Shown here in pieces: positions 1-64,000 of a stretch of DNA of 64,000 nucleotides. This stretch comes from Hwanghaeella grinnelliae (GTDB taxonomy: Bacteria; Pseudomonadota; Alphaproteobacteria; UBA8366; Aestuariispiraceae): contig NZ_SADE01000003.1 of the NCBI RefSeq assembly GCF_004005845.1, forward strand, positions 682,001-746,000, given 5' to 3'. The translations under genes were made by a program, and so were the position numbers. Position 1 is the first letter of the stretch; every line of letters begins with the position of its first letter. The notes under the pieces were generated by a model. That model searched no databases, was not told the DNA's origin, and saw only the letters and a list, made by a program, of their open reading frames with translations.

Positions 1-486
1 CTGGTCATCCATACGCGCGAAGGCCACCGACCGGACATGACCGACGCCCCGCTTGCCAAGGTGCAACGCGGATCCCCCAGCATGCGGATCGGCGATACCG
101 GCCCAATGGGGAGGATATTGATTCGAGGCGAGGCAGGCCACGGTATCGTGGACGAACTGGCGCCGGTCGACGGCGAACCGGTCCTGGACAAGCCCGGCAA
201 GGGCGCCTTTTACCAGACCGACCTGGAACTGATTCTACGCAACCGCGGCATCGATGCCTTGTTGGTTGCCGGCGTCACGACGGAAGTTTGCGTCCACACG
301 ACTGTTCGGGAAGCGAATGACCGCGGTTTCCGCTGCATCGTGCTGGGCGATTGTTGCGGTTCCTATTTTCCCGATTTCCATACGACCGGCTTGAAGATGA
401 TCGCCGCACAGGGCGGCATTTTCGGTTGGGTTTCCGATTCGACCCGTTTCCTGTCCGCGGCGGCGGGAGGGCCCGCAGTCGCGTAA
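1..486 (+). CDS. Isochorismatase-fold cysteine hydrolase, biuret-hydrolase-like (5' end outside window)
   Basis: The reading frame is open from base 1, so the N-terminus with the expected catalytic Asp lies upstream of the window. The visible part begins with [11 protein letters not shown] and carries the catalytic lysine region ([13 protein letters not shown]) and the nucleophile motif [11 protein letters not shown], with the Cys codon at 289-291. This is the nicotinamidase/isochorismatase fold, which cleaves amide C-N bonds. The permease, AtzG and AtzE genes just downstream point to a ureide such as biuret as substrate. That assignment is inferred from context; the fold is secure. The ATG at 37 lies inside the domain and is not the real start. 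Confidence 0.85.
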
Positions 487-531
487 TCAACGACGCATTT
501 TCGGCGTATTCCCCTTGAAGGAGGAAAGCCA

Positions 532-2115
532 ATGACCACGACCAAACCCGCACTTTGGACTCCAGGCGATTGGAACGCCTTGTTCGGCCTCGGCACCAAC
601 GTTCTGGTGAACCTGCTCGTCATGACGGGTCTGTTGAAGTTCGTACTGCAGATGCCGGATGAGATCACATTCGGCCGAATCATCCCGGCCGTTGGAATGA
701 TGCTGTTTCTGGGCAATGCGTACTACGCCTATATGGCTTGGAAACTGGCCCGGAAGACGGGTCGTACAGATGTCTGCGCGCTGCCCTCCGGGCCCAGCGT
801 GCCGCATATGTTCATCGTCGTTTTTGTGATCATGCTTCCGATCCTGGGCCAAACCGGCGACCCGGTTAAGGCCTGGGAGGCCGGCCTTGCCTGGGTCTTT
901 CTACAAGGTTTCATTCTGATCGGCGGCGGCTTCATCGCCCCGATTATCCGCCGGATCACGCCTCGCGCCGCTCTTCTCGGCACGCTGGCAGGGGTTTCTA
1001 TAGCGTTCATCTCCATGCGTCCGGCCATGGAGATGTACATGACGCCGATTATCGGCCTGACCAGCTTGGCGATCATTCTGGTCAGTTGGTATGGCGGCGT
1101 GCGGTATCCGCGCGGCATTCCGGCCGGCTTGGTCGCGATTGCGGTCGGCGCGTTGATCGCCTGGGGCAGTACCTTTCTGGGCCTCGATATCGGTGGAATG
1201 AGCGTCGATAAGGTCGTCGCCTCCCTGACCAGCGTCGGCTTCTCCGTTCCAATTCCGGCTTTCGACCATGTCTTCTCGGGCTTTGAATTTCTGGGCTTCA
1301 TCCTGGTGACGGCGATTCCATTCGGGGTCTACGACCTGGTCGAGGCGATGGACAATGTGGAAAGCGCGGAAGCGGCCGGCGACACATACAACACGACCGA
1401 AGCCCTCGCCGCGGAAGGGACAATCAGTCTTGTCGGCACGCTTATGGGCAGTCCCTTCGCAAACGCCGTCTATATCGGCCATCCCGGCTGGAAAGGTATG
1501 GGCGGGCGCATCGGCTATTCGCTTGGAACCGGCGCGATGGTGTTGGTCCTGGCTTGGCTTGGGATTCTGTCCCTATTGCTGGACGTTATACCCGTCGTCG
1601 CGATCTCTCCCATCCTGCTCTATATCGGCATGCTGATCGGCGCGCAGGCATTCCAGACCACGCCATCCAGCCATGCGCCGGCCATTGTCTTTGCGCTGAC
1701 ACCGCATCTGGCTGCTTGGGCCAAGGTTCTGATCGATGGGGCCTTGGGAGCCGCGGGCACGAATGCGGCTGAGGTCGGCTTCGACAAGATGGCGAATATG
1801 GGCGTCCTCTATGAAGGTCTTTCCATCATGGGCAACGGCGCGATCTTGTCGGGCCTGGTTCTGGGCGCGATCGCGGTCTTTGTGATCGAACGGAAGTTCA
1901 TCTATGCCGCCGGCTTTGCCTTGGCCGGGGCCGTACTGACCTATTTCGGGTTCATGCACGGTCCTGCGGTCGGCATCGGTGAGAACGGACTTGGGGTCAC
2001 TCCGTCGGTGGCGCTCAGCTATGCAGTTGTCGCGGGTTTCTTGTGGTTCTGCGGAAAGTCCTCACTGTTCGCTTTTGAACCGCCGGCGGAAGCCCAACCC
2101 GGTTTGAGCGACTAG
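532..2115 (+). CDS. NCS2-like (xanthine/uracil-type) membrane permease
   Basis: A 527-residue integral membrane protein with roughly 12 to 14 hydrophobic segments, starting at an ATG after a good Shine-Dalgarno (aaggagg at 518-524). The conserved N-terminal segment (LALPSGPSVPHMF-like, around residues 82-95) and overall length resemble distant NCS2 purine/pyrimidine permeases that are often annotated only as permease or regulator. It lies 45 bases after the cysteine hydrolase and 11 bases before atzG, so it is probably co-transcribed and likely imports the ureide or ring compound that the neighbouring amidases degrade. The substrate is an inference. Confidence 0.75.
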   Translation: MTTTKPALWTPGDWNALFGLGTNVLVNLLVMTGLLKFVLQMPDEITFGRIIPAVGMMLFLGNAYYAYMAWKLARKTGRTDVCALPSGPSVPHMFIVVFVIMLPILGQTGDPVKAWEAGLAWVFLQGFILIGGGFIAPIIRRITPRAALLGTLAGVSIAFISMRPAMEMYMTPIIGLTSLAIILVSWYGGVRYPRGIPAGLVAIAVGALIAWGSTFLGLDIGGMSVDKVVASLTSVGFSVPIPAFDHVFSGFEFLGFILVTAIPFGVYDLVEAMDNVESAEAAGDTYNTTEALAAEGTISLVGTLMGSPFANAVYIGHPGWKGMGGRIGYSLGTGAMVLVLAWLGILSLLLDVIPVVAISPILLYIGMLIGAQAFQTTPSSHAPAIVFALTPHLAAWAKVLIDGALGAAGTNAAEVGFDKMANMGVLYEGLSIMGNGAILSGLVLGAIAVFVIERKFIYAAGFALAGAVLTYFGFMHGPAVGIGENGLGVTPSVALSYAVVAGFLWFCGKSSLFAFEPPAEAQPGLSD

Positions 2116-2126
2116 GAGAAAACGCC

Positions 2127-2354
2127 ATGACCATGTCAGACGACGATTTCGATTCGGAGGCATTCATCCGAACCATGGCCCCCAGTTTGGGGTTGTCGTT
2201 AGACGAAGAGCGCGTTGCAGGGGTGTCGGTGTTCCTTTCCATCGCGAAGGGAATGGCCGATATCCTAGACGCGGCGCCGGTCCCGGAAAATTCTCTAGAG
2301 CTCGCTTCGGTCTTCGATGCCGGCCAGACAGCACAACAGGCGAAAGCGGAATAG
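2127..2354 (+). CDS. atzG: AtzG-like small amidase subunit (DUF4089)
   Basis: A 75-residue protein matching the DUF4089/AtzG family in size, in its central MAPSLGLSLDEERVAGV region and in its position directly before atzE. In studied systems AtzG resembles GatC and binds AtzE to form the 1-carboxybiuret hydrolase of cyanuric acid breakdown, stabilising the large subunit. The ATG follows a clear Shine-Dalgarno (aggaga, 2114-2119), and the stop is 8 bases before atzE, which fits coupled synthesis of the two subunits in the cytoplasm. There is no cyanuric acid hydrolase or allophanate hydrolase within the window. Confidence 0.85.
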   Translation: MTMSDDDFDSEAFIRTMAPSLGLSLDEERVAGVSVFLSIAKGMADILDAAPVPENSLELASVFDAGQTAQQAKAE

Positions 2355-2362
2355 GCGGCACA

Positions 2363-3760
2363 ATGACGAAACCGAATGAGTTCGCACCGGCTTGGCAGGT
2401 CGCGGAGGCGATCAGGTCGGGCGATGTTCCAGCCGAGGATGTGACCCGTGCCGCATTGGACCGGATCGCGGCCCTGGACCCAAAGGTAAATGCCTTCACC
2501 GACGTCACGGCGGAGAGGGCCTTGACCGAAGCTCGGCAGGTCGACGCGGATCGTGCCGCGGGCAAGACCCTCGGCCCACTTGCCGGTGTGCCGATGGCGG
2601 CCAAGAACCTTTTTGATATCACAGGGATCAGCACCCGCGCCGGGTCAAAGATCAACCGGGAACTGCCGCCGGCCGAAGAGGACGGAGAGCTGTTGAAAAG
2701 GCTTTCGGCCGCGGGAGCGATACTGCTGGGCGGCCTGAATATGGGTGAATACGCCTACGATTTCACCGGCGAGAACGACCATGACGGCGCTTGCCGCAAT
2801 CCGCACGACACGGCCCGCATGGCCGGCGGCTCCTCATCCGGCAGCGGGGCGGCCGTCGCCGCCGGCCTTGTGTCTTTGGCCTTGGGGTCGGACACCAATG
2901 GATCGATCCGCGTACCGTCGTCTTTCTGCGGCACGTTCGGGCTGAAACCGACCTACGGGCGCCTGACCCGCTATGGCACTTTTCCCTTTTGCGACAGTCT
3001 TGACCATCTGGGTCCCTTCGCCCGGTCGGTGCGGGACTTGGCTTTGGCCTATGACGTCATGCAGGGGCCGGACCCCCGCGACCATGCCTGCGCCAACCGT
3101 CCGGCGGAGCCCGCTTTGCCGTCTTTGAATGAGGGGATTTCCGATCTTAGAATTGCCGTCCTTGGCGGATATTTTTCGACCGACGGTATGCCCGAAGCGG
3201 CGGCCGCACTTGCCCCCGTCGCCAAGGCCCTGGATGCCGACAAAACAATCGATGCGGACGGCATAGACGCAGGACGGGCCGCCGCCTTCATCATCACCAA
3301 TTGTGAAAGCTCACGCCTACATCTCCCGAACCTGCGGGCGCGGGCGGATGACTTCGACCAGGATACGCGAGACCGGTTTCTCGCCGGCGCAATGCTGCCC
3401 GCATCCTGGTATGTGCGGGCCCTGCAGGTTCGGCATTGGTATCGGGAGATGTTTGCGAAGCTTTTTGAGACGGTCGATATACTGCTCGCACCGGCCACAC
3501 CTTTCCCCGCTCCCCTCATTGGGCAGCGCACGATCGAAATTCGGGGAAAGGAAATGCTGACGCGGCCGAATATTGGCCTCTTCACGCAGCCGATCTCGGC
3601 GATCGGTCTACCGGTCTGCGCGGTTCCGGTTTTCAGCGGTGAGATGCCCTTGGGTGTCCAGGTAATTGGTGCCCCATGGCGGGAAGACCTATGCCTTCGC
3701 GTCGCGGGCCATTTGGAAAAAGAGGGAGTTGCCGTGGCCCAAGCGCCTAGCGGCTTCTAA
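2363..3760 (+). CDS. atzE: AtzE-family amidohydrolase (amidase signature)
   Basis: A 465-residue amidase-signature enzyme. The Ser-cisSer-Lys triad is visible: Lys81 in GVPMAAKNLFD, cis-Ser157 in the GGSSSGSGAA motif and nucleophile Ser181 in GSDTNGSIRVPSS, with the usual 24-residue spacing between the two serines. Together with AtzG it should hydrolyse a carboxybiuret-like ureide and release ammonia. The upstream cysteine hydrolase and permease support a ureide nitrogen pathway rather than Glu-tRNA amidotransferase function. The exact substrate is not proven by sequence, since AtzE relatives vary. Start ATG is 8 bases after atzG. Confidence 0.88.
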   Translation: MTKPNEFAPAWQVAEAIRSGDVPAEDVTRAALDRIAALDPKVNAFTDVTAERALTEARQVDADRAAGKTLGPLAGVPMAAKNLFDITGISTRAGSKINRELPPAEEDGELLKRLSAAGAILLGGLNMGEYAYDFTGENDHDGACRNPHDTARMAGGSSSGSGAAVAAGLVSLALGSDTNGSIRVPSSFCGTFGLKPTYGRLTRYGTFPFCDSLDHLGPFARSVRDLALAYDVMQGPDPRDHACANRPAEPALPSLNEGISDLRIAVLGGYFSTDGMPEAAAALAPVAKALDADKTIDADGIDAGRAAAFIITNCESSRLHLPNLRARADDFDQDTRDRFLAGAMLPASWYVRALQVRHWYREMFAKLFETVDILLAPATPFPAPLIGQRTIEIRGKEMLTRPNIGLFTQPISAIGLPVCAVPVFSGEMPLGVQVIGAPWREDLCLRVAGHLEKEGVAVAQAPSGF

Positions 3761-4146
3761 CCAAGTTCCAATCGTCAATTCACCGGATAGTTTGTCCGAC
3801 GCTCACAGTGCAAACTAGGAAAGTGGTAGCGAGATTCCGTTTCAATGAAATCTCGCCACGATCATTTCCACCCATCCCGACAAGCAATGGTCAAACCGGA
3901 AACCTGTCTAGGATCCGAAAGTCATGGCAACCGCCAGAAAGAGATCATTCCCTTTTCTGCCGAATGGTCTGCTGACGACTTCATGGCGGTGGACCGGCTA
4001 CAGGCCACCTTCATGGGCATTGGCCGGAACCGGCAAGGCAGCGTTCACCGGAACGGGTCCCGCAGTTGGTTTTCTGTTCGTGAGATTCTCCATAACCATC
4101 GAGTATTTTTGGCGACGATCCTCCCCGAACCAACATGCCACCCCAC
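3761..4146. other. Intergenic region, no supported gene
   Basis: This 386-base stretch lies between atzE and the DUF1127 gene, whose stop codons face each other. Short open frames exist on both strands (for example at 3845-4150 and 3924-4178), but their translations show no recognisable domain, signal peptide or membrane segment and start without a Shine-Dalgarno. The only structure seen is the inverted repeat at 3829-3856. Confidence 0.6.
3829..3856 (+). terminator. Inverted repeat downstream of atzE, possible transcript end
   Basis: A perfect 8-base stem, GCGAGATT (3829-3836) and AATCTCGC (3849-3856), with a 12-base loop, 68 bases after the atzE stop. There is no T-run after it, so it is not a classical intrinsic terminator; it may stabilise the 3' end. 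Confidence 0.4.
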
Positions 4147-4377
4147 TTAGAGCGCGTTGCGCCGTGCGGCTGCTTTGATCTCGCCACGTGTGATGCCGAT
4201 GTCATCCAACAGAAAGTCTGGCAGTTCTTCCAAACGCTCGTAATCCCGCCTGCACCGATTTGCTTCGACGACCCGCTCCGCGACTCCACAAACACTCTGC
4301 CACAACGCAACGGATAACCTCTCCAAACCGGCGAAGGCATAACTCGGGGAACTAAATACAACGTGTTTTATATACAT
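4147..4377 (-). CDS. DUF1127 (YjiS-like) small protein
   Basis: A 76-residue protein whose C-terminal half has the DUF1127 signature: a basic stretch followed by LEELPDFLLDDIGITRGEIKAAAR (residues about 49-72). DUF1127 proteins are small, arginine-rich, and in several alphaproteobacteria have been linked to RNA turnover and nutrient or phosphate stress responses; the role here is unknown. The start is supported by a strong Shine-Dalgarno (GGAGG about 10 bases upstream of the ATG). The upstream sequence at 4378-4458 is AT-rich and probably holds the promoter. Confidence 0.85.
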   Translation of the reverse strand: MYIKHVVFSSPSYAFAGLERLSVALWQSVCGVAERVVEANRCRRDYERLEELPDFLLDDIGITRGEIKAAARRNAL

Positions 4378-4458
4378 GGTCTTTTTACCTCCATTATTAC
4401 TTTCCTTGTGTGTTTTATAAATTTGGTTTGAATACGATTTGGCCCTTGGGTGTTCCGG

Positions 4459-5670
4459 TTATCCAATACGTGTGATCATCGGCGTGATCTGACGAATCCC
4501 GCCAAAACCGATCATCGTAGGCATCGATTCTAATTGAATGTCGGGGGCAGCAGCGATCAACGCCGACAACCCTTCCTGCATCTCCATCCGTGCGAGAATC
4601 TCACCCAGACAGCGATGCGGCCCCAGCCCAAAGGCTGGGTTGAGCTTGGGATGGTCTGTACGGCAAATGTCGAATCGATCCGGGTTCGCATAGAGTTCTG
4701 GGTCGCGCATGATCGAGATCGTGCTGATCCGAACCATAGCACCCGCCGGCACCGTCACCCCGCCGATCTCAACAGCTTCGGTGGCGAAACGCCCGACTGA
4801 GCCGACGGAAGGCTCGAAACGAATGCCTTCGGCAACCGCTCCGGGGAGCAACGACGTATCTGCCTTCAATGCGGCCCATTGCTCTTGATGCCCCAGCAAC
4901 AAAGCGACAAGTATGGCAAAAGCTGTGCGGGTTGTGTCGGCCCCGGCGACGATCAAGCCTAGCACCTGATGGACCAGGCTCTGGAAACTCATTTCCCGGT
5001 TCTTCCACCAGTCATAGACCAGGGTTGAGAGCAAGTCGTCCTTCGGCGTGGCGAATCGGGCGCGCAGCTCCGATTCGACATAGTCGTAAAGATCGGCGGC
5101 CGCCGCCTCAATCCGATCATGGTGGTGGTGCGGGTAAAGCGGCTCAACGATTCGGGACAAGTCGTATACGCGCGGTCGGAAGAAATCCGCATGCGAAGCG
5201 GGAAGCCCAAGGATCGCAGCAATCATTTCAGCGGGCAGTCGCGCGGCGATGGCATCTACGAAATCGAAACTTTGCCCGCGCGGAAGCTCTGCGACGATCC
5301 TGTCTGCGGTCGCGCGGATCCGGGGCTGCATATCCCGGACGCGGCCATGCGAAAATGTCCGGGAGAATAGCCCGCGCTTGGTCCTGTGGGTATCGCCGTT
5401 CGAGAACAGGAAAAAGTCGGTCAACAGGCGCGATGCGACACCATTTGGGACGCCCATCAGCCTGACAAAGTCCGACCCGTCAACTTGCCGCATCCTCGGA
5501 TCAGAGAGCAAAGCGACCGCGTCAACGGCCCGCAGCGCCATAAACTGGCTGTCCGCGAGTTGAATAACAGGTGTTCTAGCGCGAAGCGCGCCAAATTGTT
5601 CGTGCGGGTTTTTGATTAAAGTGGTCGGGTCGATGTAGGGGGCGACATCGGCGGTATTTTGTTCATACAT
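4459..5670 (-). CDS. Cytochrome P450
   Basis: A 403-residue soluble bacterial P450 when started at the ATG at 5670 (MYEQN). The frame is open up to 5736, but the extra 22 residues are unlike P450 N-termini. Visible hallmarks are the I-helix AGADTT (242-247), the ExxR pair Glu281/Arg284 in AEGIRFEP, and the haem-thiolate loop FGLGPHRCLGE with Cys354. It hydroxylates a small organic substrate using electrons from a separate ferredoxin system, and no ferredoxin or reductase gene lies nearby. It is divergently transcribed from the BTAD/hydrolase regulator, so that protein is the obvious candidate controller. The substrate is unknown. Confidence 0.92.
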   Translation of the reverse strand: MYEQNTADVAPYIDPTTLIKNPHEQFGALRARTPVIQLADSQFMALRAVDAVALLSDPRMRQVDGSDFVRLMGVPNGVASRLLTDFFLFSNGDTHRTKRGLFSRTFSHGRVRDMQPRIRATADRIVAELPRGQSFDFVDAIAARLPAEMIAAILGLPASHADFFRPRVYDLSRIVEPLYPHHHHDRIEAAAADLYDYVESELRARFATPKDDLLSTLVYDWWKNREMSFQSLVHQVLGLIVAGADTTRTAFAILVALLLGHQEQWAALKADTSLLPGAVAEGIRFEPSVGSVGRFATEAVEIGGVTVPAGAMVRISTISIMRDPELYANPDRFDICRTDHPKLNPAFGLGPHRCLGEILARMEMQEGLSALIAAAPDIQLESMPTMIGFGGIRQITPMITRIG

Positions 5671-5867
5671 TTTGGAGTCCAATGTGTTTTGGGGCACAGT
5701 TAAGAACCACGGATTGCTGCGCCGCTTTCTTTCCAAAAAGGGGCGCTGAGGGGTCTAGCGGTTCATCGTGTGCCCCCTAAATGGTGCATGGCCGTTGTTG
5801 CCAGCGTTGTAAGCGTGGTGGTAGTGGGGAGAGATCGACGTTGTTTTTTGAATTTTCGAGGTAGTTT

Positions 5868-7442
5868 GTGTCTCAAAATCTCAAGATTTCTCTCTTGGGT
5901 GAGGTGAAAGTCGTTTCCGAAGGGAGTGAGATTCCCCTTCCCGCGTCCCGAAAGGCGCGCGCGCTGCTGGCTTTCCTAGCCGCCACAGGCCGGCCGCACA
6001 GGCGGGAACGGCTTTGTGAATTGTTGTGGGACCTGCCGGACGACCCGAAAGCATCTCTGCGCTGGGCATTGAGCAAGCTGCGCCGGGCGGTAGATGACGA
6101 GGACCGCCACCGGATCGTTGCCGATCGGGAGCGAGTCCATTTCGACACGCACGGCGTAGACATAGACATCCGCGATATCCACGCTCGGCTTCGCGACAAC
6201 GCCTCAGACGTCGGCGTGCAAGAGCTAGACGCAATGTCGCAGCAATTGAGTCTTCCGCTGATGGACGGTCTGGACGGGGCCGGCGACGATGCCTTCGCCT
6301 CGTGGCTTACCGCCGAGCGCGAGGATGCACAGTTGGCCTATATCGACGTGCTGCGCCGCCTGTCCACGCATCCCGATGTCAGTCCCGCCGCGGCACAGAA
6401 ATGGATTCGACTTTGGCAGGAAGCCGACCCATACGATACGGAAGAACAAAAGCGCGCTGCGGAAGCCGCAACCGCGCGAGGCCGGTCGACCAAGGTGCGG
6501 GAAAAGAAACAACAAATGTCACCCGGAATGGAACGACAGACGGTTCGTTCCCCAGCCAACGAACCAAACCCGCAGGATGCCCACAAGCGCGCTCTTCGGG
6601 CACAGTCCATAGGGTTCTGCGACGTCAAGGACGGCATCAAGATAGCCTATGCGACCATCGGTTCGGGCCCACCGCTTCTCAAAGCGGCGAATTGGCTCAA
6701 CCATTTGGAGTTCGACTGGAGCAGTCCCATTTGGGGGAAAAGTTTTGCGGAAATAGCAAAGTACCGAACTTTCATCCGCTATGACGAACGCGGTTGCGGC
6801 CTCTCGGACTGGGATGTTGCGGATCTGAGCTTCGAGGCTTTCGTGGAAGACCTGGAAGCTGTTGCCGATAAAATGGGATTGGACCGTTTCCCACTCCTAG
6901 GAATTTCACAAGGAGCCGCCGTCAGTATCGAATACGCTGTGCGCCACCCGGACCGCGTTTCCGGATTAGTTCTGATGGGCGGTTATGCCGCCGGCTGGCG
7001 CCATCTGGCGTCCCCGGAAGAGCAGGCCCGTCGTGAGGCCGTCATGACGCTTACCGAGCTGGGTTGGGGAACGGACAATCCCGCATACAGGCACATTTTC
7101 TCACAAACCTTCATGCCGGAAGCGACTGCGGAGGATCTTGCCTGGTTCGATGAGTTTCAGCGGCTAACCACATCTCCGCGGAACGCCGCCCGATTCCAGG
7201 ATGCTTTCGGTTATATCGACGTCCGCGACCGGCTGAAAGACGTCAAGGCGCCTACAATCGTGCTGCACTCGAAAGACGATCAGCGGATTCCGCTTTCCAC
7301 AGGCCGGGCGCTAGCGTCCAGCATCCCTAACGCCAGCTTCGTTCCCCTCGACAGCCGAAATCACATTCTGGTCGACCACGAACCGGCCTGGCGCGACTCT
7401 TTCACAGCCGTGGGCCGGTTCATGGTCGAAAAAGGAATCTGA
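5868..7442 (+). CDS. BTAD-type transcriptional regulator fused to an alpha/beta hydrolase
   Basis: A 524-residue two-part protein starting at GTG after a gaggtag ribosome site. Residues about 5-95 form an OmpR/SARP-like winged helix (ISLLGEVKV, SRKARALLAFLA, LWDLPDDPKASLRWALSKLRR) and about 100-200 a helical BTAD domain. A charged linker leads to a C-terminal alpha/beta hydrolase from about 245 with a complete apparent triad: Ser347 in GISQG, Asp471 in HSKDDQRIP and His499 in SRNHILVDH. This suggests a cytoplasmic regulator that binds or hydrolyses its own ligand. The divergent P450 is its likely target. The fusion is known in alphaproteobacteria, but the ligand is not identifiable from sequence. 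Confidence 0.85.
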   Translation: MSQNLKISLLGEVKVVSEGSEIPLPASRKARALLAFLAATGRPHRRERLCELLWDLPDDPKASLRWALSKLRRAVDDEDRHRIVADRERVHFDTHGVDIDIRDIHARLRDNASDVGVQELDAMSQQLSLPLMDGLDGAGDDAFASWLTAEREDAQLAYIDVLRRLSTHPDVSPAAAQKWIRLWQEADPYDTEEQKRAAEAATARGRSTKVREKKQQMSPGMERQTVRSPANEPNPQDAHKRALRAQSIGFCDVKDGIKIAYATIGSGPPLLKAANWLNHLEFDWSSPIWGKSFAEIAKYRTFIRYDERGCGLSDWDVADLSFEAFVEDLEAVADKMGLDRFPLLGISQGAAVSIEYAVRHPDRVSGLVLMGGYAAGWRHLASPEEQARREAVMTLTELGWGTDNPAYRHIFSQTFMPEATAEDLAWFDEFQRLTTSPRNAARFQDAFGYIDVRDRLKDVKAPTIVLHSKDDQRIPLSTGRALASSIPNASFVPLDSRNHILVDHEPAWRDSFTAVGRFMVEKGI

Positions 7443-7451
7443 CGGCCGCCC

Positions 7452-8831
7452 CTATTTCTGTTTTTTCAAGTGGTAGGATTTCGGCCGGGTCAGGTTGTGG
7501 AATCCAATAACCGACAATCCGCCGCCTCGGCCCGTGTCCTTGCATCCGGTCCAACACAAGCCGGGATCGAGATAGTCAGCCCGGTTCATGAAGACGGTGC
7601 CCGTCTCAATCTGTTGCCCGATCCTCTCGGCGCGCCCGACATCGGCCGTCCAGAGGGAAGCGGTTAGTCCGAAATCGCTGTCATTCATCAGCCGGATCGC
7701 TTCCGCGTCGTCCTTGACCGACATGATACCAACGACCGGCCCGAAGCTTTCATCCCGCATCACGCGCATGTCGTGTGTGACATCAACCAGGATCTGCGGC
7801 ATCAGGTAAGCGCCGTCGTCCTGCGGAAACAGTGACGGGTCAATCAGCGCCCTGGCCCCCTTGGCGATCGCATCCGCGGTCTGCGCGCGCACCTCTTCCG
7901 CGAAGCGGGTCTGAGCCATCGGGCCAAGCGTCGTTTCGGGGTCCATCGGATTGCCCAGCTTGTAACCGCTGACAATGGCAACGGCCTTGTCGACAAAGGC
8001 GTCGAACAGGCTTTCAGCGACATAGATCCGTTCGATACCGCAGCAGCACTGACCGGAATTGAACATAGCCCCGTCGATCAGGGTATCGACAGCCGCGTCC
8101 AAGTCCGCATCTTCCATGACATAGCCGGGATCCTTCCCGCCCAGTTCCAAACCGACGCCGGTGAAGGTGCCGGCCGCCGCACGTTCAATGGCACGCCCGG
8201 CACCAACCGAACCCGTGAAGTTAACGAAGCCGAAGGCCTTCGCTGCGATCAGGTCCGCTGTCGTTTGGTGATCCAGAAAGACGTTGATGAAAACATCTTC
8301 GGGCACGCCGGCATCGTGGAAGGCCTTGGCCATCCGTTCACCCACAAGCATGGTCTGGGTGGCATGCTTCAGCAGCACCGTGTTCCCGGCGATCAAGGCC
8401 GGCGCGACCGTATTGATCGCCGTCATATAGGGATAGTTCCACGGCGCGACGACCAGAACCACGCCGACAGGTTCGCGGGCGATATAACGCTTGAAGCTAT
8501 CGCTGTCCTCGACCGCGATCGGGGCCAGGGCCTGTTCCGCGATGCCGGCCATATAGGTCGCGCGTTCGTTGAAGCCGCCGAATTCACCGCCATAGCGGAT
8601 CGGCCGGCCCATCTGCCAGGCCAGTTCGGGCACGACCTCATCATTCATCTCGCCGACATTCTCGACACCTTGTGTGACGAGGGCGATGCGTTCCGCCAAG
8701 GGCCGGGCGGCCCAAGCCTTTTGTGCGGCCCTGGCACGGGCCGCTGTTTCTTTTGCTTCAGGCGGCGTCAGAACCGGGCGTTCCGCAACGGTGGACCCGT
8801 CAATCGGGGATATGCATTTCAACGTTGTCAT
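7452..8831 (-). CDS. NAD(P)-dependent aldehyde dehydrogenase
   Basis: A 459-residue ALDH-superfamily enzyme. The oxyanion Asn132 (PWNYP), general base Glu229 (GLELGGKDPG) and catalytic Cys263 in FNSGQCCCG are all present, so it should be active on an aldehyde with NAD(P)+. It is the last gene of the minus-strand transporter/kinase/demethylase operon, 44 bases after the demethylase stop, with AAGGA upstream of the ATG. It may oxidise an aldehyde formed during breakdown of a methylated amine, for example betaine aldehyde, a semialdehyde or formaldehyde-derived product. Substrate choice is an inference from position only. Confidence 0.88.
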   Translation of the reverse strand: MTTLKCISPIDGSTVAERPVLTPPEAKETAARARAAQKAWAARPLAERIALVTQGVENVGEMNDEVVPELAWQMGRPIRYGGEFGGFNERATYMAGIAEQALAPIAVEDSDSFKRYIAREPVGVVLVVAPWNYPYMTAINTVAPALIAGNTVLLKHATQTMLVGERMAKAFHDAGVPEDVFINVFLDHQTTADLIAAKAFGFVNFTGSVGAGRAIERAAAGTFTGVGLELGGKDPGYVMEDADLDAAVDTLIDGAMFNSGQCCCGIERIYVAESLFDAFVDKAVAIVSGYKLGNPMDPETTLGPMAQTRFAEEVRAQTADAIAKGARALIDPSLFPQDDGAYLMPQILVDVTHDMRVMRDESFGPVVGIMSVKDDAEAIRLMNDSDFGLTASLWTADVGRAERIGQQIETGTVFMNRADYLDPGLCWTGCKDTGRGGGLSVIGFHNLTRPKSYHLKKQK

Positions 8832-8875
8832 TCTTTGTGTTCCTTCGAAACGGGCCGCAATTCCGCGGCTATCCG

Positions 8876-11320
8876 CTAAGCTTTCACGCGTTCCATCTTG
8901 GGATCATACAGGGGCGCAAGGGTGACGGTGCACGGGACCCGAACGGTGGCGACTTCAAGTTCGTAGTCGCCATCCTTGACGTAATCCGCCGTGACCCCGT
9001 CTTTGTTGCGCACATAGCCCATCCCGATGGACTTTCCAACCGTGTGCCCATAACCAGCGGACGAAAGATAGCCCACCCTTTCGCCATTGCGGTAAATGGT
9101 TTCGCGGCCCGAAAGAATGACGTCGCCATTGGCCACGAAAGTGGCCAGCATTTTCTGCACACCGCCCGACCTTTGAGCTTCAACCGCAGCACGCCCTTTG
9201 AAGTCGATGTTTTTCTTCAGCTTGACGGCCCAACCCAGGCCAGCTTCGTCCGGGGTGTAATCGGGACCGATATCCGACCCCCAGGCGCGATAGCCTTTTT
9301 CCAAACGCAGGGTTTCGATCGCGCGATAGCCGGCGTTCTTCAAACCGAACTCGGCCCCCGCTTCATGCAGGGCTTTGTAAACCGTCGTAGCGTATTCAAC
9401 CGGCAAGTGGAGTTCCCAGCCCAGTTCACCAACATAGGTCACACGCAAGGCATGCACCGGGCAACCTGCAATGCCGATGGTCCGCGCCTTGCCGAATTTG
9501 AAAGCGTCATTGGAGACATCGTCGCGTGTTGCTTTTTGCAGGATGTCGCGCGCCTTGGGGCCCATGAGGGACAGAACCGAATAGGCCGACGTCACGTCGA
9601 CCAACTGGGCGTTCATGCCGTCAGGAATGTTGCGGGAAATCCAGTCGAAATCATGCGTCGCAAAGCCTGTCCCGGTGACGATGTAGTACTCATCCTCCGC
9701 CACACGGACACAAGTCAGGTCGCATTCGATGCCGGCATTGTCATTCAGCATCTGGGTATAGATCAGAGAGCCGACCGGCTTGGCGACGTCATTGGACGCG
9801 ATCCAGCTAAGCGCCGCTTCCGCATCCGGCCCTTTCAAGCAGAACTTTGCAAAAGAGGTCTGATCGAACATCACAGCCGCCTCGCGCGCGGCCTTGTGCT
9901 CACGACCGACCGGTGCGTGCCAATTCGGCCGTTCGAATGTGTAGATGTCCTTCGGTTCCTCACCCGCCGACAGATCGGCATACCAGTTCGGGCGTTCCCA
10001 GCCGAGCTTCTCGCCAAATACCGCGCCATCCGCCTTCAGCACATCGTAGAGCGGAGATTTCCGGCACGGTCTTCCGCTGTCATGTTCTTCCGACGGCCAG
10101 GCCATGGTGTAGTGCTTGCCATACGCCTCGACCGTGCGGGTGCGGACCCAGTCCGTATCGAAATGCGGTCGGCCGAAACGACGGATATCCACCGGCCACA
10201 GATCGAAAGGCGGCTCTCCCTTCGCAACCCATTCCGCCAAGGCCATGCCGGCCCCGCCGCCCGCGGCGATGCCATAGGCGTTGAACCCTGCGCCAACGAA
10301 GAAGTTTTTCAATTCAGGCGCTTCGCCCAGAATGAAGTTTCCGTCCGGCGTGAAGCTTTCCGGCCCATTGACCAATTCCTTGATACCGGCGGTTTGCAGC
10401 GCGGGCACGCGGCCAAGCGACAGTTCCATCAACTGTTCGAAGTGATCGTAGTCGCTATCCAGAAGCGTGTAGTGGAAGCCCTGCGGGATGCCGTCGACAG
10501 CCCAGGGTTTCGGGTTCGGTTCGTACCCCCCCATGACAAGGCCGCCGACTTCTTCCTTGTAATAGGTCAGACGGTCGGGGTCGCGCAGGGTCGGCAGGTT
10601 GGAGGGCACCCCTTCGATCTGTTCGGTGACCATGTATTGGTGTTCCATCGACGCCAACGGCACATTAACGCCGACCGATTTGGCGAAGGCCCGGGTCCAT
10701 TGCCCGCAACAGGCGATAACGATGGGGGTGTCGATCCGCCCCTTTTCCGTCTCGACGCCCTTGATCACGCCCTTGTCGATATCGATAGACAGCACCTTTG
10801 TGTCTTCGAAAATCCGGGCGCCAGCCATGCGCGCGCCCTTGGCAAGCGAACCGGTGATGTCCGACGGATTGGCCTGACCGTCCGTCGGCAGGAAAGCCGC
10901 CCCGACAAGATCGTCGATATCCATCAAGGGCCAAAGATCCAGCGCCTCTTTCGGAGTCAGCAACTGCATGTCCAGTCCGAAGGAATGCGCGGTTGTGGCC
11001 TGGCGTTTCACTTCCGTCCAACGTTCCTGATTGCAGGCAAGACGCAGACCGCCATTCATCTTCCATCCGGTTGCCTGACCTGTTTCCTCTTCAAGAGTAT
11101 TGTAGAGATCCACTGAGTAGCCGAGCAATTGGGTGATATTCGCGCTGGAGCGCAATTGCCCGACCAGGCCCGCCGCATGAAAAGTCGTGCCGGAAGTCAG
11201 CTTTTTGCGCTCAAGCAGGACGACGTCCCAACCAAGCTTCGCCAGGTGATAAGCGGTCGAACAGCCGACGATACCGCCGCCGACGATGACGGCTTGCGCA
11301 GATTTGGGGAAATCGCTCAT
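8876..11320 (-). CDS. FAD-dependent dimethylglycine/sarcosine-type dehydrogenase with GcvT domain (copy 1)
   Basis: An 814-residue oxidative demethylase from the ATG at 11320. The frame continues 49 codons upstream into the kinase gene, but the ATG has an AGAGG ribosome site and forms an ATGA overlap with the kinase stop. The N-terminal DAO domain has VIVGGGIVGCSTAYHL (11-26) and the TTFHAAGL motif with His48, the expected covalent-flavin histidine. From about residue 430 there is a GcvT-like aminomethyltransferase domain that in relatives transfers the released one-carbon unit to tetrahydrofolate. The expected reaction is removal of an N-methyl group from dimethylglycine, sarcosine or a similar secondary/tertiary amine. 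A paralogue lies at 19080-21503. Confidence 0.88.
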   Translation of the reverse strand: MSDFPKSAQAVIVGGGIVGCSTAYHLAKLGWDVVLLERKKLTSGTTFHAAGLVGQLRSSANITQLLGYSVDLYNTLEEETGQATGWKMNGGLRLACNQERWTEVKRQATTAHSFGLDMQLLTPKEALDLWPLMDIDDLVGAAFLPTDGQANPSDITGSLAKGARMAGARIFEDTKVLSIDIDKGVIKGVETEKGRIDTPIVIACCGQWTRAFAKSVGVNVPLASMEHQYMVTEQIEGVPSNLPTLRDPDRLTYYKEEVGGLVMGGYEPNPKPWAVDGIPQGFHYTLLDSDYDHFEQLMELSLGRVPALQTAGIKELVNGPESFTPDGNFILGEAPELKNFFVGAGFNAYGIAAGGGAGMALAEWVAKGEPPFDLWPVDIRRFGRPHFDTDWVRTRTVEAYGKHYTMAWPSEEHDSGRPCRKSPLYDVLKADGAVFGEKLGWERPNWYADLSAGEEPKDIYTFERPNWHAPVGREHKAAREAAVMFDQTSFAKFCLKGPDAEAALSWIASNDVAKPVGSLIYTQMLNDNAGIECDLTCVRVAEDEYYIVTGTGFATHDFDWISRNIPDGMNAQLVDVTSAYSVLSLMGPKARDILQKATRDDVSNDAFKFGKARTIGIAGCPVHALRVTYVGELGWELHLPVEYATTVYKALHEAGAEFGLKNAGYRAIETLRLEKGYRAWGSDIGPDYTPDEAGLGWAVKLKKNIDFKGRAAVEAQRSGGVQKMLATFVANGDVILSGRETIYRNGERVGYLSSAGYGHTVGKSIGMGYVRNKDGVTADYVKDGDYELEVATVRVPCTVTLAPLYDPKMERVKA

Positions 11321-12213
11321 TTGGTGCCTCTTTGGGGAAGGATGTTCGTTATTGCCCGTTCGTAACGGGAGAGGTTCTCGGCGGTGTATGCGCCATAGTC
11401 GAAATCGATTTCCGACGTGATCTCGGAAACCATGCTCCACATCGTCTCGCGTAGCAGCGATCCGCATTTCATCGCGTTGTAGCTTTGCAGCAGGGCCTCA
11501 TCAGGCTCGGTTCCATAGTAGGTCCGCAGCAAAAGACGTTCCGCTTCAACAGGTAGGCTGCAATTCGTCGCAACACCGCCCAGATCAAACAGCGGGGAGT
11601 TGAACCCGCCATATTCCCAATCCACCAGCCACAGCCGGTCTTCCGCCTGAAGAATATTGGCCGGCAACAGGTCGTTATGGCCAAGGACAAGGTTAACTTT
11701 GCCCACAGCGCCTTCCAGAGCCGCCGCATCTTCGACCAATTGCTGAAGTTTCGGGATATGGGCAGACCCATTTTCCTTCAGGAAGGCGGCATAGTCGCGA
11801 ACCACGTGGAAGACCCAGAATGTGACGATGGGGCCACGGACAAGGTCTGTGACCTTGGTATGTACATCGCGGATCAACCCGGCGACTTGCACCAACGTCG
11901 CTTCATCGTGGAGGTCGTTCTCCTCCATCGGGCGGGAGTCGACGTAGTCCAAGACAAGAGCGCCAGGTTCGGCATAGTGAATTCCGGGGGAAATGCCCGC
12001 CTCTTCGGCAGCACGACTGATCGCCAGTTCGTTGAATCGCATAACGCTGTGTTCGGGAATGTCCTGACCCAGGCGCACGACATATTTCTTGCCGCCATCG
12101 GTCAGCGTGATGTTGATATTGGTAATGCCGCCGCCCAAGGGGGCCGCACCCTTCGGGTCTGTCCAGCATGGCAGTGAACATGCTTTGGTAATGGCTTGGT
12201 CGATTGCGCTCAT
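11317..12213 (-). CDS. Choline/ethanolamine-kinase-like phosphotransferase (copy 1)
   Basis: A 298-residue APH/choline kinase fold protein. It has the nucleotide-loop region GGGITNINI (28-36), the catalytic Brenner motif H179-N-D181 with Asn186 (GHNDLLPAN), and the metal-binding Asp198 in LVDWEYGG. It should phosphorylate a hydroxyl group of a small molecule, with choline, ethanolamine or an amino alcohol as typical substrates. It overlaps proW by 4 bases upstream and the demethylase by 4 bases downstream, so it is firmly embedded in a transporter-kinase-demethylase operon. An aminoglycoside-resistance role is unlikely in this context. Confidence 0.85.
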   Translation of the reverse strand: MSAIDQAITKACSLPCWTDPKGAAPLGGGITNINITLTDGGKKYVVRLGQDIPEHSVMRFNELAISRAAEEAGISPGIHYAEPGALVLDYVDSRPMEENDLHDEATLVQVAGLIRDVHTKVTDLVRGPIVTFWVFHVVRDYAAFLKENGSAHIPKLQQLVEDAAALEGAVGKVNLVLGHNDLLPANILQAEDRLWLVDWEYGGFNSPLFDLGGVATNCSLPVEAERLLLRTYYGTEPDEALLQSYNAMKCGSLLRETMWSMVSEITSEIDFDYGAYTAENLSRYERAITNILPQRGTK

Positions 12214-14213
12214 TTCAATCCCAACCTTTCCCGCGAAGATCTGGCTAGTGCCGTCACGATCCGGTCCGCGATGATCGCGATGAAGGCCACCGCCAGGCCG
12301 GCGACGATGCCCTGGCCGGTATTGGCTTTGGTCAAGGCGATATAGACCTCCTGCCCAAGGTCCCGCGTACCGACCAGGGCGGTGATCACAAGCATCGAAA
12401 TCGCCAGCATGATGGTTTGATTCAGGCCGAGCAGCAGGGATGGCGCGGCCAAGGGCAATTTAATCCGCCACAGGATCTGCCGTTCCGTACACCCGAAGAC
12501 CTTGCCAGCCTCGATCAGTTCAGCGTCGATAGATCGTATGCCATGCGCGGCGTAGCGCACCGCGGGCGCAAGTGCGTAGAGAACGACCGCGATCATCGCG
12601 GAAAAATCGCCAACCCGGAACAGCATCACGACCGGAATCAGATAGACAAAACTGGGCAGGGTTTGAAGCGTGTCGATGAACGCGCCGATCACCGAATTGG
12701 CCCGGGCACTCTGCCCCGCCCAAATTCCCAATGGTATGCCAATGATGCTGGCGATCAGCACCGACGTTGCGCAAAGATACACCGTCGTCATCGCCTTGCC
12801 CCAAAGGCCGGACGCCGCCACGAACAGGGTTAAGCCCGCCGCAAGCAGGCCCAATTTCCAGCCACCGACACGTCCCGCAGCCAACCCGATCACGAGGATG
12901 CCCCATATCCAGGGAATGCCGCCGAAGAACTTCTTGATCGGAACCAGAAGGAATGTGAGCAGCTGTGTCTTGATGAATTCCAACGTGTTAAAGAAGTTCA
13001 CGTTGATCCATTCGATCGCAGCAGTCCAGAAAGACCCGGTGGTGATTGTGAGGTCTTCCGGATAGAGGTGAACCGGCGGGACGAACAACCCAGCCACCGT
13101 GGTCACGGCGACCAACAAGAGAATTCCGGTCAGCAAGGGCCGCCGTTTATGGAATGGCAGCGACGGGTTCAGCGGGGCATCGAAACGGCGAACCGCGAAT
13201 GCCTGACTCAACCGGTCCAATGCGATCGCCATCACTACGATGGCTAATCCCGCTTCCACACCGCCGCCGATGTCCAGCCGCCTCAACGCGGTCAGCACAT
13301 CGTAACCCAGACCACCGGCCCCGATCATGGACGCAATGATCACCATATTCAGCGTCAGCATGATAACTTGGTTCACACCAACCATCAGGGATGGTTTCGC
13401 CGTCGGGATCAGGACCTTCCACATCATCTGCCGCTGCGTGCAGCCGACCATGCGGCCCGCTTCGATGAGTTCCTGCGGGACGCTTTGCAATGCCACTGTC
13501 GAAACGCGCACCATCGGCGGCATGGCATAGACGACCGTCGCCACAAGGGCGGAAACCGGACCGAAACCAAACAAGAAAAGAATCGGAACCAGATAGGCAA
13601 AGACGGGCACCGTCTGCATCAAGTCCAAGACCGGCCGCATCATACGTTCCGCCAGGGGAACACGATAAGCGAAAATACCGAGCGCCAGCCCGCCCGCCAC
13701 ACCGATGGGCACGGCGATCAAGACCGAGGCCAGCGTGATCATCGCGCTATCCCATTGCCCGAACATCGCCAGATATACGAAACAGATGCCGACCAGCAGA
13801 ACCAGGTTCCGGCGGCGCGCATGGTAGGCAAGCGCCAGGATAATCCCGATCACCGCGATCCAACTGAGCGACGGCGCCACTTGGACCGCCTGTTGGCCCT
13901 GACCGACGGCGAAACCATCGATCAGCAAGGAGCGCACAATGTCATAGGGGGCTTCGATCAACGCCGAGATAAACCGTGTCACATCGCGGAAGGTGAAAAG
14001 CCCGAACGTCGCATCTTCCACCAGCCAGGACATCGCGTCGGATATCCATTTGTCCAATGGCAGTTCAAACTTTTTGGGAAAACGAATGATCCAACGCGCG
14101 TCGAGCGCTTTGTACAAGTCGAACGACCAAGTCGATAGCGCCCACGTAATGGCAAAGAGCCCCAACCAAAATAGGGATGCCCAGCGCGTCAGACGTGACA
14201 GTGCCTCGCTCAT
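12210..14213 (-). CDS. proW: Glycine betaine/proline-type ABC permease, two permease domains fused in tandem
   Basis: A 667-residue inner-membrane permease made of two ProW-like halves. Each half carries an EAA-type coupling loop: ELIEAGRMVGCTQRQMMWKV in the first and ELIEAGKVFGCTERQILWRI in the second. A usual ProW has one such domain of about 280-380 residues, so this protein can supply both transmembrane halves of the importer. It begins one base into the proV stop (TGATG) and ends overlapping the kinase start (ATGA). With ProX and ProV it forms a substrate-binding-protein-dependent importer for a quaternary amine or similar osmolyte. Confidence 0.9.
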   Translation of the reverse strand: MSEALSRLTRWASLFWLGLFAITWALSTWSFDLYKALDARWIIRFPKKFELPLDKWISDAMSWLVEDATFGLFTFRDVTRFISALIEAPYDIVRSLLIDGFAVGQGQQAVQVAPSLSWIAVIGIILALAYHARRRNLVLLVGICFVYLAMFGQWDSAMITLASVLIAVPIGVAGGLALGIFAYRVPLAERMMRPVLDLMQTVPVFAYLVPILFLFGFGPVSALVATVVYAMPPMVRVSTVALQSVPQELIEAGRMVGCTQRQMMWKVLIPTAKPSLMVGVNQVIMLTLNMVIIASMIGAGGLGYDVLTALRRLDIGGGVEAGLAIVVMAIALDRLSQAFAVRRFDAPLNPSLPFHKRRPLLTGILLLVAVTTVAGLFVPPVHLYPEDLTITTGSFWTAAIEWINVNFFNTLEFIKTQLLTFLLVPIKKFFGGIPWIWGILVIGLAAGRVGGWKLGLLAAGLTLFVAASGLWGKAMTTVYLCATSVLIASIIGIPLGIWAGQSARANSVIGAFIDTLQTLPSFVYLIPVVMLFRVGDFSAMIAVVLYALAPAVRYAAHGIRSIDAELIEAGKVFGCTERQILWRIKLPLAAPSLLLGLNQTIMLAISMLVITALVGTRDLGQEVYIALTKANTGQGIVAGLAVAFIAIIADRIVTALARSSRERLGLK

Positions 14214-15238
14214 CAGGATCTGCGGCCAATCATGACATCGACGACCGTTCGACCATCAATCGTTCCCACAGCCACCCCATCCTCGTCCAACACCTTGAAA
14301 GGGTGGGGGGCTGCTTCGACTTGGTCGACGGCTTCGGCGACGGTAAGGCTGCCCGGAAGCTCACCGGCATAGGGTCCTTCAGGCACACCCTGCGCCATGA
14401 CGGAACGCAGTTTGACCACCTTCGCCCTGGGGATGTGCTGGGTGAAATCCTCGACATAGGAGGTTGCAGGATTCCGGACCAACTCCTCCGGTGTCGCGAT
14501 TTGTTCGATGACGCCGTCTTTCATGACCGCGATGCGATCGGCGAGGCGGATCGCTTCATCGAAGTCATGGGTGATGAAAACAATTGTTTTATGCAACATC
14601 GCCTGCAGGCGCATAAACTCGTCCTGCATTTCACGTCGTATCAGTGGGTCCAAGGCAGAGAAGGGCTCATCCAGAAACCAAAGATCCGGATCCGCGACCA
14701 ATGAACGCGCGATTCCGACGCGCTGCTGCTGGCCACCGGAAAGTTGCCGGGGGAAATGGTCTTCCCGACCAACGAGGCCGACGATCTCGATCATCTGCCG
14801 CGCGCGGTCTTCCCGCGTCTTCTTATCGACGCCCTGCACTTCCAGCGGGAAGGCGGCGTTCTGCAAAACGGTTAGATGCGGCAACAGGGCGAAGTGCTGA
14901 AACACCATCCCCATTTTCTTGCGGCGAACCTCAATCAGTTCGGCTTCATTCATGGAAAGAAGGTTGCGGCCTTCGAACTGGATTTCGCCGGCCGTTGGTT
15001 CGATCAGGCGCGACAAGCATCGCACCAATGTGGACTTCCCCGACCCGGACAGTCCCATGATGACGAATATCTCACCTTCGCAAATCTGGACGCTCGCGTC
15101 TCGGACCGCACCGGTCATGCGTTCCGCGGCCAGATCCTCGGCGGTAGGGGCGCCGCCGTGGCGCGCCAGGAAGGCCTTGGGATCGGAACCGTAAATCTTC
15201 CAAACACCGCGGCAATCGAGTTTTACGGGACGTTCCAT
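14213..15238 (-). CDS. proV: Glycine betaine/proline-type ABC transporter ATP-binding protein
   Basis: A 341-residue ATPase of the ProV/OpuAA family. It has Walker A GLSGSGKST (62-70), the signature LSGGQQQRVGIARS, Walker B LWFLDEPFSALDP, the switch His in FITHDFDEA, and a C-terminal extension of about 70 residues resembling half of a CBS pair. It powers uptake through the fused permease. It is separated from proX by 136 bases with two stem-loops and is translationally joined to proW by a one-base overlap. Substrate specificity rests with the binding protein. Confidence 0.9.
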   Translation of the reverse strand: MERPVKLDCRGVWKIYGSDPKAFLARHGGAPTAEDLAAERMTGAVRDASVQICEGEIFVIMGLSGSGKSTLVRCLSRLIEPTAGEIQFEGRNLLSMNEAELIEVRRKKMGMVFQHFALLPHLTVLQNAAFPLEVQGVDKKTREDRARQMIEIVGLVGREDHFPRQLSGGQQQRVGIARSLVADPDLWFLDEPFSALDPLIRREMQDEFMRLQAMLHKTIVFITHDFDEAIRLADRIAVMKDGVIEQIATPEELVRNPATSYVEDFTQHIPRAKVVKLRSVMAQGVPEGPYAGELPGSLTVAEAVDQVEAAPHPFKVLDEDGVAVGTIDGRTVVDVMIGRRS

Positions 15239-15299
15239 CGCGGTCTCATATGTCGTCGTTAAGAGCTGCGGCGGTCGAATATAACCGCCCGAGGCATGC

Positions 15300-15353
15300 G
15301 GAGGCGCCTGAAACGGCGCCTCCGTGGGGTCCCGCAGGGGTCAAAATACCCCT
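15300..15353 (-). terminator. Two consecutive stem-loops between proX and proV
   Basis: First stem: GGAGGCGCC (15300-15308) and GGCGCCTCC (15315-15323), a perfect 9-base pairing with a 6-base loop. Second stem: AGGGGT (15336-15341) and ACCCCT (15348-15353), a perfect 6-base pairing. Neither is followed by a T-run on the minus strand. This suggests partial termination or 3'-end protection that raises proX mRNA over the distal genes. Confidence 0.6.
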
Positions 15354-15374
15354 AAGCGAAGAATGCCGGCCGCC

Positions 15375-16316
15375 TTATTTAGTCCAGGTGGACCATTCGG
15401 CTTCGTTGGCCTTCAGCCATTCAGCAACGACATCTTCGATTTTTGCACCGTCAAGATCGACCTTACCAACCATGTCACCCATGTCGGCATTGCTGACCGT
15501 GAAGGCCTTGATGGCTTTGGCAGCGCCAGGCCATTTCTTCTCGACACCTTCCCAGGAAACCTTCCAGATCGGGCCGGTTGGCTTTCCGCAGTCATAAGCA
15601 GCGTCCGGATTGCTGCCCCAAGCGGGGTCGTTGTAGCATTCGGGCGTATAAGCCGGGAACTTGACGAAACTACCCTTGTACTTAGCTGGCGCCCAATGCG
15701 GCGAATAAAGCCACAGCACGATCGGCGCTTTCCGCTGATAGGCGGATTCAAGTTCGGCGAAGAGCGCGGCGTCGGTACCTGCATGGACGACTTCAAAATC
15801 CATGCCCAGCGCTTCAACACGCTCGTCGTCATAGCCGCCCCAAGTCACGGGACCGCCAAGGTAGCGACCGAGCGGTTCGGTTTCCGGCGTGGAGAATTCC
15901 TGCGCGCAATCGTTTAGCGCCTTCCAGTCCGGAAGGCCCGGGCAGACTTCTTCCATATAGGCCGGGTACCACCACTCCTCGATGGCTTCCATGCCGGTCT
16001 CACCCATGTTGACGACCTTGCCGGTGGCAAAGGCTTCGTCCATGGCGTCACGGCCGGTCGTTTCCCAGATTTCCATGGCGACGTGCAGGTCACCGGTCTT
16101 CAAACCGGCAAATTGCGCGATATAGTCGGCTTGAACGTATTCGACGTTGTATCCGGCCTTCTTCAAGACTTCGCCCATGATGGTGGTCGTGATGATTTGA
16201 CCGGTCCAATCGTGGGTGGTGAGTTTGATCGGATCCTGCGATTCAACGCCGGCAAACGCGCCGGTCGAGACAAAGGCAGTCAGTACCCCTGCAAGAACAG
16301 TCTTCATTGGTTTCAT
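15375..16316 (-). CDS. proX: Glycine betaine/proline-type ABC substrate-binding protein
   Basis: A 313-residue periplasmic binding protein of the OpuAC/ProX family. It has an N-terminal signal peptide ending near GAFAGVES (about residue 23), the THDWTGQ start of the mature domain and several Trp/Tyr residues (IWETTGRDAMDE, EWWYPAY, WLYSPHWAP) of the kind that form the aromatic cage around quaternary amines. It is the first gene of the operon proX-proV-proW-kinase-demethylase-ALDH, with a good Shine-Dalgarno (GGAGG). The ligand could be betaine, choline, carnitine or a related molecule; sequence alone does not decide. Confidence 0.88.
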   Translation of the reverse strand: MKPMKTVLAGVLTAFVSTGAFAGVESQDPIKLTTHDWTGQIITTTIMGEVLKKAGYNVEYVQADYIAQFAGLKTGDLHVAMEIWETTGRDAMDEAFATGKVVNMGETGMEAIEEWWYPAYMEEVCPGLPDWKALNDCAQEFSTPETEPLGRYLGGPVTWGGYDDERVEALGMDFEVVHAGTDAALFAELESAYQRKAPIVLWLYSPHWAPAKYKGSFVKFPAYTPECYNDPAWGSNPDAAYDCGKPTGPIWKVSWEGVEKKWPGAAKAIKAFTVSNADMGDMVGKVDLDGAKIEDVVAEWLKANEAEWSTWTK

Positions 16317-16406
16317 ATTCAGCCTCCGAGCTGCTGCGGTTTCACGCGTCTATCTCAAGCCGCGGCGACCTGACCTGCGCGCTACCCTCAAATGTCTTGG
16401 AAAAAC

Positions 16407-16452
16407 CCACAAAACGCAACGCCAAAATTGGTATTTTCGCAGTTTTATGTGG
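16407..16452. promoter_or_regulatory. Candidate operator upstream of the proX operon
   Basis: This block contains CCACAAAAC (16407-16415) and the inverted arm GTTTTATGTGG (16442-16452). A block with the same elements in the same order and spacing (CCACAAAA, CAAC, TTGG, GTTTT, ATG) occurs at 21547-21590, upstream of the second demethylase operon. It lies 91 bases upstream of proX and about 120 bases upstream of deoR, so the DeoR protein is the natural candidate binder. Confidence 0.45.
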
Positions 16453-16569
16453 CTTTTTGCTGCATTTGATGCACTATTACCGATGCTGGTATGAACACAA
16501 GAAACAGCTCCTCCGGTCAGCACATCCCGCAATACAAAATGGGATGAAAAAGGGGGACGGAGAAGAAAA

Positions 16570-17349
16570 ATGGAGCCGCGTTCCAACCATCGCCAAAACG
16601 AAATTCTGGATCAGCTGCGCCGATCCGGTGGGTCCATGCGCGTCCACGCCATCGCGCAAGCCTTGCAGGTAACCGAAGAAACCGTGCGCCGAAACGTTAA
16701 GGCGCTGGTCAACGACGGCTTGGCGGAAAAGACCCATGGCGGCGTTCGTTTGATCAGCCTGGAAGAAGAAGTCGACTTCCACCAACGCTACCGGGAGAAT
16801 CCTGAAGCCAAACGGCGGATCGCACAGCACGTAGCCGGTCTCATTACGGACGGCACATCCCTATTCCTGGATATTGGCAGCACAACGGCGCATATCGCCG
16901 ACGCCTTGCGGGACCACAAGCGGCTGCTTGTGGTTACCAATTCCGTCTATGTCGCCTATCGGTTGGCGACACGGAACGAGAACCGGGTTTTCATGGCGGG
17001 CGGGGAATTGCGCAGCCATGACGGCGGCGCTTTCGGTGCGGACGCGATGGCATTCGCCGCCAATTTCAGCACCGACTATGCAATCCTTTCCGCCGCCGGG
17101 ATCACTGCGGCCAACGGCTTCATGCTGTTCGATCTGGAAGAAGCACAATTCTCACGCCTGATCATGGGGCAGGCGACAACCCGTATCGTCGCCGCGGATT
17201 CGAGCAAATTCGGACGAGAGGCGCCGATTACGGTGGGCGATCCCTCCCTCGTCGATATACTGGTATGTGACCGGCAGCCGCCAGAGGATATCTCTGCCGC
17301 GGCGACGGAATGGAACACTGAAATTCAAGTCGCCACCCAGGAGAGTTGA
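16570..17349 (+). CDS. DeoR/GlpR-family transcriptional regulator
   Basis: A 259-residue DeoR-type repressor. The N-terminal helix-turn-helix lies around residues 5-60 (NEILDQLRRSG, ALQVTEETVRRNVKAL) and is followed by the sensor domain with the conserved DIGSTTAHIADAL (about 97-109). DeoR-family sensors normally bind phosphorylated small metabolites, which is notable because two small-molecule kinases and a phosphatase gene are in the same locus. It is divergent from the proX operon and shares one base with the phosphatase start, so it probably controls both directions. The inducer is unknown. Confidence 0.88.
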   Translation: MEPRSNHRQNEILDQLRRSGGSMRVHAIAQALQVTEETVRRNVKALVNDGLAEKTHGGVRLISLEEEVDFHQRYRENPEAKRRIAQHVAGLITDGTSLFLDIGSTTAHIADALRDHKRLLVVTNSVYVAYRLATRNENRVFMAGGELRSHDGGAFGADAMAFAANFSTDYAILSAAGITAANGFMLFDLEEAQFSRLIMGQATTRIVAADSSKFGREAPITVGDPSLVDILVCDRQPPEDISAAATEWNTEIQVATQES

Positions 17350-18125
17350 TGTCTACGCCTATCGATCAAATCCGTGATGCGGCCATCCGCATTGCCGAGG
17401 AAGCCAGTGCCGTTCCCATGTCCTATTTCCGTGCATCCTTCACGGTCGATTCAAAAGCGGACGAAAGCCCCGTGACGATCGCCGATCGGGAAACGGAAGC
17501 CTTTATCCGGAAAGCGCTGGGCGAAAGTTTCCCCGATCATGGCATTCTTGGGGAGGAGTTCGGCATTTCAGGCTCGCTCGACGGCGAAACCTGGATCGTT
17601 GATCCCATCGACGGAACGAAGTCCTTCATTACAGGATATCCGTTGTTCGGCATGTTGATGGGGTATCTGGACGGCGGCGAGCCAAGACTGGGGCTGGTGC
17701 GCATGCCGGCTTTGAACGAAACTTATGTCGGCATTCCCGGCCAAGGCGCAACGCTGAACGGAAAACCGATCCAGACCGCAAAGACGACCGAGCTTGGCGA
17801 GGCATCGGTCTATATCAACGAACCTGATGGCATCCGCAGGAACCATCCCGATCTGTTCGAGCGAATTTGGAGCACCGGCGGCACACGCCGGGCGGCCTAT
17901 GACTGCTACCCCCATGCGTTGGTCGCAAGCGGGCAGATCGATATCTGCATCGATTTCGGTCTGCAGCCCTATGACTACCTACCTTTGATCGGATTGATCG
18001 AAGCGGCGGGCGGCATCATGACGGATTGGGACGGCAACAAGCTGACCATGGAGTCGGAAGGCCATGTCGTCGCCGCGGCAACGCCGGAACTCCATGCCGC
18101 TATACTGCCCTCCCTGAAACGGTAG
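17349..18125 (+). CDS. Inositol-monophosphatase-family phosphatase
   Basis: A 258-residue Mg-dependent phosphatase from the ATG at 17349, which overlaps the deoR stop by one base and follows CAGGAGA. It shows the family metal-binding motifs: GEEFG (residues about 66-70), DPIDGTKSF (about 83-91) and a C-terminal segment in which the usual WD is seen as QPYDYLP. It is closest in look to HisN/inositol monophosphatase proteins that hydrolyse phosphate monoesters. Co-transcription with deoR and proximity to two kinases suggests that it removes a phosphate from an intermediate of this pathway. A role as histidinol-phosphatase cannot be excluded. Confidence 0.82.
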   Translation: MSTPIDQIRDAAIRIAEEASAVPMSYFRASFTVDSKADESPVTIADRETEAFIRKALGESFPDHGILGEEFGISGSLDGETWIVDPIDGTKSFITGYPLFGMLMGYLDGGEPRLGLVRMPALNETYVGIPGQGATLNGKPIQTAKTTELGEASVYINEPDGIRRNHPDLFERIWSTGGTRRAAYDCYPHALVASGQIDICIDFGLQPYDYLPLIGLIEAAGGIMTDWDGNKLTMESEGHVVAAATPELHAAILPSLKR

Positions 18126-18131
18126 GCCGGA

Positions 18132-19061
18132 TCAGCGCGCTTTAACAGCAGCCACATGCCCTGGGAATGCCGGGTCCTGCATGAGCGCCTTGCAACGCTC
18201 GAAGCGCTCGGTGGCATAGGCCCAGAAATCCTCGACTGGGTTGCCGTCGGCGAATTGGATCAATCCCCAAAGCGTCCACAAAAGGTCGCACATCGCCTTA
18301 TAGATAACGACCCGGCCTCTCTCCTCAGGTGTCGGTTCCCGGCCGAAATAACCGCGCAGCAATTCCGCTTCTTCCACATCGGTCATGCCGGCCTCGACGG
18401 AAAGGTCGCCCAGGTCCCATAAGGGATCATTCATGCCGGAATATTCCCAATCGACAATCCACATGACATCCCCGTCATCGAGAAAATTCTCGCATAGCGG
18501 ATCGCAATGACACGGCGCCAATGGCGCCGGGTTTGCTTGCAGGGCTGTCTTCACAGGATCGGCGGCCTTGACGATGTCATGATATCCATCCGGCAGCGCC
18601 ACGTCCTTGGTCGACAATACCTTCAGATAATCCTCGATCATGGAAAACAGTTCGAATCGGAAATCGAATTCCTCGCCGGAGTTATGCAGCTTCGCAAGCG
18701 CCTTGCCCGCGCGTCCCGGTGACCCCGCCCTTTCGGAGAAAAGCGCCGGCGTCATCGTCACGATGTCGTCAATGGCCCTTGTGATCATAACACCCGTCGC
18801 CGGGTCGCCCCACAGAACCTCCGCGGAAACCCCGGCCTTCCAGGCCGCGACGGCATTGGTCAGTTCCACCTTGCGGTCGATATATTCTTCCGTTCCGTCG
18901 CCCGGGATACGGACGATCACCCGGTCGGTTCCGGTGTCGACGAGATGGACCAAGTTGGTCAGGCCGCCCAGTCGGGAAACGGAACATTCTTCCGCCGTTA
19001 CCGCCTCAAACCCCGGTGCGCTCTTCAACGCCGCGATTGCAGCTTCGATATTCTCCTGCAT
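18132..19061 (-). CDS. Choline/ethanolamine-kinase-like phosphotransferase (copy 2)
   Basis: A 309-residue APH/choline kinase fold protein. It has a nucleotide loop around SRLGGLTNLVH (29-39), the catalytic motif H185-C-D187 with Asn192 (HCDPLCEN) and the metal ligand Asp204 (IVDWEYSG). It is clearly related to the 11317-12213 gene but divergent, so it is an older paralogue. It lies 18 bases after the second demethylase, with AAAAGGGG as a ribosome site, and converges on the phosphatase gene with only six bases between stops. It presumably phosphorylates an amino alcohol or related hydroxyl compound; the substrate is unknown. Confidence 0.85.
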   Translation of the reverse strand: MQENIEAAIAALKSAPGFEAVTAEECSVSRLGGLTNLVHLVDTGTDRVIVRIPGDGTEEYIDRKVELTNAVAAWKAGVSAEVLWGDPATGVMITRAIDDIVTMTPALFSERAGSPGRAGKALAKLHNSGEEFDFRFELFSMIEDYLKVLSTKDVALPDGYHDIVKAADPVKTALQANPAPLAPCHCDPLCENFLDDGDVMWIVDWEYSGMNDPLWDLGDLSVEAGMTDVEEAELLRGYFGREPTPEERGRVVIYKAMCDLLWTLWGLIQFADGNPVEDFWAYATERFERCKALMQDPAFPGHVAAVKAR

Positions 19062-19079
19062 ATCGACCCCTTTTGTCTC

Positions 19080-21503
19080 TTAAGCCTTCAGCCTTTTGTT
19101 CTCTGCATCATAAAGCGGTCCGTCCACCTTGGCGATTGGGTGCCTGTCCCCGAAAACCTCGATTTCGAAACCATCTTCGTCCCAAAGGGGTTTGTCGAGA
19201 TAGCCGAAGACGATGGTTTTGCCGACCGAATGGCCAAAGCCGGCTGCCGACGCCAATGAAACCGTATTCCCCTTGAACAGAATTGTCTCCCCGCCATAGA
19301 GGGGAAGCTTGGCATCAGTCGCGAAGGTACACAGCTTTCGGCCCGGCCCTTCCCCCTTCTGCTTTTCCAGGACGCGCCGGCCGATAAAGTCTCCACCCGA
19401 TTTCAAATGCACACGGAAGCCCAGTCCCGCTTCGATCGGCGTATAGTCCGGCGTGATATCGCCCGACCAATAGAGATAACCTTTCTCCAGACGCAAACTG
19501 TCGATGGCCCGATAGCCGACATCCTTGATGCCGTAAGGTTCGCCCGCCGCTGACAGAGCATTATAGACATGCGCGCCGAATTCCGTCGGAACGTGCAATT
19601 CCCAGCCCAGTTCCCCAACGAAGCCGATCCGGACCGCGCGAACAGGCGCGGCGCCGATGACAATGTCCCGCGCCGTTCCAAAGGGAAAGGCATCGTTCGA
19701 CACGTCGTTCTCGCAGACCGATTGCAGAACATCCCGGGCCTTGGGCCCGCAGATATTGATCACCGCGCGCGCGGACGTCATCTCGATCAAATGAACCGAC
19801 CCGTCTTTCGGCATGTGCCGGCGGATCCAATCCGCGTCATGGGTCCCGAAGCCGGACCCGGTGACGATGTAGAAATGATCCTTGGCCAAGCGGGTGATGG
19901 TCAGGTCGGCTTCGATCCCGCCGGTCTCATTACAGAGCTGGGCATAAATGACCGTGCCGTCAGGCTTGTCCATATTGCAGGCAGCCAAGCGCTGCAGCAG
20001 GTCCAAGGACCCGGGGCCGACCATTTCAAACTTTGCGAAACTGGATTGGTCGATCAGGGCGACGCCCTCGCGGACCGCTTTGTGCTCCTCCGCGGCAAAT
20101 TTGTGCCAGCCCGGCTCCAGGAAATCGAGCTGATCGATTGGTTCGACGCCTTCCGGCGCGAACCATAGCGGCCGTTCCCAGCCATTCTTGGACCCGTATA
20201 CCGCGCCCTTGTCTTTCAGGATTTCGTAAAGCGGCGACAGGCGCAATTGCCGGGCCGTTTCATGTTCCTGCCCGGGATAACGCATCTTGTAGTGATGCGC
20301 ATAGTGCTCGACGGCGCGGGGATACATGAAAGCCTTCGTACCGTGATGCGGACCGAAACGACGGCAATCGAGCGGCCAGAGATCCAGGCTCGGGCGGCCC
20401 TCGGTGATCCATTCCGCGATCATCTCCCCGGCCCCACCGCCGGCGGCAATCCCATAAAGGAAACCCGTCGCCATCATCAGGTTGTCGAATCCCGGCATCC
20501 AGCCCATCACGAAATCACCGTCCGCCGAATAAGGAATCGGGCCGTTGATGACCTGGCGAATTCCCACCTCTTCCAGGATGGGCGTGACCTGCGTCGCCAG
20601 TTCCGCCAACGGTCCGAACCGATCCAAGTTGTCCGGCAGCAACTGACGCACGAATTCGCCCGGAATGCCCGCGTCCCCGAAAGGCAACGTGTCCTCTTCG
20701 TAGCCGCCGATAACCATCCGTCCGCCGGCATCCGGCTTGTAATAGACCAGACGCTCCGGGTCCCGCAGCGTCGGCAGGCCCTTGACCAAATCCACATCCG
20801 GCAGCGGTTCGGTCACGATGTATTGGTGTTCGACCGCACAGGCGGGCACCCGAATGCCCAGCTTGGCGCCAAGTTCACGGCTCCACATGCCGGCGGCGAA
20901 GACAACGGTTTCGGCTTCGTAATCGCCGTCCGAGGTCAATACCTTGGCGATCCGGCCATCGGTGACTTCGAAATCGTCAACCTTCAACCCTTGGCGAATC
21001 TGCACACCATGCTTGCGCGCACCGGCGGCGATCGCCTGACACAGGCTGGCCGGGTCCACATGCCCATCCGAGGGAATGAAGGCCGCACCTTCCAATCCGC
21101 TGGCGTCGATATAGGGAAAAAGGTTCTTCGCCTCTTCGGCGGTGATCATCTCCATTTCCAAATCGAAACTGCGGGCCATTGTTGTAAGTCGCTGGGCTTC
21201 GAGGAGGCGTTCGCGCGTCGACGCGAGGCGAAGACTGCCGACCTTCTTCCAGTCGAACGCCATGCCTGTTTCCGCTTCCAGGGTGTCATACATAGCAACT
21301 GAGCGTTTCAGCATCCGCGTCGTGTTGCGGGAGGACCGCAACTGCCCGACCAGCCCCGCAGCGTGCCACGTGGCGCCTTCTGTCAGGGACGCTTTTTCAA
21401 GCAGGACGACGTCCTTTTCCCCATTCTTGGCCAGATGATAGGCAATGGAGCAGCCGATGATTCCGCCGCCGATAATGAGGTGCTTTGCCGAATGGGTCGC
21501 CAT
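19080..21503 (-). CDS. FAD-dependent dimethylglycine/sarcosine-type dehydrogenase with GcvT domain (copy 2)
   Basis: An 807-residue oxidative demethylase from the ATG at 21503, preferred over the GTG at 21509 because AGGA is spaced 7 bases from it. The N-terminal FAD domain has LIIGGGIIGCSIAYHL (9-24) and GATWHAAGL with His47, the likely covalent-flavin residue. The C-terminal half is a GcvT-like folate-binding domain ending in GDRHPIAKVDGPLYD. It is colinear with the copy at 8876-11320 along its whole length but well diverged. It heads an operon with kinase copy 2. The expected role is N-demethylation of an amine with transfer of the one-carbon unit to folate. Confidence 0.88.
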   Translation of the reverse strand: MATHSAKHLIIGGGIIGCSIAYHLAKNGEKDVVLLEKASLTEGATWHAAGLVGQLRSSRNTTRMLKRSVAMYDTLEAETGMAFDWKKVGSLRLASTRERLLEAQRLTTMARSFDLEMEMITAEEAKNLFPYIDASGLEGAAFIPSDGHVDPASLCQAIAAGARKHGVQIRQGLKVDDFEVTDGRIAKVLTSDGDYEAETVVFAAGMWSRELGAKLGIRVPACAVEHQYIVTEPLPDVDLVKGLPTLRDPERLVYYKPDAGGRMVIGGYEEDTLPFGDAGIPGEFVRQLLPDNLDRFGPLAELATQVTPILEEVGIRQVINGPIPYSADGDFVMGWMPGFDNLMMATGFLYGIAAGGGAGEMIAEWITEGRPSLDLWPLDCRRFGPHHGTKAFMYPRAVEHYAHHYKMRYPGQEHETARQLRLSPLYEILKDKGAVYGSKNGWERPLWFAPEGVEPIDQLDFLEPGWHKFAAEEHKAVREGVALIDQSSFAKFEMVGPGSLDLLQRLAACNMDKPDGTVIYAQLCNETGGIEADLTITRLAKDHFYIVTGSGFGTHDADWIRRHMPKDGSVHLIEMTSARAVINICGPKARDVLQSVCENDVSNDAFPFGTARDIVIGAAPVRAVRIGFVGELGWELHVPTEFGAHVYNALSAAGEPYGIKDVGYRAIDSLRLEKGYLYWSGDITPDYTPIEAGLGFRVHLKSGGDFIGRRVLEKQKGEGPGRKLCTFATDAKLPLYGGETILFKGNTVSLASAAGFGHSVGKTIVFGYLDKPLWDEDGFEIEVFGDRHPIAKVDGPLYDAENKRLKA

Positions 21504-21546
21504 ATCCACATCCTTTTAGAAAATCGGAGGCAGATTGGCACGAATA

Positions 21547-21590
21547 CCACAAAAAACAACAATGAATGTTGGGTTATGCGGTTTTCATGC
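21547..21590. promoter_or_regulatory. Candidate operator upstream of the second demethylase operon
   Basis: Contains CCACAAAAAACAAC, TTGGG and GTTTTCATG in the same order and nearly the same spacing (34 versus 35 bases between CCAC and GTTTT) as the block at 16407-16452. It is 44 bases upstream of the minus-strand ATG at 21503, a good place for repressor binding. Confidence 0.45.
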
Positions 21591-21699
21591 GATCAATTTG
21601 GGCAATTTCTAGCCTTATTCCAACAAAACGCCACAACTCGGGCTAGGAGAATTGTGCCGCACGGGGCGCTCAAAAGCGCCCTGCACCACACAATTTCTA

Positions 21700-22203
21700 T
21701 CATTCGTCTCCGCGGCTTTCCCGCCACCGAACCACGGCGGCCGTGACTAAACCGAAAAGCATATGGCCAACCAGCGACGCCCAAGTCAGTTGAATGAACC
21801 CCAGGAACGGCGGAAATCCGGCGAAAATATGGGCCATCACATAAAGGGCGAAAACCCATAGGCCGACCCCAAAACCAAGACCGACAACCCACCAGGGAAG
21901 GAATGGCGTGACCGTTCTGGCAATGGGGCGCGCGATGAAAAGATATCCCAACGGATAAAACACTACGCCGACGACACCATGGATCACTTCAGCCAAAACG
22001 AGGTTCTGGAAACCGAAAACCGACTGCACCAAGCCCGCGGGCTGCAAAGGGCCACCGACCCATAGCGGCGTGATCGCTCTGGCCCAGAACTCCCAAGTGA
22101 TATCTGCAATCAGACCGGCCAGCAAAGCTGTAACAAGCACACCCACGGAGATTCGCGGGAACAGTGGGCGGTCGGAACTATTCGTGCTTAGCACTCCAAT
22201 CAT
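21700..22203 (-). CDS. Uncharacterised membrane protein with four predicted transmembrane segments
   Basis: A 167-residue hydrophobic protein from the ATG at 22203, chosen because AAGGAGA lies just upstream; the frame is open to 22293. Four hydrophobic stretches are visible, roughly residues 20-40, 65-90, 105-130 and 137-160, with acidic and aromatic residues (DITWEFW, EVIHGVVG) inside the first two. I do not recognise the family. It stands alone between the second demethylase operon and the nuclease gene, and no promoter or partner suggests a role. Confidence 0.65.
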   Translation of the reverse strand: MIGVLSTNSSDRPLFPRISVGVLVTALLAGLIADITWEFWARAITPLWVGGPLQPAGLVQSVFGFQNLVLAEVIHGVVGVVFYPLGYLFIARPIARTVTPFLPWWVVGLGFGVGLWVFALYVMAHIFAGFPPFLGFIQLTWASLVGHMLFGLVTAAVVRWRESRGDE

Positions 22204-22489
22204 GGTTCTTCTCCTTTCCGAAGCCATACGCAACGGTGCGGATGCGCCGTTAAACCAGCGTCCAGAGTGGAGAGAAGCAATCGGACATTCCAATACCCGT
22301 TACTCAATGAATCGATAACCCGTCGTTATTGATTGATCACAGCGACACCGAGCACGCTGCGTCAAAAGACACACTGCGCCCCTCTGCCTTGTTGCCGGAC
22401 CGAACCGGCGATAGCGTGTCAACAAAGACGATCAGGCAGCCTGTGGTACGCCAAACCTGCCTGTCACAAAACAATTTCGCGGGTGCACC

Positions 22490-24088
22490 ATGCGTATAAC
22501 TTTCTGCGGCGCGGCGGGAACGGTTACCGGTTCCTGCTATTGGATGAAAACCGACCAATGCCAGTTCTTGGTCGATTGCGGGATGTTTCAGGGAACCAAG
22601 ACCCTGAAAGAATTGAATTATGGGACATTTCCCTTCGACCCCAAGAAAATCGACTTCGTTCTGCTGACGCATGCGCATATCGACCATTCGGGCCTTATTC
22701 CCAAACTGGTCAAGCAGGGGTTCAAGGGACCCGTCTTCAGCACGCAGGGAACCTTCGATCTGCTTGGATACATGCTGCCGGACAGCGGTTTCATTCAAGA
22801 AATGGAAGTTGAAAGGTTGAACCGGCGTAACGCGCATCGCGGACGTCCGACCGTCGAGCCGATCTATGGACGGGATGACGCCCTTGCCGCCTTAAAGAAC
22901 TTCTCGACCGTCGATTATGAGAGCTGGCGCGAGGTCGGCCGCGGCGTTCGTGCGCGTTTTTGGAATGCCGGCCACATTCTGGGCGCCGCCTCTATCGAAG
23001 TGGAAGTCGCCACGAACCGACGCGACAAACGCGTCGAACGCATTCTCTTTTCCGGCGACATTGGACCGGAGCACAAGCTGTTCCACCCGGACCCGGATGC
23101 CCCGGAAAACTGGGACTACATCTGCTGCGAAGCGACCTATGGCGGTCGCGAAAGGCAGGATGTGACGCCGGAACAACGTCGGGCGATTCTGGAGAAGGAA
23201 GTGAACAACGCCCTGAAAAAGGGCGGCAACCTCTTGATTCCCTCATTCGCTGTGGAGCGCACGCAGGAACTCTTGCTTGACCTGATCGTACTCTTCAACG
23301 AGGGCCGAATACGTGATGTTCCGGTCTTTCTCGATTCTCCGCTGGCCATTCACGCGACCGACGTCTTTACGAAGAACGCCGGAGAACTGGAAGACATCAA
23401 GTCGGTGCCTAACCTTTTCAAGCGGGCCAACATCCGGTTCACCGAGTCCGTCGAGGAAAGCAAGATGATTGCCCGTGTGACCGGCGGCGCAATTATCATG
23501 GCCGGTAGTGGGATGTGCGAAGCGGGCCGCATTCGTCATCACCTGAAACATAACCTGTGGCGGTCGGAAGCCACCGTCATGCTGGTTGGTTATCAAGCGC
23601 GCGGCACGCTGGGCTCTTTGCTGTCACAGGGGGCGGAAACAGTAAAAATAATGGGGGAATCGATCAAAGTCGCCGCGGCAATCCGACAGATCGATGTTTA
23701 CTCCGGTCATGCGGACGGGTCCGAATTGGTCAAATGGGTGCAGGCAAGGCTGCCGGTCAAATCGGCGATATTCCTCACCCATGGGGAAGAAGCGGGTTTG
23801 ACAGCGCTGCGGGAAGGCCTTGAAGAAGTAGGCGTGCCAGTGGAACGGATCGTCATTCCCCAACTGGACGATGTCGTCGACCTAACCGATGGGGAGGGCA
23901 AGGTCCAGTTCAGGCGCAAGCCACACAGGCTGCCGCGCGAAGTTGTACGGGAACTGGATTGGCACAACGACCTGGCGGATTTCACCTTGCGGCTGCGGGA
24001 GCAGTTGGACGCCGCGGCCGACGACAAACGGCGGAAAGCCATTCTTCGCCGCGTCACCCGCGCCTTGGATGCCGGCGACCGGCGCTGA
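22490..24088 (+). CDS. Metallo-beta-lactamase/beta-CASP RNA-processing nuclease-like protein
   Basis: A 532-residue beta-CASP family protein. It has the zinc motif H61-A-H63-I-D65-H66 (LLTHAHIDHSG), a further ligand region NAGHILGAAS, a beta-CASP insert (SPLAIHATDVF) and the RMMBL C-terminal motif around VDVYSGHADGSELVKWV, IFLTHGEE. Such enzymes are RNA endonucleases/exonucleases related to CPSF73 and bacterial RNase J-like proteins; the shorter form is usually annotated as an RNA-specific ribonuclease. The last 70 residues are charged. It converges on the LOG-family gene with a 3-base gap. No Shine-Dalgarno is obvious before the ATG. Confidence 0.85.
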   Translation: MRITFCGAAGTVTGSCYWMKTDQCQFLVDCGMFQGTKTLKELNYGTFPFDPKKIDFVLLTHAHIDHSGLIPKLVKQGFKGPVFSTQGTFDLLGYMLPDSGFIQEMEVERLNRRNAHRGRPTVEPIYGRDDALAALKNFSTVDYESWREVGRGVRARFWNAGHILGAASIEVEVATNRRDKRVERILFSGDIGPEHKLFHPDPDAPENWDYICCEATYGGRERQDVTPEQRRAILEKEVNNALKKGGNLLIPSFAVERTQELLLDLIVLFNEGRIRDVPVFLDSPLAIHATDVFTKNAGELEDIKSVPNLFKRANIRFTESVEESKMIARVTGGAIIMAGSGMCEAGRIRHHLKHNLWRSEATVMLVGYQARGTLGSLLSQGAETVKIMGESIKVAAAIRQIDVYSGHADGSELVKWVQARLPVKSAIFLTHGEEAGLTALREGLEEVGVPVERIVIPQLDDVVDLTDGEGKVQFRRKPHRLPREVVRELDWHNDLADFTLRLREQLDAAADDKRRKAILRRVTRALDAGDRR

Positions 24089-24091
24089 ATA

Positions 24092-24862
24092 TCAGACTCC
24101 TTTCGCCGCGTAGAATTCGGAAATGACCCGCCATGCTTCCTCCGGCGTCTGCACATAAGTGAAAATGTCGAGATCTTCAGGCGAGATCACCCCTTCTTCC
24201 ACCATACGCTCGAAATTGATGATGCTCTTCCAGTAGCTTTCCCCGAACAGAAGCACGGGGATGGGCTCAATCTTTTTCGTCTGGATCAGGGTCAACGTTT
24301 CGAACAACTCGTCCAAAGTGCCGAACCCGCCCGGGAATATCACCAAGGCCCTCGCCCGCAACAGAAAGTGCATCTTGCGCAGGGCAAAATAGTGAAACTG
24401 AAAGCAAAGTTCCGGCGAGATGTAGGGGTTTGGGGTTTGTTCATGCGGCAATGAAATGTTCAACCCGACACTGACCGCGCCCGTATCGAAGGCCCCCCGG
24501 TTCGCGGCCTCCATAATGCCCGGGCCGCCACCCGTCATCACCACATAGTGTCGCGCGCTTTCCTTCTGCCCCGCTTCCGAGACGATCTGTGCGAAGCGCC
24601 GGGCCTGTTCATAGTAGAGTTCATGCCGCGGACTTGTTGGCTTGTCGGAACGAGCCGATGCCGAGCGGGCCTCGTCGGGCGCACCTGTCCGGGAACTGCC
24701 GAACACAACAATGGTTGAATGGACATTATGCTCCTGCAGCCCCAGTTCGGGTTTCATCAGCTCAAGCTCAAGACGAACGGCCCGAAGTTCATCTCGGTTC
24801 AGGAAATCCGTGTCTTCATAGGCCAACCTATAACAAGGGTGGCTGGTTTGGTCGTTCGCCAT
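24092..24862 (-). CDS. LOG-family (TIGR00730-like) Rossmann-fold protein
   Basis: A 256-residue protein with the LOG motifs MTGGGPGIMEAANRGA (109-124) and FPGGFGTLDELFE (176-188), the latter binding nucleotide phosphate and ribose in cytokinin-activating phosphoribohydrolases and in nucleotide 5'-monophosphate nucleosidases such as PpnN. It therefore probably hydrolyses a nucleoside monophosphate to base and ribose phosphate. It is divergent from ftsH with a 182-base promoter region between. It is about 60 residues longer than the shortest LOG proteins because of an N-terminal extension rich in charged residues. Cytokinin synthesis is not implied. Confidence 0.82.
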   Translation of the reverse strand: MANDQTSHPCYRLAYEDTDFLNRDELRAVRLELELMKPELGLQEHNVHSTIVVFGSSRTGAPDEARSASARSDKPTSPRHELYYEQARRFAQIVSEAGQKESARHYVVMTGGGPGIMEAANRGAFDTGAVSVGLNISLPHEQTPNPYISPELCFQFHYFALRKMHFLLRARALVIFPGGFGTLDELFETLTLIQTKKIEPIPVLLFGESYWKSIINFERMVEEGVISPEDLDIFTYVQTPEEAWRVISEFYAAKGV

Positions 24863-25044
24863 CGTTCCCCAGACCTATAGTCGGTGTTTGTTTCAAGCCG
24901 GCCCATCCACTATTGCGAAGCATAGGGAACGAAGCCACTATTTCTTATAGGGTTATTATACTAAGGCGCCGATTGATCGCATCCAAGATTGGGGATCAGT
25001 CGGAAAAACATAGTCTCGAATCGCATTTGATTGGACCAGCCTCG

Positions 25045-26895
25045 ATGGACAAGAAAGCGCATATCAACATCTGGTACTTCGTCGGGGCGATGCTATTCGT
25101 GCTGGCTTTCCAGTGGTGGATTGGCCAGAAGCAGGTCGAAACTGTTCCCTACAGCGAGTTCCAGAACCTTCTGAAAAGCGGGAAAATCGCGGAAATTGCG
25201 ATTGCGCAGGACAGTATCCGAGGCGAGCTTCGCCAACCCTTGCCGGACGGGCGAAAGTATATCTACACCGTGAGGGTCGAGCCGGACTTCGCCGACGACC
25301 TTGCCAAATACGACGTAGAATTCACCGGCGTCGTCGAAAGCAACTTCATCAGCAATCTGCTGTCTTGGATCCTGCCGGCCGTGATGTTTTTCGGCCTCTG
25401 GTATTTTTTGATCCGCAAGGTTGCGGAAAAGCAAGGGTTCGGCGGCGGCTTTATGACGGTCGGCAAAAACAAGGCGAAGATTGCTGTCGAGAAAGATATC
25501 CAGGTCACCTTCGACGACGTCGCCGGCGTCGATGAAGCCAAACAGGAATTGCAGGAAGTCGTCACATTTCTGAAAGACCCGGATCAGTACGGCAGACTGG
25601 GCGCGCATATCCCGAAAGGGGTGCTGCTGGTGGGGCCGCCAGGAACGGGAAAGACCTTGCTGGCCAGGGCTGTCGCAGGGGAAGCGGGCGTTCCGTTCTT
25701 TTCCATCAATGGATCGGAATTCGTCGAGATGTTCGTCGGTGTCGGCGCCGCGCGGGTACGCGACCTGTTCGACCAGGCCCGCAAGAACGCCCCTTGCATC
25801 ATTTTCGTGGACGAGATGGACGCGCTGGGCCGGGCCCGCGGCATCAACAGTATGGGCGGCGGCGCCGACGAGAAGGAGCAGACGCTGAACCAGTTGCTCG
25901 CCGAATTGGACGGTTTCGACCCGTCCACGGGCGTCGTGCTGTTGGCGGCGACAAACCGCCCGGAAGTGCTGGACCCGGCCTTGCTTCGCGCCGGCCGTTT
26001 CGATCGGCAGATTTTGGTCGATCGGCCCGACAAGACCGGCCGCGCTAAGATCCTGAAAGTGCATATGCGGAAGATCAAACCGGGCACGGATGTGAGCATC
26101 GACGAGATCGCCGCCCTGACCGCAGGGTTCAGCGGCGCTGACCTGGCCAATCTGGTGAACGAGGCGGCGATCATGGCGACGCGCCGGGACGCGGAGTCGG
26201 TGTCGATGGACGACTTCACCCGCGCGCTGGAACGAATCATTGCCGGCCTTGAAAAGAGAAGCCGTGTCCTAAGCCCCCAAGAACGAAAGACCGTCGCCTA
26301 TCACGAAACCGGGCACGCGTTGGTGACCCTCGCCCTGCCCGGTACGGATACGGTCCACAAGATCTCCATTATTCCGCGGGGGATAGGCTCGCTTGGCTAC
26401 AATATTCAACGCCCGACCGAAGACCGCTATTTGATGACGCGGACTGAACTGGAAAACAAAATGGCCTGTCTTCTCGGCGGACGGGCGGCCGAAGTTCTGG
26501 TCTTCGGCAAAATTTCCACCGGCGCGTCCAATGATTTGGACAAGGCGACGGACATCGCCCGCAGCATGGTTATGCGTTACGGCATGGATGACGAACTGGG
26601 CTTGGCCACCTATGACGAAGAACGCCCTCTCTTCCTGGGCGGAACCACAATGCAGCCCCCCCAAACCCGCCGCTATAGCGAACAGACCGCAGCGCAAATA
26701 GACGATGCTGTCAGACGGCTTCTGAACACGGCGTTCGAGCGGGCCACCGCAATTCTGAAAAAGAATCGGACAATGTTGGACCAGACCGCCGCGACACTAA
26801 TGGAAAAGGAAACCCTTACGGCAGCGGAATTGCCAACACCGCAAGGGGAGTCTATCGCCGTCCCCGGCGCAACGCAGAGTGACGCCAACGAGTGA
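25045..26895 (+). CDS. ftsH: ATP-dependent zinc metalloprotease FtsH
   Basis: A 616-residue membrane-anchored AAA protease from the ATG at 25045. The open frame extends 152 codons upstream over the LOG gene, but only this start gives the FtsH N-terminus. Two transmembrane helices (about 10-27 and 103-123) flank a small periplasmic domain. Walker A is GPPGTGKT (197-204), Walker B IIFVDE (252-257), the second region of homology [19 protein letters not shown], and the zinc motif H420-E-T-G-H424. It degrades misfolded membrane and short-lived regulatory proteins. It lacks the usual tilS or folP neighbours, so it may be a second FtsH rather than the main copy. Confidence 0.93.
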
Positions 26896-26920
26896 CGGTT
26901 ATCGCCCGCTCTCGACTGTG

Positions 26921-28090
26921 TTACATGCCGCGAACAAAAGCCGCGATTCTTTCCGCCCCTTCGCCCAGGACATCTTCCGGCTGGCAAAATGCGATGCGGA
27001 CATGATGTTCAAGGCTGGGGTCGAAGGCCCCGCCGTCCAGGACGGAAACCTGCTGAGCCGCTAACAGGTCTTCTGAAAATTTCTTGCCGGTGACGCCAAG
27101 CGCGGACAGGTCCATCAGGCAAAAGATCCCCGCATCGGGCCGCAGAATAGAGATGCCCGAGATGCCTGAAAGATGCTGCAGGAATATGTCTCGCCGTCGA
27201 CGATAGGCTTCCCGCATTTCTGCTTCGGCCGCCCCCTCGTTGTTCAGCGCATGGGCCGCCGCATGCTGGACGAAAGCGGAACCACCGTATTGCATGCTGT
27301 TCAGCAGGTTCCGCGCATGAACGCAAAGCTGATCCGGCCCCACGATCCAGCCGACGCGCCATCCGCTCATCGCGTGGGATTTGGACATGCTGCGGATCAA
27401 TACCGTGCGGTCCGGTCCGCCTTCCATTGTATAGGGTGATGTGTAGGGCTGCTCGTAACAAAGGTCGGCATAGACCTCATCCGAATAGAGCCACAGGTCG
27501 TTTTCGCGGCAGATAGTCAGAACCGCTTCGACGCTTTCCGGGCTGGCAACAGCGCCGGTCGGGTTATGGGGAGAATTCAGAAGGACGGCCTTCGTCTGCG
27601 GCGTAATCGCTTGCCGCAACCCTTCCAGGTCGACCGCGAAACCATTCGCCGCATCCAGAGGCACCGTCACCGGCACCGCGCCACATGCCCGGATCACACC
27701 TTCGAACATGATATAGGGCGGCGCCAGAATGATCACTTCGTCGCCCGCTTCCAGCGTGCAGCGCATAGTGACATAAAGCGCGTTCTGCGCCCCCGCCGTG
27801 ACAACGATGTTCTTCTGCGGAACCGGAACGCCAAGCCGTTCTTCCTCCCGCATCGAAATTGCCTCAAGCATTACGGGGATGCCGCCCGCACCGGAATATT
27901 TCGTGGCGCCAGCCTCCATGGCGCGCGTGCATGCCTCAATCACGCCGGGCGGAGTCGCGAAGTCCGGGTCGCCGACACTCAGCACGATAACCGGTTCGCC
28001 TTGCGCTTTCATCTGAAGCGCACGGGTATGAACAGCCCAGGCATCGGTCCCCGATGCGGCAAGACTATCGACGAAACCGGCATATTTCAT
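26921..28090 (-). CDS. Class I/II PLP-dependent aminotransferase
   Basis: A 389-residue fold-type I aminotransferase of the aspartate aminotransferase family. It has GAQNALY (100-106) for the phosphate cup, SPHNPTG (173-179), SDEVYADL with Asp204 and Tyr207, and the PLP-binding Lys237 in SMSKSHAMSGWRVGW. It transfers the amino group of an amino acid to a 2-oxo acid in the cytoplasm; the amino acid specificity cannot be read. It converges on ftsH with a 25-base gap and does not clearly belong to an operon. Confidence 0.88.
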   Translation of the reverse strand: MKYAGFVDSLAASGTDAWAVHTRALQMKAQGEPVIVLSVGDPDFATPPGVIEACTRAMEAGATKYSGAGGIPVMLEAISMREEERLGVPVPQKNIVVTAGAQNALYVTMRCTLEAGDEVIILAPPYIMFEGVIRACGAVPVTVPLDAANGFAVDLEGLRQAITPQTKAVLLNSPHNPTGAVASPESVEAVLTICRENDLWLYSDEVYADLCYEQPYTSPYTMEGGPDRTVLIRSMSKSHAMSGWRVGWIVGPDQLCVHARNLLNSMQYGGSAFVQHAAAHALNNEGAAEAEMREAYRRRRDIFLQHLSGISGISILRPDAGIFCLMDLSALGVTGKKFSEDLLAAQQVSVLDGGAFDPSLEHHVRIAFCQPEDVLGEGAERIAAFVRGM

Positions 28091-28236
28091 GGCAAAGTAT
28101 CCGAAATCATGAGGAAAAATAGGCTTCGGCGGTTCTAGATCGAAAAGCCGGACCGCAGCAAGACGCCGTCAGATGAAATTTTCCGATGCCTCGGATCAGT
28201 AAAGTCAGCCCGGAAGGCGGCGCTTGGAACCGACAC

Positions 28237-29250
28237 TCAAAGCAGAGGATGCGAGGCTGCGTTCATCGTCCCATAGAGCAATCCGGCACCGATCGCGGTA
28301 ACGACGCCACCGCCCAGCAGCGCCGCGCCCGCAGCCAATGGCGCCATTGGAATGCCCCCGCCTTCCGCCAGGCGCATCAAGGGAAACTTCATTCCATGCG
28401 CCGCCATCGCCAACCCGGCTACCGTCAATCCCGTGCCGACAGACATGGCGAGGACCGCCGCCACCCCGGCCATCAACATGCCGGTGCTATAGGTCAGGAC
28501 AAGAACGAGGATCGCGCCTGAACACGGGCGAATTCCAACTGAAAGAGCAACCATTGCCGCCTGGGTCAGCGAATCCGCCTTGGCGACCTGGTCAGGACTC
28601 GGCCCATGACTATGGCCACAACAAGCATCGTCGTGATCGTGATGATGGTGGTGGTTTTGGTGGTCGTGGGCCTCGTGAGAATGAGAATGGTGGTCATGCC
28701 GATGCTGACGTTGGTGTGACAGACCGCCGACCATACGAAGGAACTGACGCCCGCCTTTCACGATCAGATAAAGCCCAACCATCGTTACAGCGGCATAACT
28801 AATCGGTTCCAGGTAATCGTCTGCCGCCAAAGCGGCCCGACGCATACTGCCTTCCACCAGCATGGCGATCCCAACGACCGCGGCAATTGCCGTCATGCCT
28901 TGCACCATGGCCGAGGCGAAGGCGATGGCCGCGGTTCGTCGGATATGGGTTTCATGCGTCAGCGCGTAAGTGGATATGATCGCCTTGCCGTGCCCGGGTC
29001 CGACAGCGTGAAAAATTCCATAGGCAAAGCCTAGTCCGACAAGGGCCAGAAAAGGCCCGATGTCCCGTGCGTCGGAGAGTTTGGTAACGCTTTCGCCAAA
29101 GTCGCGTGTGAAGGCGCGTTGCTTTTCCTGCGCGTAGACCAGAACGGAATCGTACCAGGAACCGGGTTCCATCGCCGTGACGATCAGAAACAGCGCAGCC
29201 AGAACAACCAACCCGCTGACAACCAGCAAACCTGTTTTGGGGTTATTCAT
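28237..29250 (-). CDS. NicO/RcnA-type nickel/cobalt transporter
   Basis: A 337-residue membrane protein with start ATG at 29250, which overlaps the end of the DUF1007 gene by 8 bases (ATGAATAA). It contains the NicO motif HAVGPGHGKA (residues about 82-91), a second motif SVGIRPCSGA, about six transmembrane helices and a very His-rich cytoplasmic loop (about 185-215, pattern HxHxHxx with HDHDDACCGHSHG). The His/Cys loop is typical for metal-binding NicO transporters. Direction of transport (uptake or efflux) cannot be decided from sequence. Translational coupling with DUF1007 suggests joint function. Confidence 0.88.
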   Translation of the reverse strand: MNNPKTGLLVVSGLVVLAALFLIVTAMEPGSWYDSVLVYAQEKQRAFTRDFGESVTKLSDARDIGPFLALVGLGFAYGIFHAVGPGHGKAIISTYALTHETHIRRTAAIAFASAMVQGMTAIAAVVGIAMLVEGSMRRAALAADDYLEPISYAAVTMVGLYLIVKGGRQFLRMVGGLSHQRQHRHDHHSHSHEAHDHQNHHHHHDHDDACCGHSHGPSPDQVAKADSLTQAAMVALSVGIRPCSGAILVLVLTYSTGMLMAGVAAVLAMSVGTGLTVAGLAMAAHGMKFPLMRLAEGGGIPMAPLAAGAALLGGGVVTAIGAGLLYGTMNAASHPLL

Positions 29251-29902
29251 CGGCGCAGGTAACGGCAACGACTTCAGCGAAAAGCCGGCCGATTCCGGAT
29301 GGCCCTTGTTCGTTCTTGCCAAGACTGGCGGCAAGACCAGCAGCCTCTGCGTCAGGGGCGGGTGCATTGATCGTCGCAAGGCATTCCCCTGCGCCTGGCC
29401 CCGCGACAGTCACCAAATCATTCTCCACATGCAGGATCTCGACATAGTAGGACGGATCGTAAACTGCGTATTCGAATTCATGGGTCTTCGGATCTACCGG
29501 TTCCGCCAAGGTCACGACAAAACGCATGACCAACCGCTTGTCCTTTTCCACCATTGTGCCGTCGCGAGCATCACCCAACGCGACGGGCTTGCCGTCATAT
29601 TGCGCTTCGACGAAGTAGTTATAGTCGCGCAGCGACACCATGTTTTCCTGGACGAGCGTTTCAAGGGCCTCGTCCGTCACTTCACCCGCCCGTGCGATGT
29701 CTTCCAGGACGAAGGCGGAGTAGAATTCGTCGAACCGCCATTCCAGGGTCAGGGCCTCGACCTTTCCCTCGGCGTTTAGAATGACGCCGCTGCGCAGGTC
29801 TATCCAGGCATGAGGATGAGCGTACACCGTATGCGAAGCCATGACGGCCGCGAACAATCCAAGCAGAATGGACGCAAACGCGTCGCGGGCCCGGGTCATC
29901 AC
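29243..29902 (-). CDS. DUF1007 family exported protein, NicO partner
   Basis: A 219-residue protein with an N-terminal signal peptide ending near VYAHPHAW (about residue 28), followed by the DUF1007 core (ALTLEWRFDEFYSAFVLED, FEYAVYDPSYYVE). DUF1007 proteins are regularly encoded next to NicO-type nickel/cobalt transporters and are thought to act in the periplasm with them. The first codon is either GTG at 29902 or the next codon ATG at 29899; AGGA spacing slightly favours GTG. The gene overlaps the NicO start downstream. Confidence 0.85.
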   Translation of the reverse strand: MMTRARDAFASILLGLFAAVMASHTVYAHPHAWIDLRSGVILNAEGKVEALTLEWRFDEFYSAFVLEDIARAGEVTDEALETLVQENMVSLRDYNYFVEAQYDGKPVALGDARDGTMVEKDKRLVMRFVVTLAEPVDPKTHEFEYAVYDPSYYVEILHVENDLVTVAGPGAGECLATINAPAPDAEAAGLAASLGKNEQGPSGIGRLFAEVVAVTCADE

Positions 29903-30298
29903 TTACTCGTCCTTCGAGGGGAGGTCGGACGTTGAGTGATCGGTCGGCTGCGGCGTCATCGTCATCACGGTGACACCGTTCGGGGCGTTGAACTTGTGCC
30001 AGCACCCTTGCGGAACGATCGTTAGCATGCCTGCTGACATTTCAAGTTCCACGCGGCCTTCTTCGGTCAGCACGGATACCGTCGCATGCCCGCCCAAAAT
30101 CTGAACCAGTTCGTCGCCGTTGCGATGGCGTTCCCAAGCGCTTTCGCCTTCGAAACTGCCCGCGAAAACGCCGGTTTTGCCGGTGTCCGCCAAAGTTGCA
30201 AAGACCGGCCCAAATTCATCCGGTGCGGTGAACGGGGTCCGGCCTTTCAGGACTGGGCGTCCTTCCAAGGCCTTCTCGATACTGACAGCTTTCGTCAT
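29903..30298 (-). CDS. Cupin domain protein
   Basis: A 131-residue single-domain cupin from the ATG at 30298 (MTKAVS); the open frame reaches 30328 but the longer start has no better ribosome site. The first cupin motif is seen as WERHRNGDELVQILGGHATV and the second as LTIVPQGCWHKFNAP, giving His, Glu and His as possible metal ligands. The function is unknown: small cupins may be metal-binding sensors or enzymes. It sits directly between the TSUP transporter upstream and DUF1007/NicO downstream on the same strand, so all four genes may form one operon. Confidence 0.8.
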   Translation of the reverse strand: MTKAVSIEKALEGRPVLKGRTPFTAPDEFGPVFATLADTGKTGVFAGSFEGESAWERHRNGDELVQILGGHATVSVLTEEGRVELEMSAGMLTIVPQGCWHKFNAPNGVTVMTMTPQPTDHSTSDLPSKDE

Positions 30299-30328
30299 AC
30301 CCCCACGCCTTTCGTATCCGTGTCGCAA

Positions 30329-31141
30329 TCACATGATCATCTTGAAGCCTGTGATAGCGAGAAACAATGCGAAGCAGCGCCGCAGGGTCAACTTCGGCAT
30401 CGCATGGGCGAATTTTGCCCCCATCGGCGCTGCGAAGACGGTGACCGCGGCGATGATCAGTCCGGCCGGCCAATTAACGTATCCGAATGAACCGTCCGGC
30501 AATCCTTCTAGGTTCCAGCCGGCCCAGACATAAAAGCCCACCGCTGACGCGGCGATCGCCACACCGAAGGAAGAAGCGGTGCCGACAGCGTTATGGATGG
30601 GAAACCCGAACATGGAGAGAACGGGGACCGACAGTGTTCCCCCGCCGATCCCCATCAAGGCGGAGAACCCGCCGACCACATAGGAAATCACCCCGTTGAC
30701 GGCACGGCTTTTCGGCAAGGAATCGGAAATGACCCACATTTCCTTTCGGACCATCGTGACCGATACGATGAGCGCGATAACCCCGAAAATCAGACGCAGC
30801 GCATCACCGTTGAGGAACTTCGCAACCAAGCCGCCACTGGCCGCCCCGATCGCGATACCGGGTAGCCACAGGCGCAAAAGAGCAAGGTCGACCACCCCTT
30901 TCCGATAGTGCGCCCGCGCAGAGGATATGGACGTCGCCACGATCGTCGCCAGGGATGTTGCCACCGCAATATGCATGGACAACATCGGGTCGACTTTGAA
31001 GAAGGGCGCCAACCAAAACAGCACCGGCACGATGACAATTCCGCCGCCAACGCCCAGCAACCCGGCCAGCACACCGGCCGCGGCGCCCGTGAACAACAAC
31101 AGCACGACGGTCAGAACAATAAACTGAAGATCCATTTCCAC
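30329..31141 (-). CDS. TauE/SafE (TSUP) family anion permease
   Basis: A 270-residue inner-membrane protein with about eight hydrophobic segments and the two repeated TSUP motifs, GLLGVGGGIVIVPVL (28-42) near the start and ALMGIGGGTLSVPVLSMFG in the second half. TSUP proteins export sulfite, sulfoacetate or related anions and some move other organosulfur compounds. The frame starts with GTG at 31141, supported by GGGGAGT spaced 8 bases; an ATG at 31135 is possible. It is the first gene of the TSUP-cupin-DUF1007-NicO set. The cargo is not predictable. Confidence 0.87.
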   Translation of the reverse strand: MEMDLQFIVLTVVLLLFTGAAAGVLAGLLGVGGGIVIVPVLFWLAPFFKVDPMLSMHIAVATSLATIVATSISSARAHYRKGVVDLALLRLWLPGIAIGAASGGLVAKFLNGDALRLIFGVIALIVSVTMVRKEMWVISDSLPKSRAVNGVISYVVGGFSALMGIGGGTLSVPVLSMFGFPIHNAVGTASSFGVAIAASAVGFYVWAGWNLEGLPDGSFGYVNWPAGLIIAAVTVFAAPMGAKFAHAMPKLTLRRCFALFLAITGFKMIM

Positions 31142-31269
31142 GCGTGGGTACTCCCCTGATTTGGTTCTGAATTACAGGGAAGTTGCCGATTAGTCGACAG
31201 AATGTCCGATCAAAAGATCGGTGATCAAATTTAGGCACGGTAGTGCGGGAGTGGTGCGCCGTTGCGATG

Positions 31270-31986
31270 TCATCCCGCCGGTTCCACAAGAAGCTGGATA
31301 CGGTCACCGGCGAACTGGCTGACATTGAGTGAGATCGGGTCGCCGTTCGCATCGACATCAACCCCTTCGGTCTGAAGGATAGGCCGCCCATACGGGATCT
31401 GCAGATGGCGGCTTAGTTCCGCGGTCGGTGCTATCGCCGAAATTCGGGTCGAGGCCCGCGTATAGTCCGATACGCCGAGCCGTGCCAAAGCCGCAGTGAT
31501 CGATTTCGTGTCTTTGACGTGCGGGATTAGCGAGGCGAAACGGTCGGCCGGGAATTGACTGATCGCATAGCTGAGTGGCTTGCCGTCCATCACACCGAGT
31601 GACTGTATCTCAACGACCTTGCTGCCGAGTGCGATCTTCAAAGCGTCAGCCGTTTCCTGGTCACATCGAACGATTTCCGCGCGAAGGATTTCCCGATTCG
31701 GCATGCGATGCGCCGCCGAAACGCTTTGCGTAAAACGGACCCGTCGGCCGACGGGATATTCCACCGTCTGTTCGCGCACGAAAGTGCCTCGACCCTGATC
31801 GACCCGCAGTCGCCCCTGATCCACGAGCGATGAAATGGCACGCCGCACCGTGTGTCGGTTGACGCCGAAGCGCGTCGCCAATTGATGCTCCGTCGGCAAC
31901 TGGTCGCCGGGCTCATACGTTCCAGCCGTAATGTCTTTGAGCAGCGCCTGTTCGATCTGTTTCCAGATCGCAATCCCTTTAACCAT
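31270..31986 (-). CDS. phnF: GntR/HutC-family regulator of phosphonate metabolism
   Basis: A 238-residue PhnF-type repressor from the ATG at 31986; the frame opens at 32043 but MVKGIAIWKQIEQAL is the usual N-terminus. The winged helix occupies about residues 1-72 (GDQLPTEHQLATRFGVNRHTVRRA), followed by a UTRA effector domain (about 90-235). It is divergent from phnG and almost certainly controls the C-P lyase operon, repressing it when no phosphonate or phosphate need is sensed. A perfect palindrome at 32139-32152 is a good candidate operator. Confidence 0.9.
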   Translation of the reverse strand: MVKGIAIWKQIEQALLKDITAGTYEPGDQLPTEHQLATRFGVNRHTVRRAISSLVDQGRLRVDQGRGTFVREQTVEYPVGRRVRFTQSVSAAHRMPNREILRAEIVRCDQETADALKIALGSKVVEIQSLGVMDGKPLSYAISQFPADRFASLIPHVKDTKSITAALARLGVSDYTRASTRISAIAPTAELSRHLQIPYGRPILQTEGVDVDANGDPISLNVSQFAGDRIQLLVEPAG

Positions 31987-32138
31987 ATTAGCAGTCCACC
32001 GTACCCGTTTGCCCGTTCTCGTTTGCCTGTGCTGGTTTGCCAATGCCGCAAGCTGGAAAATCGAAAAGCGTCACGAAACTTTCATCCTGTTCCGCTTTCT
32101 TTGTTTCACGTTCCGATCTACGTTAAGCACATGATAGA

Positions 32139-32152
32139 TATAGACGTCTATA
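32139..32152. promoter_or_regulatory. Candidate PhnF operator (perfect palindrome)
   Basis: TATAGACGTCTATA is a perfect 14-base palindrome, 43 bases before the phnG start. With flanking bases it reads GTATAGAC on the minus strand, matching the GTxTAxAC core known for HutC-subfamily GntR regulators, the subfamily of PhnF. Confidence 0.65.
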
Positions 32153-32194
32153 CAATTTCTGAAATTGTTTAGCCCCGACGTGAGGATGTCACGA

Positions 32195-32722
32195 ATGACT
32201 GTTGAAACGCAGCCAGCGGCCCCAGCCAAAACGGATGGTGGACCCGACGCTAGCAACCCGGCTAGCGCAGCCCAGCGGGAGCGCCAAGCTTGGATGTCGA
32301 TACTCGCCAAAGCCGAGTCGAAAGACCTAGCCGACAGGATCGGGCGCCTTCAGAACCTGCCAGCTTATTCGGTGATCCGGCCCGCTGAGTGCGGATCGGT
32401 CATGGTCCGCGGGCGGGCGGGCGGCATGGGGGCTGCTTTCAACTTGGGCGAAATGTCCGTTACCCGTTGCGTCATACAACTGACTGGAACCGCGGAAGCA
32501 GCTGTCATCGGCCATGCCTATGTGGCTGGCCGAGACAAGCAGCATGCGGAAAGCGCCGCCCTGATGGATGCATTGCTTCAGACCGAACAGTGGCATGCGG
32601 CGGTAAAGGAAATGGTCATCACCCCCTTGGCCAACGTGGCGGCTGATGCTCGACGGGAACGCAGCGGAAAGGTTGCTGCCACAAAGGTCAATTTTTTCAC
32701 CATGGTCCGCGGGGAGAACTAG
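32195..32722 (+). CDS. phnG: C-P lyase complex subunit PhnG
   Basis: A 175-residue subunit of the cytoplasmic PhnGHIJ core complex. The ATG at 32195 is chosen because GTGAGG at 32180-32185 is well spaced; an ATG at 32186 is an alternative. After an Ala/Pro-rich N-terminal tail of about 25 residues, the family segments RQAWMSILAKAE, GEMSVTRCVIQL and GYVAGRDKQHAE-like (GHAYVAGRDKQHAESAALMD) are clear. With PhnI, PhnH and PhnL it helps attach phosphonate to ribose-triphosphate. It is first in phnGHIJKLMN. Confidence 0.93.
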   Translation: MTVETQPAAPAKTDGGPDASNPASAAQRERQAWMSILAKAESKDLADRIGRLQNLPAYSVIRPAECGSVMVRGRAGGMGAAFNLGEMSVTRCVIQLTGTAEAAVIGHAYVAGRDKQHAESAALMDALLQTEQWHAAVKEMVITPLANVAADARRERSGKVAATKVNFFTMVRGEN

Positions 32723-32725
32723 ACA

Positions 32726-33367
32726 ATGGAAAGCGCTTTGCAATCCCGCGCGATACAGGAGGCATCTGCCCTGTGCCGACCGTTCGAAGACCCGGTCGGC
32801 GATGCCTCACGAATGTTCCGCGCTTTTCTGACCGCGATGTCGCATCCGGGGCGTGTCGTTGCCGCCTTCGGCCCCGGCGACTATCCGGAACCGCTTGGAA
32901 CAACCGGCTTCGGCGCGGCGCTCACACTGTTGGATGCAGACACGCCAGTCTATCTATCCCCACAGATCGGGACCGCGCGAACATTGGCGAACCTGCGCTT
33001 TCACTGCGGTTGCCCAATTGTCGACGAGCCGGCGGCAGCAAGTTTCGCCTTCATGACGATGGCGGAAGCAGAAACTGTCTTACCGAAATTATCTGTTGGA
33101 ACGCCCGACTATCCCGACCGTTCCGCGACAGCGTTGATTTTGGGAGGCGGATTTACGAATAACGATACTGTGCGCCTGACTGGCCCCGGCATTTATAAAT
33201 ACAAAACCCTGGGCATGAATGCGCCGCAAGGGTTCTGGACTCACCTTCAATGCAATGCCGACCGCTATCCCTTGGGGTTCGACACCGTCTTCATCGCCGA
33301 AGGGGAGATTGTCGGCCTGCCGCGCAGCACCAGGATCGACCCAACCATCACCGCGGAAGAGTGCTAG
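32726..33367 (+). CDS. phnH: C-P lyase complex subunit PhnH
   Basis: A 213-residue PhnH, recognisable by MFRAFLTAMSHPGRV (about 31-45), a central RDxxxL-poor but conserved IGTARTLANLRFHCG region and GPGIYKYKTLGMNAP near residue 152. PhnH is a homodimeric PLP-transferase-like fold without PLP, joined to the PhnG/I/J core. It begins 3 bases after phnG and ends 3 bases before phnI, so expression is tightly coupled. Nothing unusual in length. Confidence 0.93.
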   Translation: MESALQSRAIQEASALCRPFEDPVGDASRMFRAFLTAMSHPGRVVAAFGPGDYPEPLGTTGFGAALTLLDADTPVYLSPQIGTARTLANLRFHCGCPIVDEPAAASFAFMTMAEAETVLPKLSVGTPDYPDRSATALILGGGFTNNDTVRLTGPGIYKYKTLGMNAPQGFWTHLQCNADRYPLGFDTVFIAEGEIVGLPRSTRIDPTITAEEC

Positions 33368-33370
33368 ACC

Positions 33371-34498
33371 ATGTATGTCGCCGTAAAAGGGGGCGAAAAA
33401 GCCATAGACAATGCCCACCGCCTTTTGGCGGAGGACCGGCGTGGCAACCCCGACGTCCCGGAACTCACGATTGACCAGATCCGGGAACAATTGAAACTGT
33501 CCATCGACCGCGTGATGACGGAAGGGTCGCTTTATGACCGCGACCTTGCCGCCCTAGCGATCAAACAGGCGCGCGGCGATTTGATCGAAGCGATATTCCT
33601 GATCCGCGCCTATCGGACGACCTTACCGCGTTTCGGGTACTCGCAGCCGGTCGAGACATCGGACATGGTTCTGGATCGGCGCATTTCAGCAACGTTTAAA
33701 GATTTACCGGGCGGTCAGGTGCTTGGCCCGACATTCGACTACACTCACCGCCTTTTGGATTTCATGCTGGCCGCGGAAGGGAAGGAAATCGACGCCCCTG
33801 AAACGGTCGAAACGGATACTGACGAGACGCCGCGCGTTCTTGAAATTCTTGCCCGCAACGGATTGATGGAACCGCCGGACGGTATCGAGACCGACGGCAG
33901 GTCGGAAGCCGAAAAAGCGGATGTTGGCGACCTGACCCGCGACCCCCTTTCTTTCCCTACCAACCGGGACCTGCGCCTTCAGAACCTTGCCCGCGGTGAC
34001 GAGGGTTTCCTGCTGGCTATGGGCTATTCGACCCAACGAGGGTATGGCCGAAACCATCCCTTCGCGGGTGAAATCAGGTTCGGCACAGTAAGCGTCGAGT
34101 TCGTTCCCGAGGAACTCGGTTTCCCGATCGAGATCGGGGAGATCGAAATGACCGAATGCGACATGGTCAACGCCTTTGCGGGATCCGCCGAAGCGGCCCC
34201 GCAGTTCACCCGCGGCTATGGCCTGACTTTCGGACATTGCGAGCGCAAGGCGATGTCCATGGCCTTGGTAGACCGGGCGCTGCGGTCGAAAGAACTTGGC
34301 GAGCCCGCCGACGCGCCTGCACAGGACGAGGAATTCGTCCTCTCGCATAGCGACAACATCCAGGCGACCGGATTCGTCGAGCATTTGAAACTGCCCCACT
34401 ACGTCGACTTCCAGTCGGAACTGGCGATGGTCCGCCGAATGCGTGCGGAATTCTTCGGTGAAGACGACGACGCAAGCACAGCGGAGGCCGCGGAATGA
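33371..34498 (+). CDS. phnI: C-P lyase complex subunit PhnI (nucleosidase)
   Basis: A 375-residue PhnI, the subunit that displaces adenine from ATP so that the phosphonate can be joined to ribose triphosphate, acting with PhnG, PhnH and PhnL. Recognisable segments are MYVAVKGGEKAIDNAH at the N-terminus, RISATFKDLPGGQVLGPTFD, GYSTQRGYGRNHPF and GYGLTFGHCERKAMSMALVD. It overlaps phnJ by 4 bases (ATGA). Length and order agree with other alphaproteobacterial operons. Confidence 0.93.
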   Translation: MYVAVKGGEKAIDNAHRLLAEDRRGNPDVPELTIDQIREQLKLSIDRVMTEGSLYDRDLAALAIKQARGDLIEAIFLIRAYRTTLPRFGYSQPVETSDMVLDRRISATFKDLPGGQVLGPTFDYTHRLLDFMLAAEGKEIDAPETVETDTDETPRVLEILARNGLMEPPDGIETDGRSEAEKADVGDLTRDPLSFPTNRDLRLQNLARGDEGFLLAMGYSTQRGYGRNHPFAGEIRFGTVSVEFVPEELGFPIEIGEIEMTECDMVNAFAGSAEAAPQFTRGYGLTFGHCERKAMSMALVDRALRSKELGEPADAPAQDEEFVLSHSDNIQATGFVEHLKLPHYVDFQSELAMVRRMRAEFFGEDDDASTAEAAE

Positions 34499-35400
34499 GA
34501 GACGAGACGATAACGGGGGAAACGGTGCCCGTGCCCGAAAGTGGTTACAATTTCGCCTATCTGGATGAGGGGGCGAAGCGGATGATCCGCCGCGCCATTT
34601 TGAAGGCCGTAGCCGTACCGGGATATCAGGTTCCCTTTGCCAGCCGGGAAATGCCCATGCCCTATGGCTGGGGCACGGGCGGCATTCAGGTGACAGCGTC
34701 GATCCTGAAACCGGAAGACACCCTGAAAGTGATCGACCAGGGGTCGGACGACACGACGAATGCGGTTTCCATCCGCCGATTCTTCGCAAAAACGGCAGGC
34801 GTAGCGACGACGGAAAAGACCGAAGAAGCCAACATCATCCAGACCCGACACCGCATTCCGGAAAAACCCCTGAGCGAAGACCAGATCATTGTCTTGCAGG
34901 TCCCGATACCGGAGCCATTGCGTTGGTTGGAACCGCGTGAAGTGGAAACCCGCCGGATGCATGCGCTTTCCGACTACGGCGTCATGCATGTGAAGCTCTA
35001 TGAAGACATCTCCCGCCATGGTCGGATCACCACAAACTACGATTATCCGGTGATGGTGAACGGACGGCATATCATGGCCCCGTCGCCGACGCCAAAATTC
35101 GACAACCCGAAAATGGGCAACATGCCCGCCTTACAGTTGTTCGGCGCCGGGCGCGAAAAACGGATCTATGCGATCCCGCCCCACACGGAAGTGAAAAGTC
35201 TGGATTTCGAGGATCATCCATTCTCCATCCAGGCCTGGGACGAACCCTGTGCGCTCTGCGGTGCAGAAGAGGTCTTCATGGACGAAGTCATTCTGGATGA
35301 CCAAGGCGGCAGCATGTTCGTCTGTTCCGATAGCGATTTCTGTCAACGCCGCCGGGATGCCGGGCATAAAGGTCCTGCGGTCGAAGGGGATGACACATGA
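34495..35400 (+). CDS. phnJ: C-P lyase PhnJ, radical SAM phosphonate-cleaving subunit
   Basis: A 301-residue PhnJ, the catalytic subunit that breaks the carbon-phosphorus bond of the ribose-linked phosphonate with an iron-sulfur cluster and S-adenosylmethionine. Four cysteines, C252, C255, C277 and C283, have the same spacing as the E. coli cluster cysteines (241, 244, 266) and the reactive Cys272. The N-terminal GYNFAYLDEGAKRMIRRAIL region holding the glycyl-radical site is also present, so the enzyme looks intact. It overlaps phnI and phnK by 4 bases each. Confidence 0.95.
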   Translation: MRDETITGETVPVPESGYNFAYLDEGAKRMIRRAILKAVAVPGYQVPFASREMPMPYGWGTGGIQVTASILKPEDTLKVIDQGSDDTTNAVSIRRFFAKTAGVATTEKTEEANIIQTRHRIPEKPLSEDQIIVLQVPIPEPLRWLEPREVETRRMHALSDYGVMHVKLYEDISRHGRITTNYDYPVMVNGRHIMAPSPTPKFDNPKMGNMPALQLFGAGREKRIYAIPPHTEVKSLDFEDHPFSIQAWDEPCALCGAEEVFMDEVILDDQGGSMFVCSDSDFCQRRRDAGHKGPAVEGDDT

Positions 35401-36167
35401 GCGAGCTTCTTCGTGTCGAGAATCTGACCAAAAGTTATGGCCGGCAACGGGGGTGCACCGATGTCTCCTTCGAATTGTGGCCCGGTGAAGTTCTGGCGAT
35501 CGTCGGTGAAAGCGGATCCGGCAAGACGACTTTGCTGAATTGCTGTGCGGGCCGGTTGGCGCCGACCGGCGGCAGCGTGGTGTACGAAACACGCCATAAA
35601 GGTCTGATCGATATCCATGGGATGAGCGAGCCGGAACGGCGCTTTTTGATGCGCACGGATTGGGCTTTCGTACATCAGAATCCGCGCGATGGTTTGCGGA
35701 TGAATGTTTCGGCGGGCGCCAATGTCGGTGAGCGTCTGATGGCCGTCGGTGCCCGGAACTACGGCAACATTCGCAACGCGGCGCTCGATTGGCTGTCGCG
35801 CACTGAAGTGGACCCAGATCGGATCGACGACCTTCCGACTACGTTTTCCGGCGGCATGCAGCAGCGCCTGCAGATTGCACGGAATTTGGTCAGCGGTCCG
35901 AGGCTGGTCTTTATGGACGAACCGACGGGGGGATTGGATGTCTCCGTACAGGCGCGCCTTCTGGACATGTTGCGCGACTTGGTCGACCGGCTGGGTCTGT
36001 CGGCAGTCGTCGTCACGCATGACTTGGCGGTTGCCCGAATGCTCTCCACACGGTTGATGGTGATGCAGCAGGGCCGCGTCGTGGAAACCGGCCTGACCGA
36101 CCGTGTCTTGGACGATCCACAGCACGCCTATACACAGCTTCTCGTCTCATCGGTGCTGCAGCCATGA
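35397..36167 (+). CDS. phnK: C-P lyase-associated ABC-type ATPase PhnK
   Basis: A 256-residue ABC-fold ATPase with Walker A GESGSGKTT (about 37-45), signature FSGGMQQRLQIARNL, Walker B LVFMDEPTGGLD and switch His in VVTHDLAVARM. PhnK is not part of a membrane transporter; it docks on the PhnGHIJ core through PhnJ and is needed for activity. It overlaps phnJ by 4 bases. It is followed after 31 bases by phnL. Confidence 0.93.
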   Translation: MSELLRVENLTKSYGRQRGCTDVSFELWPGEVLAIVGESGSGKTTLLNCCAGRLAPTGGSVVYETRHKGLIDIHGMSEPERRFLMRTDWAFVHQNPRDGLRMNVSAGANVGERLMAVGARNYGNIRNAALDWLSRTEVDPDRIDDLPTTFSGGMQQRLQIARNLVSGPRLVFMDEPTGGLDVSVQARLLDMLRDLVDRLGLSAVVVTHDLAVARMLSTRLMVMQQGRVVETGLTDRVLDDPQHAYTQLLVSSVLQP

Positions 36168-36198
36168 CGTATGAGACACTCAGGAAGGGAGCTCCGCA

Positions 36199-36924
36199 AT
36201 GAACGAGCCAAGATTAGACGCAGATGGGGAAATGCTGTGCCTGAACGGCGTCACCAAGACCTTCAACTTGCATAATCAGGGCGAACGGACCATTCCCGTC
36301 GTTACCGGCGTGAACCTCAAACTCAATGCCGGCGAATGCATGGCGCTGATGGGGTCCTCCGGTTCCGGCAAGAGCACTCTGATCCGCATGATCTATGGCA
36401 ATTACGGATGCGCCGCGGGTGAGATCCTGATCCGCGAGGAAGATGGAAGCTGGACAGACCTGGCGCAAGCCGATCCGCGCGAAGTGATCCGGCTGCGCCG
36501 TCATCGCCTTGGCTATGTCAGCCAGTTTCTGCGCGTCATTCCCCGCGTTGCCACCATTGACGTCGTGTCCGAACCTATGCGGCTTGCCGGCGCGTCGGAT
36601 AGCGAAAGCCGCAACCGCGCTGCCGAACTGTTGACGCGCCTGAACCTTCCCGAGGCCTTATGGGATCTGTCGCCGACCACATTTTCCGGCGGGGAACAGC
36701 AACGGGTGAACATCGCGCGTGGCTTCGTCCATCCCTATCCTGCCCTGCTGTTGGACGAACCGACTGCGTCGCTTGACAAGGTAAACCGCCAGGTTGTCCT
36801 GGACCTGATCCTGGAGGCACGAGACCGCGGTGCGGCCATCTTGGGTATTTTCCACGACCACGAAGCACGGGAAGCCGTCTGCAACCGCTTCCTGGACGTA
36901 GAGGAATTCAAGGCCGCCGCCTAG
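36199..36924 (+). CDS. phnL: C-P lyase-associated ABC-type ATPase PhnL
   Basis: A 241-residue ABC-fold ATPase with Walker A GSSGSGKST (about 51-59), signature FSGGEQQRVNIARG, Walker B LLLDEPTASLD and switch His in IFHDHEAREAV. PhnL works with PhnG, H and I in forming the ribose-triphosphate phosphonate and forms a dimer with PhnK on the core complex. ATG at 36199 follows AGGAAGGGAG, a strong ribosome site. A short T-rich gap separates it from phnM. Confidence 0.93.
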   Translation: MNEPRLDADGEMLCLNGVTKTFNLHNQGERTIPVVTGVNLKLNAGECMALMGSSGSGKSTLIRMIYGNYGCAAGEILIREEDGSWTDLAQADPREVIRLRRHRLGYVSQFLRVIPRVATIDVVSEPMRLAGASDSESRNRAAELLTRLNLPEALWDLSPTTFSGGEQQRVNIARGFVHPYPALLLDEPTASLDKVNRQVVLDLILEARDRGAAILGIFHDHEAREAVCNRFLDVEEFKAAA

Positions 36925-36982
36925 TGCCCGACTGAAGCCGACGACAAAACGCTTTTTTTACATCATTTTGGAAAACAACATC

Positions 36983-38125
36983 ATGCAAGAGCATGTCTTT
37001 ACCAACTGCCGCCTCGTTCTTGCCGAGGAAGTCTTGGAAGGGTCCCTCGTTGTCCGCGACGGAAAGATTGCGCAAATCGACAGCGGACCATCAGCCGTGG
37101 CCGCAGCAACCGACCTTGAGGGCGACTTGCTGATCCCCGGTCTTGTCGAACTTCACACCGACAACCTGGAACGCCACCTTTTGCCGCGCCCGAAAGCGCA
37201 TTGGCCGGCCATTGCCGCCGTTATTGCCCATGACTCGCAAATTGCTTCTTCCGGCATCACTACGGTCTATGACGCAATGTCGATTGGCGACATCCAATCG
37301 GGCAGCATGCGAAAGAAACGGCTTGAAGACATGACGGCGGCGCTTCGCGAAGCAAAAGAACACGGTGTCCTGAAGGTAGATCATATCCTTCACTTTCGGT
37401 GCGAGGTCAGCGACCCGGCCATGCAGGATATGCTGGAACCGCTGCTGCAATCACCGGACCTTGGCCTGCTGTCGGTGATGGATCACACCCCGGGCCAGCG
37501 GCAATTCGTGTCGGAACAGACCTATCGGAATTATTATCAGGCCAAATTCAACCTGACCGATAGCGAGATGGAGGCCTTCATCACTGCCCGGCGGGAAGAT
37601 CAGAAGATCCATTCCAAACCGAACCGGGACTTTGTCGTCGAACAGGCGCGGCAGCGGAACGTCCATTTGGCCAGCCACGACGATGCCACATTGGACCATG
37701 TCGGGGAAGCCGTGGCCGACGGCATAACGATCGCTGAATTCCCCACTACCGTCGTTGCGGCCAAGGCTTCTCATGAGGCAGGGCTTGCAGTGATGATGGG
37801 TGGGCCGAATTTGGTGCGCGGCGGATCGCATTCGGGGAACGTTTCCGCCCGTGACTTGGCGGAACAAGGCGTCTTGGACGTGATTTCCAGCGACTACGCG
37901 CCAGCCAGCCTGTTGCACGCGGCAATGCTTCTGGCGGACACCGTCGATGGTTATGACCTGCCCCGTGCCGTGGCGACGGTGACGAAAACCCCCGCCGAAG
38001 CATCGGGCCTGACCGATCGCGGAGAGATCGCGCAAGGCAAGAAGGCGGATCTCTTGCGGGTATGGGGTTCGGCCCTGCACCCGATCATCACCGGCGTCTG
38101 GCGCGGCGGCGAACGCGTGGCATGA
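36983..38125 (+). CDS. phnM: Alpha-D-ribose 1-methylphosphonate 5-triphosphate diphosphatase PhnM
   Basis: A 380-residue amidohydrolase-fold enzyme from the ATG at 36983 (MQEHVFTN); a TTG at 36968 would add five residues. It removes pyrophosphate from the ribose-triphosphate phosphonate before C-P cleavage. Metal-binding elements are visible in LIPGLVELHTDNLERH (about 52-67), LASHDDATLDH and ISSDYAPASLLHAA. It overlaps phnN by 4 bases (ATGA). Confidence 0.93.
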   Translation: MQEHVFTNCRLVLAEEVLEGSLVVRDGKIAQIDSGPSAVAAATDLEGDLLIPGLVELHTDNLERHLLPRPKAHWPAIAAVIAHDSQIASSGITTVYDAMSIGDIQSGSMRKKRLEDMTAALREAKEHGVLKVDHILHFRCEVSDPAMQDMLEPLLQSPDLGLLSVMDHTPGQRQFVSEQTYRNYYQAKFNLTDSEMEAFITARREDQKIHSKPNRDFVVEQARQRNVHLASHDDATLDHVGEAVADGITIAEFPTTVVAAKASHEAGLAVMMGGPNLVRGGSHSGNVSARDLAEQGVLDVISSDYAPASLLHAAMLLADTVDGYDLPRAVATVTKTPAEASGLTDRGEIAQGKKADLLRVWGSALHPIITGVWRGGERVA

Positions 38126-38712
38126 GCAAAGCGTTGAAAGACGAAAGAGGCCAAGCGCCCATCGGCCACCTTGCCGCCGGACGGTTGGTTCTGGTCGTCG
38201 GTCCAAGCGGCGTGGGTGTGGATACATTGATCGACGCCGCGCGCCTGGAATTCGGCAACGACCCTAGCTTCCATTTTGTTCGCCGTACGATCACGCGGCC
38301 AGCCGGTTCCGTCGGGGAGGAACATGACCCCATCGATATCGAGACCTTCAGAAAACGCCGCGACGAGGCGGATTTCGCGCTCGCCTGGGAAGCACACGGG
38401 CTGGGCTATGGCATCCCGCTGTCGATCGAGGATCAGCTTCGCCAAGGTCGAACGGTTGTCGTCAACGCGTCGCGCACGGTCATCGAAGAAGCGCGCGGAC
38501 GGTATCCCAACCTCACTGTCGCCTCGGTCACGGCGTCACCCGTCACCCTCGCGCAACGGCTCGCGGGACGGAACCGCGAAACCGCCGAGGAAATAGAACG
38601 GCGATTGGGCCGGGCCGGCCTTGGTTTCCCCGATGGCGACGATGTCGTCACCATCAATAACGACGACGCGCTGGAGACCAGTGTGAAGACCTTCCTGGGC
38701 CTATTGCGCTGA
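38122..38712 (+). CDS. phnN: PhnN-like ribose 1,5-bisphosphate kinase homologue, P-loop lysine replaced
   Basis: A 196-residue guanylate-kinase-fold protein beginning at ATG 38122 inside the phnM stop. PhnN normally converts ribose 1,5-bisphosphate to PRPP, closing the C-P lyase pathway. The family signatures RRTITRPAGS..EEHDPID, FALAWEAHGLGYGIP and AGRNRETAEEIERRLGR are all present. The P-loop reads GPSGVGVDTL, with Val33 (codon gtg, 38218-38220) where PhnN proteins have the ATP-phosphate-binding lysine. The fold is secure, but kinase activity is therefore uncertain. Confidence 0.88.
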   Translation: MSKALKDERGQAPIGHLAAGRLVLVVGPSGVGVDTLIDAARLEFGNDPSFHFVRRTITRPAGSVGEEHDPIDIETFRKRRDEADFALAWEAHGLGYGIPLSIEDQLRQGRTVVVNASRTVIEEARGRYPNLTVASVTASPVTLAQRLAGRNRETAEEIERRLGRAGLGFPDGDDVVTINNDDALETSVKTFLGLLR

Positions 38713-38785
38713 CAAGGCCCGCTTGGCTTGCGTCAACGGGTGAGCGTCCCAATATGAGGTCACACGCAGCAGCAAAGGGACCTCA

Positions 38786-39214
38786 ATGTTTCACCGTATG
38801 CCGACCGCTATTCTGACCGCCGCCGCCTTCTCCGTCCTGTTGGGGACCGCGGCCTATTCCGCCGACGAGAGCTTGAGCGACAAAGCCGCCGATTGGTGGC
38901 AAAGCGTCAAGGAATACTCAGCGGAAAAAGCGGATGAGATTTCTGAAGCCACGAGCGCCTTGATGGACGACATGGCGGCGGAGGTCGCCGAACTGAAGGA
39001 GTCTTCAGCCGAAACGGCCGACGAGACTTCGGAGGCCGCGAATGAGGAATTGGAAGAGCTGCTGAAGAACGCGGAAGAGGCTTCCGAGAAACTGAGCAAT
39101 GCCAGCGGCGAAGCCTGGGAAGACGCCAAGGAAGAATTCGACGATGCCTATAAGGCATTGGAAGAGGCGGTCGAAAACCGCAAGGAAGCCGTCACCCGCG
39201 AGGGACGGTCCTAG
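38786..39214 (+). CDS. Small exported acidic helical protein
   Basis: A 142-residue protein with a signal peptide (hydrophobic core about 8-20, probable cleavage near AAYSADES at 25) followed by an almost uninterrupted acidic amphipathic helix rich in Glu, Ala, Ser and Lys, with an imperfect 11-residue rhythm such as SAETADETSEAANEELEELL. No domain is recognised. It resembles apolipoprotein-like or LEA-like helical proteins in composition only. It follows phnN by 73 bases, and its TAG stop shares the CTAG at 39211-39214 with the opposing DUF1045 gene. Function unknown. Confidence 0.7.
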   Translation: MFHRMPTAILTAAAFSVLLGTAAYSADESLSDKAADWWQSVKEYSAEKADEISEATSALMDDMAAEVAELKESSAETADETSEAANEELEELLKNAEEASEKLSNASGEAWEDAKEEFDDAYKALEEAVENRKEAVTREGRS

Positions 39215-39903
39215 GCCCCCCCGACCGATATCCGCTGGACGATCCTGCAGGACTGCCCGTCGCCCGGATCACCGAAAATACAAAGATCGGATAGGCTTAC
39301 CGTTTCCCTGAGGATCGGATCGAGCACCCCGGCCAAGTGATCCTCCACACGCGCAAGGTCGGATTCTTCCAAGGACCCGGTCAGCGTCAGATGGAACCGG
39401 AACTCTTCCAGCACATAGGGGTAACCCCATTTCAGAAGATAGTCGTCCTGCCGGGGCGACAATCCTCGTTTCCGGCGGCGTGCCGTCTCATCCGGCGGCG
39501 CGGGCGCCCGGAAATGGTCGAGTTCTGTGACGCAGCGCGCGGCCAGGCCCTGCAGCTCGACCGACTTCTCCTGCGGCACAAGTGCCAGAAAACCCCCCAG
39601 GCGCTTCATCCTGAACCGGCCCATATCCACCGGGCTCAACCGGTGGGCCAATTGGACGGCCGCGGCCTGAAGATCTTCAAAAGACGTTCCCTCCGCCAAA
39701 CGGAATGGCGGCTTCAATGTGCCGTGGAAACCGTAGCGGCGTGGCGCTTGGGTGAACCGGTCCAGTTCCTCCGCGGCGATCCCCGGCACAGGATTACGGG
39801 TGACCGATTGCCCAACCTCCGCATCCCAGCCAAGCCAGTTTGCGCCGAATTCGGCAAGCGCACTGCCAGCCTGCGGCGCGAAATAGATGGCGTAACGTTC
39901 CAT
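39211..39903 (-). CDS. DUF1045 protein, 2H-phosphoesterase-like, phosphonate-associated
   Basis: A 230-residue protein of the DUF1045 family that accompanies C-P lyase operons. It has two His-x-Thr motifs typical of the 2H phosphoesterase fold: GFHGTLKPP (about 58-66) and RFHLTLTG (about 168-175). This suggests hydrolysis of a cyclic phosphate, possibly the 1,2-cyclic ribose phosphate made by PhnJ, because no PhnP is present here. It is encoded opposite to phnG-N and only 9 bases after doeB, in the ectoine operon. The role as PhnP substitute is inference. Confidence 0.85.
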   Translation of the reverse strand: MERYAIYFAPQAGSALAEFGANWLGWDAEVGQSVTRNPVPGIAAEELDRFTQAPRRYGFHGTLKPPFRLAEGTSFEDLQAAAVQLAHRLSPVDMGRFRMKRLGGFLALVPQEKSVELQGLAARCVTELDHFRAPAPPDETARRRKRGLSPRQDDYLLKWGYPYVLEEFRFHLTLTGSLEESDLARVEDHLAGVLDPILRETVSLSDLCIFGDPGDGQSCRIVQRISVGGA

Positions 39904-39912
39904 GATGTTCGT

Positions 39913-40911
39913 TCAGTCGACCGTGACCCCGATGACGCCCAGCGTATCGCCAAACTGAACAATGCCCGGAAAATGCCGACCCATGAACAACCCATCGACG
40001 CCGGCGACATGGTCGACCGGCACCGTGCCGGTGCGCTCTACATCGTGCACGCGCGCGATAACCTCACCCGCTTTCACCTCATCTCCCAGATCTTTCATCC
40101 ACTCCACGAGGCCAGGTGCCTGCGCGGGTGTGTAGCAACGCCCGTCCGGCATATCCAACCGCTGACTTTGTGGCCCTTCCACAGCGCCCGGCAACACGCC
40201 TGCATGACGCAGCAAATTCGTCACACCCCGCTTGGCGATACGCGCGGTTTCGGCCGACGAGGTTCCCCCGCCGCTTAACTCCGTCGTCACGAAAATCTTG
40301 CCCAGGGATTCCGCCGCCGTGTCGTAGGTGCTGACTGCGTCCAGTTCCAACAGCATCACGGCATAGGGCGCGCAAAAGGCCATCATCGCCTCGACACAGG
40401 CTTTTTCCTGGGCCTGATTGGGCAGAATATGGGCTGCCGCGAAGGGCAGGAAATCGAGGGTGCGTCCGCCGGAATGAAGATCGACGACGATATCCGCCAA
40501 TGGCAGCAGCGCCGACATGAAGTAATGCGCGATTTTGGCCGTCGGACCACCATCCGAATTTCCTGGGAAGGATCGGTTCATGTTGCCGCCATCGATTGGC
40601 GAGGTCCGGCGGCCCGCCCGGAAGGCCGGATAGTTCATGGCCGGAACGATGATGACGCGGCCCGAAACCTGTTTCGGATCAATCGTCCTGGCCAAGTCCC
40701 AAAGCGCCACGGGGCCTTCATACTCGTCGCCATGATTGGCACCGGTCATGAGCACCGTCGGCCCTGAACCGTTCTTCACCACACAGACGGGAATCATGAT
40801 CGATCCCCAAGCGGACTCGTCATGGGAGTGCGGCAGCACGAGATGGCCGTGCTGGATGCCTTCCTTGTCGAAATCGACCGTTGCGCTGATTGGTGTGATT
40901 GACGCCGTCAT
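39913..40911 (-). CDS. doeB: N-acetyl-diaminobutyrate deacetylase (ectoine degradation), AstE/AspA fold
   Basis: A 332-residue zinc-dependent deacylase of the succinylglutamate desuccinylase/aspartoacylase family. Zinc ligands are His60 and Glu63 in GANHGDEYEGP and His146 in DLHSGG, with the catalytic glutamate in FVTTELSGGG. It should remove acetate from N-acetyl-L-2,4-diaminobutyrate released from ectoine by DoeA. It follows doeA by 4 bases and precedes DUF1045 by 9 bases. Later steps (aminotransferase, semialdehyde dehydrogenase) are not adjacent. Confidence 0.88.
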   Translation of the reverse strand: MTASITPISATVDFDKEGIQHGHLVLPHSHDESAWGSIMIPVCVVKNGSGPTVLMTGANHGDEYEGPVALWDLARTIDPKQVSGRVIIVPAMNYPAFRAGRRTSPIDGGNMNRSFPGNSDGGPTAKIAHYFMSALLPLADIVVDLHSGGRTLDFLPFAAAHILPNQAQEKACVEAMMAFCAPYAVMLLELDAVSTYDTAAESLGKIFVTTELSGGGTSSAETARIAKRGVTNLLRHAGVLPGAVEGPQSQRLDMPDGRCYTPAQAPGLVEWMKDLGDEVKAGEVIARVHDVERTGTVPVDHVAGVDGLFMGRHFPGIVQFGDTLGVIGVTVD

Positions 40912-40915
40912 TCTG

Positions 40916-42097
40916 CTAATCCTTGACGATCAATTCCCGGGGAACATTCGCAAGACATTCCACACCGGTCTCAGTAATAATAATGCTTTCTGTGATTTCC
41001 ATTCCCCAATCCTGCAGCCACAAGCCGGTCATGAAATGGAAGGTCATGCCGGGCAGCAATTCCGTCTTGTCGCCGGGTCGCAGACTCATCGTCCGCTCGC
41101 CCCAATCCGGCGGATAGCTGACACCGATGGGATAGCCCGTGCGGTTGTTCTTTTCGATCCCATGCTTTTTCAACACGTCGAAGAAAGCGTTGGCAATGTC
41201 TTCACAGGTATTGCCCGGCTTCGCAGCTTCCAAACCGGCATCCATGCCTTCCAAAACGGCCTTTTCGGCGTCCAGGAAATGCTGCGGCGGCTTCCCCAGA
41301 AACACCGTGCGGGAAAGCGGGCATTGATAGCGTTTGCGACAGCCGGCGATCTCGAAAAACGTTCCTTCACCCGACAACATGGGTTTGTCGTCCCAGGTCA
41401 GGTGCGGGGCGGCGGCGTCGGACCCCGACGGCAGCAGCGGCACGATCGCGGGGTAGTCGCCACCGGCATCCGGGGTCCCCAGAACCCCCGTCCGGAAGAT
41501 TTCCGCGACCAGCTCGTTTTTCCGCATACCGGGTTCGACCAGTTCGATGATCCGCGCATGCATGTTTTCGACGATCCGGGCCGCCGTCCGCATATAGGAC
41601 AATTCGGTTTCGGACTTCACCGCGCGCTGCCAATTCACCAAGCCCGTCGCATCGACGAACTGGGCGTTCGGCATGTATTTTTGCAGCGAGGCGTAGGCAG
41701 CGGCGGAAAAGTAGTAGTTGTCCATTTCCACACCGACCGTCGAGGTCCGATAGCCTTTATCACTCAAGATCGACGACAAAAGGTCCATCGGGTGCCGTTC
41801 GGTGGACTGAACGTAGATGTCGGGATAACCGAGGATGTTTTCATCATCCATATAGACAGTACGGACCGCGCCATTCGCATCCTGTTCGCGACCGTACCAA
41901 ATCGGCTCGCCGGATAGCGGCACCAGAACGCATTGATGGACGTAGAAGGACCAGCCGTCATACCCGGTCAGCCAGTTCATGTTCGACGGATCGGTCACCA
42001 GCATCAGATCGATGCCGCGCGCCGACATGGCCTTGCGGGTTTTGTCTAACCGCTGGGCAAATTCGTCACGAGTGAAATTCAAGGCAACATCAGGCAT
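40916..42097 (-). CDS. doeA: Ectoine hydrolase (creatinase/M24-like fold)
   Basis: A 393-residue protein of the DoeA/EutD family that opens the ectoine ring to N-acetyl-diaminobutyrate. It has an N-terminal creatinase domain (MLVTDPSNMNWLTGYDGWSF) with Tyr52, and a C-terminal pita-bread domain in which the metal-binding Asp pair of M24 peptidases is replaced (GEGTFFEIAGCRKRYQCPLS), consistent with metal-independent ectoine hydrolases. First gene of doeA-doeB-DUF1045. No ectoine importer or regulator (such as EnuR/DoeX) is next to it. Confidence 0.9.
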   Translation of the reverse strand: MPDVALNFTRDEFAQRLDKTRKAMSARGIDLMLVTDPSNMNWLTGYDGWSFYVHQCVLVPLSGEPIWYGREQDANGAVRTVYMDDENILGYPDIYVQSTERHPMDLLSSILSDKGYRTSTVGVEMDNYYFSAAAYASLQKYMPNAQFVDATGLVNWQRAVKSETELSYMRTAARIVENMHARIIELVEPGMRKNELVAEIFRTGVLGTPDAGGDYPAIVPLLPSGSDAAAPHLTWDDKPMLSGEGTFFEIAGCRKRYQCPLSRTVFLGKPPQHFLDAEKAVLEGMDAGLEAAKPGNTCEDIANAFFDVLKKHGIEKNNRTGYPIGVSYPPDWGERTMSLRPGDKTELLPGMTFHFMTGLWLQDWGMEITESIIITETGVECLANVPRELIVKD

Positions 42098-42221
42098 TGG
42101 AGACTCCCCACCGTATTGCCGATCCTAACCACATCCGGTGGCCCGTTGCGAGCCGTTCATCACCCATTTTTTGCGATTTGTAATGTAGCGACACAAATTG
42201 TCGCCAGAGCGCGACGGGCGC

Positions 42222-44717
42222 CTAATCCTGGTCTGGAAGGTCCTGCCCGCCTTCCGGCAATTCCGTTTGCTTGGCGTCGGATGTCTCCTCCGGTTTCGTG
42301 GCCGGCGGCGCCATATGGACAACCCGCTGAGGGAAGGGAATCTCGATCTCTGCCTCCTTAAACCGCTTGTCGATTTCATGACGCATATCGCTTGCGATAA
42401 GAACCTGCCACAAGACGTCGCCGGTATAAGCGCGCAGTTCGAAATCGAGCGAACTGTCCCCGAAGTTCTGGAAGACCACGAAGGGGGCCGGATAGCTCAA
42501 AACACGCTCATGTTGCTTGGCAACTTCCAGGAGGATTTCCTCGACCTTGCGCGTGTCGGTGCCATAGGCGACCCCGATCGGCAGATCGATACGCCCGTAG
42601 CGGTCTTTATGCGTCCAATTCGTGACAGAATTGGAAATCAAATCCGCGTTTGGAATGATGACCGAGGCGCGGCGGAAAGTTTCGATTTCCGTGGAACGCA
42701 CGTTGATCTGCTTTACCATCCCTTCGGTCGACCCTACGACCACCCAGTCACCGACCTTGATCGGCCGTTCGATCAACAAGATCAGGCCGGAGACGAAGTT
42801 GTTCACCACGTTCTGCAAGCCGAAACCGATACCGACCGACAATGCACCGGCGACGATCGCGATACCGGACAGATCAACGCCCATAACCAGGACGGCAATC
42901 GCGGCGGCCGCGACGAACCCAACATATCCGATACCTTTGGATATTGAATGCTGCAGGCCTGGATCGATCCGTGTTTGCGACAAGACCCGCGTCGACAAGG
43001 CGCTTCTGAACGCTCGGACAACGGCCAAAATGATGAAAAAGACGAGGATCCCGAGCAGTATATCGGCTGGCGACAGGCGCACGCCGCCCACTTCGAAGCC
43101 TTGGAAAGCAACGGAAATCCACAGCCACAATGTTTCGGACGGTAGCCCCCATGCCGGTAAAACAGCGGCTGCGAGGCCGGGCAACAACAGGATATCCAAC
43201 AGGATTCGCAGCGATATCTTGATCTTGCTGCGCAGCCCATAATCCCACCCGACCGTTTCTCGCATCAGATGGCTGCCTAGGAAAAGACCGATGAGTTCCC
43301 TCAACAAGCCGCGCAAAATATACATCACGCCGACCAGGAAGCCCGTAGAAACCAAATTGCCGATCAAATAGTTCGACAAACCGCCATAACCGGCGAAAGG
43401 CGCAAAAATCGCAACCACAGTCAGCAGCACGAGGACGATGCGTAATCCTTTCCAAAATCCGTTGCGCCCGACTGCCGCGGGTGTGGGCTTGGCCTCCGTG
43501 TCCGTGTCGGCGTTCGCTTCCTCTTTGGGTTCTTCAAACTGCCAACGGTTGGGCCGCAAGAAAAACAGGATCAACAGGCCCAGCGGAACGGCAACCAGCA
43601 CATTGAAGACGGAAACCACGGCCGGCGTTACCAGGTCAGGTGAAACGGCAAAGGCCGCACCGATGCAGAAGTCCGACGCGGCGAACACCGCTGCCAGGAC
43701 ACGGATTTGCCGGACGAGCGCGGCAGACGATGCAGCGGTCAGTCGCGTCAATCGCCAATTTGGATTATCCGGGGACAAAGCAGCGCGCGGGATTTGCACC
43801 CCGAGTAGGTAACCGATCAGAGCCTTGCAGAGATTTGCGATCACCTCGGCAAAGGGGCCGGTGATGAGCGCGTCGGACGAAACCGCCCGAAAATAGATAA
43901 CGCCCAGAATCGCCGCCGGTACGATTCCCCGGCTTACCCCTTCCGCAACGGCCGCCAAAAGCCGCCGCGAATAACTCGGATCCTCGATCTCAGGCCTTAC
44001 ACCGAAGCGCGTTAACAGAACGCGTCGAACCGTCCAAGCGATCAGGATCGTCAGAAACAAAACCCCGATGAATGTCAGAACCGTCTGAATGTTCTTCCGG
44101 TTTTCCGGAAGCGCGCTCCACCATGCCGGCCCGGTTGCCAATACTGCATGGGCCGCGGCGAAAATATTCTCGAACCCCTCGGACAGCACTTCCGTATCGA
44201 AAGGAAGGGGATATGTCTTGAAAATTTTCTGGACGAAACGTTCGCGGTCCAAGGTCGTCAGTTCAAGCTGTACGGTATCCACCCGGGCAAGCGTCACGTC
44301 GGCCAAGGATTGGCGGGCACGGTGAACGGAAATCTGTTCGTTCAACCGTTTGCGTTCATCCGCGATTTCCTCCGACTCCGGCGGCTCGCCCTCTTCCGGT
44401 TTCGGACCCAAGGCGTCCAGACGAGGCTCAAGCCCCTTCAACGCTTCAGCGGCGTTTTGCGACACATCCAGCGCTCTTTCCCGAATCTTCGAAACCTCGT
44501 CGCGGAATTCCGAGGTTTTTTCCGGGCTGTGCGGGCCGCGTTCGATATAGTGCTCAACCGCATTTAAAGTGCGGTTCCAGTTGGCCGCCGCCAAACCGGA
44601 TGTACTTCCATCCAACGTATTTTGCGCGGTTGCTTCGACCGGCAGCAGAGATACCGCACCAATCGGCAGCAAGACCGCAAAGACGCGCAGGATGAGTAGC
44701 AGGCCAGCCCAGTTCAT
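42222..44717 (-). CDS. Large MscS-family mechanosensitive channel with DUF3772 N-terminal domain
   Basis: An 831-residue inner-membrane protein. A signal peptide (about 1-30) precedes a periplasmic helical region with heptad-like charged stretches (about 45-190, DUF3772 type), followed by about ten hydrophobic helices. The MscS pore and beta domain (about 615-780) are marked by GVDLSGIAIVAGALSVGIGF, GLQNVVNNFVSGLILLIERP and VGDWVVVGSTEGMVKQINVR. The acidic, Pro-rich tail is soluble. It should release solutes upon hypo-osmotic shock, matching a cell that handles betaine and ectoine. Confidence 0.9.
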   Translation of the reverse strand: MNWAGLLLILRVFAVLLPIGAVSLLPVEATAQNTLDGSTSGLAAANWNRTLNAVEHYIERGPHSPEKTSEFRDEVSKIRERALDVSQNAAEALKGLEPRLDALGPKPEEGEPPESEEIADERKRLNEQISVHRARQSLADVTLARVDTVQLELTTLDRERFVQKIFKTYPLPFDTEVLSEGFENIFAAAHAVLATGPAWWSALPENRKNIQTVLTFIGVLFLTILIAWTVRRVLLTRFGVRPEIEDPSYSRRLLAAVAEGVSRGIVPAAILGVIYFRAVSSDALITGPFAEVIANLCKALIGYLLGVQIPRAALSPDNPNWRLTRLTAASSAALVRQIRVLAAVFAASDFCIGAAFAVSPDLVTPAVVSVFNVLVAVPLGLLILFFLRPNRWQFEEPKEEANADTDTEAKPTPAAVGRNGFWKGLRIVLVLLTVVAIFAPFAGYGGLSNYLIGNLVSTGFLVGVMYILRGLLRELIGLFLGSHLMRETVGWDYGLRSKIKISLRILLDILLLPGLAAAVLPAWGLPSETLWLWISVAFQGFEVGGVRLSPADILLGILVFFIILAVVRAFRSALSTRVLSQTRIDPGLQHSISKGIGYVGFVAAAAIAVLVMGVDLSGIAIVAGALSVGIGFGLQNVVNNFVSGLILLIERPIKVGDWVVVGSTEGMVKQINVRSTEIETFRRASVIIPNADLISNSVTNWTHKDRYGRIDLPIGVAYGTDTRKVEEILLEVAKQHERVLSYPAPFVVFQNFGDSSLDFELRAYTGDVLWQVLIASDMRHEIDKRFKEAEIEIPFPQRVVHMAPPATKPEETSDAKQTELPEGGQDLPDQD

Positions 44718-45033
44718 AGCGTTGAACCCTAAAAAATTTTACTCAGCAGAAAACGTTTCTCAGACCGCAATAATGCTGGTCCGCAGAGAGAACACTACAC
44801 AAGACCGCCCCGGCCTGAAACGGCGATTTCGAGATCGAATACGAAAAACAACCTGTCCGATATTTGAAGGCATGCACAGAACACCCATACAATACTTCAA
44901 ACAACGAATGATTATTTATACGTTTGTTTATGTTCTATTAATTATTGTGCATTATTATTTCGTGCTGGCTAGGCAACCACCTTGCCGCCAATGAGATATA
45001 GCGAAGGCCGACTTGGATAAGGAAGCCAGAAAC
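44718..45033. other. AT-rich divergent promoter region
   Basis: This 316-base space separates the divergent MscS and GGDEF-EAL genes. The half next to the GGDEF-EAL gene (about 44880-44980) is markedly AT-rich compared with all surrounding sequence, with runs such as ATTATTTATACG and TTAATTATTGTGC, as expected for promoters or nucleoid-protein binding. No convincing gene or hairpin was found. Confidence 0.5.
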
Positions 45034-47229
45034 GTGCCGAGTGAAACCGCCCTGCGGGATGGTCCCGATTTGAATTTGTCGGGAGAAGAAGGGGAAAAAC
45101 GTTGGGGCGGCGAGGATCGCCGCACACGCCCCCGTCTGCGCACGCTCGTGCTCATCAGCCTTCTCGGCACATATTTTTGCAGCCTGCTCCTGATCTATAT
45201 TGAGTTTACAGTTATTCAGGCTGGGGAATACGCGACCATTCTTTTGCCAATGGGCCTCGTTGCTGTCGGGTTGGGCGCGGTCTTCTGCCTGGGGTACATC
45301 TATATAAGCCGCCGTTTCATCAGCCCGCTTGAAGAAATGGTCGTACGCCTGCGATCCGCACCACCGGACGTGATCGCGCCTAATCTGGGGCTCGACGAAG
45401 ATTGCGCGGGTGAAATTGGTGCCGTCGGTCAATTCATCAATGCCCGCTCGCGCGCGGTCCGCCAGGCGCAAACCGCCCTGGAAAATGAGATCGCGGAACG
45501 TCGGCGAGCGGAAGTTCAACTCAGGACGTCCCGGGAACAACTTCGGGCCATCTCGGACACTGCGCCCGACGCTATCGCCTGCATGGATTCCGATGGGACG
45601 GTCATTACTTGGAACCCCGCCGCCGAGGATGTCTTCGGGTGTCGTCAGGATGAGATTTACGGGAAACCATTGGCGGATTTGTTCAAAGACGACGCTTTGT
45701 CGACAGAGCTATATCGAGCCAACCAATTCCTGAACGGCAAGCTAAGTCGATACCATGGTGAATTGCAGACCGTAACAGCAAAGCGCCATGAAGGCGGCGA
45801 TTTCACCGCTTCGGTTTCCCTTACAGGATGGGCATCGCCGGACGGACGGTTCGTCATCGCTTTCATCCGCGATGTTTCGGAAAAGCGGATAACGGAAGAG
45901 CGGATCCGTTTCCTTGCCCATCATGACCCCCTGACGGAATTGCCGAACCGAACACTTTTCAACGACCGACTCTCACAAGCGATGGCCATGGCCCGCCGTG
46001 ACGGTGGCAGAGTCGCTCTGATGCTGCTTGATCTGGACAACTTCAAGGACATCAACGATACGCTTGGCCATGGCGTCGGCGACCGTTTGTTGCAGACCGT
46101 TGCCGACCGACTGAATGTTCACAAGCGGGATACGGATACGGTCGCCCGGCTGGGCGGTGATGAATTCGCCATCGTCCTGCCGCAGTTCCGGTCTGCTAGC
46201 GACACCCTCTCTTACGCAAAACGCATCATTGAGATCGTGGGAGAGCCGATGACGATCCAGGGTCAGGAAGTCCAGGTCGGCACCAGCATCGGTGTCGCGC
46301 TTTACCCTGACGATGGCCACGACATCGAACACATGGTTTCCCATGCGGACATGGCGATGTATCAGGCCAAGGCCGATGGCCGGAATACCTTCCGCCTGTT
46401 TGCCGAACAGATGAACGCGGAAGTCAAAGACCGCAAAGAGATGCTGGCCGACATGCGAGAGGCTCTGGACAATAACGGGTTCCAACTCGCCTTCCAGCCG
46501 CAGGTTCAATTGGCTGACCAGAGCATTGTCGGGTCCGAGGCATTGCTGCGGTGGCACCATAACGATCGGGGCCAGGTTTCTCCCAGCCGTTTTATTCCGG
46601 TTGCCGAACAGGGCGGATTGATCGTCGATTTAGGCGAATGGGTCGTCGGCGCGGCTTGCGACCAGATCGGCCTTTTCGACAAAATGGGCCTCCCGCCAAT
46701 CCGGATCGCGGTCAACATTTCCTCCGTCCAATTCCGCCGCGGAAATTTAGTCGAATGCACGAAAAGCATCTTAGACCGAACCGGTGTCAGCCCCGACCGT
46801 CTTGAATTCGAAATCACGGAAAGCGTCGTGATGACCGATGTCGACAAAGCAATCAAAACGATGCAGGAGTTGGACACAATCGGCGTTCGGCTTTCGATGG
46901 ACGACTTCGGGACCGGCTATTCGTCGCTTAGCTATCTGCGACAATTCCCGATCCAGAAGATCAAGATCGACAAGAGCTTCGTTCAGAATATCGAGATCGA
47001 AGAAAACAGTATGGAAATCGTCAACGCGATCATCGGGCTAAGCCGGTCGATGAACATCACCGTGGTGGCCGAAGGTGTCGAAACCGAAGGCCAGTTGGCG
47101 AAACTGAAGGAAGCCGGTTGCGAAGTGGTTCAAGGTTTCTATTTCGGCCGGCCGATGGCTGCGCAGGATTTCGAAAGCTGGATGGGCGACTGGCACAAAG
47201 AGCCGGCATTGGTGGCCACAAGAGCCTGA
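45034..47229 (+). CDS. PAS-GGDEF-EAL cyclic-di-GMP signalling protein
   Basis: A 731-residue membrane-bound protein from the GTG at 45034, supported by AAGGAAG 8 bases upstream; a TTG at 45013 is less likely. Two transmembrane helices (about 40-62 and 70-95) precede a HAMP-like region, a PAS domain (about 165-285), a GGDEF domain (motif codons 46153-46167) and an EAL domain (SEALLRW). The RxxD product-inhibition site lies five residues before GGDEF. EAL catalytic motifs DDFGTGYSS, IKIDKSFV and AEGVET are intact, so both synthesis and degradation of c-di-GMP are possible. Confidence 0.92.
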   Translation: MPSETALRDGPDLNLSGEEGEKRWGGEDRRTRPRLRTLVLISLLGTYFCSLLLIYIEFTVIQAGEYATILLPMGLVAVGLGAVFCLGYIYISRRFISPLEEMVVRLRSAPPDVIAPNLGLDEDCAGEIGAVGQFINARSRAVRQAQTALENEIAERRRAEVQLRTSREQLRAISDTAPDAIACMDSDGTVITWNPAAEDVFGCRQDEIYGKPLADLFKDDALSTELYRANQFLNGKLSRYHGELQTVTAKRHEGGDFTASVSLTGWASPDGRFVIAFIRDVSEKRITEERIRFLAHHDPLTELPNRTLFNDRLSQAMAMARRDGGRVALMLLDLDNFKDINDTLGHGVGDRLLQTVADRLNVHKRDTDTVARLGGDEFAIVLPQFRSASDTLSYAKRIIEIVGEPMTIQGQEVQVGTSIGVALYPDDGHDIEHMVSHADMAMYQAKADGRNTFRLFAEQMNAEVKDRKEMLADMREALDNNGFQLAFQPQVQLADQSIVGSEALLRWHHNDRGQVSPSRFIPVAEQGGLIVDLGEWVVGAACDQIGLFDKMGLPPIRIAVNISSVQFRRGNLVECTKSILDRTGVSPDRLEFEITESVVMTDVDKAIKTMQELDTIGVRLSMDDFGTGYSSLSYLRQFPIQKIKIDKSFVQNIEIEENSMEIVNAIIGLSRSMNITVVAEGVETEGQLAKLKEAGCEVVQGFYFGRPMAAQDFESWMGDWHKEPALVATRA

Positions 47230-47270
47230 CGGGTTGGCACCTGGCGGATTAGTCTGATGCGCAAAAGCGA

Positions 47271-47298
47271 GCGGGCGTGCCTTGATGGACACGCCCGC
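47271..47298 (-). terminator. Stem-loop between convergent GGDEF-EAL and BMP genes
   Basis: GCGGGCGTG (47271-47279) and CACGCCCGC (47290-47298) form a perfect 9-base stem with a 10-base loop. On the minus strand it lies 26 bases after the BMP stop and is followed by TCGCTTTTGC, a short T-rich stretch, so it probably ends the BMP transcript and may also serve the opposing gene. Confidence 0.65.
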
Positions 47299-47323
47299 CC
47301 CAAACTGCAATTCCGAAAGGGAT

Positions 47324-48439
47324 TTATTTCGGCAAGCTGCCTTCGACACCTTCGACATAGTAGTTCATGCCAAGCAATACGCCGTCATCCAGCACCGTGC
47401 CTTCTTCGGCTACGACTTCGCCAGCCTGATTGACGACCGGCCCCTGGAAGGGATGCAACGCACCGCTCTTGATCATGTCGAGCGTTTCTTGCGCCTTCGC
47501 GGCGACGTCATCCGGCATATTGGTGAAGGGCGCCATTGCAACCATGCCTTCCTTCAAGCCGGCCCAAGTGTCCATGCTTTCCCAGGTTCCGTCCAAAACG
47601 GCCTTCGCCTGCTGAATATAGTAAGGACCCCAGTCATCGACGATCGCGGTCAGCTGCGCCTTTGGCGCGAACTTGATCATGTCGGACGCCTGACCGAAGC
47701 CGAGCACGCCACGGTTTTCCGCCGTCTGAAGCGGGGCAGGACTGTCGGTATGCTGGGAGATTATGTCCGCGCCTTGGTCGATCAGCGCCTTGGCGGCATC
47801 GCCTTCCTTGCCGGGATCGTACCAAGAGTTCACCCACACGACCTTCACGGTCGCGTCCGGGTTCACGGACCGCATACCGCGAATGAACGAGTTGATGCCC
47901 CGAACGACTTCTGGGATTGGGAAGGACGCGACATAGCCCGCGACATTCGTCTTGGTCATCATGCCGGCGATCACACCCTGCACATAGCGGCCTTCATAAA
48001 AACGGCCCGAATAGGTGCTTAGGTTATCCACACGCTTATAGCCTGTGGCGTGTTCGAACTTAACGTTCGGGAATTTCTTGGCGACCTTCAGCGTCGGGTT
48101 CATATAACCGAAGGACGTCGTAAAGATCAGGTTATGACCGCTGCTCGCCAATTGGGTGATGACGCGCTCGGCATCGGCCCCTTCGGACACGCTTTCGACA
48201 TAGCTGGTCGCGACCTTGTCACCCAGCGCCTTTTCAATGGAAAGGCGACCTTCGTTGTGGCGGTAGCTCCATCCGTGATCGCCGATCGGACCGACATAAA
48301 TGAAACCGACTTTCAAATCTTGTGCTTGGGCGGTGCTCGCTCCATCAACGCCAAAGGGGGCGCCGAAAACGGCGGCGACGGCAGCCGCGCCGGCGATCAG
48401 TCCGGTCGCGAAGCGACGGCTTATCGGGAATTGTCTCAT
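47324..48439 (-). CDS. BMP-family (PnrA-like) ABC transporter substrate-binding protein
   Basis: A 371-residue periplasmic protein from the ATG at 48439, supported by GAGGAGAG; the frame extends 81 codons upstream without a plausible start. A signal peptide ends near ASTAQAQD (about residue 40). The BMP domain begins VGFIYVGPIGDHGWSYRHNEG and includes GHNLIFTTSFGYMNP and GADIISQHTDSPAP. BMP proteins bind purine nucleosides or related ligands. It is the last gene of the ATPase-permease-permease-BMP set, 199 bases after the permease. No lipobox is present. Confidence 0.9.
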   Translation of the reverse strand: MRQFPISRRFATGLIAGAAAVAAVFGAPFGVDGASTAQAQDLKVGFIYVGPIGDHGWSYRHNEGRLSIEKALGDKVATSYVESVSEGADAERVITQLASSGHNLIFTTSFGYMNPTLKVAKKFPNVKFEHATGYKRVDNLSTYSGRFYEGRYVQGVIAGMMTKTNVAGYVASFPIPEVVRGINSFIRGMRSVNPDATVKVVWVNSWYDPGKEGDAAKALIDQGADIISQHTDSPAPLQTAENRGVLGFGQASDMIKFAPKAQLTAIVDDWGPYYIQQAKAVLDGTWESMDTWAGLKEGMVAMAPFTNMPDDVAAKAQETLDMIKSGALHPFQGPVVNQAGEVVAEEGTVLDDGVLLGMNYYVEGVEGSLPK

Positions 48440-48638
48440 GCGTGAACTCTCCTCGACTATTCTATTTCGAATTTTCTTATTAAGGGATTCTCTTTGTCCC
48501 GAAACATCTCTGTTCCGAAAGCAAACCGATATAAAGCCGCCCGCGCGCCACCCTGCCGCGTTGTTGGCGTCACGCCCCATTCCGTTTCCATACGACACAG
48601 GGAGCATGCCAAAAGGGGGACCGGCCTGTCCTGACGGA

Positions 48639-49559
48639 TCATTGTGCCGGATGGAAAACCTTGCCAAGGCAGGCAGGCGCATTCAACCGAATCTTCGCGC
48701 GATCACCGGAAATGATGACAAGAACAAGGATTGTCGCCAGATAGGGCAGCATCGACATGATCTGCGAGGGCACACCCCAGCCGGCACTTTGGGCATGAAG
48801 CTGTAGAATCGTGATCCCGCCGAACAGATAGGCGCCGGCCAGCAAACGCCCCGGTCGCCACGTGGAGAAAACCACCAGCGCCAATGCGATCCAGCCCCGA
48901 CCGGCGGTCATGTTCTCGGCCCAAAGCGGGGTATAGGCGAGAGACAGATATGCCCCGGCCAAGCCCGCCATCGCCCCGCCGAAAAGAACGGCTAGATACC
49001 GGATACGGATTACCGAATAACCAATCGCATGGGCTGCTTCGTGACTGTCCCCGACTGCCCGCAGCACCAACCCCGCCCGGGTGCGCTTCATGAACCAGTA
49101 GACCGCCAGAACCGACAGCAGCGACAGGTAGACCAGCGCATCCTGCCCGAACAAGATTGGCCCCAGCAAAGGAATGTCGCTCAAGAGCGGAATGTGCAGC
49201 TTGGCCAGCGGCGCAACGGCGATTCCCACATAGCCCTTGCCGATCAAGGCACTCAATCCGATCCCGAAGATCGTCAATGCCAGACCCGTTGCCACCTGAT
49301 TGGCGAGCATCGTGAGGGTGAGAAATCCGAAGATCAAGGCCATGGCCGCCCCCGCCACGGCACCGGCCGCGATCCCCGCGGCGGCATTCCCGGTGGAGAC
49401 GGAAACTGCGAAGGCACAGACAGCACCGACGATCATCATGCCCTCGACACCGAGGTTGAGGACTCCGGATTTCTCGGTAATCAATTCGCCCAGCGCCGCC
49501 AGCAGCAATGGCGTGGCGGCGGTCATCACGGAGAGCAGTAGAAGGGTCAGGGCATCCAT
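48639..49559 (-). CDS. BMP-type ABC transporter permease, YufQ/NupC-like
   Basis: A 306-residue inner-membrane permease of the branched-chain amino-acid/nucleoside group, with about eight to ten hydrophobic helices and the motif ITEKSGVLNLGVEGMMIVGA (28-47) typical of the second permease of nucleoside-type importers. It follows the other permease by 10 bases. It should pair with that protein to form the translocation path energised by the double ATPase at 50637-52196. Confidence 0.88.
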   Translation of the reverse strand: MDALTLLLLSVMTAATPLLLAALGELITEKSGVLNLGVEGMMIVGAVCAFAVSVSTGNAAAGIAAGAVAGAAMALIFGFLTLTMLANQVATGLALTIFGIGLSALIGKGYVGIAVAPLAKLHIPLLSDIPLLGPILFGQDALVYLSLLSVLAVYWFMKRTRAGLVLRAVGDSHEAAHAIGYSVIRIRYLAVLFGGAMAGLAGAYLSLAYTPLWAENMTAGRGWIALALVVFSTWRPGRLLAGAYLFGGITILQLHAQSAGWGVPSQIMSMLPYLATILVLVIISGDRAKIRLNAPACLGKVFHPAQ

Positions 49560-49569
49560 CCGTCTCGCC

Positions 49570-50640
49570 TCACCCGATTGCCAGGCGGCGCCCGAAGCGC
49601 AGCCGATAATTGATCAACACGTCGCAGGCGAGCAGATAGAACAGCAACACGCCCTGAAACAGACCAGTCACGGCCGCCGGAAGGCCAATCTCGATCTGGG
49701 CCGTTTCACCGCCGATATAGGTGAGCGCCATGGTCAGCCCGCCGATCACCACGCCCACCGGATGCAGCCGCCCCAGAAACGCCACGATGATGGCCGTGAA
49801 ACCGTAGCCGGGCGAAATCGTCGGTATCAATTGCCCGACCGTGCCCGACACTTCCAGGGCGCCCGCCAACCCGGCTAAACCGCCGCTAAGCAGCAAGCTG
49901 AACCAAACGAGTTTCGGCTCGCGATATCCCGCGAACCGGGCGGCGCGCGGCGCATCGCCCAAAATCTTTAACTGAAAACCCAACATCGACCGCGACAACA
50001 TCAGCCAGATCGCACCAGCCGCCAACACGGCGAGCACTGCGCCCCAATGTAGCCGCGTACCGGAAATCAGCGTCGGCATCGTCGCGGAGTCATGAAACAG
50101 CCGCGATTCCGGAAAATTGAACCCGTCGGGGTCGCGCAGCGGCCCATGCACCAGATAGCTCAACAGCAGCAGAGCCACATAAGTCAGCATCAGGCTGACA
50201 AGAATTTCATTCGCGTTGAACTTCACGCGCAAAAAAGCGGGAATCGCGGCCCAAGCCATGCCGCCCAACACACCTGCGATCATCATTGCGGGCAGCAGCA
50301 ACGGTGTTTCGACCTCATAAAAGGCAAGTGCCAGCGCCCCGCCGGCGATAGCGCCAAGGGTCAGTTGCCCTTCCGCCCCAATGTTCCAAACATTCGCACG
50401 GAAACCGACGGAGAGGCCTAGACCGATCAGAATCAGCGGTGTCGCCTTCACGCCCAGTTCGGATGCCCCGTAAAGGGTCGTGAAAGGCTGGATGAAATAG
50501 GCGTAGAGCGACGGCCCGGCCGGCTTGCCCATCAATTCGAATAGCAACGCACCGGTGCCGACTGTGAGAACCATCGCCAGAACCGGCGAAAGATAGGAAA
50601 ACAGACGGGACGGTTCGCCTTTCGATTCCAAACGGATCAT
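49570..50640 (-). CDS. BMP-type ABC transporter permease, YufP/NupB-like
   Basis: A 356-residue inner-membrane permease with about ten hydrophobic helices and the motif GLGLSVGFRANVWNIGAEGQ (about 73-92), the hallmark of the first permease of nucleoside/autoinducer-type importers. It overlaps the ATPase stop by 4 bases and precedes the second permease by 10 bases, so stoichiometric synthesis is likely. A charged N-terminal leader ([12 protein letters not shown]) precedes the first helix. Confidence 0.88.
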   Translation of the reverse strand: MIRLESKGEPSRLFSYLSPVLAMVLTVGTGALLFELMGKPAGPSLYAYFIQPFTTLYGASELGVKATPLILIGLGLSVGFRANVWNIGAEGQLTLGAIAGGALALAFYEVETPLLLPAMMIAGVLGGMAWAAIPAFLRVKFNANEILVSLMLTYVALLLLSYLVHGPLRDPDGFNFPESRLFHDSATMPTLISGTRLHWGAVLAVLAAGAIWLMLSRSMLGFQLKILGDAPRAARFAGYREPKLVWFSLLLSGGLAGLAGALEVSGTVGQLIPTISPGYGFTAIIVAFLGRLHPVGVVIGGLTMALTYIGGETAQIEIGLPAAVTGLFQGVLLFYLLACDVLINYRLRFGRRLAIG

Positions 50641-52196
50641 ACGGTGGCCCCCGTTTTTTCGCCTTGGATGCCACCCATCAAGAGGCCGATTTCCTCGATC
50701 GTGACCTCCCCGATCGGTTTGGGGCGCGAGAGCTTGCCCTCCGACATCACGGCAATCCGGTCCGCGATCGCGAACAATTCGTCGAGGTCCTGCGAAATGA
50801 CGACGACCGCCGCCCCTTCCGCCGCCAACGCCAGGATCGCTTCCTGGATCGCCGCGGCGGATCCCGCATCCACGCCCCAGGTCGGCTGGTTGATAACAAG
50901 GACACCTGGGTTTTGCGCAATTTCACGGCCGACCGAGAACTTCTGCAAATTGCCGCCCGACAGGCTTTTCGCCGCCGCGCCTATACCGCTTGCCTTGACC
51001 GAGAAGCGCTGGATCACCTCACCGGCGAAACGGTCCCGGGCCCGGGACAGAATCCATCCACCACGTGTCAAACCCATGCGCCGGTCGGCGCTGAGCAAAC
51101 CGTTGTCGGCCAACGGCATGTCAGGTGCGGTTGCGTGGCCGTTCCGCTCTTCCGGGACGAAGCATGCACCGGCTTCCCTGCGTCGGCGGGGGCCAAGCCG
51201 GCCGACCGGCTGGCCATCAATCCGAACCGCTTCCGGATAAGTCAAAACCTCGCCGATCAGCGCGGTCATCAATTCCGGCTGACCATTCCCAGCGACGCCC
51301 GCAAGGCCAAGGACCTCGCCACCGCGGACGGAGAAACTGATATCCTTCAACGCCGTGCCAAAGGCCTTCTGAGCCGGGAGCGACAAGCCGCGCACTTCCA
51401 ACCGGTTGCTCTTTTCCAAAACCCTGCCCGCCGGCCGTTCCGGCTTCAGCGGCGTTTCACCAATCATCATATTGGCCAGGCTCTGCACCGATTGCTGCCG
51501 CGGGTCACAAGTCGCCACGACTTTGCCGCCACGCAGGATCGTGGCGGTTTCGCAAAGGTCGCGGATTTCCTGCAGCTTGTGACTGATATATAGGATCGCA
51601 CACCCTTCGGACGCCAACCGCCGCAACGTCTCGAACAACCGGCCGACTTCCTGCGGCGTCAGCACCGATGTCGGCTCGTCCATGATCAAAAGCTTCGGGT
51701 CCTGAAGCAGGCACCGGACGATTTCGATCCGCTGCCTTTCGCCAACCGACAGGTCGAGCACGGTCCGACGCGGGTCGAGCGGCAATCCATACTGCGCCGA
51801 GACTTCCGATATCCGGTCCGGCAATTCAGCGCGGTCGAAACCGCCCTCACCCTTCGACGGTAGCGCCAGTTCGATATTCTCCGCGACACTGAGTGCCTCG
51901 AACAGCGAGAAATGCTGAAACACCATGCCAATGCCGAGGTCCCTAGCCGCGGACGGCCCGGCGAGGTCTACCGGCTTTCCCTGCCACAGCAGGTCGCCCT
52001 GATCCGGACGCAGGACCCCGTAGATGATTTTGACCAGGGTCGATTTGCCGGCCCCGTTTTCACCCAGAAGGGCATGAATTTCCGAATGTTTGATAGAAAG
52101 GGACACGTCGTCGTTGGCGACGACGCCGGGAAACGCCTTCCTGATACCGCGCAATTCAAGCAACGGTGTCGACGGGTCGTTGTGATTGTCGTTCAC
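50637..52196 (-). CDS. BMP-type ABC transporter ATP-binding protein with two ATPase domains
   Basis: A 519-residue tandem ABC ATPase of the sugar/nucleoside type. The first domain has Walker [10 protein letters not shown] (about 43-51), a [14 protein letters not shown] signature and [13 protein letters not shown]. The second has a modified P-loop [13 protein letters not shown] (about 292-304), [16 protein letters not shown] and a degenerate Walker [13 protein letters not shown], which is normal for this family where only one site is fully active. The GTG start at 52196 is weakly supported. It is the first gene of the operon, divergent from bioB. Confidence 0.9.
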
Positions 52197-52379
52197 GGCA
52201 GGCTCGACCGATTGATCCCCATACCATCGTTATTGGCGCATGCGGCCCAATCCGGCAAGCCCTGCCCTGAAGCCTGTCCGTCAGTTTTTTGTGCAAAGCA
52301 GCAAAATTTCCTAGCAGCATTCGGTAGAACGACATACATCCTTTGCACTCTTCAACCAGTCCGAAGGTGGTCGCAGACA

Positions 52380-53378
52380 ATGATTTCCCCCGTGTGCCGA
52401 CACGATTGGAGCCTTTCCGAGGTTCAGGAACTCTTCGCCCTTCCCTTCATGGACTTGATCCATCAAGCCCAGGCCGTACACCGGGCAGCTTTCGATCCAA
52501 ACGAAGTGCAATTGAGCTCCCTAATGTCGATCAAGACAGGCGGATGCCCCGAAGATTGCGCCTACTGCCCGCAAAGCGCCCACTACGAGACGGGTCTGGA
52601 GAAGGAGCGCCTAGCCGAACTGGACCGGGTTTTGAACGAGGCCCGCGCCGCCAAAGAGCGTGGCGCATCACGGTTTTGCATGGGGGCGGCCTGGAAACGG
52701 CCAAACGCCAGAGATTTCCCACTGGTCCTGGAAATGGTCCGTGGCGTCAAGGAACTCGGCATGGAATCCTGCGTCACTCTCGGGGCGTTGGATCGGGATC
52801 AGGTCGCCGCACTGAAGGAGGTCGGGCTCGACTACTACAATCACAACCTCGACACCTCCCGCGAACACTACGAAAAGATCATCACGACGCGCAGTTTTCA
52901 GGACCGCTTGGACACGCTGACGCTGGTTCGTGATTCCGGCATCAACGTCTGTTGCGGCGGCATTCTGGGACTTGGCGAGGAAGAGGAAGACCGTGCCAAG
53001 CTGCTGATGGAACTAGCGAATCTGCCCCACCACCCGGAAAGCGTTCCGATTAACCTTCTGGTCAAAGCGCAAGGCACACCGCTGGAAGGGGCTGCGGATG
53101 TCGACCCGTTCGACTTCGTCCGCGCCGTCGCTGTCGCCCGAATCCTGATGCCGAAATCTTATGTCCGGCTCTCGGCAGGTCGAAGCGGGATGGATGACGC
53201 CTTACAGGCATTGTGTTTCCTCGCCGGGGCGAATTCGATTTTCTTTGGTGAGAAACTGTTGACCACCCCTAATGCCGGGGCCGAGCACGATAAGGAACTG
53301 CTGGAGCGACTAGGGATGAAATCCCAGACACTCGAAGAGATCGCTGACAGCGACGGCCGCATGGCCGCCGCGCGCTAG
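52380..53378 (+). CDS. bioB: Biotin synthase
   Basis: A 332-residue radical SAM enzyme that inserts sulfur into dethiobiotin. The ATG at 52380 follows AAGGTGG; the open frame continues far upstream over the ATPase gene but without homology. The cluster motif C56-PED-C60-AY-C63 and family segments [17 protein letters not shown] and RLSAGR are intact. It is isolated from bioA, bioD and bioF. Its TAG stop lies in the same CTAG as the stop of the opposing dctM gene. No BioR-type box was found upstream. Confidence 0.95.
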
Positions 53379-54679
53379 AAACCGACCAACCGAGGCAACC
53401 AAAGCACGATCGCGGGAAAGGCGATGAGAATCGCCAAACGGACAATATCAGCCGCCAGGAATGGCACGACGCCCTTGACGATGGTCTGAATGCGCAGATC
53501 GCTCGCGACGCCCTGGATGACGAACAAGTTCATGCCCACGGGCGGGGTTATCAGGCCAAGCTCGGCGACCGTCACGATAATGACGCCGAACCAGACAAGG
53601 TCGAACCCCAAGGTGGCGACCATGGGCACCACGAAGGGGACGGTCAGCAGGATCATGCTCAAGGCGTCCATGAAACAGCCGAGCACGATGTAGAACACCA
53701 TGATCAGCAGCATGACCGCCAAGGGCGGCAGGCCGAGCGCCTCGACCTGACCGACCAGCAACTGCGGCAGGCCCGCGGTTTCGATGAAATAGTTGAAGAC
53801 AGCGGAACCAATCAGGATCAGGAAGATCATGCCGGTGATTTCCGCCGTTTCCTGGAAGCACTGGCGCAGCACCCCGCGCGTGAGTGCCCCGCGCCCCCAA
53901 GCCAGGACCAAGGCTCCGAACGCACCGACTGCGGCGGCTTCGGTCGGCGAGAAGAAACCGAGATAAATACCACCGATTACGACCACGAACAGGAGTATGA
54001 CCGGCCAGATCGCGCGCAATGTGGTGAAACGCTCGCCCCAGCTATGGCGTTTTCCCGCAGGGCCGAGTGTCGGATTGCGCCGCACCTGAAACCAAACCGC
54101 CGCCATATACAGCAAAGTGCCGACAACGCCGGGAATCAGCGCCGCCGCGAACAGGGCACCGATCGATTGTTCCGTCAGCAGTGCATAGATCACCAGCAGG
54201 ATCGACGGCGGAATCAAGACGCCCAGTGTCCCGCCCGCCGCGATGGAGGCCGCGGCCAAACTGTCGTCATAGCCATGACGGCGCATCTCCGGCAGCGCGA
54301 CGCGGCACATCGTTGCCGCTGTCGCCAGGCTGGACCCACAGATCGCCCCAAATCCGGCGCAAGCCCCGATGGACGCCATCGCCAACCCGCCGCGCATATG
54401 GCCCACGAAGGCATTCACCCCCTGGTACAGGCTGCCGGACAAACCGGCATGGGCGGCGAAGACGCCCATCATCAAGAACAGAGGCACAACGGAAAGCGTG
54501 TAGGGGAAAGTCGCTTCAAAGGGCGCGCCGCCCATGATGAAGCCCACCGCGTCCCATCCGTTCAGGATGCCGAACCCGACGGCCCCCACGACCCCCATGG
54601 CAATGGCGACCGGCACACCGAACGCGATCAAGCCCAGCGTCGCCAAAAACCCGAGGAGGCCGATAACAGGATCAGACAT
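53375..54679 (-). CDS. dctM: TRAP transporter large permease (DctM)
   Basis: A 434-residue inner-membrane protein with about twelve hydrophobic helices, matching the DctM family in length and motifs ([52 protein letters not shown]). It carries out sodium- or proton-coupled uptake of an organic acid delivered by the binding protein at 55358-56404. It follows the small permease by 4 bases. Confidence 0.92.
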
Positions 54680-54683
54680 GGCG

Positions 54684-55265
54684 TTACTCGACCGGCGCGG
54701 AGTGATGCGGCGTCAACAGATCGCCACCGCGACCGGTCACCGCGTATGCCGCGTTCGCCAGGACCAGCAATACGGTCGCCGCAATCGACATGAATATCCC
54801 CGTCAAAAGGGGCGCCCAGAACCAGGAATAAGGAATGGCCAAAGTCATGGAGACATCGCCGTATTCAATCTGGTTCAACATCTGCTCCCACCCATGACGG
54901 AAGATCAGCACCAGGAACCACACGGCGATGACAGCCGAAACCACCCGTAGAAAGGATTGAACCCGCGCGGAGAGTTTCGCGGTGACGAGGTCGACCGAAA
55001 CATGGCTGGCTTGCATGAAAGCAAATGGCAGAACGGCGAAGGCGACGCCCATGATGAATAATTGCACCAGTTCGACAACGCCTTGAATCGCCCAACCGAC
55101 AGGTTCGATCCCAATCGTATCGGCCACCAGATTGACGGCGCGGGACGCGGTCCTGAGCACAATGTCCACGATGGTGATGCCCATCGCGATCATTAGACTG
55201 ATCACCCCGGCATAAGCAAGCCAACGGGTAACCGAATGAAATGCCCGATAAACGGTCGCGCCCAT
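54684..55265 (-). CDS. dctQ: TRAP transporter small permease (DctQ)
   Basis: A 193-residue membrane protein with four hydrophobic helices in the DctQ pattern. The ATG at 55265 is preferred over the GTG at 55277 because GGAAGG lies just before it, though spacing is short. It forms the membrane complex with DctM. It lies between dctP and dctM on the minus strand, separated from dctP by a stem-loop. The gene order P-Q-M is standard. Confidence 0.88.
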   Translation of the reverse strand: MGATVYRAFHSVTRWLAYAGVISLMIAMGITIVDIVLRTASRAVNLVADTIGIEPVGWAIQGVVELVQLFIMGVAFAVLPFAFMQASHVSVDLVTAKLSARVQSFLRVVSAVIAVWFLVLIFRHGWEQMLNQIEYGDVSMTLAIPYSWFWAPLLTGIFMSIAATVLLVLANAAYAVTGRGGDLLTPHHSAPVE

Positions 55266-55286
55266 GTCGCCTTCCACAAGAAGCCC

Positions 55287-55340
55287 AAAAAGTCAGCCGC
55301 CCTCCCCACGCCCGACTTTCCGGCAGTTGAGGAAGGCGGC
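55287..55340 (-). terminator. Stem-loop with T-run between dctP and dctQ
   Basis: On the minus strand the arms correspond to + strand 55331-55340 (GGAAGGCGGC) and 55296-55305 (GCCGCCCTCC), a 10-base stem with one G-U pair, followed 4 bases later by five T (55291-55287). It starts 18 bases after the dctP stop and probably terminates part of the transcripts so that the binding protein is made in excess. Confidence 0.6.
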
Positions 55341-55357
55341 GATACCGGCTGTTAAAC

Positions 55358-56404
55358 TTAGTTGCCTTCGACCTTCGCGATTTCCGCTTTCATGGCGTCA
55401 TAAATCTCGCGGGCGTCAGAAATGCCGTTGGCTTCCATATTGGCGAGCCATTCCTCGACGATCGGTGTGGTCGCCTCTTTCCAACGGGCGGCTTCTTCCG
55501 GGCCGAGCTTGGTGATGGTCGATCCCTTGGCTTTCACCTTTTCGATGCCCCAGCTATCCCATTTGTCCCACCAGGGACCGAACTTACCGACCAGATTGTC
55601 ACCTGAAATATCGTCGATGGCTTGGCGGACATCGGCGGGAAGGCTGTTGTATTTCTTCTCGTTCATCGCGAACCAGAACGAGACCGTGTAAATCCCGCCC
55701 ATGTCCAGGTGGTGGTTCATCACTTCCGACAGCTTGAAGGAATTCATCGGATCCCATGGGAAGACGGTCCCGTCGATCACACCCTTCTGCGTGTTCTCGT
55801 ATACCTTGCCCGGCGGCAGCCCCTGCGGCACGGCACCGAGGCTCTCCAACATCGACTTGATCGGCGCACTGGGGAAGCGAATACGGAGCCCTTTCAAGTC
55901 GCCCATCGTCACGACCTGCTTGTCGCGGGTGTGGATCAGACCACCGTTATGGGCGTGCAGACCCAGAACCTTCACGCCAGGATATTCATCCTTCAAATAT
56001 TTCGGATACACCGCCCAAAGGGCGCGACTGGCCGCATCGGCGCTGCCCGTCATGAACGGCAATTCGATGATTTCCGTGCGCGGGAAACGGCCGCGCGGAA
56101 TGCCGCGCAGGCCATGGGCGATGTCGACCACGCCCGAGCGCACACTGTCATAGAGTTTAGCGATATTGCCGAGCTGGGTGCCCGCCGGATAGATCGTAAC
56201 CTTGACCTTACCGTTGGTGCGCTTTTCCAATTCCCGCGCCCAAGGCTCCAGGAAGTCTGAATGCATCCCATTGATGGTCGGCAAGAAATGAGCGAGCTTC
56301 AGCTCAATCGTCTGGGCGCCGGCTGTTGCCAGTCCACCCGTCATACCCAATGTCATACCAGCGGCAAAAACAGCCCCCGCCAGGGCGCTTTTCATGAAGC
56401 GCAT
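55358..56404 (-). CDS. dctP: TRAP transporter substrate-binding protein (DctP)
   Basis: A 348-residue periplasmic binding protein from the ATG at 56404, which follows GGAGGAGAA; an upstream in-frame start at 56446 is unlikely. A signal peptide ends near ATAGAQTIE (about residue 30). The DctP fold is seen in LKLAHFLPTINGMH, LKGLRIRFPSAP with the arginine that usually pairs with a carboxylate ligand, and FPWDPMNSFKLSEVMNHHL. The ligand is probably an organic or aromatic acid. An apparent MarR operator lies 51 bases upstream of the start. Confidence 0.9.
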   Translation of the reverse strand: MRFMKSALAGAVFAAGMTLGMTGGLATAGAQTIELKLAHFLPTINGMHSDFLEPWARELEKRTNGKVKVTIYPAGTQLGNIAKLYDSVRSGVVDIAHGLRGIPRGRFPRTEIIELPFMTGSADAASRALWAVYPKYLKDEYPGVKVLGLHAHNGGLIHTRDKQVVTMGDLKGLRIRFPSAPIKSMLESLGAVPQGLPPGKVYENTQKGVIDGTVFPWDPMNSFKLSEVMNHHLDMGGIYTVSFWFAMNEKKYNSLPADVRQAIDDISGDNLVGKFGPWWDKWDSWGIEKVKAKGSTITKLGPEEAARWKEATTPIVEEWLANMEANGISDAREIYDAMKAEIAKVEGN

Positions 56405-56454
56405 CTGCTTCTCCTCCCAGTCTCGGCGGCGCGTTTTTTTGGTCACCGCTCATT

Positions 56455-56472
56455 TAGTTTCATTTGCAACTA
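56455..56472. promoter_or_regulatory. Candidate MarR operator upstream of dctP
   Basis: TAGTTTCATTTGCAACTA is an 8-2-8 inverted repeat with one mismatch. It matches the perfect repeat at 57063-57080 including flanking TT and TT bases, and it is 51 bases upstream of the dctP ATG, a position suited to repression of the TRAP operon. Confidence 0.7.
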
Positions 56473-56560
56473 TTTTTCAAACCAGCGCCGCCGTCAAGCA
56501 TTTCCCTACTTGAAAGCGCGACATGCAGGCCCAAGGTGCGCCTAAACCATTGGCGCACGA

Positions 56561-57040
56561 TCAAGCGCCGGCGTCATCCAGCACGGTTTGGATCTTGTTC
56601 ATGATGTCGTTCAGCGTTCGGCGTTCTTCTCCAGACAGCGGCGCAAGCAGGTCCGCCTCCCAGCCAAGCGCCAGAGGAGCGATCTCTTCGAACACATCCT
56701 CGCCCGCCTTGCTCAACCGAAGCTGCCCGCGGCGCTTGTCCGTCACATCCGTATCCCGCGCGATCAAACCTGCTTTCAGCAGTCTGGAAATCGCACGGCT
56801 GACCTTCACCTTGTCCATGCTGCTCTTATCCGCGACGTCGCTGGCGGTCATCGGCGCGAAGCGCGCCAGGTTCGCGATGACCCGCCATTCGGGAATGGTG
56901 ATGCCGAACTGCTTTTCGTAAGCCTTGGCGAGGTGCCGGCTGATCCGGTTGGTCAAAACGGAAAACCGATATGGCAGAAATTCTTCCAGACACAGGGCGT
57001 CCGATTGCGCACTATCGCGCAATTTCTTTCTGACCGACAT
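56561..57040 (-). CDS. MarR-family transcriptional regulator
   Basis: A 159-residue winged-helix regulator with the typical N-terminal helix (YRFSVLTNRISRHLAKAYEK), recognition helix region (ASDVADKSSMDKVKVSRAISRL) and wing (DTDVTDKRRGQLRLSKAG). MarR proteins of this kind usually release DNA on binding an aromatic acid. It lies between the TRAP operon and the divergent metallo-hydrolase/monooxygenase genes and has a matching inverted repeat 23 bases before its own start, so it probably controls itself and both neighbours. Confidence 0.9.
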   Translation of the reverse strand: MSVRKKLRDSAQSDALCLEEFLPYRFSVLTNRISRHLAKAYEKQFGITIPEWRVIANLARFAPMTASDVADKSSMDKVKVSRAISRLLKAGLIARDTDVTDKRRGQLRLSKAGEDVFEEIAPLALGWEADLLAPLSGEERRTLNDIMNKIQTVLDDAGA

Positions 57041-57062
57041 TCAGCAATCCCCTTCTGGACAT

Positions 57063-57080
57063 TAGTTTCAGATGAAACTA
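57063..57080. promoter_or_regulatory. Candidate MarR operator between marR and the MBL gene
   Basis: TAGTTTCAGATGAAACTA is a perfect 8-2-8 inverted repeat, 23 bases upstream of the marR ATG and 140 bases upstream of the divergent metallo-hydrolase start. The same element occurs upstream of dctP at 56455-56472. Confidence 0.75.
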
Positions 57081-57219
57081 TTAACTTTGGTCAAGGTCAA
57101 GCGCATCAGCGCCCAAGGGCGGTTCGGTCGGGGGCGGGTCCATTCCCGCCTCAACGACACGCTCGGACAGCCAGGGTCCACACAATCAGGGCCCGCACAA
57201 TCAGGGAAGGACACAAGCC

Positions 57220-58182
57220 ATGGCCAATTTCGCCTCCACTGCCGACCTCGAAGAAAAGAAGATCACTTTCGAGGAAATCGCCGAAAACGTCTATGCCTAC
57301 ACTGCCGAAGGCGATCCGAATTCGGGCGTGATCGTCGGCGACGACGGTGTGCTGGTCATGGACGCGCAAGCGACGCCGATCCAGGCGCAGAAGCTGATCG
57401 ACTGCATACGGGGCGTTACCGACAAGCCGATCAAATATGTTGTGTTGAGCCACTATCATGCCGTTCGTGTGATGGGCGCATCCGCCTACGGCGCCGAGGC
57501 GATCATCGCCAGCCAACTGACCTACGACAACGTGGTTGAGCGCGGCCAACAGGACTTCGACAGTGAGGTCGGCCGTTTTCCCCGCCTGTTCGATCAGGTC
57601 GAGACGGTGCCGGGCCTGACCTGGCCGACCATTACATTCGAGAAGAAGATGTCGCTCTGGATGGGCAAGCGCGAGGTGCAGTTGCTGCATCTTGGCCGCA
57701 GCCACACCAAGGGCGATATCGTCGCCTGGATTCCCGACTGCAAGGTCTGCTTCGCCGGCGACATGGTCGAATACGGCGCAACGCCCTATACCGGCGACGC
57801 TTATTTGAGCGATTGGCCGACCACGCTGGACAACCTGATGGCGCTGGGTGCGGAGAAGATGATCCCCGGCCGCGGCGAAGCGCTGAAGACCGCGGATGAA
57901 GTCAAAGCCGGCGTCGGCGGTACGCGCGACTTCCTCAGCGATTTGTTCGAAACGGTTAAGAAATGTGTCGCCGACGGCAAGGACCTGACCGCGACCTATA
58001 AGGAAACGATGGACATCATGCGGCCGAAATACGGCCAGTGGGTGATTTTCGATCACTGCATGCCGTTCGACGTTACCCGCGCCTATCAGGAAGCGAGCGG
58101 CCAGGAACATCCGCAAATCTGGACCGCCGATCGTGATCGGGAAATGTGGCTGGCTCTGGAGCGGGATCAGTCGGCGGCATAA
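57220..58182 (+). CDS. MBL-fold metallo-hydrolase with altered second metal site
   Basis: A 320-residue metallo-beta-lactamase-fold protein with a good ribosome site (GGAAGGA). The usual HxHxDH motif reads H78-Y-H80-A-V-R83. The third histidine, His162 (GRSHTKGD), and Asp181 (FAGDMVE) are kept, but the last ligand position is Arg218 (IPGRGEAL) instead of His. So the first metal site is complete while the second lacks three ligands. It precedes the FAD monooxygenase and DUF2783 gene and probably processes a ring-derived intermediate. Reaction unknown. Confidence 0.85.
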   Translation: MANFASTADLEEKKITFEEIAENVYAYTAEGDPNSGVIVGDDGVLVMDAQATPIQAQKLIDCIRGVTDKPIKYVVLSHYHAVRVMGASAYGAEAIIASQLTYDNVVERGQQDFDSEVGRFPRLFDQVETVPGLTWPTITFEKKMSLWMGKREVQLLHLGRSHTKGDIVAWIPDCKVCFAGDMVEYGATPYTGDAYLSDWPTTLDNLMALGAEKMIPGRGEALKTADEVKAGVGGTRDFLSDLFETVKKCVADGKDLTATYKETMDIMRPKYGQWVIFDHCMPFDVTRAYQEASGQEHPQIWTADRDREMWLALERDQSAA

Positions 58183-58237
58183 GCCGCCGGCACCGCCGAC
58201 CTAGCCCTTCCACACCCCGAAAATCGGGTGGTGCGCC

Positions 58238-59881
58238 GTGCTGAAAAGTTTCGACTATCCACAATACCCGTTCCGGACTATCCCCGATCTGACGGCGGAT
58301 ACGCCCACCAAGCATGAAATCGTTATCGTGGGGGGTGGTCCGGTCGGCCTTTGCGCCGCCCTGGACTTGGCGAAGCACGGGCGGAAATGCGTTGTGTTGA
58401 ACGCGGCGAATACCGTTTCCGTAGGGTCGCGCGCAATCTGCTGGTCAAAACGAACTCTCGAAATCTGCGACCGCCTCGGCATCGGGGCCCCGGTTCTTGA
58501 AAAGGGTATCACCTGGAAGAATGGACGTGTCTTCGCCGGCGATGAGAACCTGTACAATTTCGACTTGCTGCCTGAAGCGGGGCATCAATACCCCGCTTTT
58601 GTAAATTTGCAGCAATACTATTTCGAGCTGTTCGCTGTGAAAGCGGCGGAGGCTTCGGAGATGATCGACCTGCGTTGGCAGAGCAAGGCCGTCGCAATCG
58701 AAGACAAGGGCAACAGTGTTGTCCTGGACGTCGAAACGCCGGAGGGAACCTATAAACTCGAAGCGGATTACGTGCTGGCAGCGGACGGCGCGCGCAGTGG
58801 CATCCGCCGGCAGATGGGGCTGGACTTCAAAGGGCAGGTTTTCGAGGACCGCTTCCTGATCGCGGATGTGATCATGCGGGCGAATTTCCCAACGGAACGA
58901 TGGTTCTGGTTCGACCCCCCGTTCAATCCCGGTCAATCGGCCCTACTGCACAAGCAGGCGGACGATGTATGGCGCATCGACCTGCAATTGGGCTGGGACG
59001 CCGATCCGGAAGAGGAAAAGAAACCCGAAAAAGTCATCCCGCGCCTGAAACGCATGTTGGGGGAGGACGCGGATTTCGATCTGGAGTGGGTCAGCGTCTA
59101 TACCTTCCAATGTCGCCGGTTGGAAAAGTTCCGGCACAACCGCGTGCTCTTCGTCGGTGACAGCGCCCATCAAGTTTCCCCTTTCGGCGCGCGCGGGGGC
59201 AATGGCGGTATTCAGGACACAGACAATCTGATTTGGAAACTGGACCTCGTCCTGGCGGGCAAGGCGCCGGAATCCCTGCTCGACACGTATGATACCGAAC
59301 GTGTTCATGCGGGGGACGAAAACATCCTCAACTCAACCCGATCCACCGACTTCATCACACCGAAGAACACGGCCAGCCGCCGGTTCCGCGATGCCGCATT
59401 GACCCTGGCCCGCAAGCATCCCTTCGCCCGCCAAATGGTGAACAGCGGACGTTTGTCGCTGCCGGCGGTGCTGACCGGTTCCCCACTCAACACGCCCGAC
59501 AACGACGGTTTTTCCGGCGGACCGCCCCCTGGTGCGCCCTGCCCGGACGCACCAGTCGTGATGGGTGAGCAGCCCGATTGGCTGCTGCACCGCCTGGGGG
59601 GGAAGTTCACTCTGCTTATTTTCGACCCTTCAGCCGATATGGCGGCCCTGGCGAAAGACGCCCGCATGCTCGACCCGTCGGTCAACTGTCTTGCCGTCGG
59701 CGGAAATCGGATTGATGGCTTCGAAACCCTGTCGGATCCCGACGGCCTTGTCGGAAAACGTTTCGACCGCGAACCCGGCACAGCATACCTTATCCGCCCG
59801 GATCAGCATGTCGCGGCGCGTTGGCGGCAAGCGACATCTGAAAAAATCGAGGCCGCCCTGAATCGCGCGATTGGGAAGTAA
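58238..59881 (+). CDS. FAD-dependent aromatic-ring monooxygenase, MhpA/PHBH-like
   Basis: A 547-residue group A flavoprotein monooxygenase starting with GTG. The Rossmann FAD motif VGGGPVGLCAALDLA (about 30-44), the NAD(P)H/FAD motif VLAADGARSGIRRQMG and the ribityl-binding GDSAHQVSPFGARGGN are present, followed by a thioredoxin-like C-terminal part of about 130 residues as in phenol and 3-(3-hydroxyphenyl)propionate hydroxylases. It likely hydroxylates a phenolic acid with NAD(P)H and oxygen. The TRAP transporter and MarR regulator fit uptake and sensing of that acid. Confidence 0.9.
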   Translation: MLKSFDYPQYPFRTIPDLTADTPTKHEIVIVGGGPVGLCAALDLAKHGRKCVVLNAANTVSVGSRAICWSKRTLEICDRLGIGAPVLEKGITWKNGRVFAGDENLYNFDLLPEAGHQYPAFVNLQQYYFELFAVKAAEASEMIDLRWQSKAVAIEDKGNSVVLDVETPEGTYKLEADYVLAADGARSGIRRQMGLDFKGQVFEDRFLIADVIMRANFPTERWFWFDPPFNPGQSALLHKQADDVWRIDLQLGWDADPEEEKKPEKVIPRLKRMLGEDADFDLEWVSVYTFQCRRLEKFRHNRVLFVGDSAHQVSPFGARGGNGGIQDTDNLIWKLDLVLAGKAPESLLDTYDTERVHAGDENILNSTRSTDFITPKNTASRRFRDAALTLARKHPFARQMVNSGRLSLPAVLTGSPLNTPDNDGFSGGPPPGAPCPDAPVVMGEQPDWLLHRLGGKFTLLIFDPSADMAALAKDARMLDPSVNCLAVGGNRIDGFETLSDPDGLVGKRFDREPGTAYLIRPDQHVAARWRQATSEKIEAALNRAIGK

Positions 59882-59885
59882 CGCC

Positions 59886-60098
59886 ATGACAACAGACATG
59901 CCCGGCAAATCCCGACTGATCACAGAGCCGAACATTCCCGACCCGGACGGTTTCTACGAGCGTCTGATCGCCGCCCATCGCAACCTGGACGACGAACAAA
60001 GTGCCGCGCTGAACAGCCGGCTAATCCTTCTTTTGGCGAACCATATCGGCGATCAAGCCGTTTTGATCGAGGCGATCGACGAAGCGGCCAATGGATAG
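59886..60098 (+). CDS. DUF2783 small protein
   Basis: A 70-residue protein from the ATG at 59886, 4 bases after the monooxygenase stop. The segment GFYERLIAAHRNLDDEQSAA and LNSRLILLLANHIGD match the DUF2783 family, which is found regularly with FAD monooxygenases of this type. The function is unknown; size and position suggest an accessory or stabilising partner of the monooxygenase. Confidence 0.82.
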   Translation: MTTDMPGKSRLITEPNIPDPDGFYERLIAAHRNLDDEQSAALNSRLILLLANHIGDQAVLIEAIDEAANG

Positions 60099-60189
60099 AT
60101 CACATTTAGCTGAATGGCTCCCCGAGCCCCGTTGACTGTTGAATGGCGAGCGGTAACGTTCCCCCGCATCGACCACTTGGGGGTGTGCT

Positions 60190-61092
60190 TTGGAATTCAA
60201 CGAGATCCGGTATTTTTTGGCGGCGTGCGAAACCTTGAACTTTACCCGCGCGGCGGAAGTCTGTGGCGTCACCACCCCGGCGCTGACGCGCGCCATCAAG
60301 AAATTGGAAGACGAACTCGGCGGTCAGTTGTTCCGTCGGGAAAGACGGTTGACCCACTTGACCGACCTGGGCCGCCTCATGCAAGGGCATTTGAGCCATG
60401 TCCAGGCCGCGGCTGAGGCCGCGCAAGAAGAAGCCGACCGTTACTCGACCGGCGAAACCCAGTTGAAGATGGGCGTGATTGCCACCATGTCGGCGCCCCG
60501 CCTCGTTGCCTATCTGAAGGCGCTCAGGAAGGCAGCGCCGGACCTCGACCTGGAGATCTGGGAAAGCCACTGTGCGGATATCGGGGAGGCGCTGAATCGC
60601 GGCGACATCGACATCGCGATTATGACGCTGCCCGACTATCCGGACCTGTTCAGGGCGAAGCCCCTCTATGTCGAACCCTACCTCGTCGCCTTTCCGATAG
60701 GCCACCGCTATGGCGAAATGAATGCCGTCCCGCTGCGGGAACTGGAGGGGGAGGATTATGTGAAACGGATGCATTGCGAATTTCCGTCCAATTTCATGAA
60801 ACTGGGAATCGCCAAACCATATCAGAAGGTGAAGGTCCGCTATGCGACGGAGCGGGAGGATTGGGTCCAGACCATGGTGGCCGCGGGCCTCGGCATGACC
60901 CTGCTGCCGGAACACCTGGCGCTGATCCCGGGGATCGAGACGCGACCCATCGTGGAGCCGGAAGTGACCCGCACGGTTAGTATCGTCACCAAGGCAGGCC
61001 GCCGGCATTCCGGCCCGGTATCGCTGGCGCTGGAGACGGCCGCCACGCTCGACTGGGACCACATCCCGCCGATCACGGGGGCGTCGCGGTAA
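60190..61092 (+). CDS. LysR-family transcriptional regulator
   Basis: A 300-residue LysR protein beginning at TTG (MEFNEIRYFLAACETLNFTRAAE). The winged helix spans about residues 1-60 (TTPALTRAIKKLEDELGGQLF) and the effector domain about 90-290. It is 91 bases after DUF2783 and may regulate the monooxygenase genes, although the MarR operators suggest otherwise. A 135-base piece of this gene is repeated at 62188-62322 with about 94 % identity by direct comparison, in a decayed copy. Confidence 0.9.
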   Translation: MEFNEIRYFLAACETLNFTRAAEVCGVTTPALTRAIKKLEDELGGQLFRRERRLTHLTDLGRLMQGHLSHVQAAAEAAQEEADRYSTGETQLKMGVIATMSAPRLVAYLKALRKAAPDLDLEIWESHCADIGEALNRGDIDIAIMTLPDYPDLFRAKPLYVEPYLVAFPIGHRYGEMNAVPLRELEGEDYVKRMHCEFPSNFMKLGIAKPYQKVKVRYATEREDWVQTMVAAGLGMTLLPEHLALIPGIETRPIVEPEVTRTVSIVTKAGRRHSGPVSLALETAATLDWDHIPPITGASR

Positions 61093-61277
61093 CATCCCGG
61101 TGAAGCAGGGCGGCCCACCCGCCGTGAGGCCGCCGCAAACCTCCCCCCCAATCCAACGGTTTGGGATCGACATTGCCCATAAGTATCGATGTCGTTGCCC
61201 GGCGCTAAATGGCCTGGGGACGGTTGCCCTGCTAGAGAGTCGTCCATCGGATGGTTGGGGCCTAGCGGAGGAATCAC

Positions 61278-62141
61278 ATGGTCAAATCGACATCGTCGAT
61301 CAAATTCACCCTCGGGCTCGTCCTGGGTTTCCTGCTTACGTTCCACACGGCGGCGGATGCCGCAATCTTCCGGATCGAGGCGACGTCAAAGATCGTCGCC
61401 TTTTCCATGGCCGCTGTCTGGCTGTATCTGGCGGGTGTTCTGGGGCTCGGCTTTTTGCGACGACGTTCTGTGGCACATGTCTGTCTGGGGGAAAAATTGA
61501 GAACTAAGCAGATATTCGCCGCCGCCATTCTCGGTCTGGCGATGCTCCTGTCGGGCAAGGCTGCCCTCGCCGCGACCATCAACCTCACTACTTTCAGTTT
61601 CGCAGATGGCGGGCAGGACGATTTTTTCGAAAATGGCTTTCTGGAAAACGGCGAAGTCGTCTTTGACAACGAGGGCGGCCCGGTCTCGATCACGTTCAGC
61701 AATCTTCAGACTTCCAATAATCTCGGGGGCGGCATTGTTGACAGGAACGGCGTTTTTTTTGGGGACGATCCCCTGACCAATATCGTCTTTTCGGTCGATC
61801 TGACCTTTTCGGTCCCGGTCATAATCACCTCCTTCAGGGTCACAAACCTTGATGACGACGTGACCGGTTCGTTCTTGCAGCTTTCGGGTGTGAACGGCAC
61901 ATCCGGCCCGGTCAACCTCGAGGGGTTTGGCGAGATGCCCGTCGACATGGGAACGATCCCGGTGTTCCTACCGGACACGCCCTATACACTTACCCACACT
62001 GTCAGCGGGATCAGGCAGTTCGTTCAGATCGGCAGAATCGATTTGCAAGAGGTAACCGCCGTGCCGCTGCCCGCGACGGCGTTCTTCCTGATCGGGGCGG
62101 TCGCAGGCCTGTGCCTTTTGCGCGGCCGCCGCGCCGCCTGA
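61278..62141 (+). CDS. VPLPA-CTERM exported protein, with a collapsed second copy fused at its N-terminus
   Basis: A 287-residue frame starting after GGAGG. Residues 1-29 are a signal peptide followed by AIFRIEATS, and 42-62 look like a C-terminal membrane anchor (AVWLYLAGVLGLGFLRRRS), with almost nothing between. From about residue 74 a second signal peptide begins (RTKQIFAAAILGLAML), then a beta-rich domain, then VPLPATAFFLIGAVAGL and a basic tail, a PEP-CTERM-type sorting signal recognised by an exosortase. A TTG at 61497 after GGGGG could be the true start of the second protein (214 residues). No exosortase is in the window. Confidence 0.7.
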   Translation: MVKSTSSIKFTLGLVLGFLLTFHTAADAAIFRIEATSKIVAFSMAAVWLYLAGVLGLGFLRRRSVAHVCLGEKLRTKQIFAAAILGLAMLLSGKAALAATINLTTFSFADGGQDDFFENGFLENGEVVFDNEGGPVSITFSNLQTSNNLGGGIVDRNGVFFGDDPLTNIVFSVDLTFSVPVIITSFRVTNLDDDVTGSFLQLSGVNGTSGPVNLEGFGEMPVDMGTIPVFLPDTPYTLTHTVSGIRQFVQIGRIDLQEVTAVPLPATAFFLIGAVAGLCLLRGRRAA

Positions 62142-62148
62142 TCCGCGC

Positions 62149-62397
62149 GCCTTCGTCGATGCAGTGTCGAAGGGCAAGCCGACGGGCGCCATCTAGAAGT
62201 TGGAAGACGAACTCGGCGGTCAGCTGTTCCGTCGGGAAAGACGGTTGACCCACTTGACCGACCTGGGCCGCCTCATGCAAGGGCATTTAAGTCAGGTCCA
62301 GGCCGCGGCGGAGGCCGCGCAGGGTTTGGGCTGGGAACATATTCCGAGCCAGAAACGGCCGACCTGGCTCCCCGAACACAAGCCGAAAACGCGTTGA
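62149..62397 (+). pseudogene. Decayed partial copy of the 60190-61092 LysR gene
   Basis: Bases 62188-62322 match 60292-60425 at about 94 % by direct comparison and encode KLEDELGGQLFRRERRLTHL onward. An in-frame TAG (62194-62196) replaces the AAG codon of the intact gene, the first 30 or so codons are not recognisable, and after 62322 the sequence jumps to a short stretch (LGWEHIP) similar to the intact gene's C-terminal LDWDHIP. The effector domain is missing. It lies directly upstream of a VPLPA-CTERM gene, as the intact LysR does. Confidence 0.85.
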
Positions 62398-62500
62398 TTA
62401 ACCGTGCGGCAACGACTCGTTGCCCTGCGTCATCTATCTGAAAACGTGGCGATTTGGTATCTCGTGGCTATTGCGACAATGTTCCGAATGGAGGCCACGA

Positions 62501-62974
62501 ATGTTCAAAAACCTATCAGTGATCGCGCTGGTCTGCGCCATACTCGTTCCCGCATCGGCACAGGCGGCGCTGTTCAGGATCGAGGCGACGTCCGTCGTCC
62601 CGGCCTACACCGATTTCGTTTTGGAATTCGACGATCTGGACGGTGACAATCTCTATTCCACGAACGAACAGACTTTCTTCTCCGGCGTGACGCTCATCCA
62701 GCCGACATTCACGTTTTTCTTCGACGAACTCAGACGGTTCGAGCCGACGGACGGTGTCTCGGACGACGTGGGAACCGGGATCCTCTTTTTCGTTGTCGAA
62801 GACGGTTCTTCCGCAGGAACCAACGCGCCAGTTTCGGCATTTTCATTCGAATTGAGTGCCGTCGGCGGCGATGGTCCCGTCTCGACCGTGCCTTTGCCGG
62901 CAGCGGCTTGGATGTACATCGCCGGGATCCTCGGCCTTGGATACCTGCACCGCGCTCATAAACGGAAGCACTGA
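62501..62974 (+). CDS. VPLPA-CTERM sorting-signal exported protein
   Basis: A 157-residue protein from the ATG at 62501 after GGAGG. It has a signal peptide (MFKNLSVIALVC..SAQA, about 1-22), a beta-rich domain of about 100 residues (ALFRIEATS at its start), then VPLPAAAWMYIAGILGLGYL and a basic tail HRAHKRKH. This is the PEP-CTERM-like arrangement for exosortase-dependent surface anchoring. The first residues after cleavage and the anchor resemble the collapsed segment at 61278-61480. The function of the folded part is unknown. Confidence 0.85.
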   Translation: MFKNLSVIALVCAILVPASAQAALFRIEATSVVPAYTDFVLEFDDLDGDNLYSTNEQTFFSGVTLIQPTFTFFFDELRRFEPTDGVSDDVGTGILFFVVEDGSSAGTNAPVSAFSFELSAVGGDGPVSTVPLPAAAWMYIAGILGLGYLHRAHKRKH

Positions 62975-63033
62975 ATCGTCTGACCTGCAGCGACGCGCAC
63001 TTCGGCTTGGCGGCACGTCTCAGCCTGCCTAAA

Positions 63034-63059
63034 CTTCCCTCCGACAATAGGGAGGGAAG
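63034..63059 (+). promoter_or_regulatory. Hairpin that includes the ribosome binding site of the N-carbamoylase gene
   Basis: CTTCCCTCC (63034-63042) and GGAGGGAAG (63051-63059) form a perfect 9-base stem with an 8-base loop. The right arm is the Shine-Dalgarno of the GTG start at 63063. Folding would hide it. It could alternatively mark the end of the preceding VPLPA-CTERM transcript, though there is no T-run. Confidence 0.6.
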
Positions 63060-63062
63060 AGA

Positions 63063-64000
63063 GTGCCGAGAAAAATCACCGTCGGCGGGGCGCAACTGGG
63101 GCCGATTCAACGTGCGGAGTCACGCACGGACGTCGTCCGCCGGTTGATCGACCTGCTGGAAAAAGCGCATCGCCGCGGTTGCTCGCTCGTCGTCTTTCCC
63201 GAACTGGCGCTGACGACCTTTTTCCCGCGCTGGTATGCCGACGACATCGCGGAAATGGATGTCTATTTCGAGCGGGAAATGCCGTCAGCGGAGACGCAGC
63301 CCCTGTTCGACCGCGCCCGCGAACTGGGGGTCGGCTTCTATCTGGGATACGCGGAATTGGACGATCAGGGCGGCACGCTGCATCGCTACAATACGGCGGT
63401 CCTGGTCGACCAGACGGGCAGCATCGTGGGCAAATACCGGAAGGTGCATCTGCCGGGTCACAAGGAATTCGACGACAGCCTGACCCGGCAGCATTTGGAA
63501 AAACGGTATTTCGAGCCCGGCGATCTGGGCTTTCCCGTCTGGCGGTCCATGGATGGCGTCATGGGCATGTGCATCTGCAACGACCGGCGCTGGCCGGAGA
63601 CCTGGCGCAGCCTGGGGATGCGGGGCGTCGAACTGGTCATGTTGGGCTACAACACGCCGACCGGAAACCAACATGGCGGTATGGAGCCGCCGCATCAGCG
63701 CATGTTCCACAATCACTTGAGTATCCAGGCCGGTGCGTACCAGAACGCCACCTGGGCAGTCGCCGTTGCGAAGGCGGGTGTGGAAGACGGGCATGAATTG
63801 ATGGGTGGGTCCTGCATCGTTTCCCCGCAGGGTGAGATCGTCGCCCTGGCCAGCACCGTGGAAGACGAGTTGATTGTCGCCGATTGCGATCTCGACCTCT
63901 GCAATTTCGGTAAAAGCACCATCTTCAATTTCGCCGCCCACCGCCGTCCGGAACACTATAAGATCATCACCGAACAGGCCGGCGTCACGCCGCCCAAAGA
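63063..64000 (+). CDS. N-carbamoyl-D-amino-acid hydrolase (3' end outside window)
   Basis: A nitrilase-superfamily enzyme starting at GTG 63063; 312 codons are visible and the frame is open at the window edge. The catalytic triad is Glu47 (FPELALTTFFPRWY), Lys127 (KYRKVHLPGHKE) and Cys172 (CICNDRRWPETW), each one position after the E46-K126-C171 of the well-known Agrobacterium D-carbamoylase, with which it shares most conserved blocks. It converts N-carbamoyl-D-amino acids to D-amino acids, CO2 and ammonia. A hydantoinase gene might lie downstream of the window. Confidence 0.9.
   Translation, partial: MPRKITVGGAQLGPIQRAESRTDVVRRLIDLLEKAHRRGCSLVVFPELALTTFFPRWYADDIAEMDVYFEREMPSAETQPLFDRARELGVGFYLGYAELDDQGGTLHRYNTAVLVDQTGSIVGKYRKVHLPGHKEFDDSLTRQHLEKRYFEPGDLGFPVWRSMDGVMGMCICNDRRWPETWRSLGMRGVELVMLGYNTPTGNQHGGMEPPHQRMFHNHLSIQAGAYQNATWAVAVAKAGVEDGHELMGGSCIVSPQGEIVALASTVEDELIVADCDLDLCNFGKSTIFNFAAHRRPEHYKIITEQAGVTPPK

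Follow-up and report, generated by a model that had tools for sequence, protein, structure and literature searches.

Our analysis of ten clustered genes in a 64,000-nucleotide window of the Hwanghaeella grinnelliae genome (contig NZ_SADE01000003.1, positions 682,001 to 746,000) leads us to favor, on balance and from sequence comparison, an aerobic module for the catabolism of N-methylated ethanolamines (dimethylethanolamine, monomethylethanolamine, or both being the likeliest), which would be broken down via their phosphate esters. The combination of two choline-kinase-family enzymes (KIN1 and KIN2), two demethylases (DMGa and DMGb) resembling dimethylglycine dehydrogenase (DMGDH), and a HisN-like phosphatase suggests phosphorylation, demethylation to folate, dephosphorylation, and conversion of ethanolamine to glycine. 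A TmoX-like ABC transporter would bring the amine into the cell, both kinases would phosphorylate its hydroxyl group, and the phosphate would be an acidic substitute for the carboxylate to which enzymes of the DMGDH type normally bind. DMGa and DMGb would oxidatively strip both N-methyl groups, each to tetrahydrofolate, giving phosphoethanolamine, from which the phosphatase would free ethanolamine for the eto route, i.e., gamma-glutamylation, oxidation by an iron alcohol dehydrogenase (FeADH), oxidation by the aldehyde dehydrogenase (ALDH) of the locus, and hydrolysis to glycine; the DeoR regulator probably represses the locus, sensing a phosphorylated intermediate. The substrates, the order of the phosphate steps, and the division of labor between the paired enzymes are as we infer them. 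To our knowledge, quaternary choline is not an expected substrate of flavin demethylases. The initial annotation had suggested that an N-methylated compound is handled as a phosphate ester, and this is how the conserved gene set is best understood, with demethylation of the phosphorylated form itself proposed here rather than proven.

All ten genes, which span positions 7452-21503, are intact, with 0 internal stops in the reading frames checked, and the families originally assigned to them (a transporter, two kinases, two demethylases, an ALDH, a phosphatase, and a DeoR regulator in three operons) hold. Their spacing is operon-like, with three tight transcription units, DMGb-KIN2, DeoR-phosphatase, and X-V-W-KIN1-DMGa-ALDH. 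W/KIN1 and KIN1/DMGa overlap by 4 bp each, V/W and DeoR/phosphatase by 1 bp each, gaps of 44 bp and 18 bp separate DMGa from ALDH and DMGb from KIN2, respectively, and the convergent ends of the phosphatase and KIN2 genes lie 6 bp apart. A phage or mobile origin was rejected, a single distant match being present in a phage collection.

Table. Genes of the locus, with positions in the window and supporting matches
Gene and predicted product	Position	Strand	Evidence
ALDH, probable gamma-glutamyl-aminoacetaldehyde dehydrogenase of eto pathway	7452..8831	-	PF00171; 72-80% identity to ALDHs of eto operons
DMGa, FAD-GcvT demethylase, DMGDH-like, own clade	8876..11320	-	DAO+FAO_M+GCV_T domains; ATG at 11320
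KIN1, choline/ethanolamine-kinase-family kinase	11317..12213	-	PF01633 2.5e-22; HND...N + DWEYGGF motifs conserved
W, fused double ProW/ChoW-type permease	12210..14213	-	two BPD_transp_1 stretches
V, ProV-type ATPase	14213..15238	-	TIGR01186 above cut-off
X, OpuAC-family binding protein, TmoX-like	15375..16316	-	PF04069; 4xz6, E 5e-79
DeoR/GlpR-family repressor	16570..17349	+	HTH_DeoR + DeoRC
HisN-like inositol-monophosphatase-family phosphatase	17349..18125	+	PF00459; TIGR02067 247 bits vs 275 cut-off
KIN2, second choline-kinase-family kinase	18132..19061	-	3dxq E 1.4e-118; LicA-type choline kinase 4r77 E 1.4e-31
DMGb, second FAD-GcvT demethylase	19080..21503	-	DAO+FAO_M+GCV_T+GCV_T_C domains; 48% to DMGa

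The set of about ten genes is conserved among many marine and soil bacteria. Our sample comprised 80 named loci, in 75 of which the downstream neighbor of KIN1 could be assessed; a FAD-GcvT demethylase follows KIN1 directly in 70 of these 75, including loci in Myxococcota and gammaproteobacterial MAGs. In addition, KIN2 adjoins DMGb in 26 of 30 loci, the phosphatase is present in 25 loci, and the complete order of nine genes is found again in at least 13. The initial annotation was to be refuted if kinases and phosphatase were not conserved with the demethylases; this comparison did not refute it. Because the order is shared by many genera, the grouping is far beyond chance, and we rejected the kinases as chance neighbors since their pairing with demethylases is conserved across loci. 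Counting against our reading, some loci consist of KIN1-DMGa only, with the phosphatase and KIN2 not nearby, so that these two are either not always needed or located elsewhere, and a few loci contain a kinase and no demethylase. These distributions bear on an alternative that we consider unlikely, namely that the demethylases use free N-methylated ethanolamines, with the kinases only trapping the amine or making the DeoR inducer and the phosphatase resetting the signal. DeoR-family sensors usually bind phosphorylated ligands, and the phosphatase, which is absent from some loci, is co-transcribed with DeoR and not with the demethylases, as this alternative would have it; however, KIN1 lies beside a demethylase even where no DeoR was detected nearby, two kinases that are each paired with a demethylase are excessive for signaling, and acidic substrates are normal for DMGDH relatives.

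Both kinases belong to the family defined by PF01633, with scores of 80 and 54 bits (gathering cut-off 29), and our alignment demonstrated the H-x-D...N and DW/FEY catalytic motifs in each. The W..W plus Y amine-cage residues of choline kinases align in KIN2, which resembles LicA and is a homologue of structure 3dxq from a structural-genomics kinase family; in KIN1, where the alignment is partly ambiguous, the first cage Trp appears to be replaced by Glu. The best NCBIfam match of both kinases, below the cut-off, is GntI, a kinase of guanitoxin synthesis. This match, and the varied alcohols accepted by kinases of this family, would fit another hydroxylated N-methyl amine as the substrate, e.g., a methylated aminopropanol, serinol, or a homoserine betaine derivative, which we regard as improbable since it is two ethanolamine systems, the eto genes and EutBC, that recur as neighbors. 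Where KIN2 has no demethylase neighbor, it often lies beside SAM methyltransferases, some resembling phosphomethylethanolamine methyltransferase. Such neighbors, and the feeding of phosphatidylcholine synthesis by choline kinases, are what anabolic salvage of phospholipid headgroups to membrane phosphocholine or phosphoethanolamine would predict, but the demethylases, the eto ALDH, and the phosphatase are catabolic, a domain search found no cytidylyltransferase among the ten proteins, and we give salvage hardly any credence.

DMGa and DMGb both contain the DAO+FAO_M+GCV_T+GCV_T_C domain order of dimethylglycine dehydrogenase, and are about 35% identical to rat DMGDH (35% for DMGa). These features would agree with choline/betaine breakdown by ordinary dehydrogenases of dimethylglycine and sarcosine, the kinases being incidental, as would SAR11-like genomes in which KIN1 has a homocysteine S-methyltransferase-family gene as its neighbor or a GMC oxidoreductase close by, an arrangement that would also fit choline/betaine metabolism. 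In our tree, however, each separates from rat DMGDH and Arthrobacter DMGO (support 99/96 each), neither groups with the characterized enzymes, and we therefore rejected a plain DMGDH identity. The presence of several further FAD-GcvT paralogues in the host genome, the 70/75 kinase adjacency, and the lack in dimethylglycine of a hydroxyl for phosphorylation likewise make ordinary dehydrogenases very improbable. We give roughly even odds to DMGa and DMGb being flavin- and folate-dependent demethylases of phosphorylated N-methylethanolamines, within a widespread aerobic route from N-methylethanolamine through ethanolamine to glycine; no description of such an enzyme was found in the searched literature. 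Together with the kinases and the phosphatase they may, with about equal chances for and against, constitute the phosphobase methylation pathway of plants and nematodes in reverse, even in streamlined SAR11-like genomes. Residues Arg57, T63, W86, W375, and H386 are common to DMGa and DMGb and mostly absent from the other paralogues, and could be a hint of phosphate binding; R57 also occurs in the 323-kb paralogue, and the set was therefore given no weight.

The locus ALDH is a 79% orthologue of a Ruegeria ALDH that lies inside an eto operon, with orthologues also in the eto operons of Marinovum, Sinorhizobium, and Paracoccus. These operons have the layout RpiR-amidohydrolase-TRAP-GS-ALDH-FeADH, some with another or no transporter, and in them the orthologue of the locus ALDH is the one encoded between GS and FeADH, matched by operon position and not to the Phaeobacter sequence itself. 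The ethanolamine operon of Phaeobacter matches this layout, and its binding protein binds ethanolamine (PMC10132767). The eto operon of our host, on another contig (EtoW 86%, EtoX 87%, GS 66%, FeADH 65%), lacks exactly the ALDH, of which the host genome holds no second close copy; the best amidohydrolase candidate of the host reaches only 37% identity. A search of the host genome with single proteins found no EutB, and EutBC was therefore rejected as the terminal step here, leaving eto alone for ethanolamine use; this, like the weak amidohydrolase match, counts against the proposed route. Elsewhere, Cognatishimia contains KIN1-DMGa-amidohydrolase-GS-ALDH-FeADH in a single run, a Rhodospirillales MAG contains EtoW-EtoX-GS-ALDH-FeADH-KIN1-DMGa, and related clusters with two kinases, HisN, and DeoR contain EutBC or GS-ALDH-FeADH. 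The ALDH in eto operons, the host eto operon without it, and the kinases beside eto or EutBC genes suggest that the demethylated product is most likely ethanolamine and the substrates N-methylated ethanolamines, i.e., a backbone can be named for a substrate at first left unspecified.

The binding protein X is TmoX-like by homology, its nearest solved structure being 4xz6, which we take to be Ruegeria TmoX, a TMAO-binding protein; in the permease W, two ProW-like modules are fused. Of HisN and inositol phosphatase, the phosphatase is closer to the former, yet it falls under the HisN cut-off, and another host gene passes that cut-off at 286 bits, on which grounds we rejected it as the HisN of the histidine pathway.

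Headgroups of the ethanolamine and choline types are a major source of carbon and nitrogen in the sea, and the searched literature describes no genes for the partly methylated ethanolamines that lie between the two; for these, the locus would be a complete candidate route in common bacteria of sea and soil. Such a role would re-annotate many genes now named dimethylglycine dehydrogenase or FAD-dependent oxidoreductase, give the 3dxq kinase family a function, and extend from anaerobes to aerobes the principle that amino alcohols become acceptable to betaine-type demethylases once phosphorylated. In the searched literature, which included few subscription journals, we found no earlier description of an oxygen-tolerant phosphate-tag route and, beyond the Mth paper, none of an N-methylethanolamine route or a choline-kinase/DMGDH cluster.

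The one precedent that we found for phosphorylating before demethylating is the anaerobic, corrinoid Mth pathway, i.e., the kinase-dependent choline demethylation by MthK/MthB of Eubacterium limosum reported in 2025 (PMC12155760), which counters the earlier claim that known betaine/choline demethylation needs no kinase. In the Mth system (MthK, MthB, MthC, MthA), as proposed here, a kinase esterifies an amino alcohol with phosphate before methyl transfer to tetrahydrofolate. However, Mth uses corrinoid methyltransferases and a serine-kinase-related MthK, and ends at dimethylethanolamine, whereas the locus combines flavin-folate demethylases and choline-kinase-family kinases with a phosphatase and is linked to ethanolamine breakdown; our domain search found no MttB-family or corrinoid protein among its ten proteins, which places it outside the Mth type. 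The Eto pathway of Phaeobacter and Chromohalobacter (PMC10132767) has the ALDH in common with the locus, and in relatives GS, FeADH, and the amidohydrolase too, but imports ethanolamine by TRAP or permease and has no kinase, phosphatase, or demethylase. The dimethylglycine/sarcosine dehydrogenases and Arthrobacter DMGO share with DMGa and DMGb the FAD-DAO and GcvT parts, the conserved flavin-linking His region, and the folate acceptor domain, and differ in forming separate clades, in conserved positions such as Arg57, and in the kinase linkage. LicA and the eukaryotic choline-ethanolamine kinases share family, catalytic motifs, and, in KIN2, the amine-cage aromatics, whereas the locus kinases are apparently in catabolic use beside a demethylase. 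Finally, the TmoXVW and Tmm-Tdm pathway, whose tmm-tdm genes KIN1-DMGa adjoins in Salipiger and relatives, has a binding protein homologous to X, but its Tdm is a DUF1989-GcvT fusion and not a FAD-GcvT enzyme.

We found all ten genes of the window locus present as first described and intact. A minus-strand unit encodes a binding protein (X), a ProV-type ATPase (V), a fused permease (W), a kinase, a demethylase and an aldehyde dehydrogenase, in the order X-V-W-KIN1-DMGa-ALDH; a plus-strand unit contains DeoR-phosphatase, and a second minus-strand unit DMGb-KIN2, with overlaps of 1-4 bp at several gene junctions, the kind of spacing known from operons with translational coupling. KIN1 and KIN2 belong to the choline/ethanolamine kinase family, with structure 3dxq a close homologue of KIN2 and the LicA-type choline kinase 4r77 also similar, and 4xz6 is the closest solved structure to X. 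The demethylases DMGa and DMGb share their FAD-DAO/FAO_M/GcvT domain layout with dimethylglycine dehydrogenase (DMGDH), in which the flavin is linked through a His; both keep the His of an H-A-A-G-L motif that aligns with this region. A maximum-likelihood tree placed DMGa and DMGb in one group each (support 99/96), separate from rat DMGDH and Arthrobacter DMGO as well as from other host paralogues. A further FAD-GcvT paralogue on host contig C3 (46% identity to DMGa) groups beside DMGa, with no kinase of the KIN1/KIN2 family among the ORFs listed near it. Choline itself is unlikely to be a direct demethylase substrate, since the flavin chemistry of DMGDH-type enzymes would not be expected to oxidise a quaternary nitrogen.

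The initial annotation would have been refuted had the kinases and phosphatase not been conserved with the demethylases in related genomes; instead, their pairing and gene order recur in other genomes, in counts that are not independent events because these are related loci. KIN1 was present in 43 of 385 alphaproteobacterial genomes in a class-wide sample, and KIN2-type matches, many of them distant, in 62. Scanning named genomes with KIN1 gave 80 loci, and tblastn demonstrated a FAD-GcvT gene next after KIN1 on the same strand in 70 of the 75 with enough sequence (69 scored by script, plus L108, where a one- to two-base overlap of the matches hid the pair from the script). DMGb adjoins KIN2 in 26 of 30 loci (25 by script, plus L128, where the order is reversed), and the nine-gene order DMGb-KIN2, phosphatase-DeoR, X-V-W-KIN1-DMGa is kept in at least 13 loci, including those of Cognatishimia, Amylibacter, Roseovarius, Pelagibius and a Rhizobiaceae MAG. 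Labrenzia and Roseibium have the same gene set with DeoR elsewhere in the stretch. KIN1-DMGa is kept alone in other surroundings (Labrenzia plasmids, Pseudovibrio, a Myxococcota MAG), and also occurs in three 1.4-Mb genomes of one genus, SAR11-like in size (32% GC in the one measured); the genes around KIN1 in SAR11-like genomes hint that enzymes of the DMGa/DMGb type may be among those labelled dimethylglycine dehydrogenase in SAR11.

Gene neighbourhoods point to ethanolamine as the most likely product after demethylation, and the strongest evidence comes from the genes of ethanolamine gamma-glutamylation (eto). The host eto operon on contig C1 contains EtoV, EtoW (86%), EtoX (87%), GS (66%) and FeADH (65%), with no ALDH between GS and FeADH, and the window ALDH is the only close copy in the host genome (next best 31%). 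Its orthologues lie inside eto-type operons of Ruegeria, Marinovum and Sinorhizobium (75-80% identity) and Paracoccus (72%). Joint loci also exist: a Rhodospirillales MAG (L154) carries EtoW-EtoX-GS-ALDH-FeADH and KIN1-DMGa within one stretch, and Cognatishimia (L080) has the operon KIN1-DMGa-amidohydrolase(PF05013)-GS-ALDH-FeADH. The last four of these genes match the Phaeobacter ethanolamine operon RpiR-GGAH-EtoVWX-ETAGA-GAADDH-GETADH, which is induced on phosphoethanolamine headgroup and whose binding protein binds ethanolamine (PMC10132767). On a Paracoccus pantotrophus plasmid, eto genes precede bhcBCD, whose products would channel the resulting glycine/glyoxylate into assimilation.

Two kinases also occur together in a second type of cluster that lacks demethylases (L052, L053, L055, L068, L074). 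There they accompany an oligopeptide-type ABC transporter, a Zn-dependent hydrolase, DeoR, a HisN-like phosphatase and often an amidase, with EutBC (ethanolamine ammonia-lyase) on an Agrobacterium plasmid (L052) and in Paracoccus (L055), and GS-ALDH-FeADH at L068. Two kinases, a phosphatase and an ethanolamine-consuming enzyme thus recur even without demethylation; the compound acted on here may be an ethanolamine amide. DMGa of Ruegeria AD91A has the phosphatase gene directly 3′ of it, at 55% identity to the one in the window. Where KIN2 occurs without DMGb, SAM methyltransferases are often adjacent (L051, L056, L060, L061, L092, L125, L153); that of L061, to which the L060 enzyme is related, scored about equally against solved structures of sarcosine/dimethylglycine and phosphomethylethanolamine methyltransferases. 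This setting fits a kinase product that would be a phosphobase open to methylation or demethylation.

Positions of the window ALDH, host paralogues and neighbouring genes
Location	Coordinates	Strand	Feature
Window	7452-8831	-	ALDH
Window, beside locus	4459-5736 and 5868-7442		Cytochrome P450-like ORF and regulator fused to alpha/beta hydrolase (read by eye only); apparently unrelated
Window, away from locus	53384-54679	-	TRAP-type large permease, 32% identity to EtoW
Host C1	about 84-90 kb		eto genes
Host C3	about 322-325 kb (L186 9112-11673)		FAD-GcvT paralogue
P. pantotrophus plasmid L211	11660-14747		eto genes, then bhcBCD of the beta-hydroxyaspartate cycle
Salipiger, Citreicella, Actibacterium (L091, L095, L099, L103)	about 6.2-13 kb		KIN1-DMGa immediately downstream of genes for trimethylamine monooxygenase and TMAO demethylase (each exceeding its NCBIfam cut-off in the one copy tested); looks like a methylamine gene cluster
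SAR11-like genomes	L171 10880-11917; L172 9942-10979; L075 13466-15133		Homocysteine S-methyltransferase-family gene adjoining KIN1, or GMC oxidoreductase near

We propose that an N-methylated amine would be imported and, before demethylation, phosphorylated by KIN1/KIN2 (predicted); DMGa/DMGb would then carry out two oxidative demethylations of the putative phosphorylated substrate, passing the methyl groups to folate, followed by a predicted dephosphorylation and conversion of ethanolamine to glycine via eto. The phosphate tag is proposed because the amines used by DMGDH-type enzymes are acidic; for choline, a parallel phosphate argument comes from the authors who studied MthK/MthB (PMC12155760). 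Our search of the open-access literature, which covered it in part, returned no account of the window cluster or of a folate-linked N-methylethanolamine route, and no precedent was found for the enzymes of the window locus or for their link to ethanolamine breakdown. The principle of phosphorylating and then demethylating has one precedent found here, the anaerobic MthK/MthB system, which shares with the window locus the kinase step before demethylation, but not the enzymes or the connection to ethanolamine.
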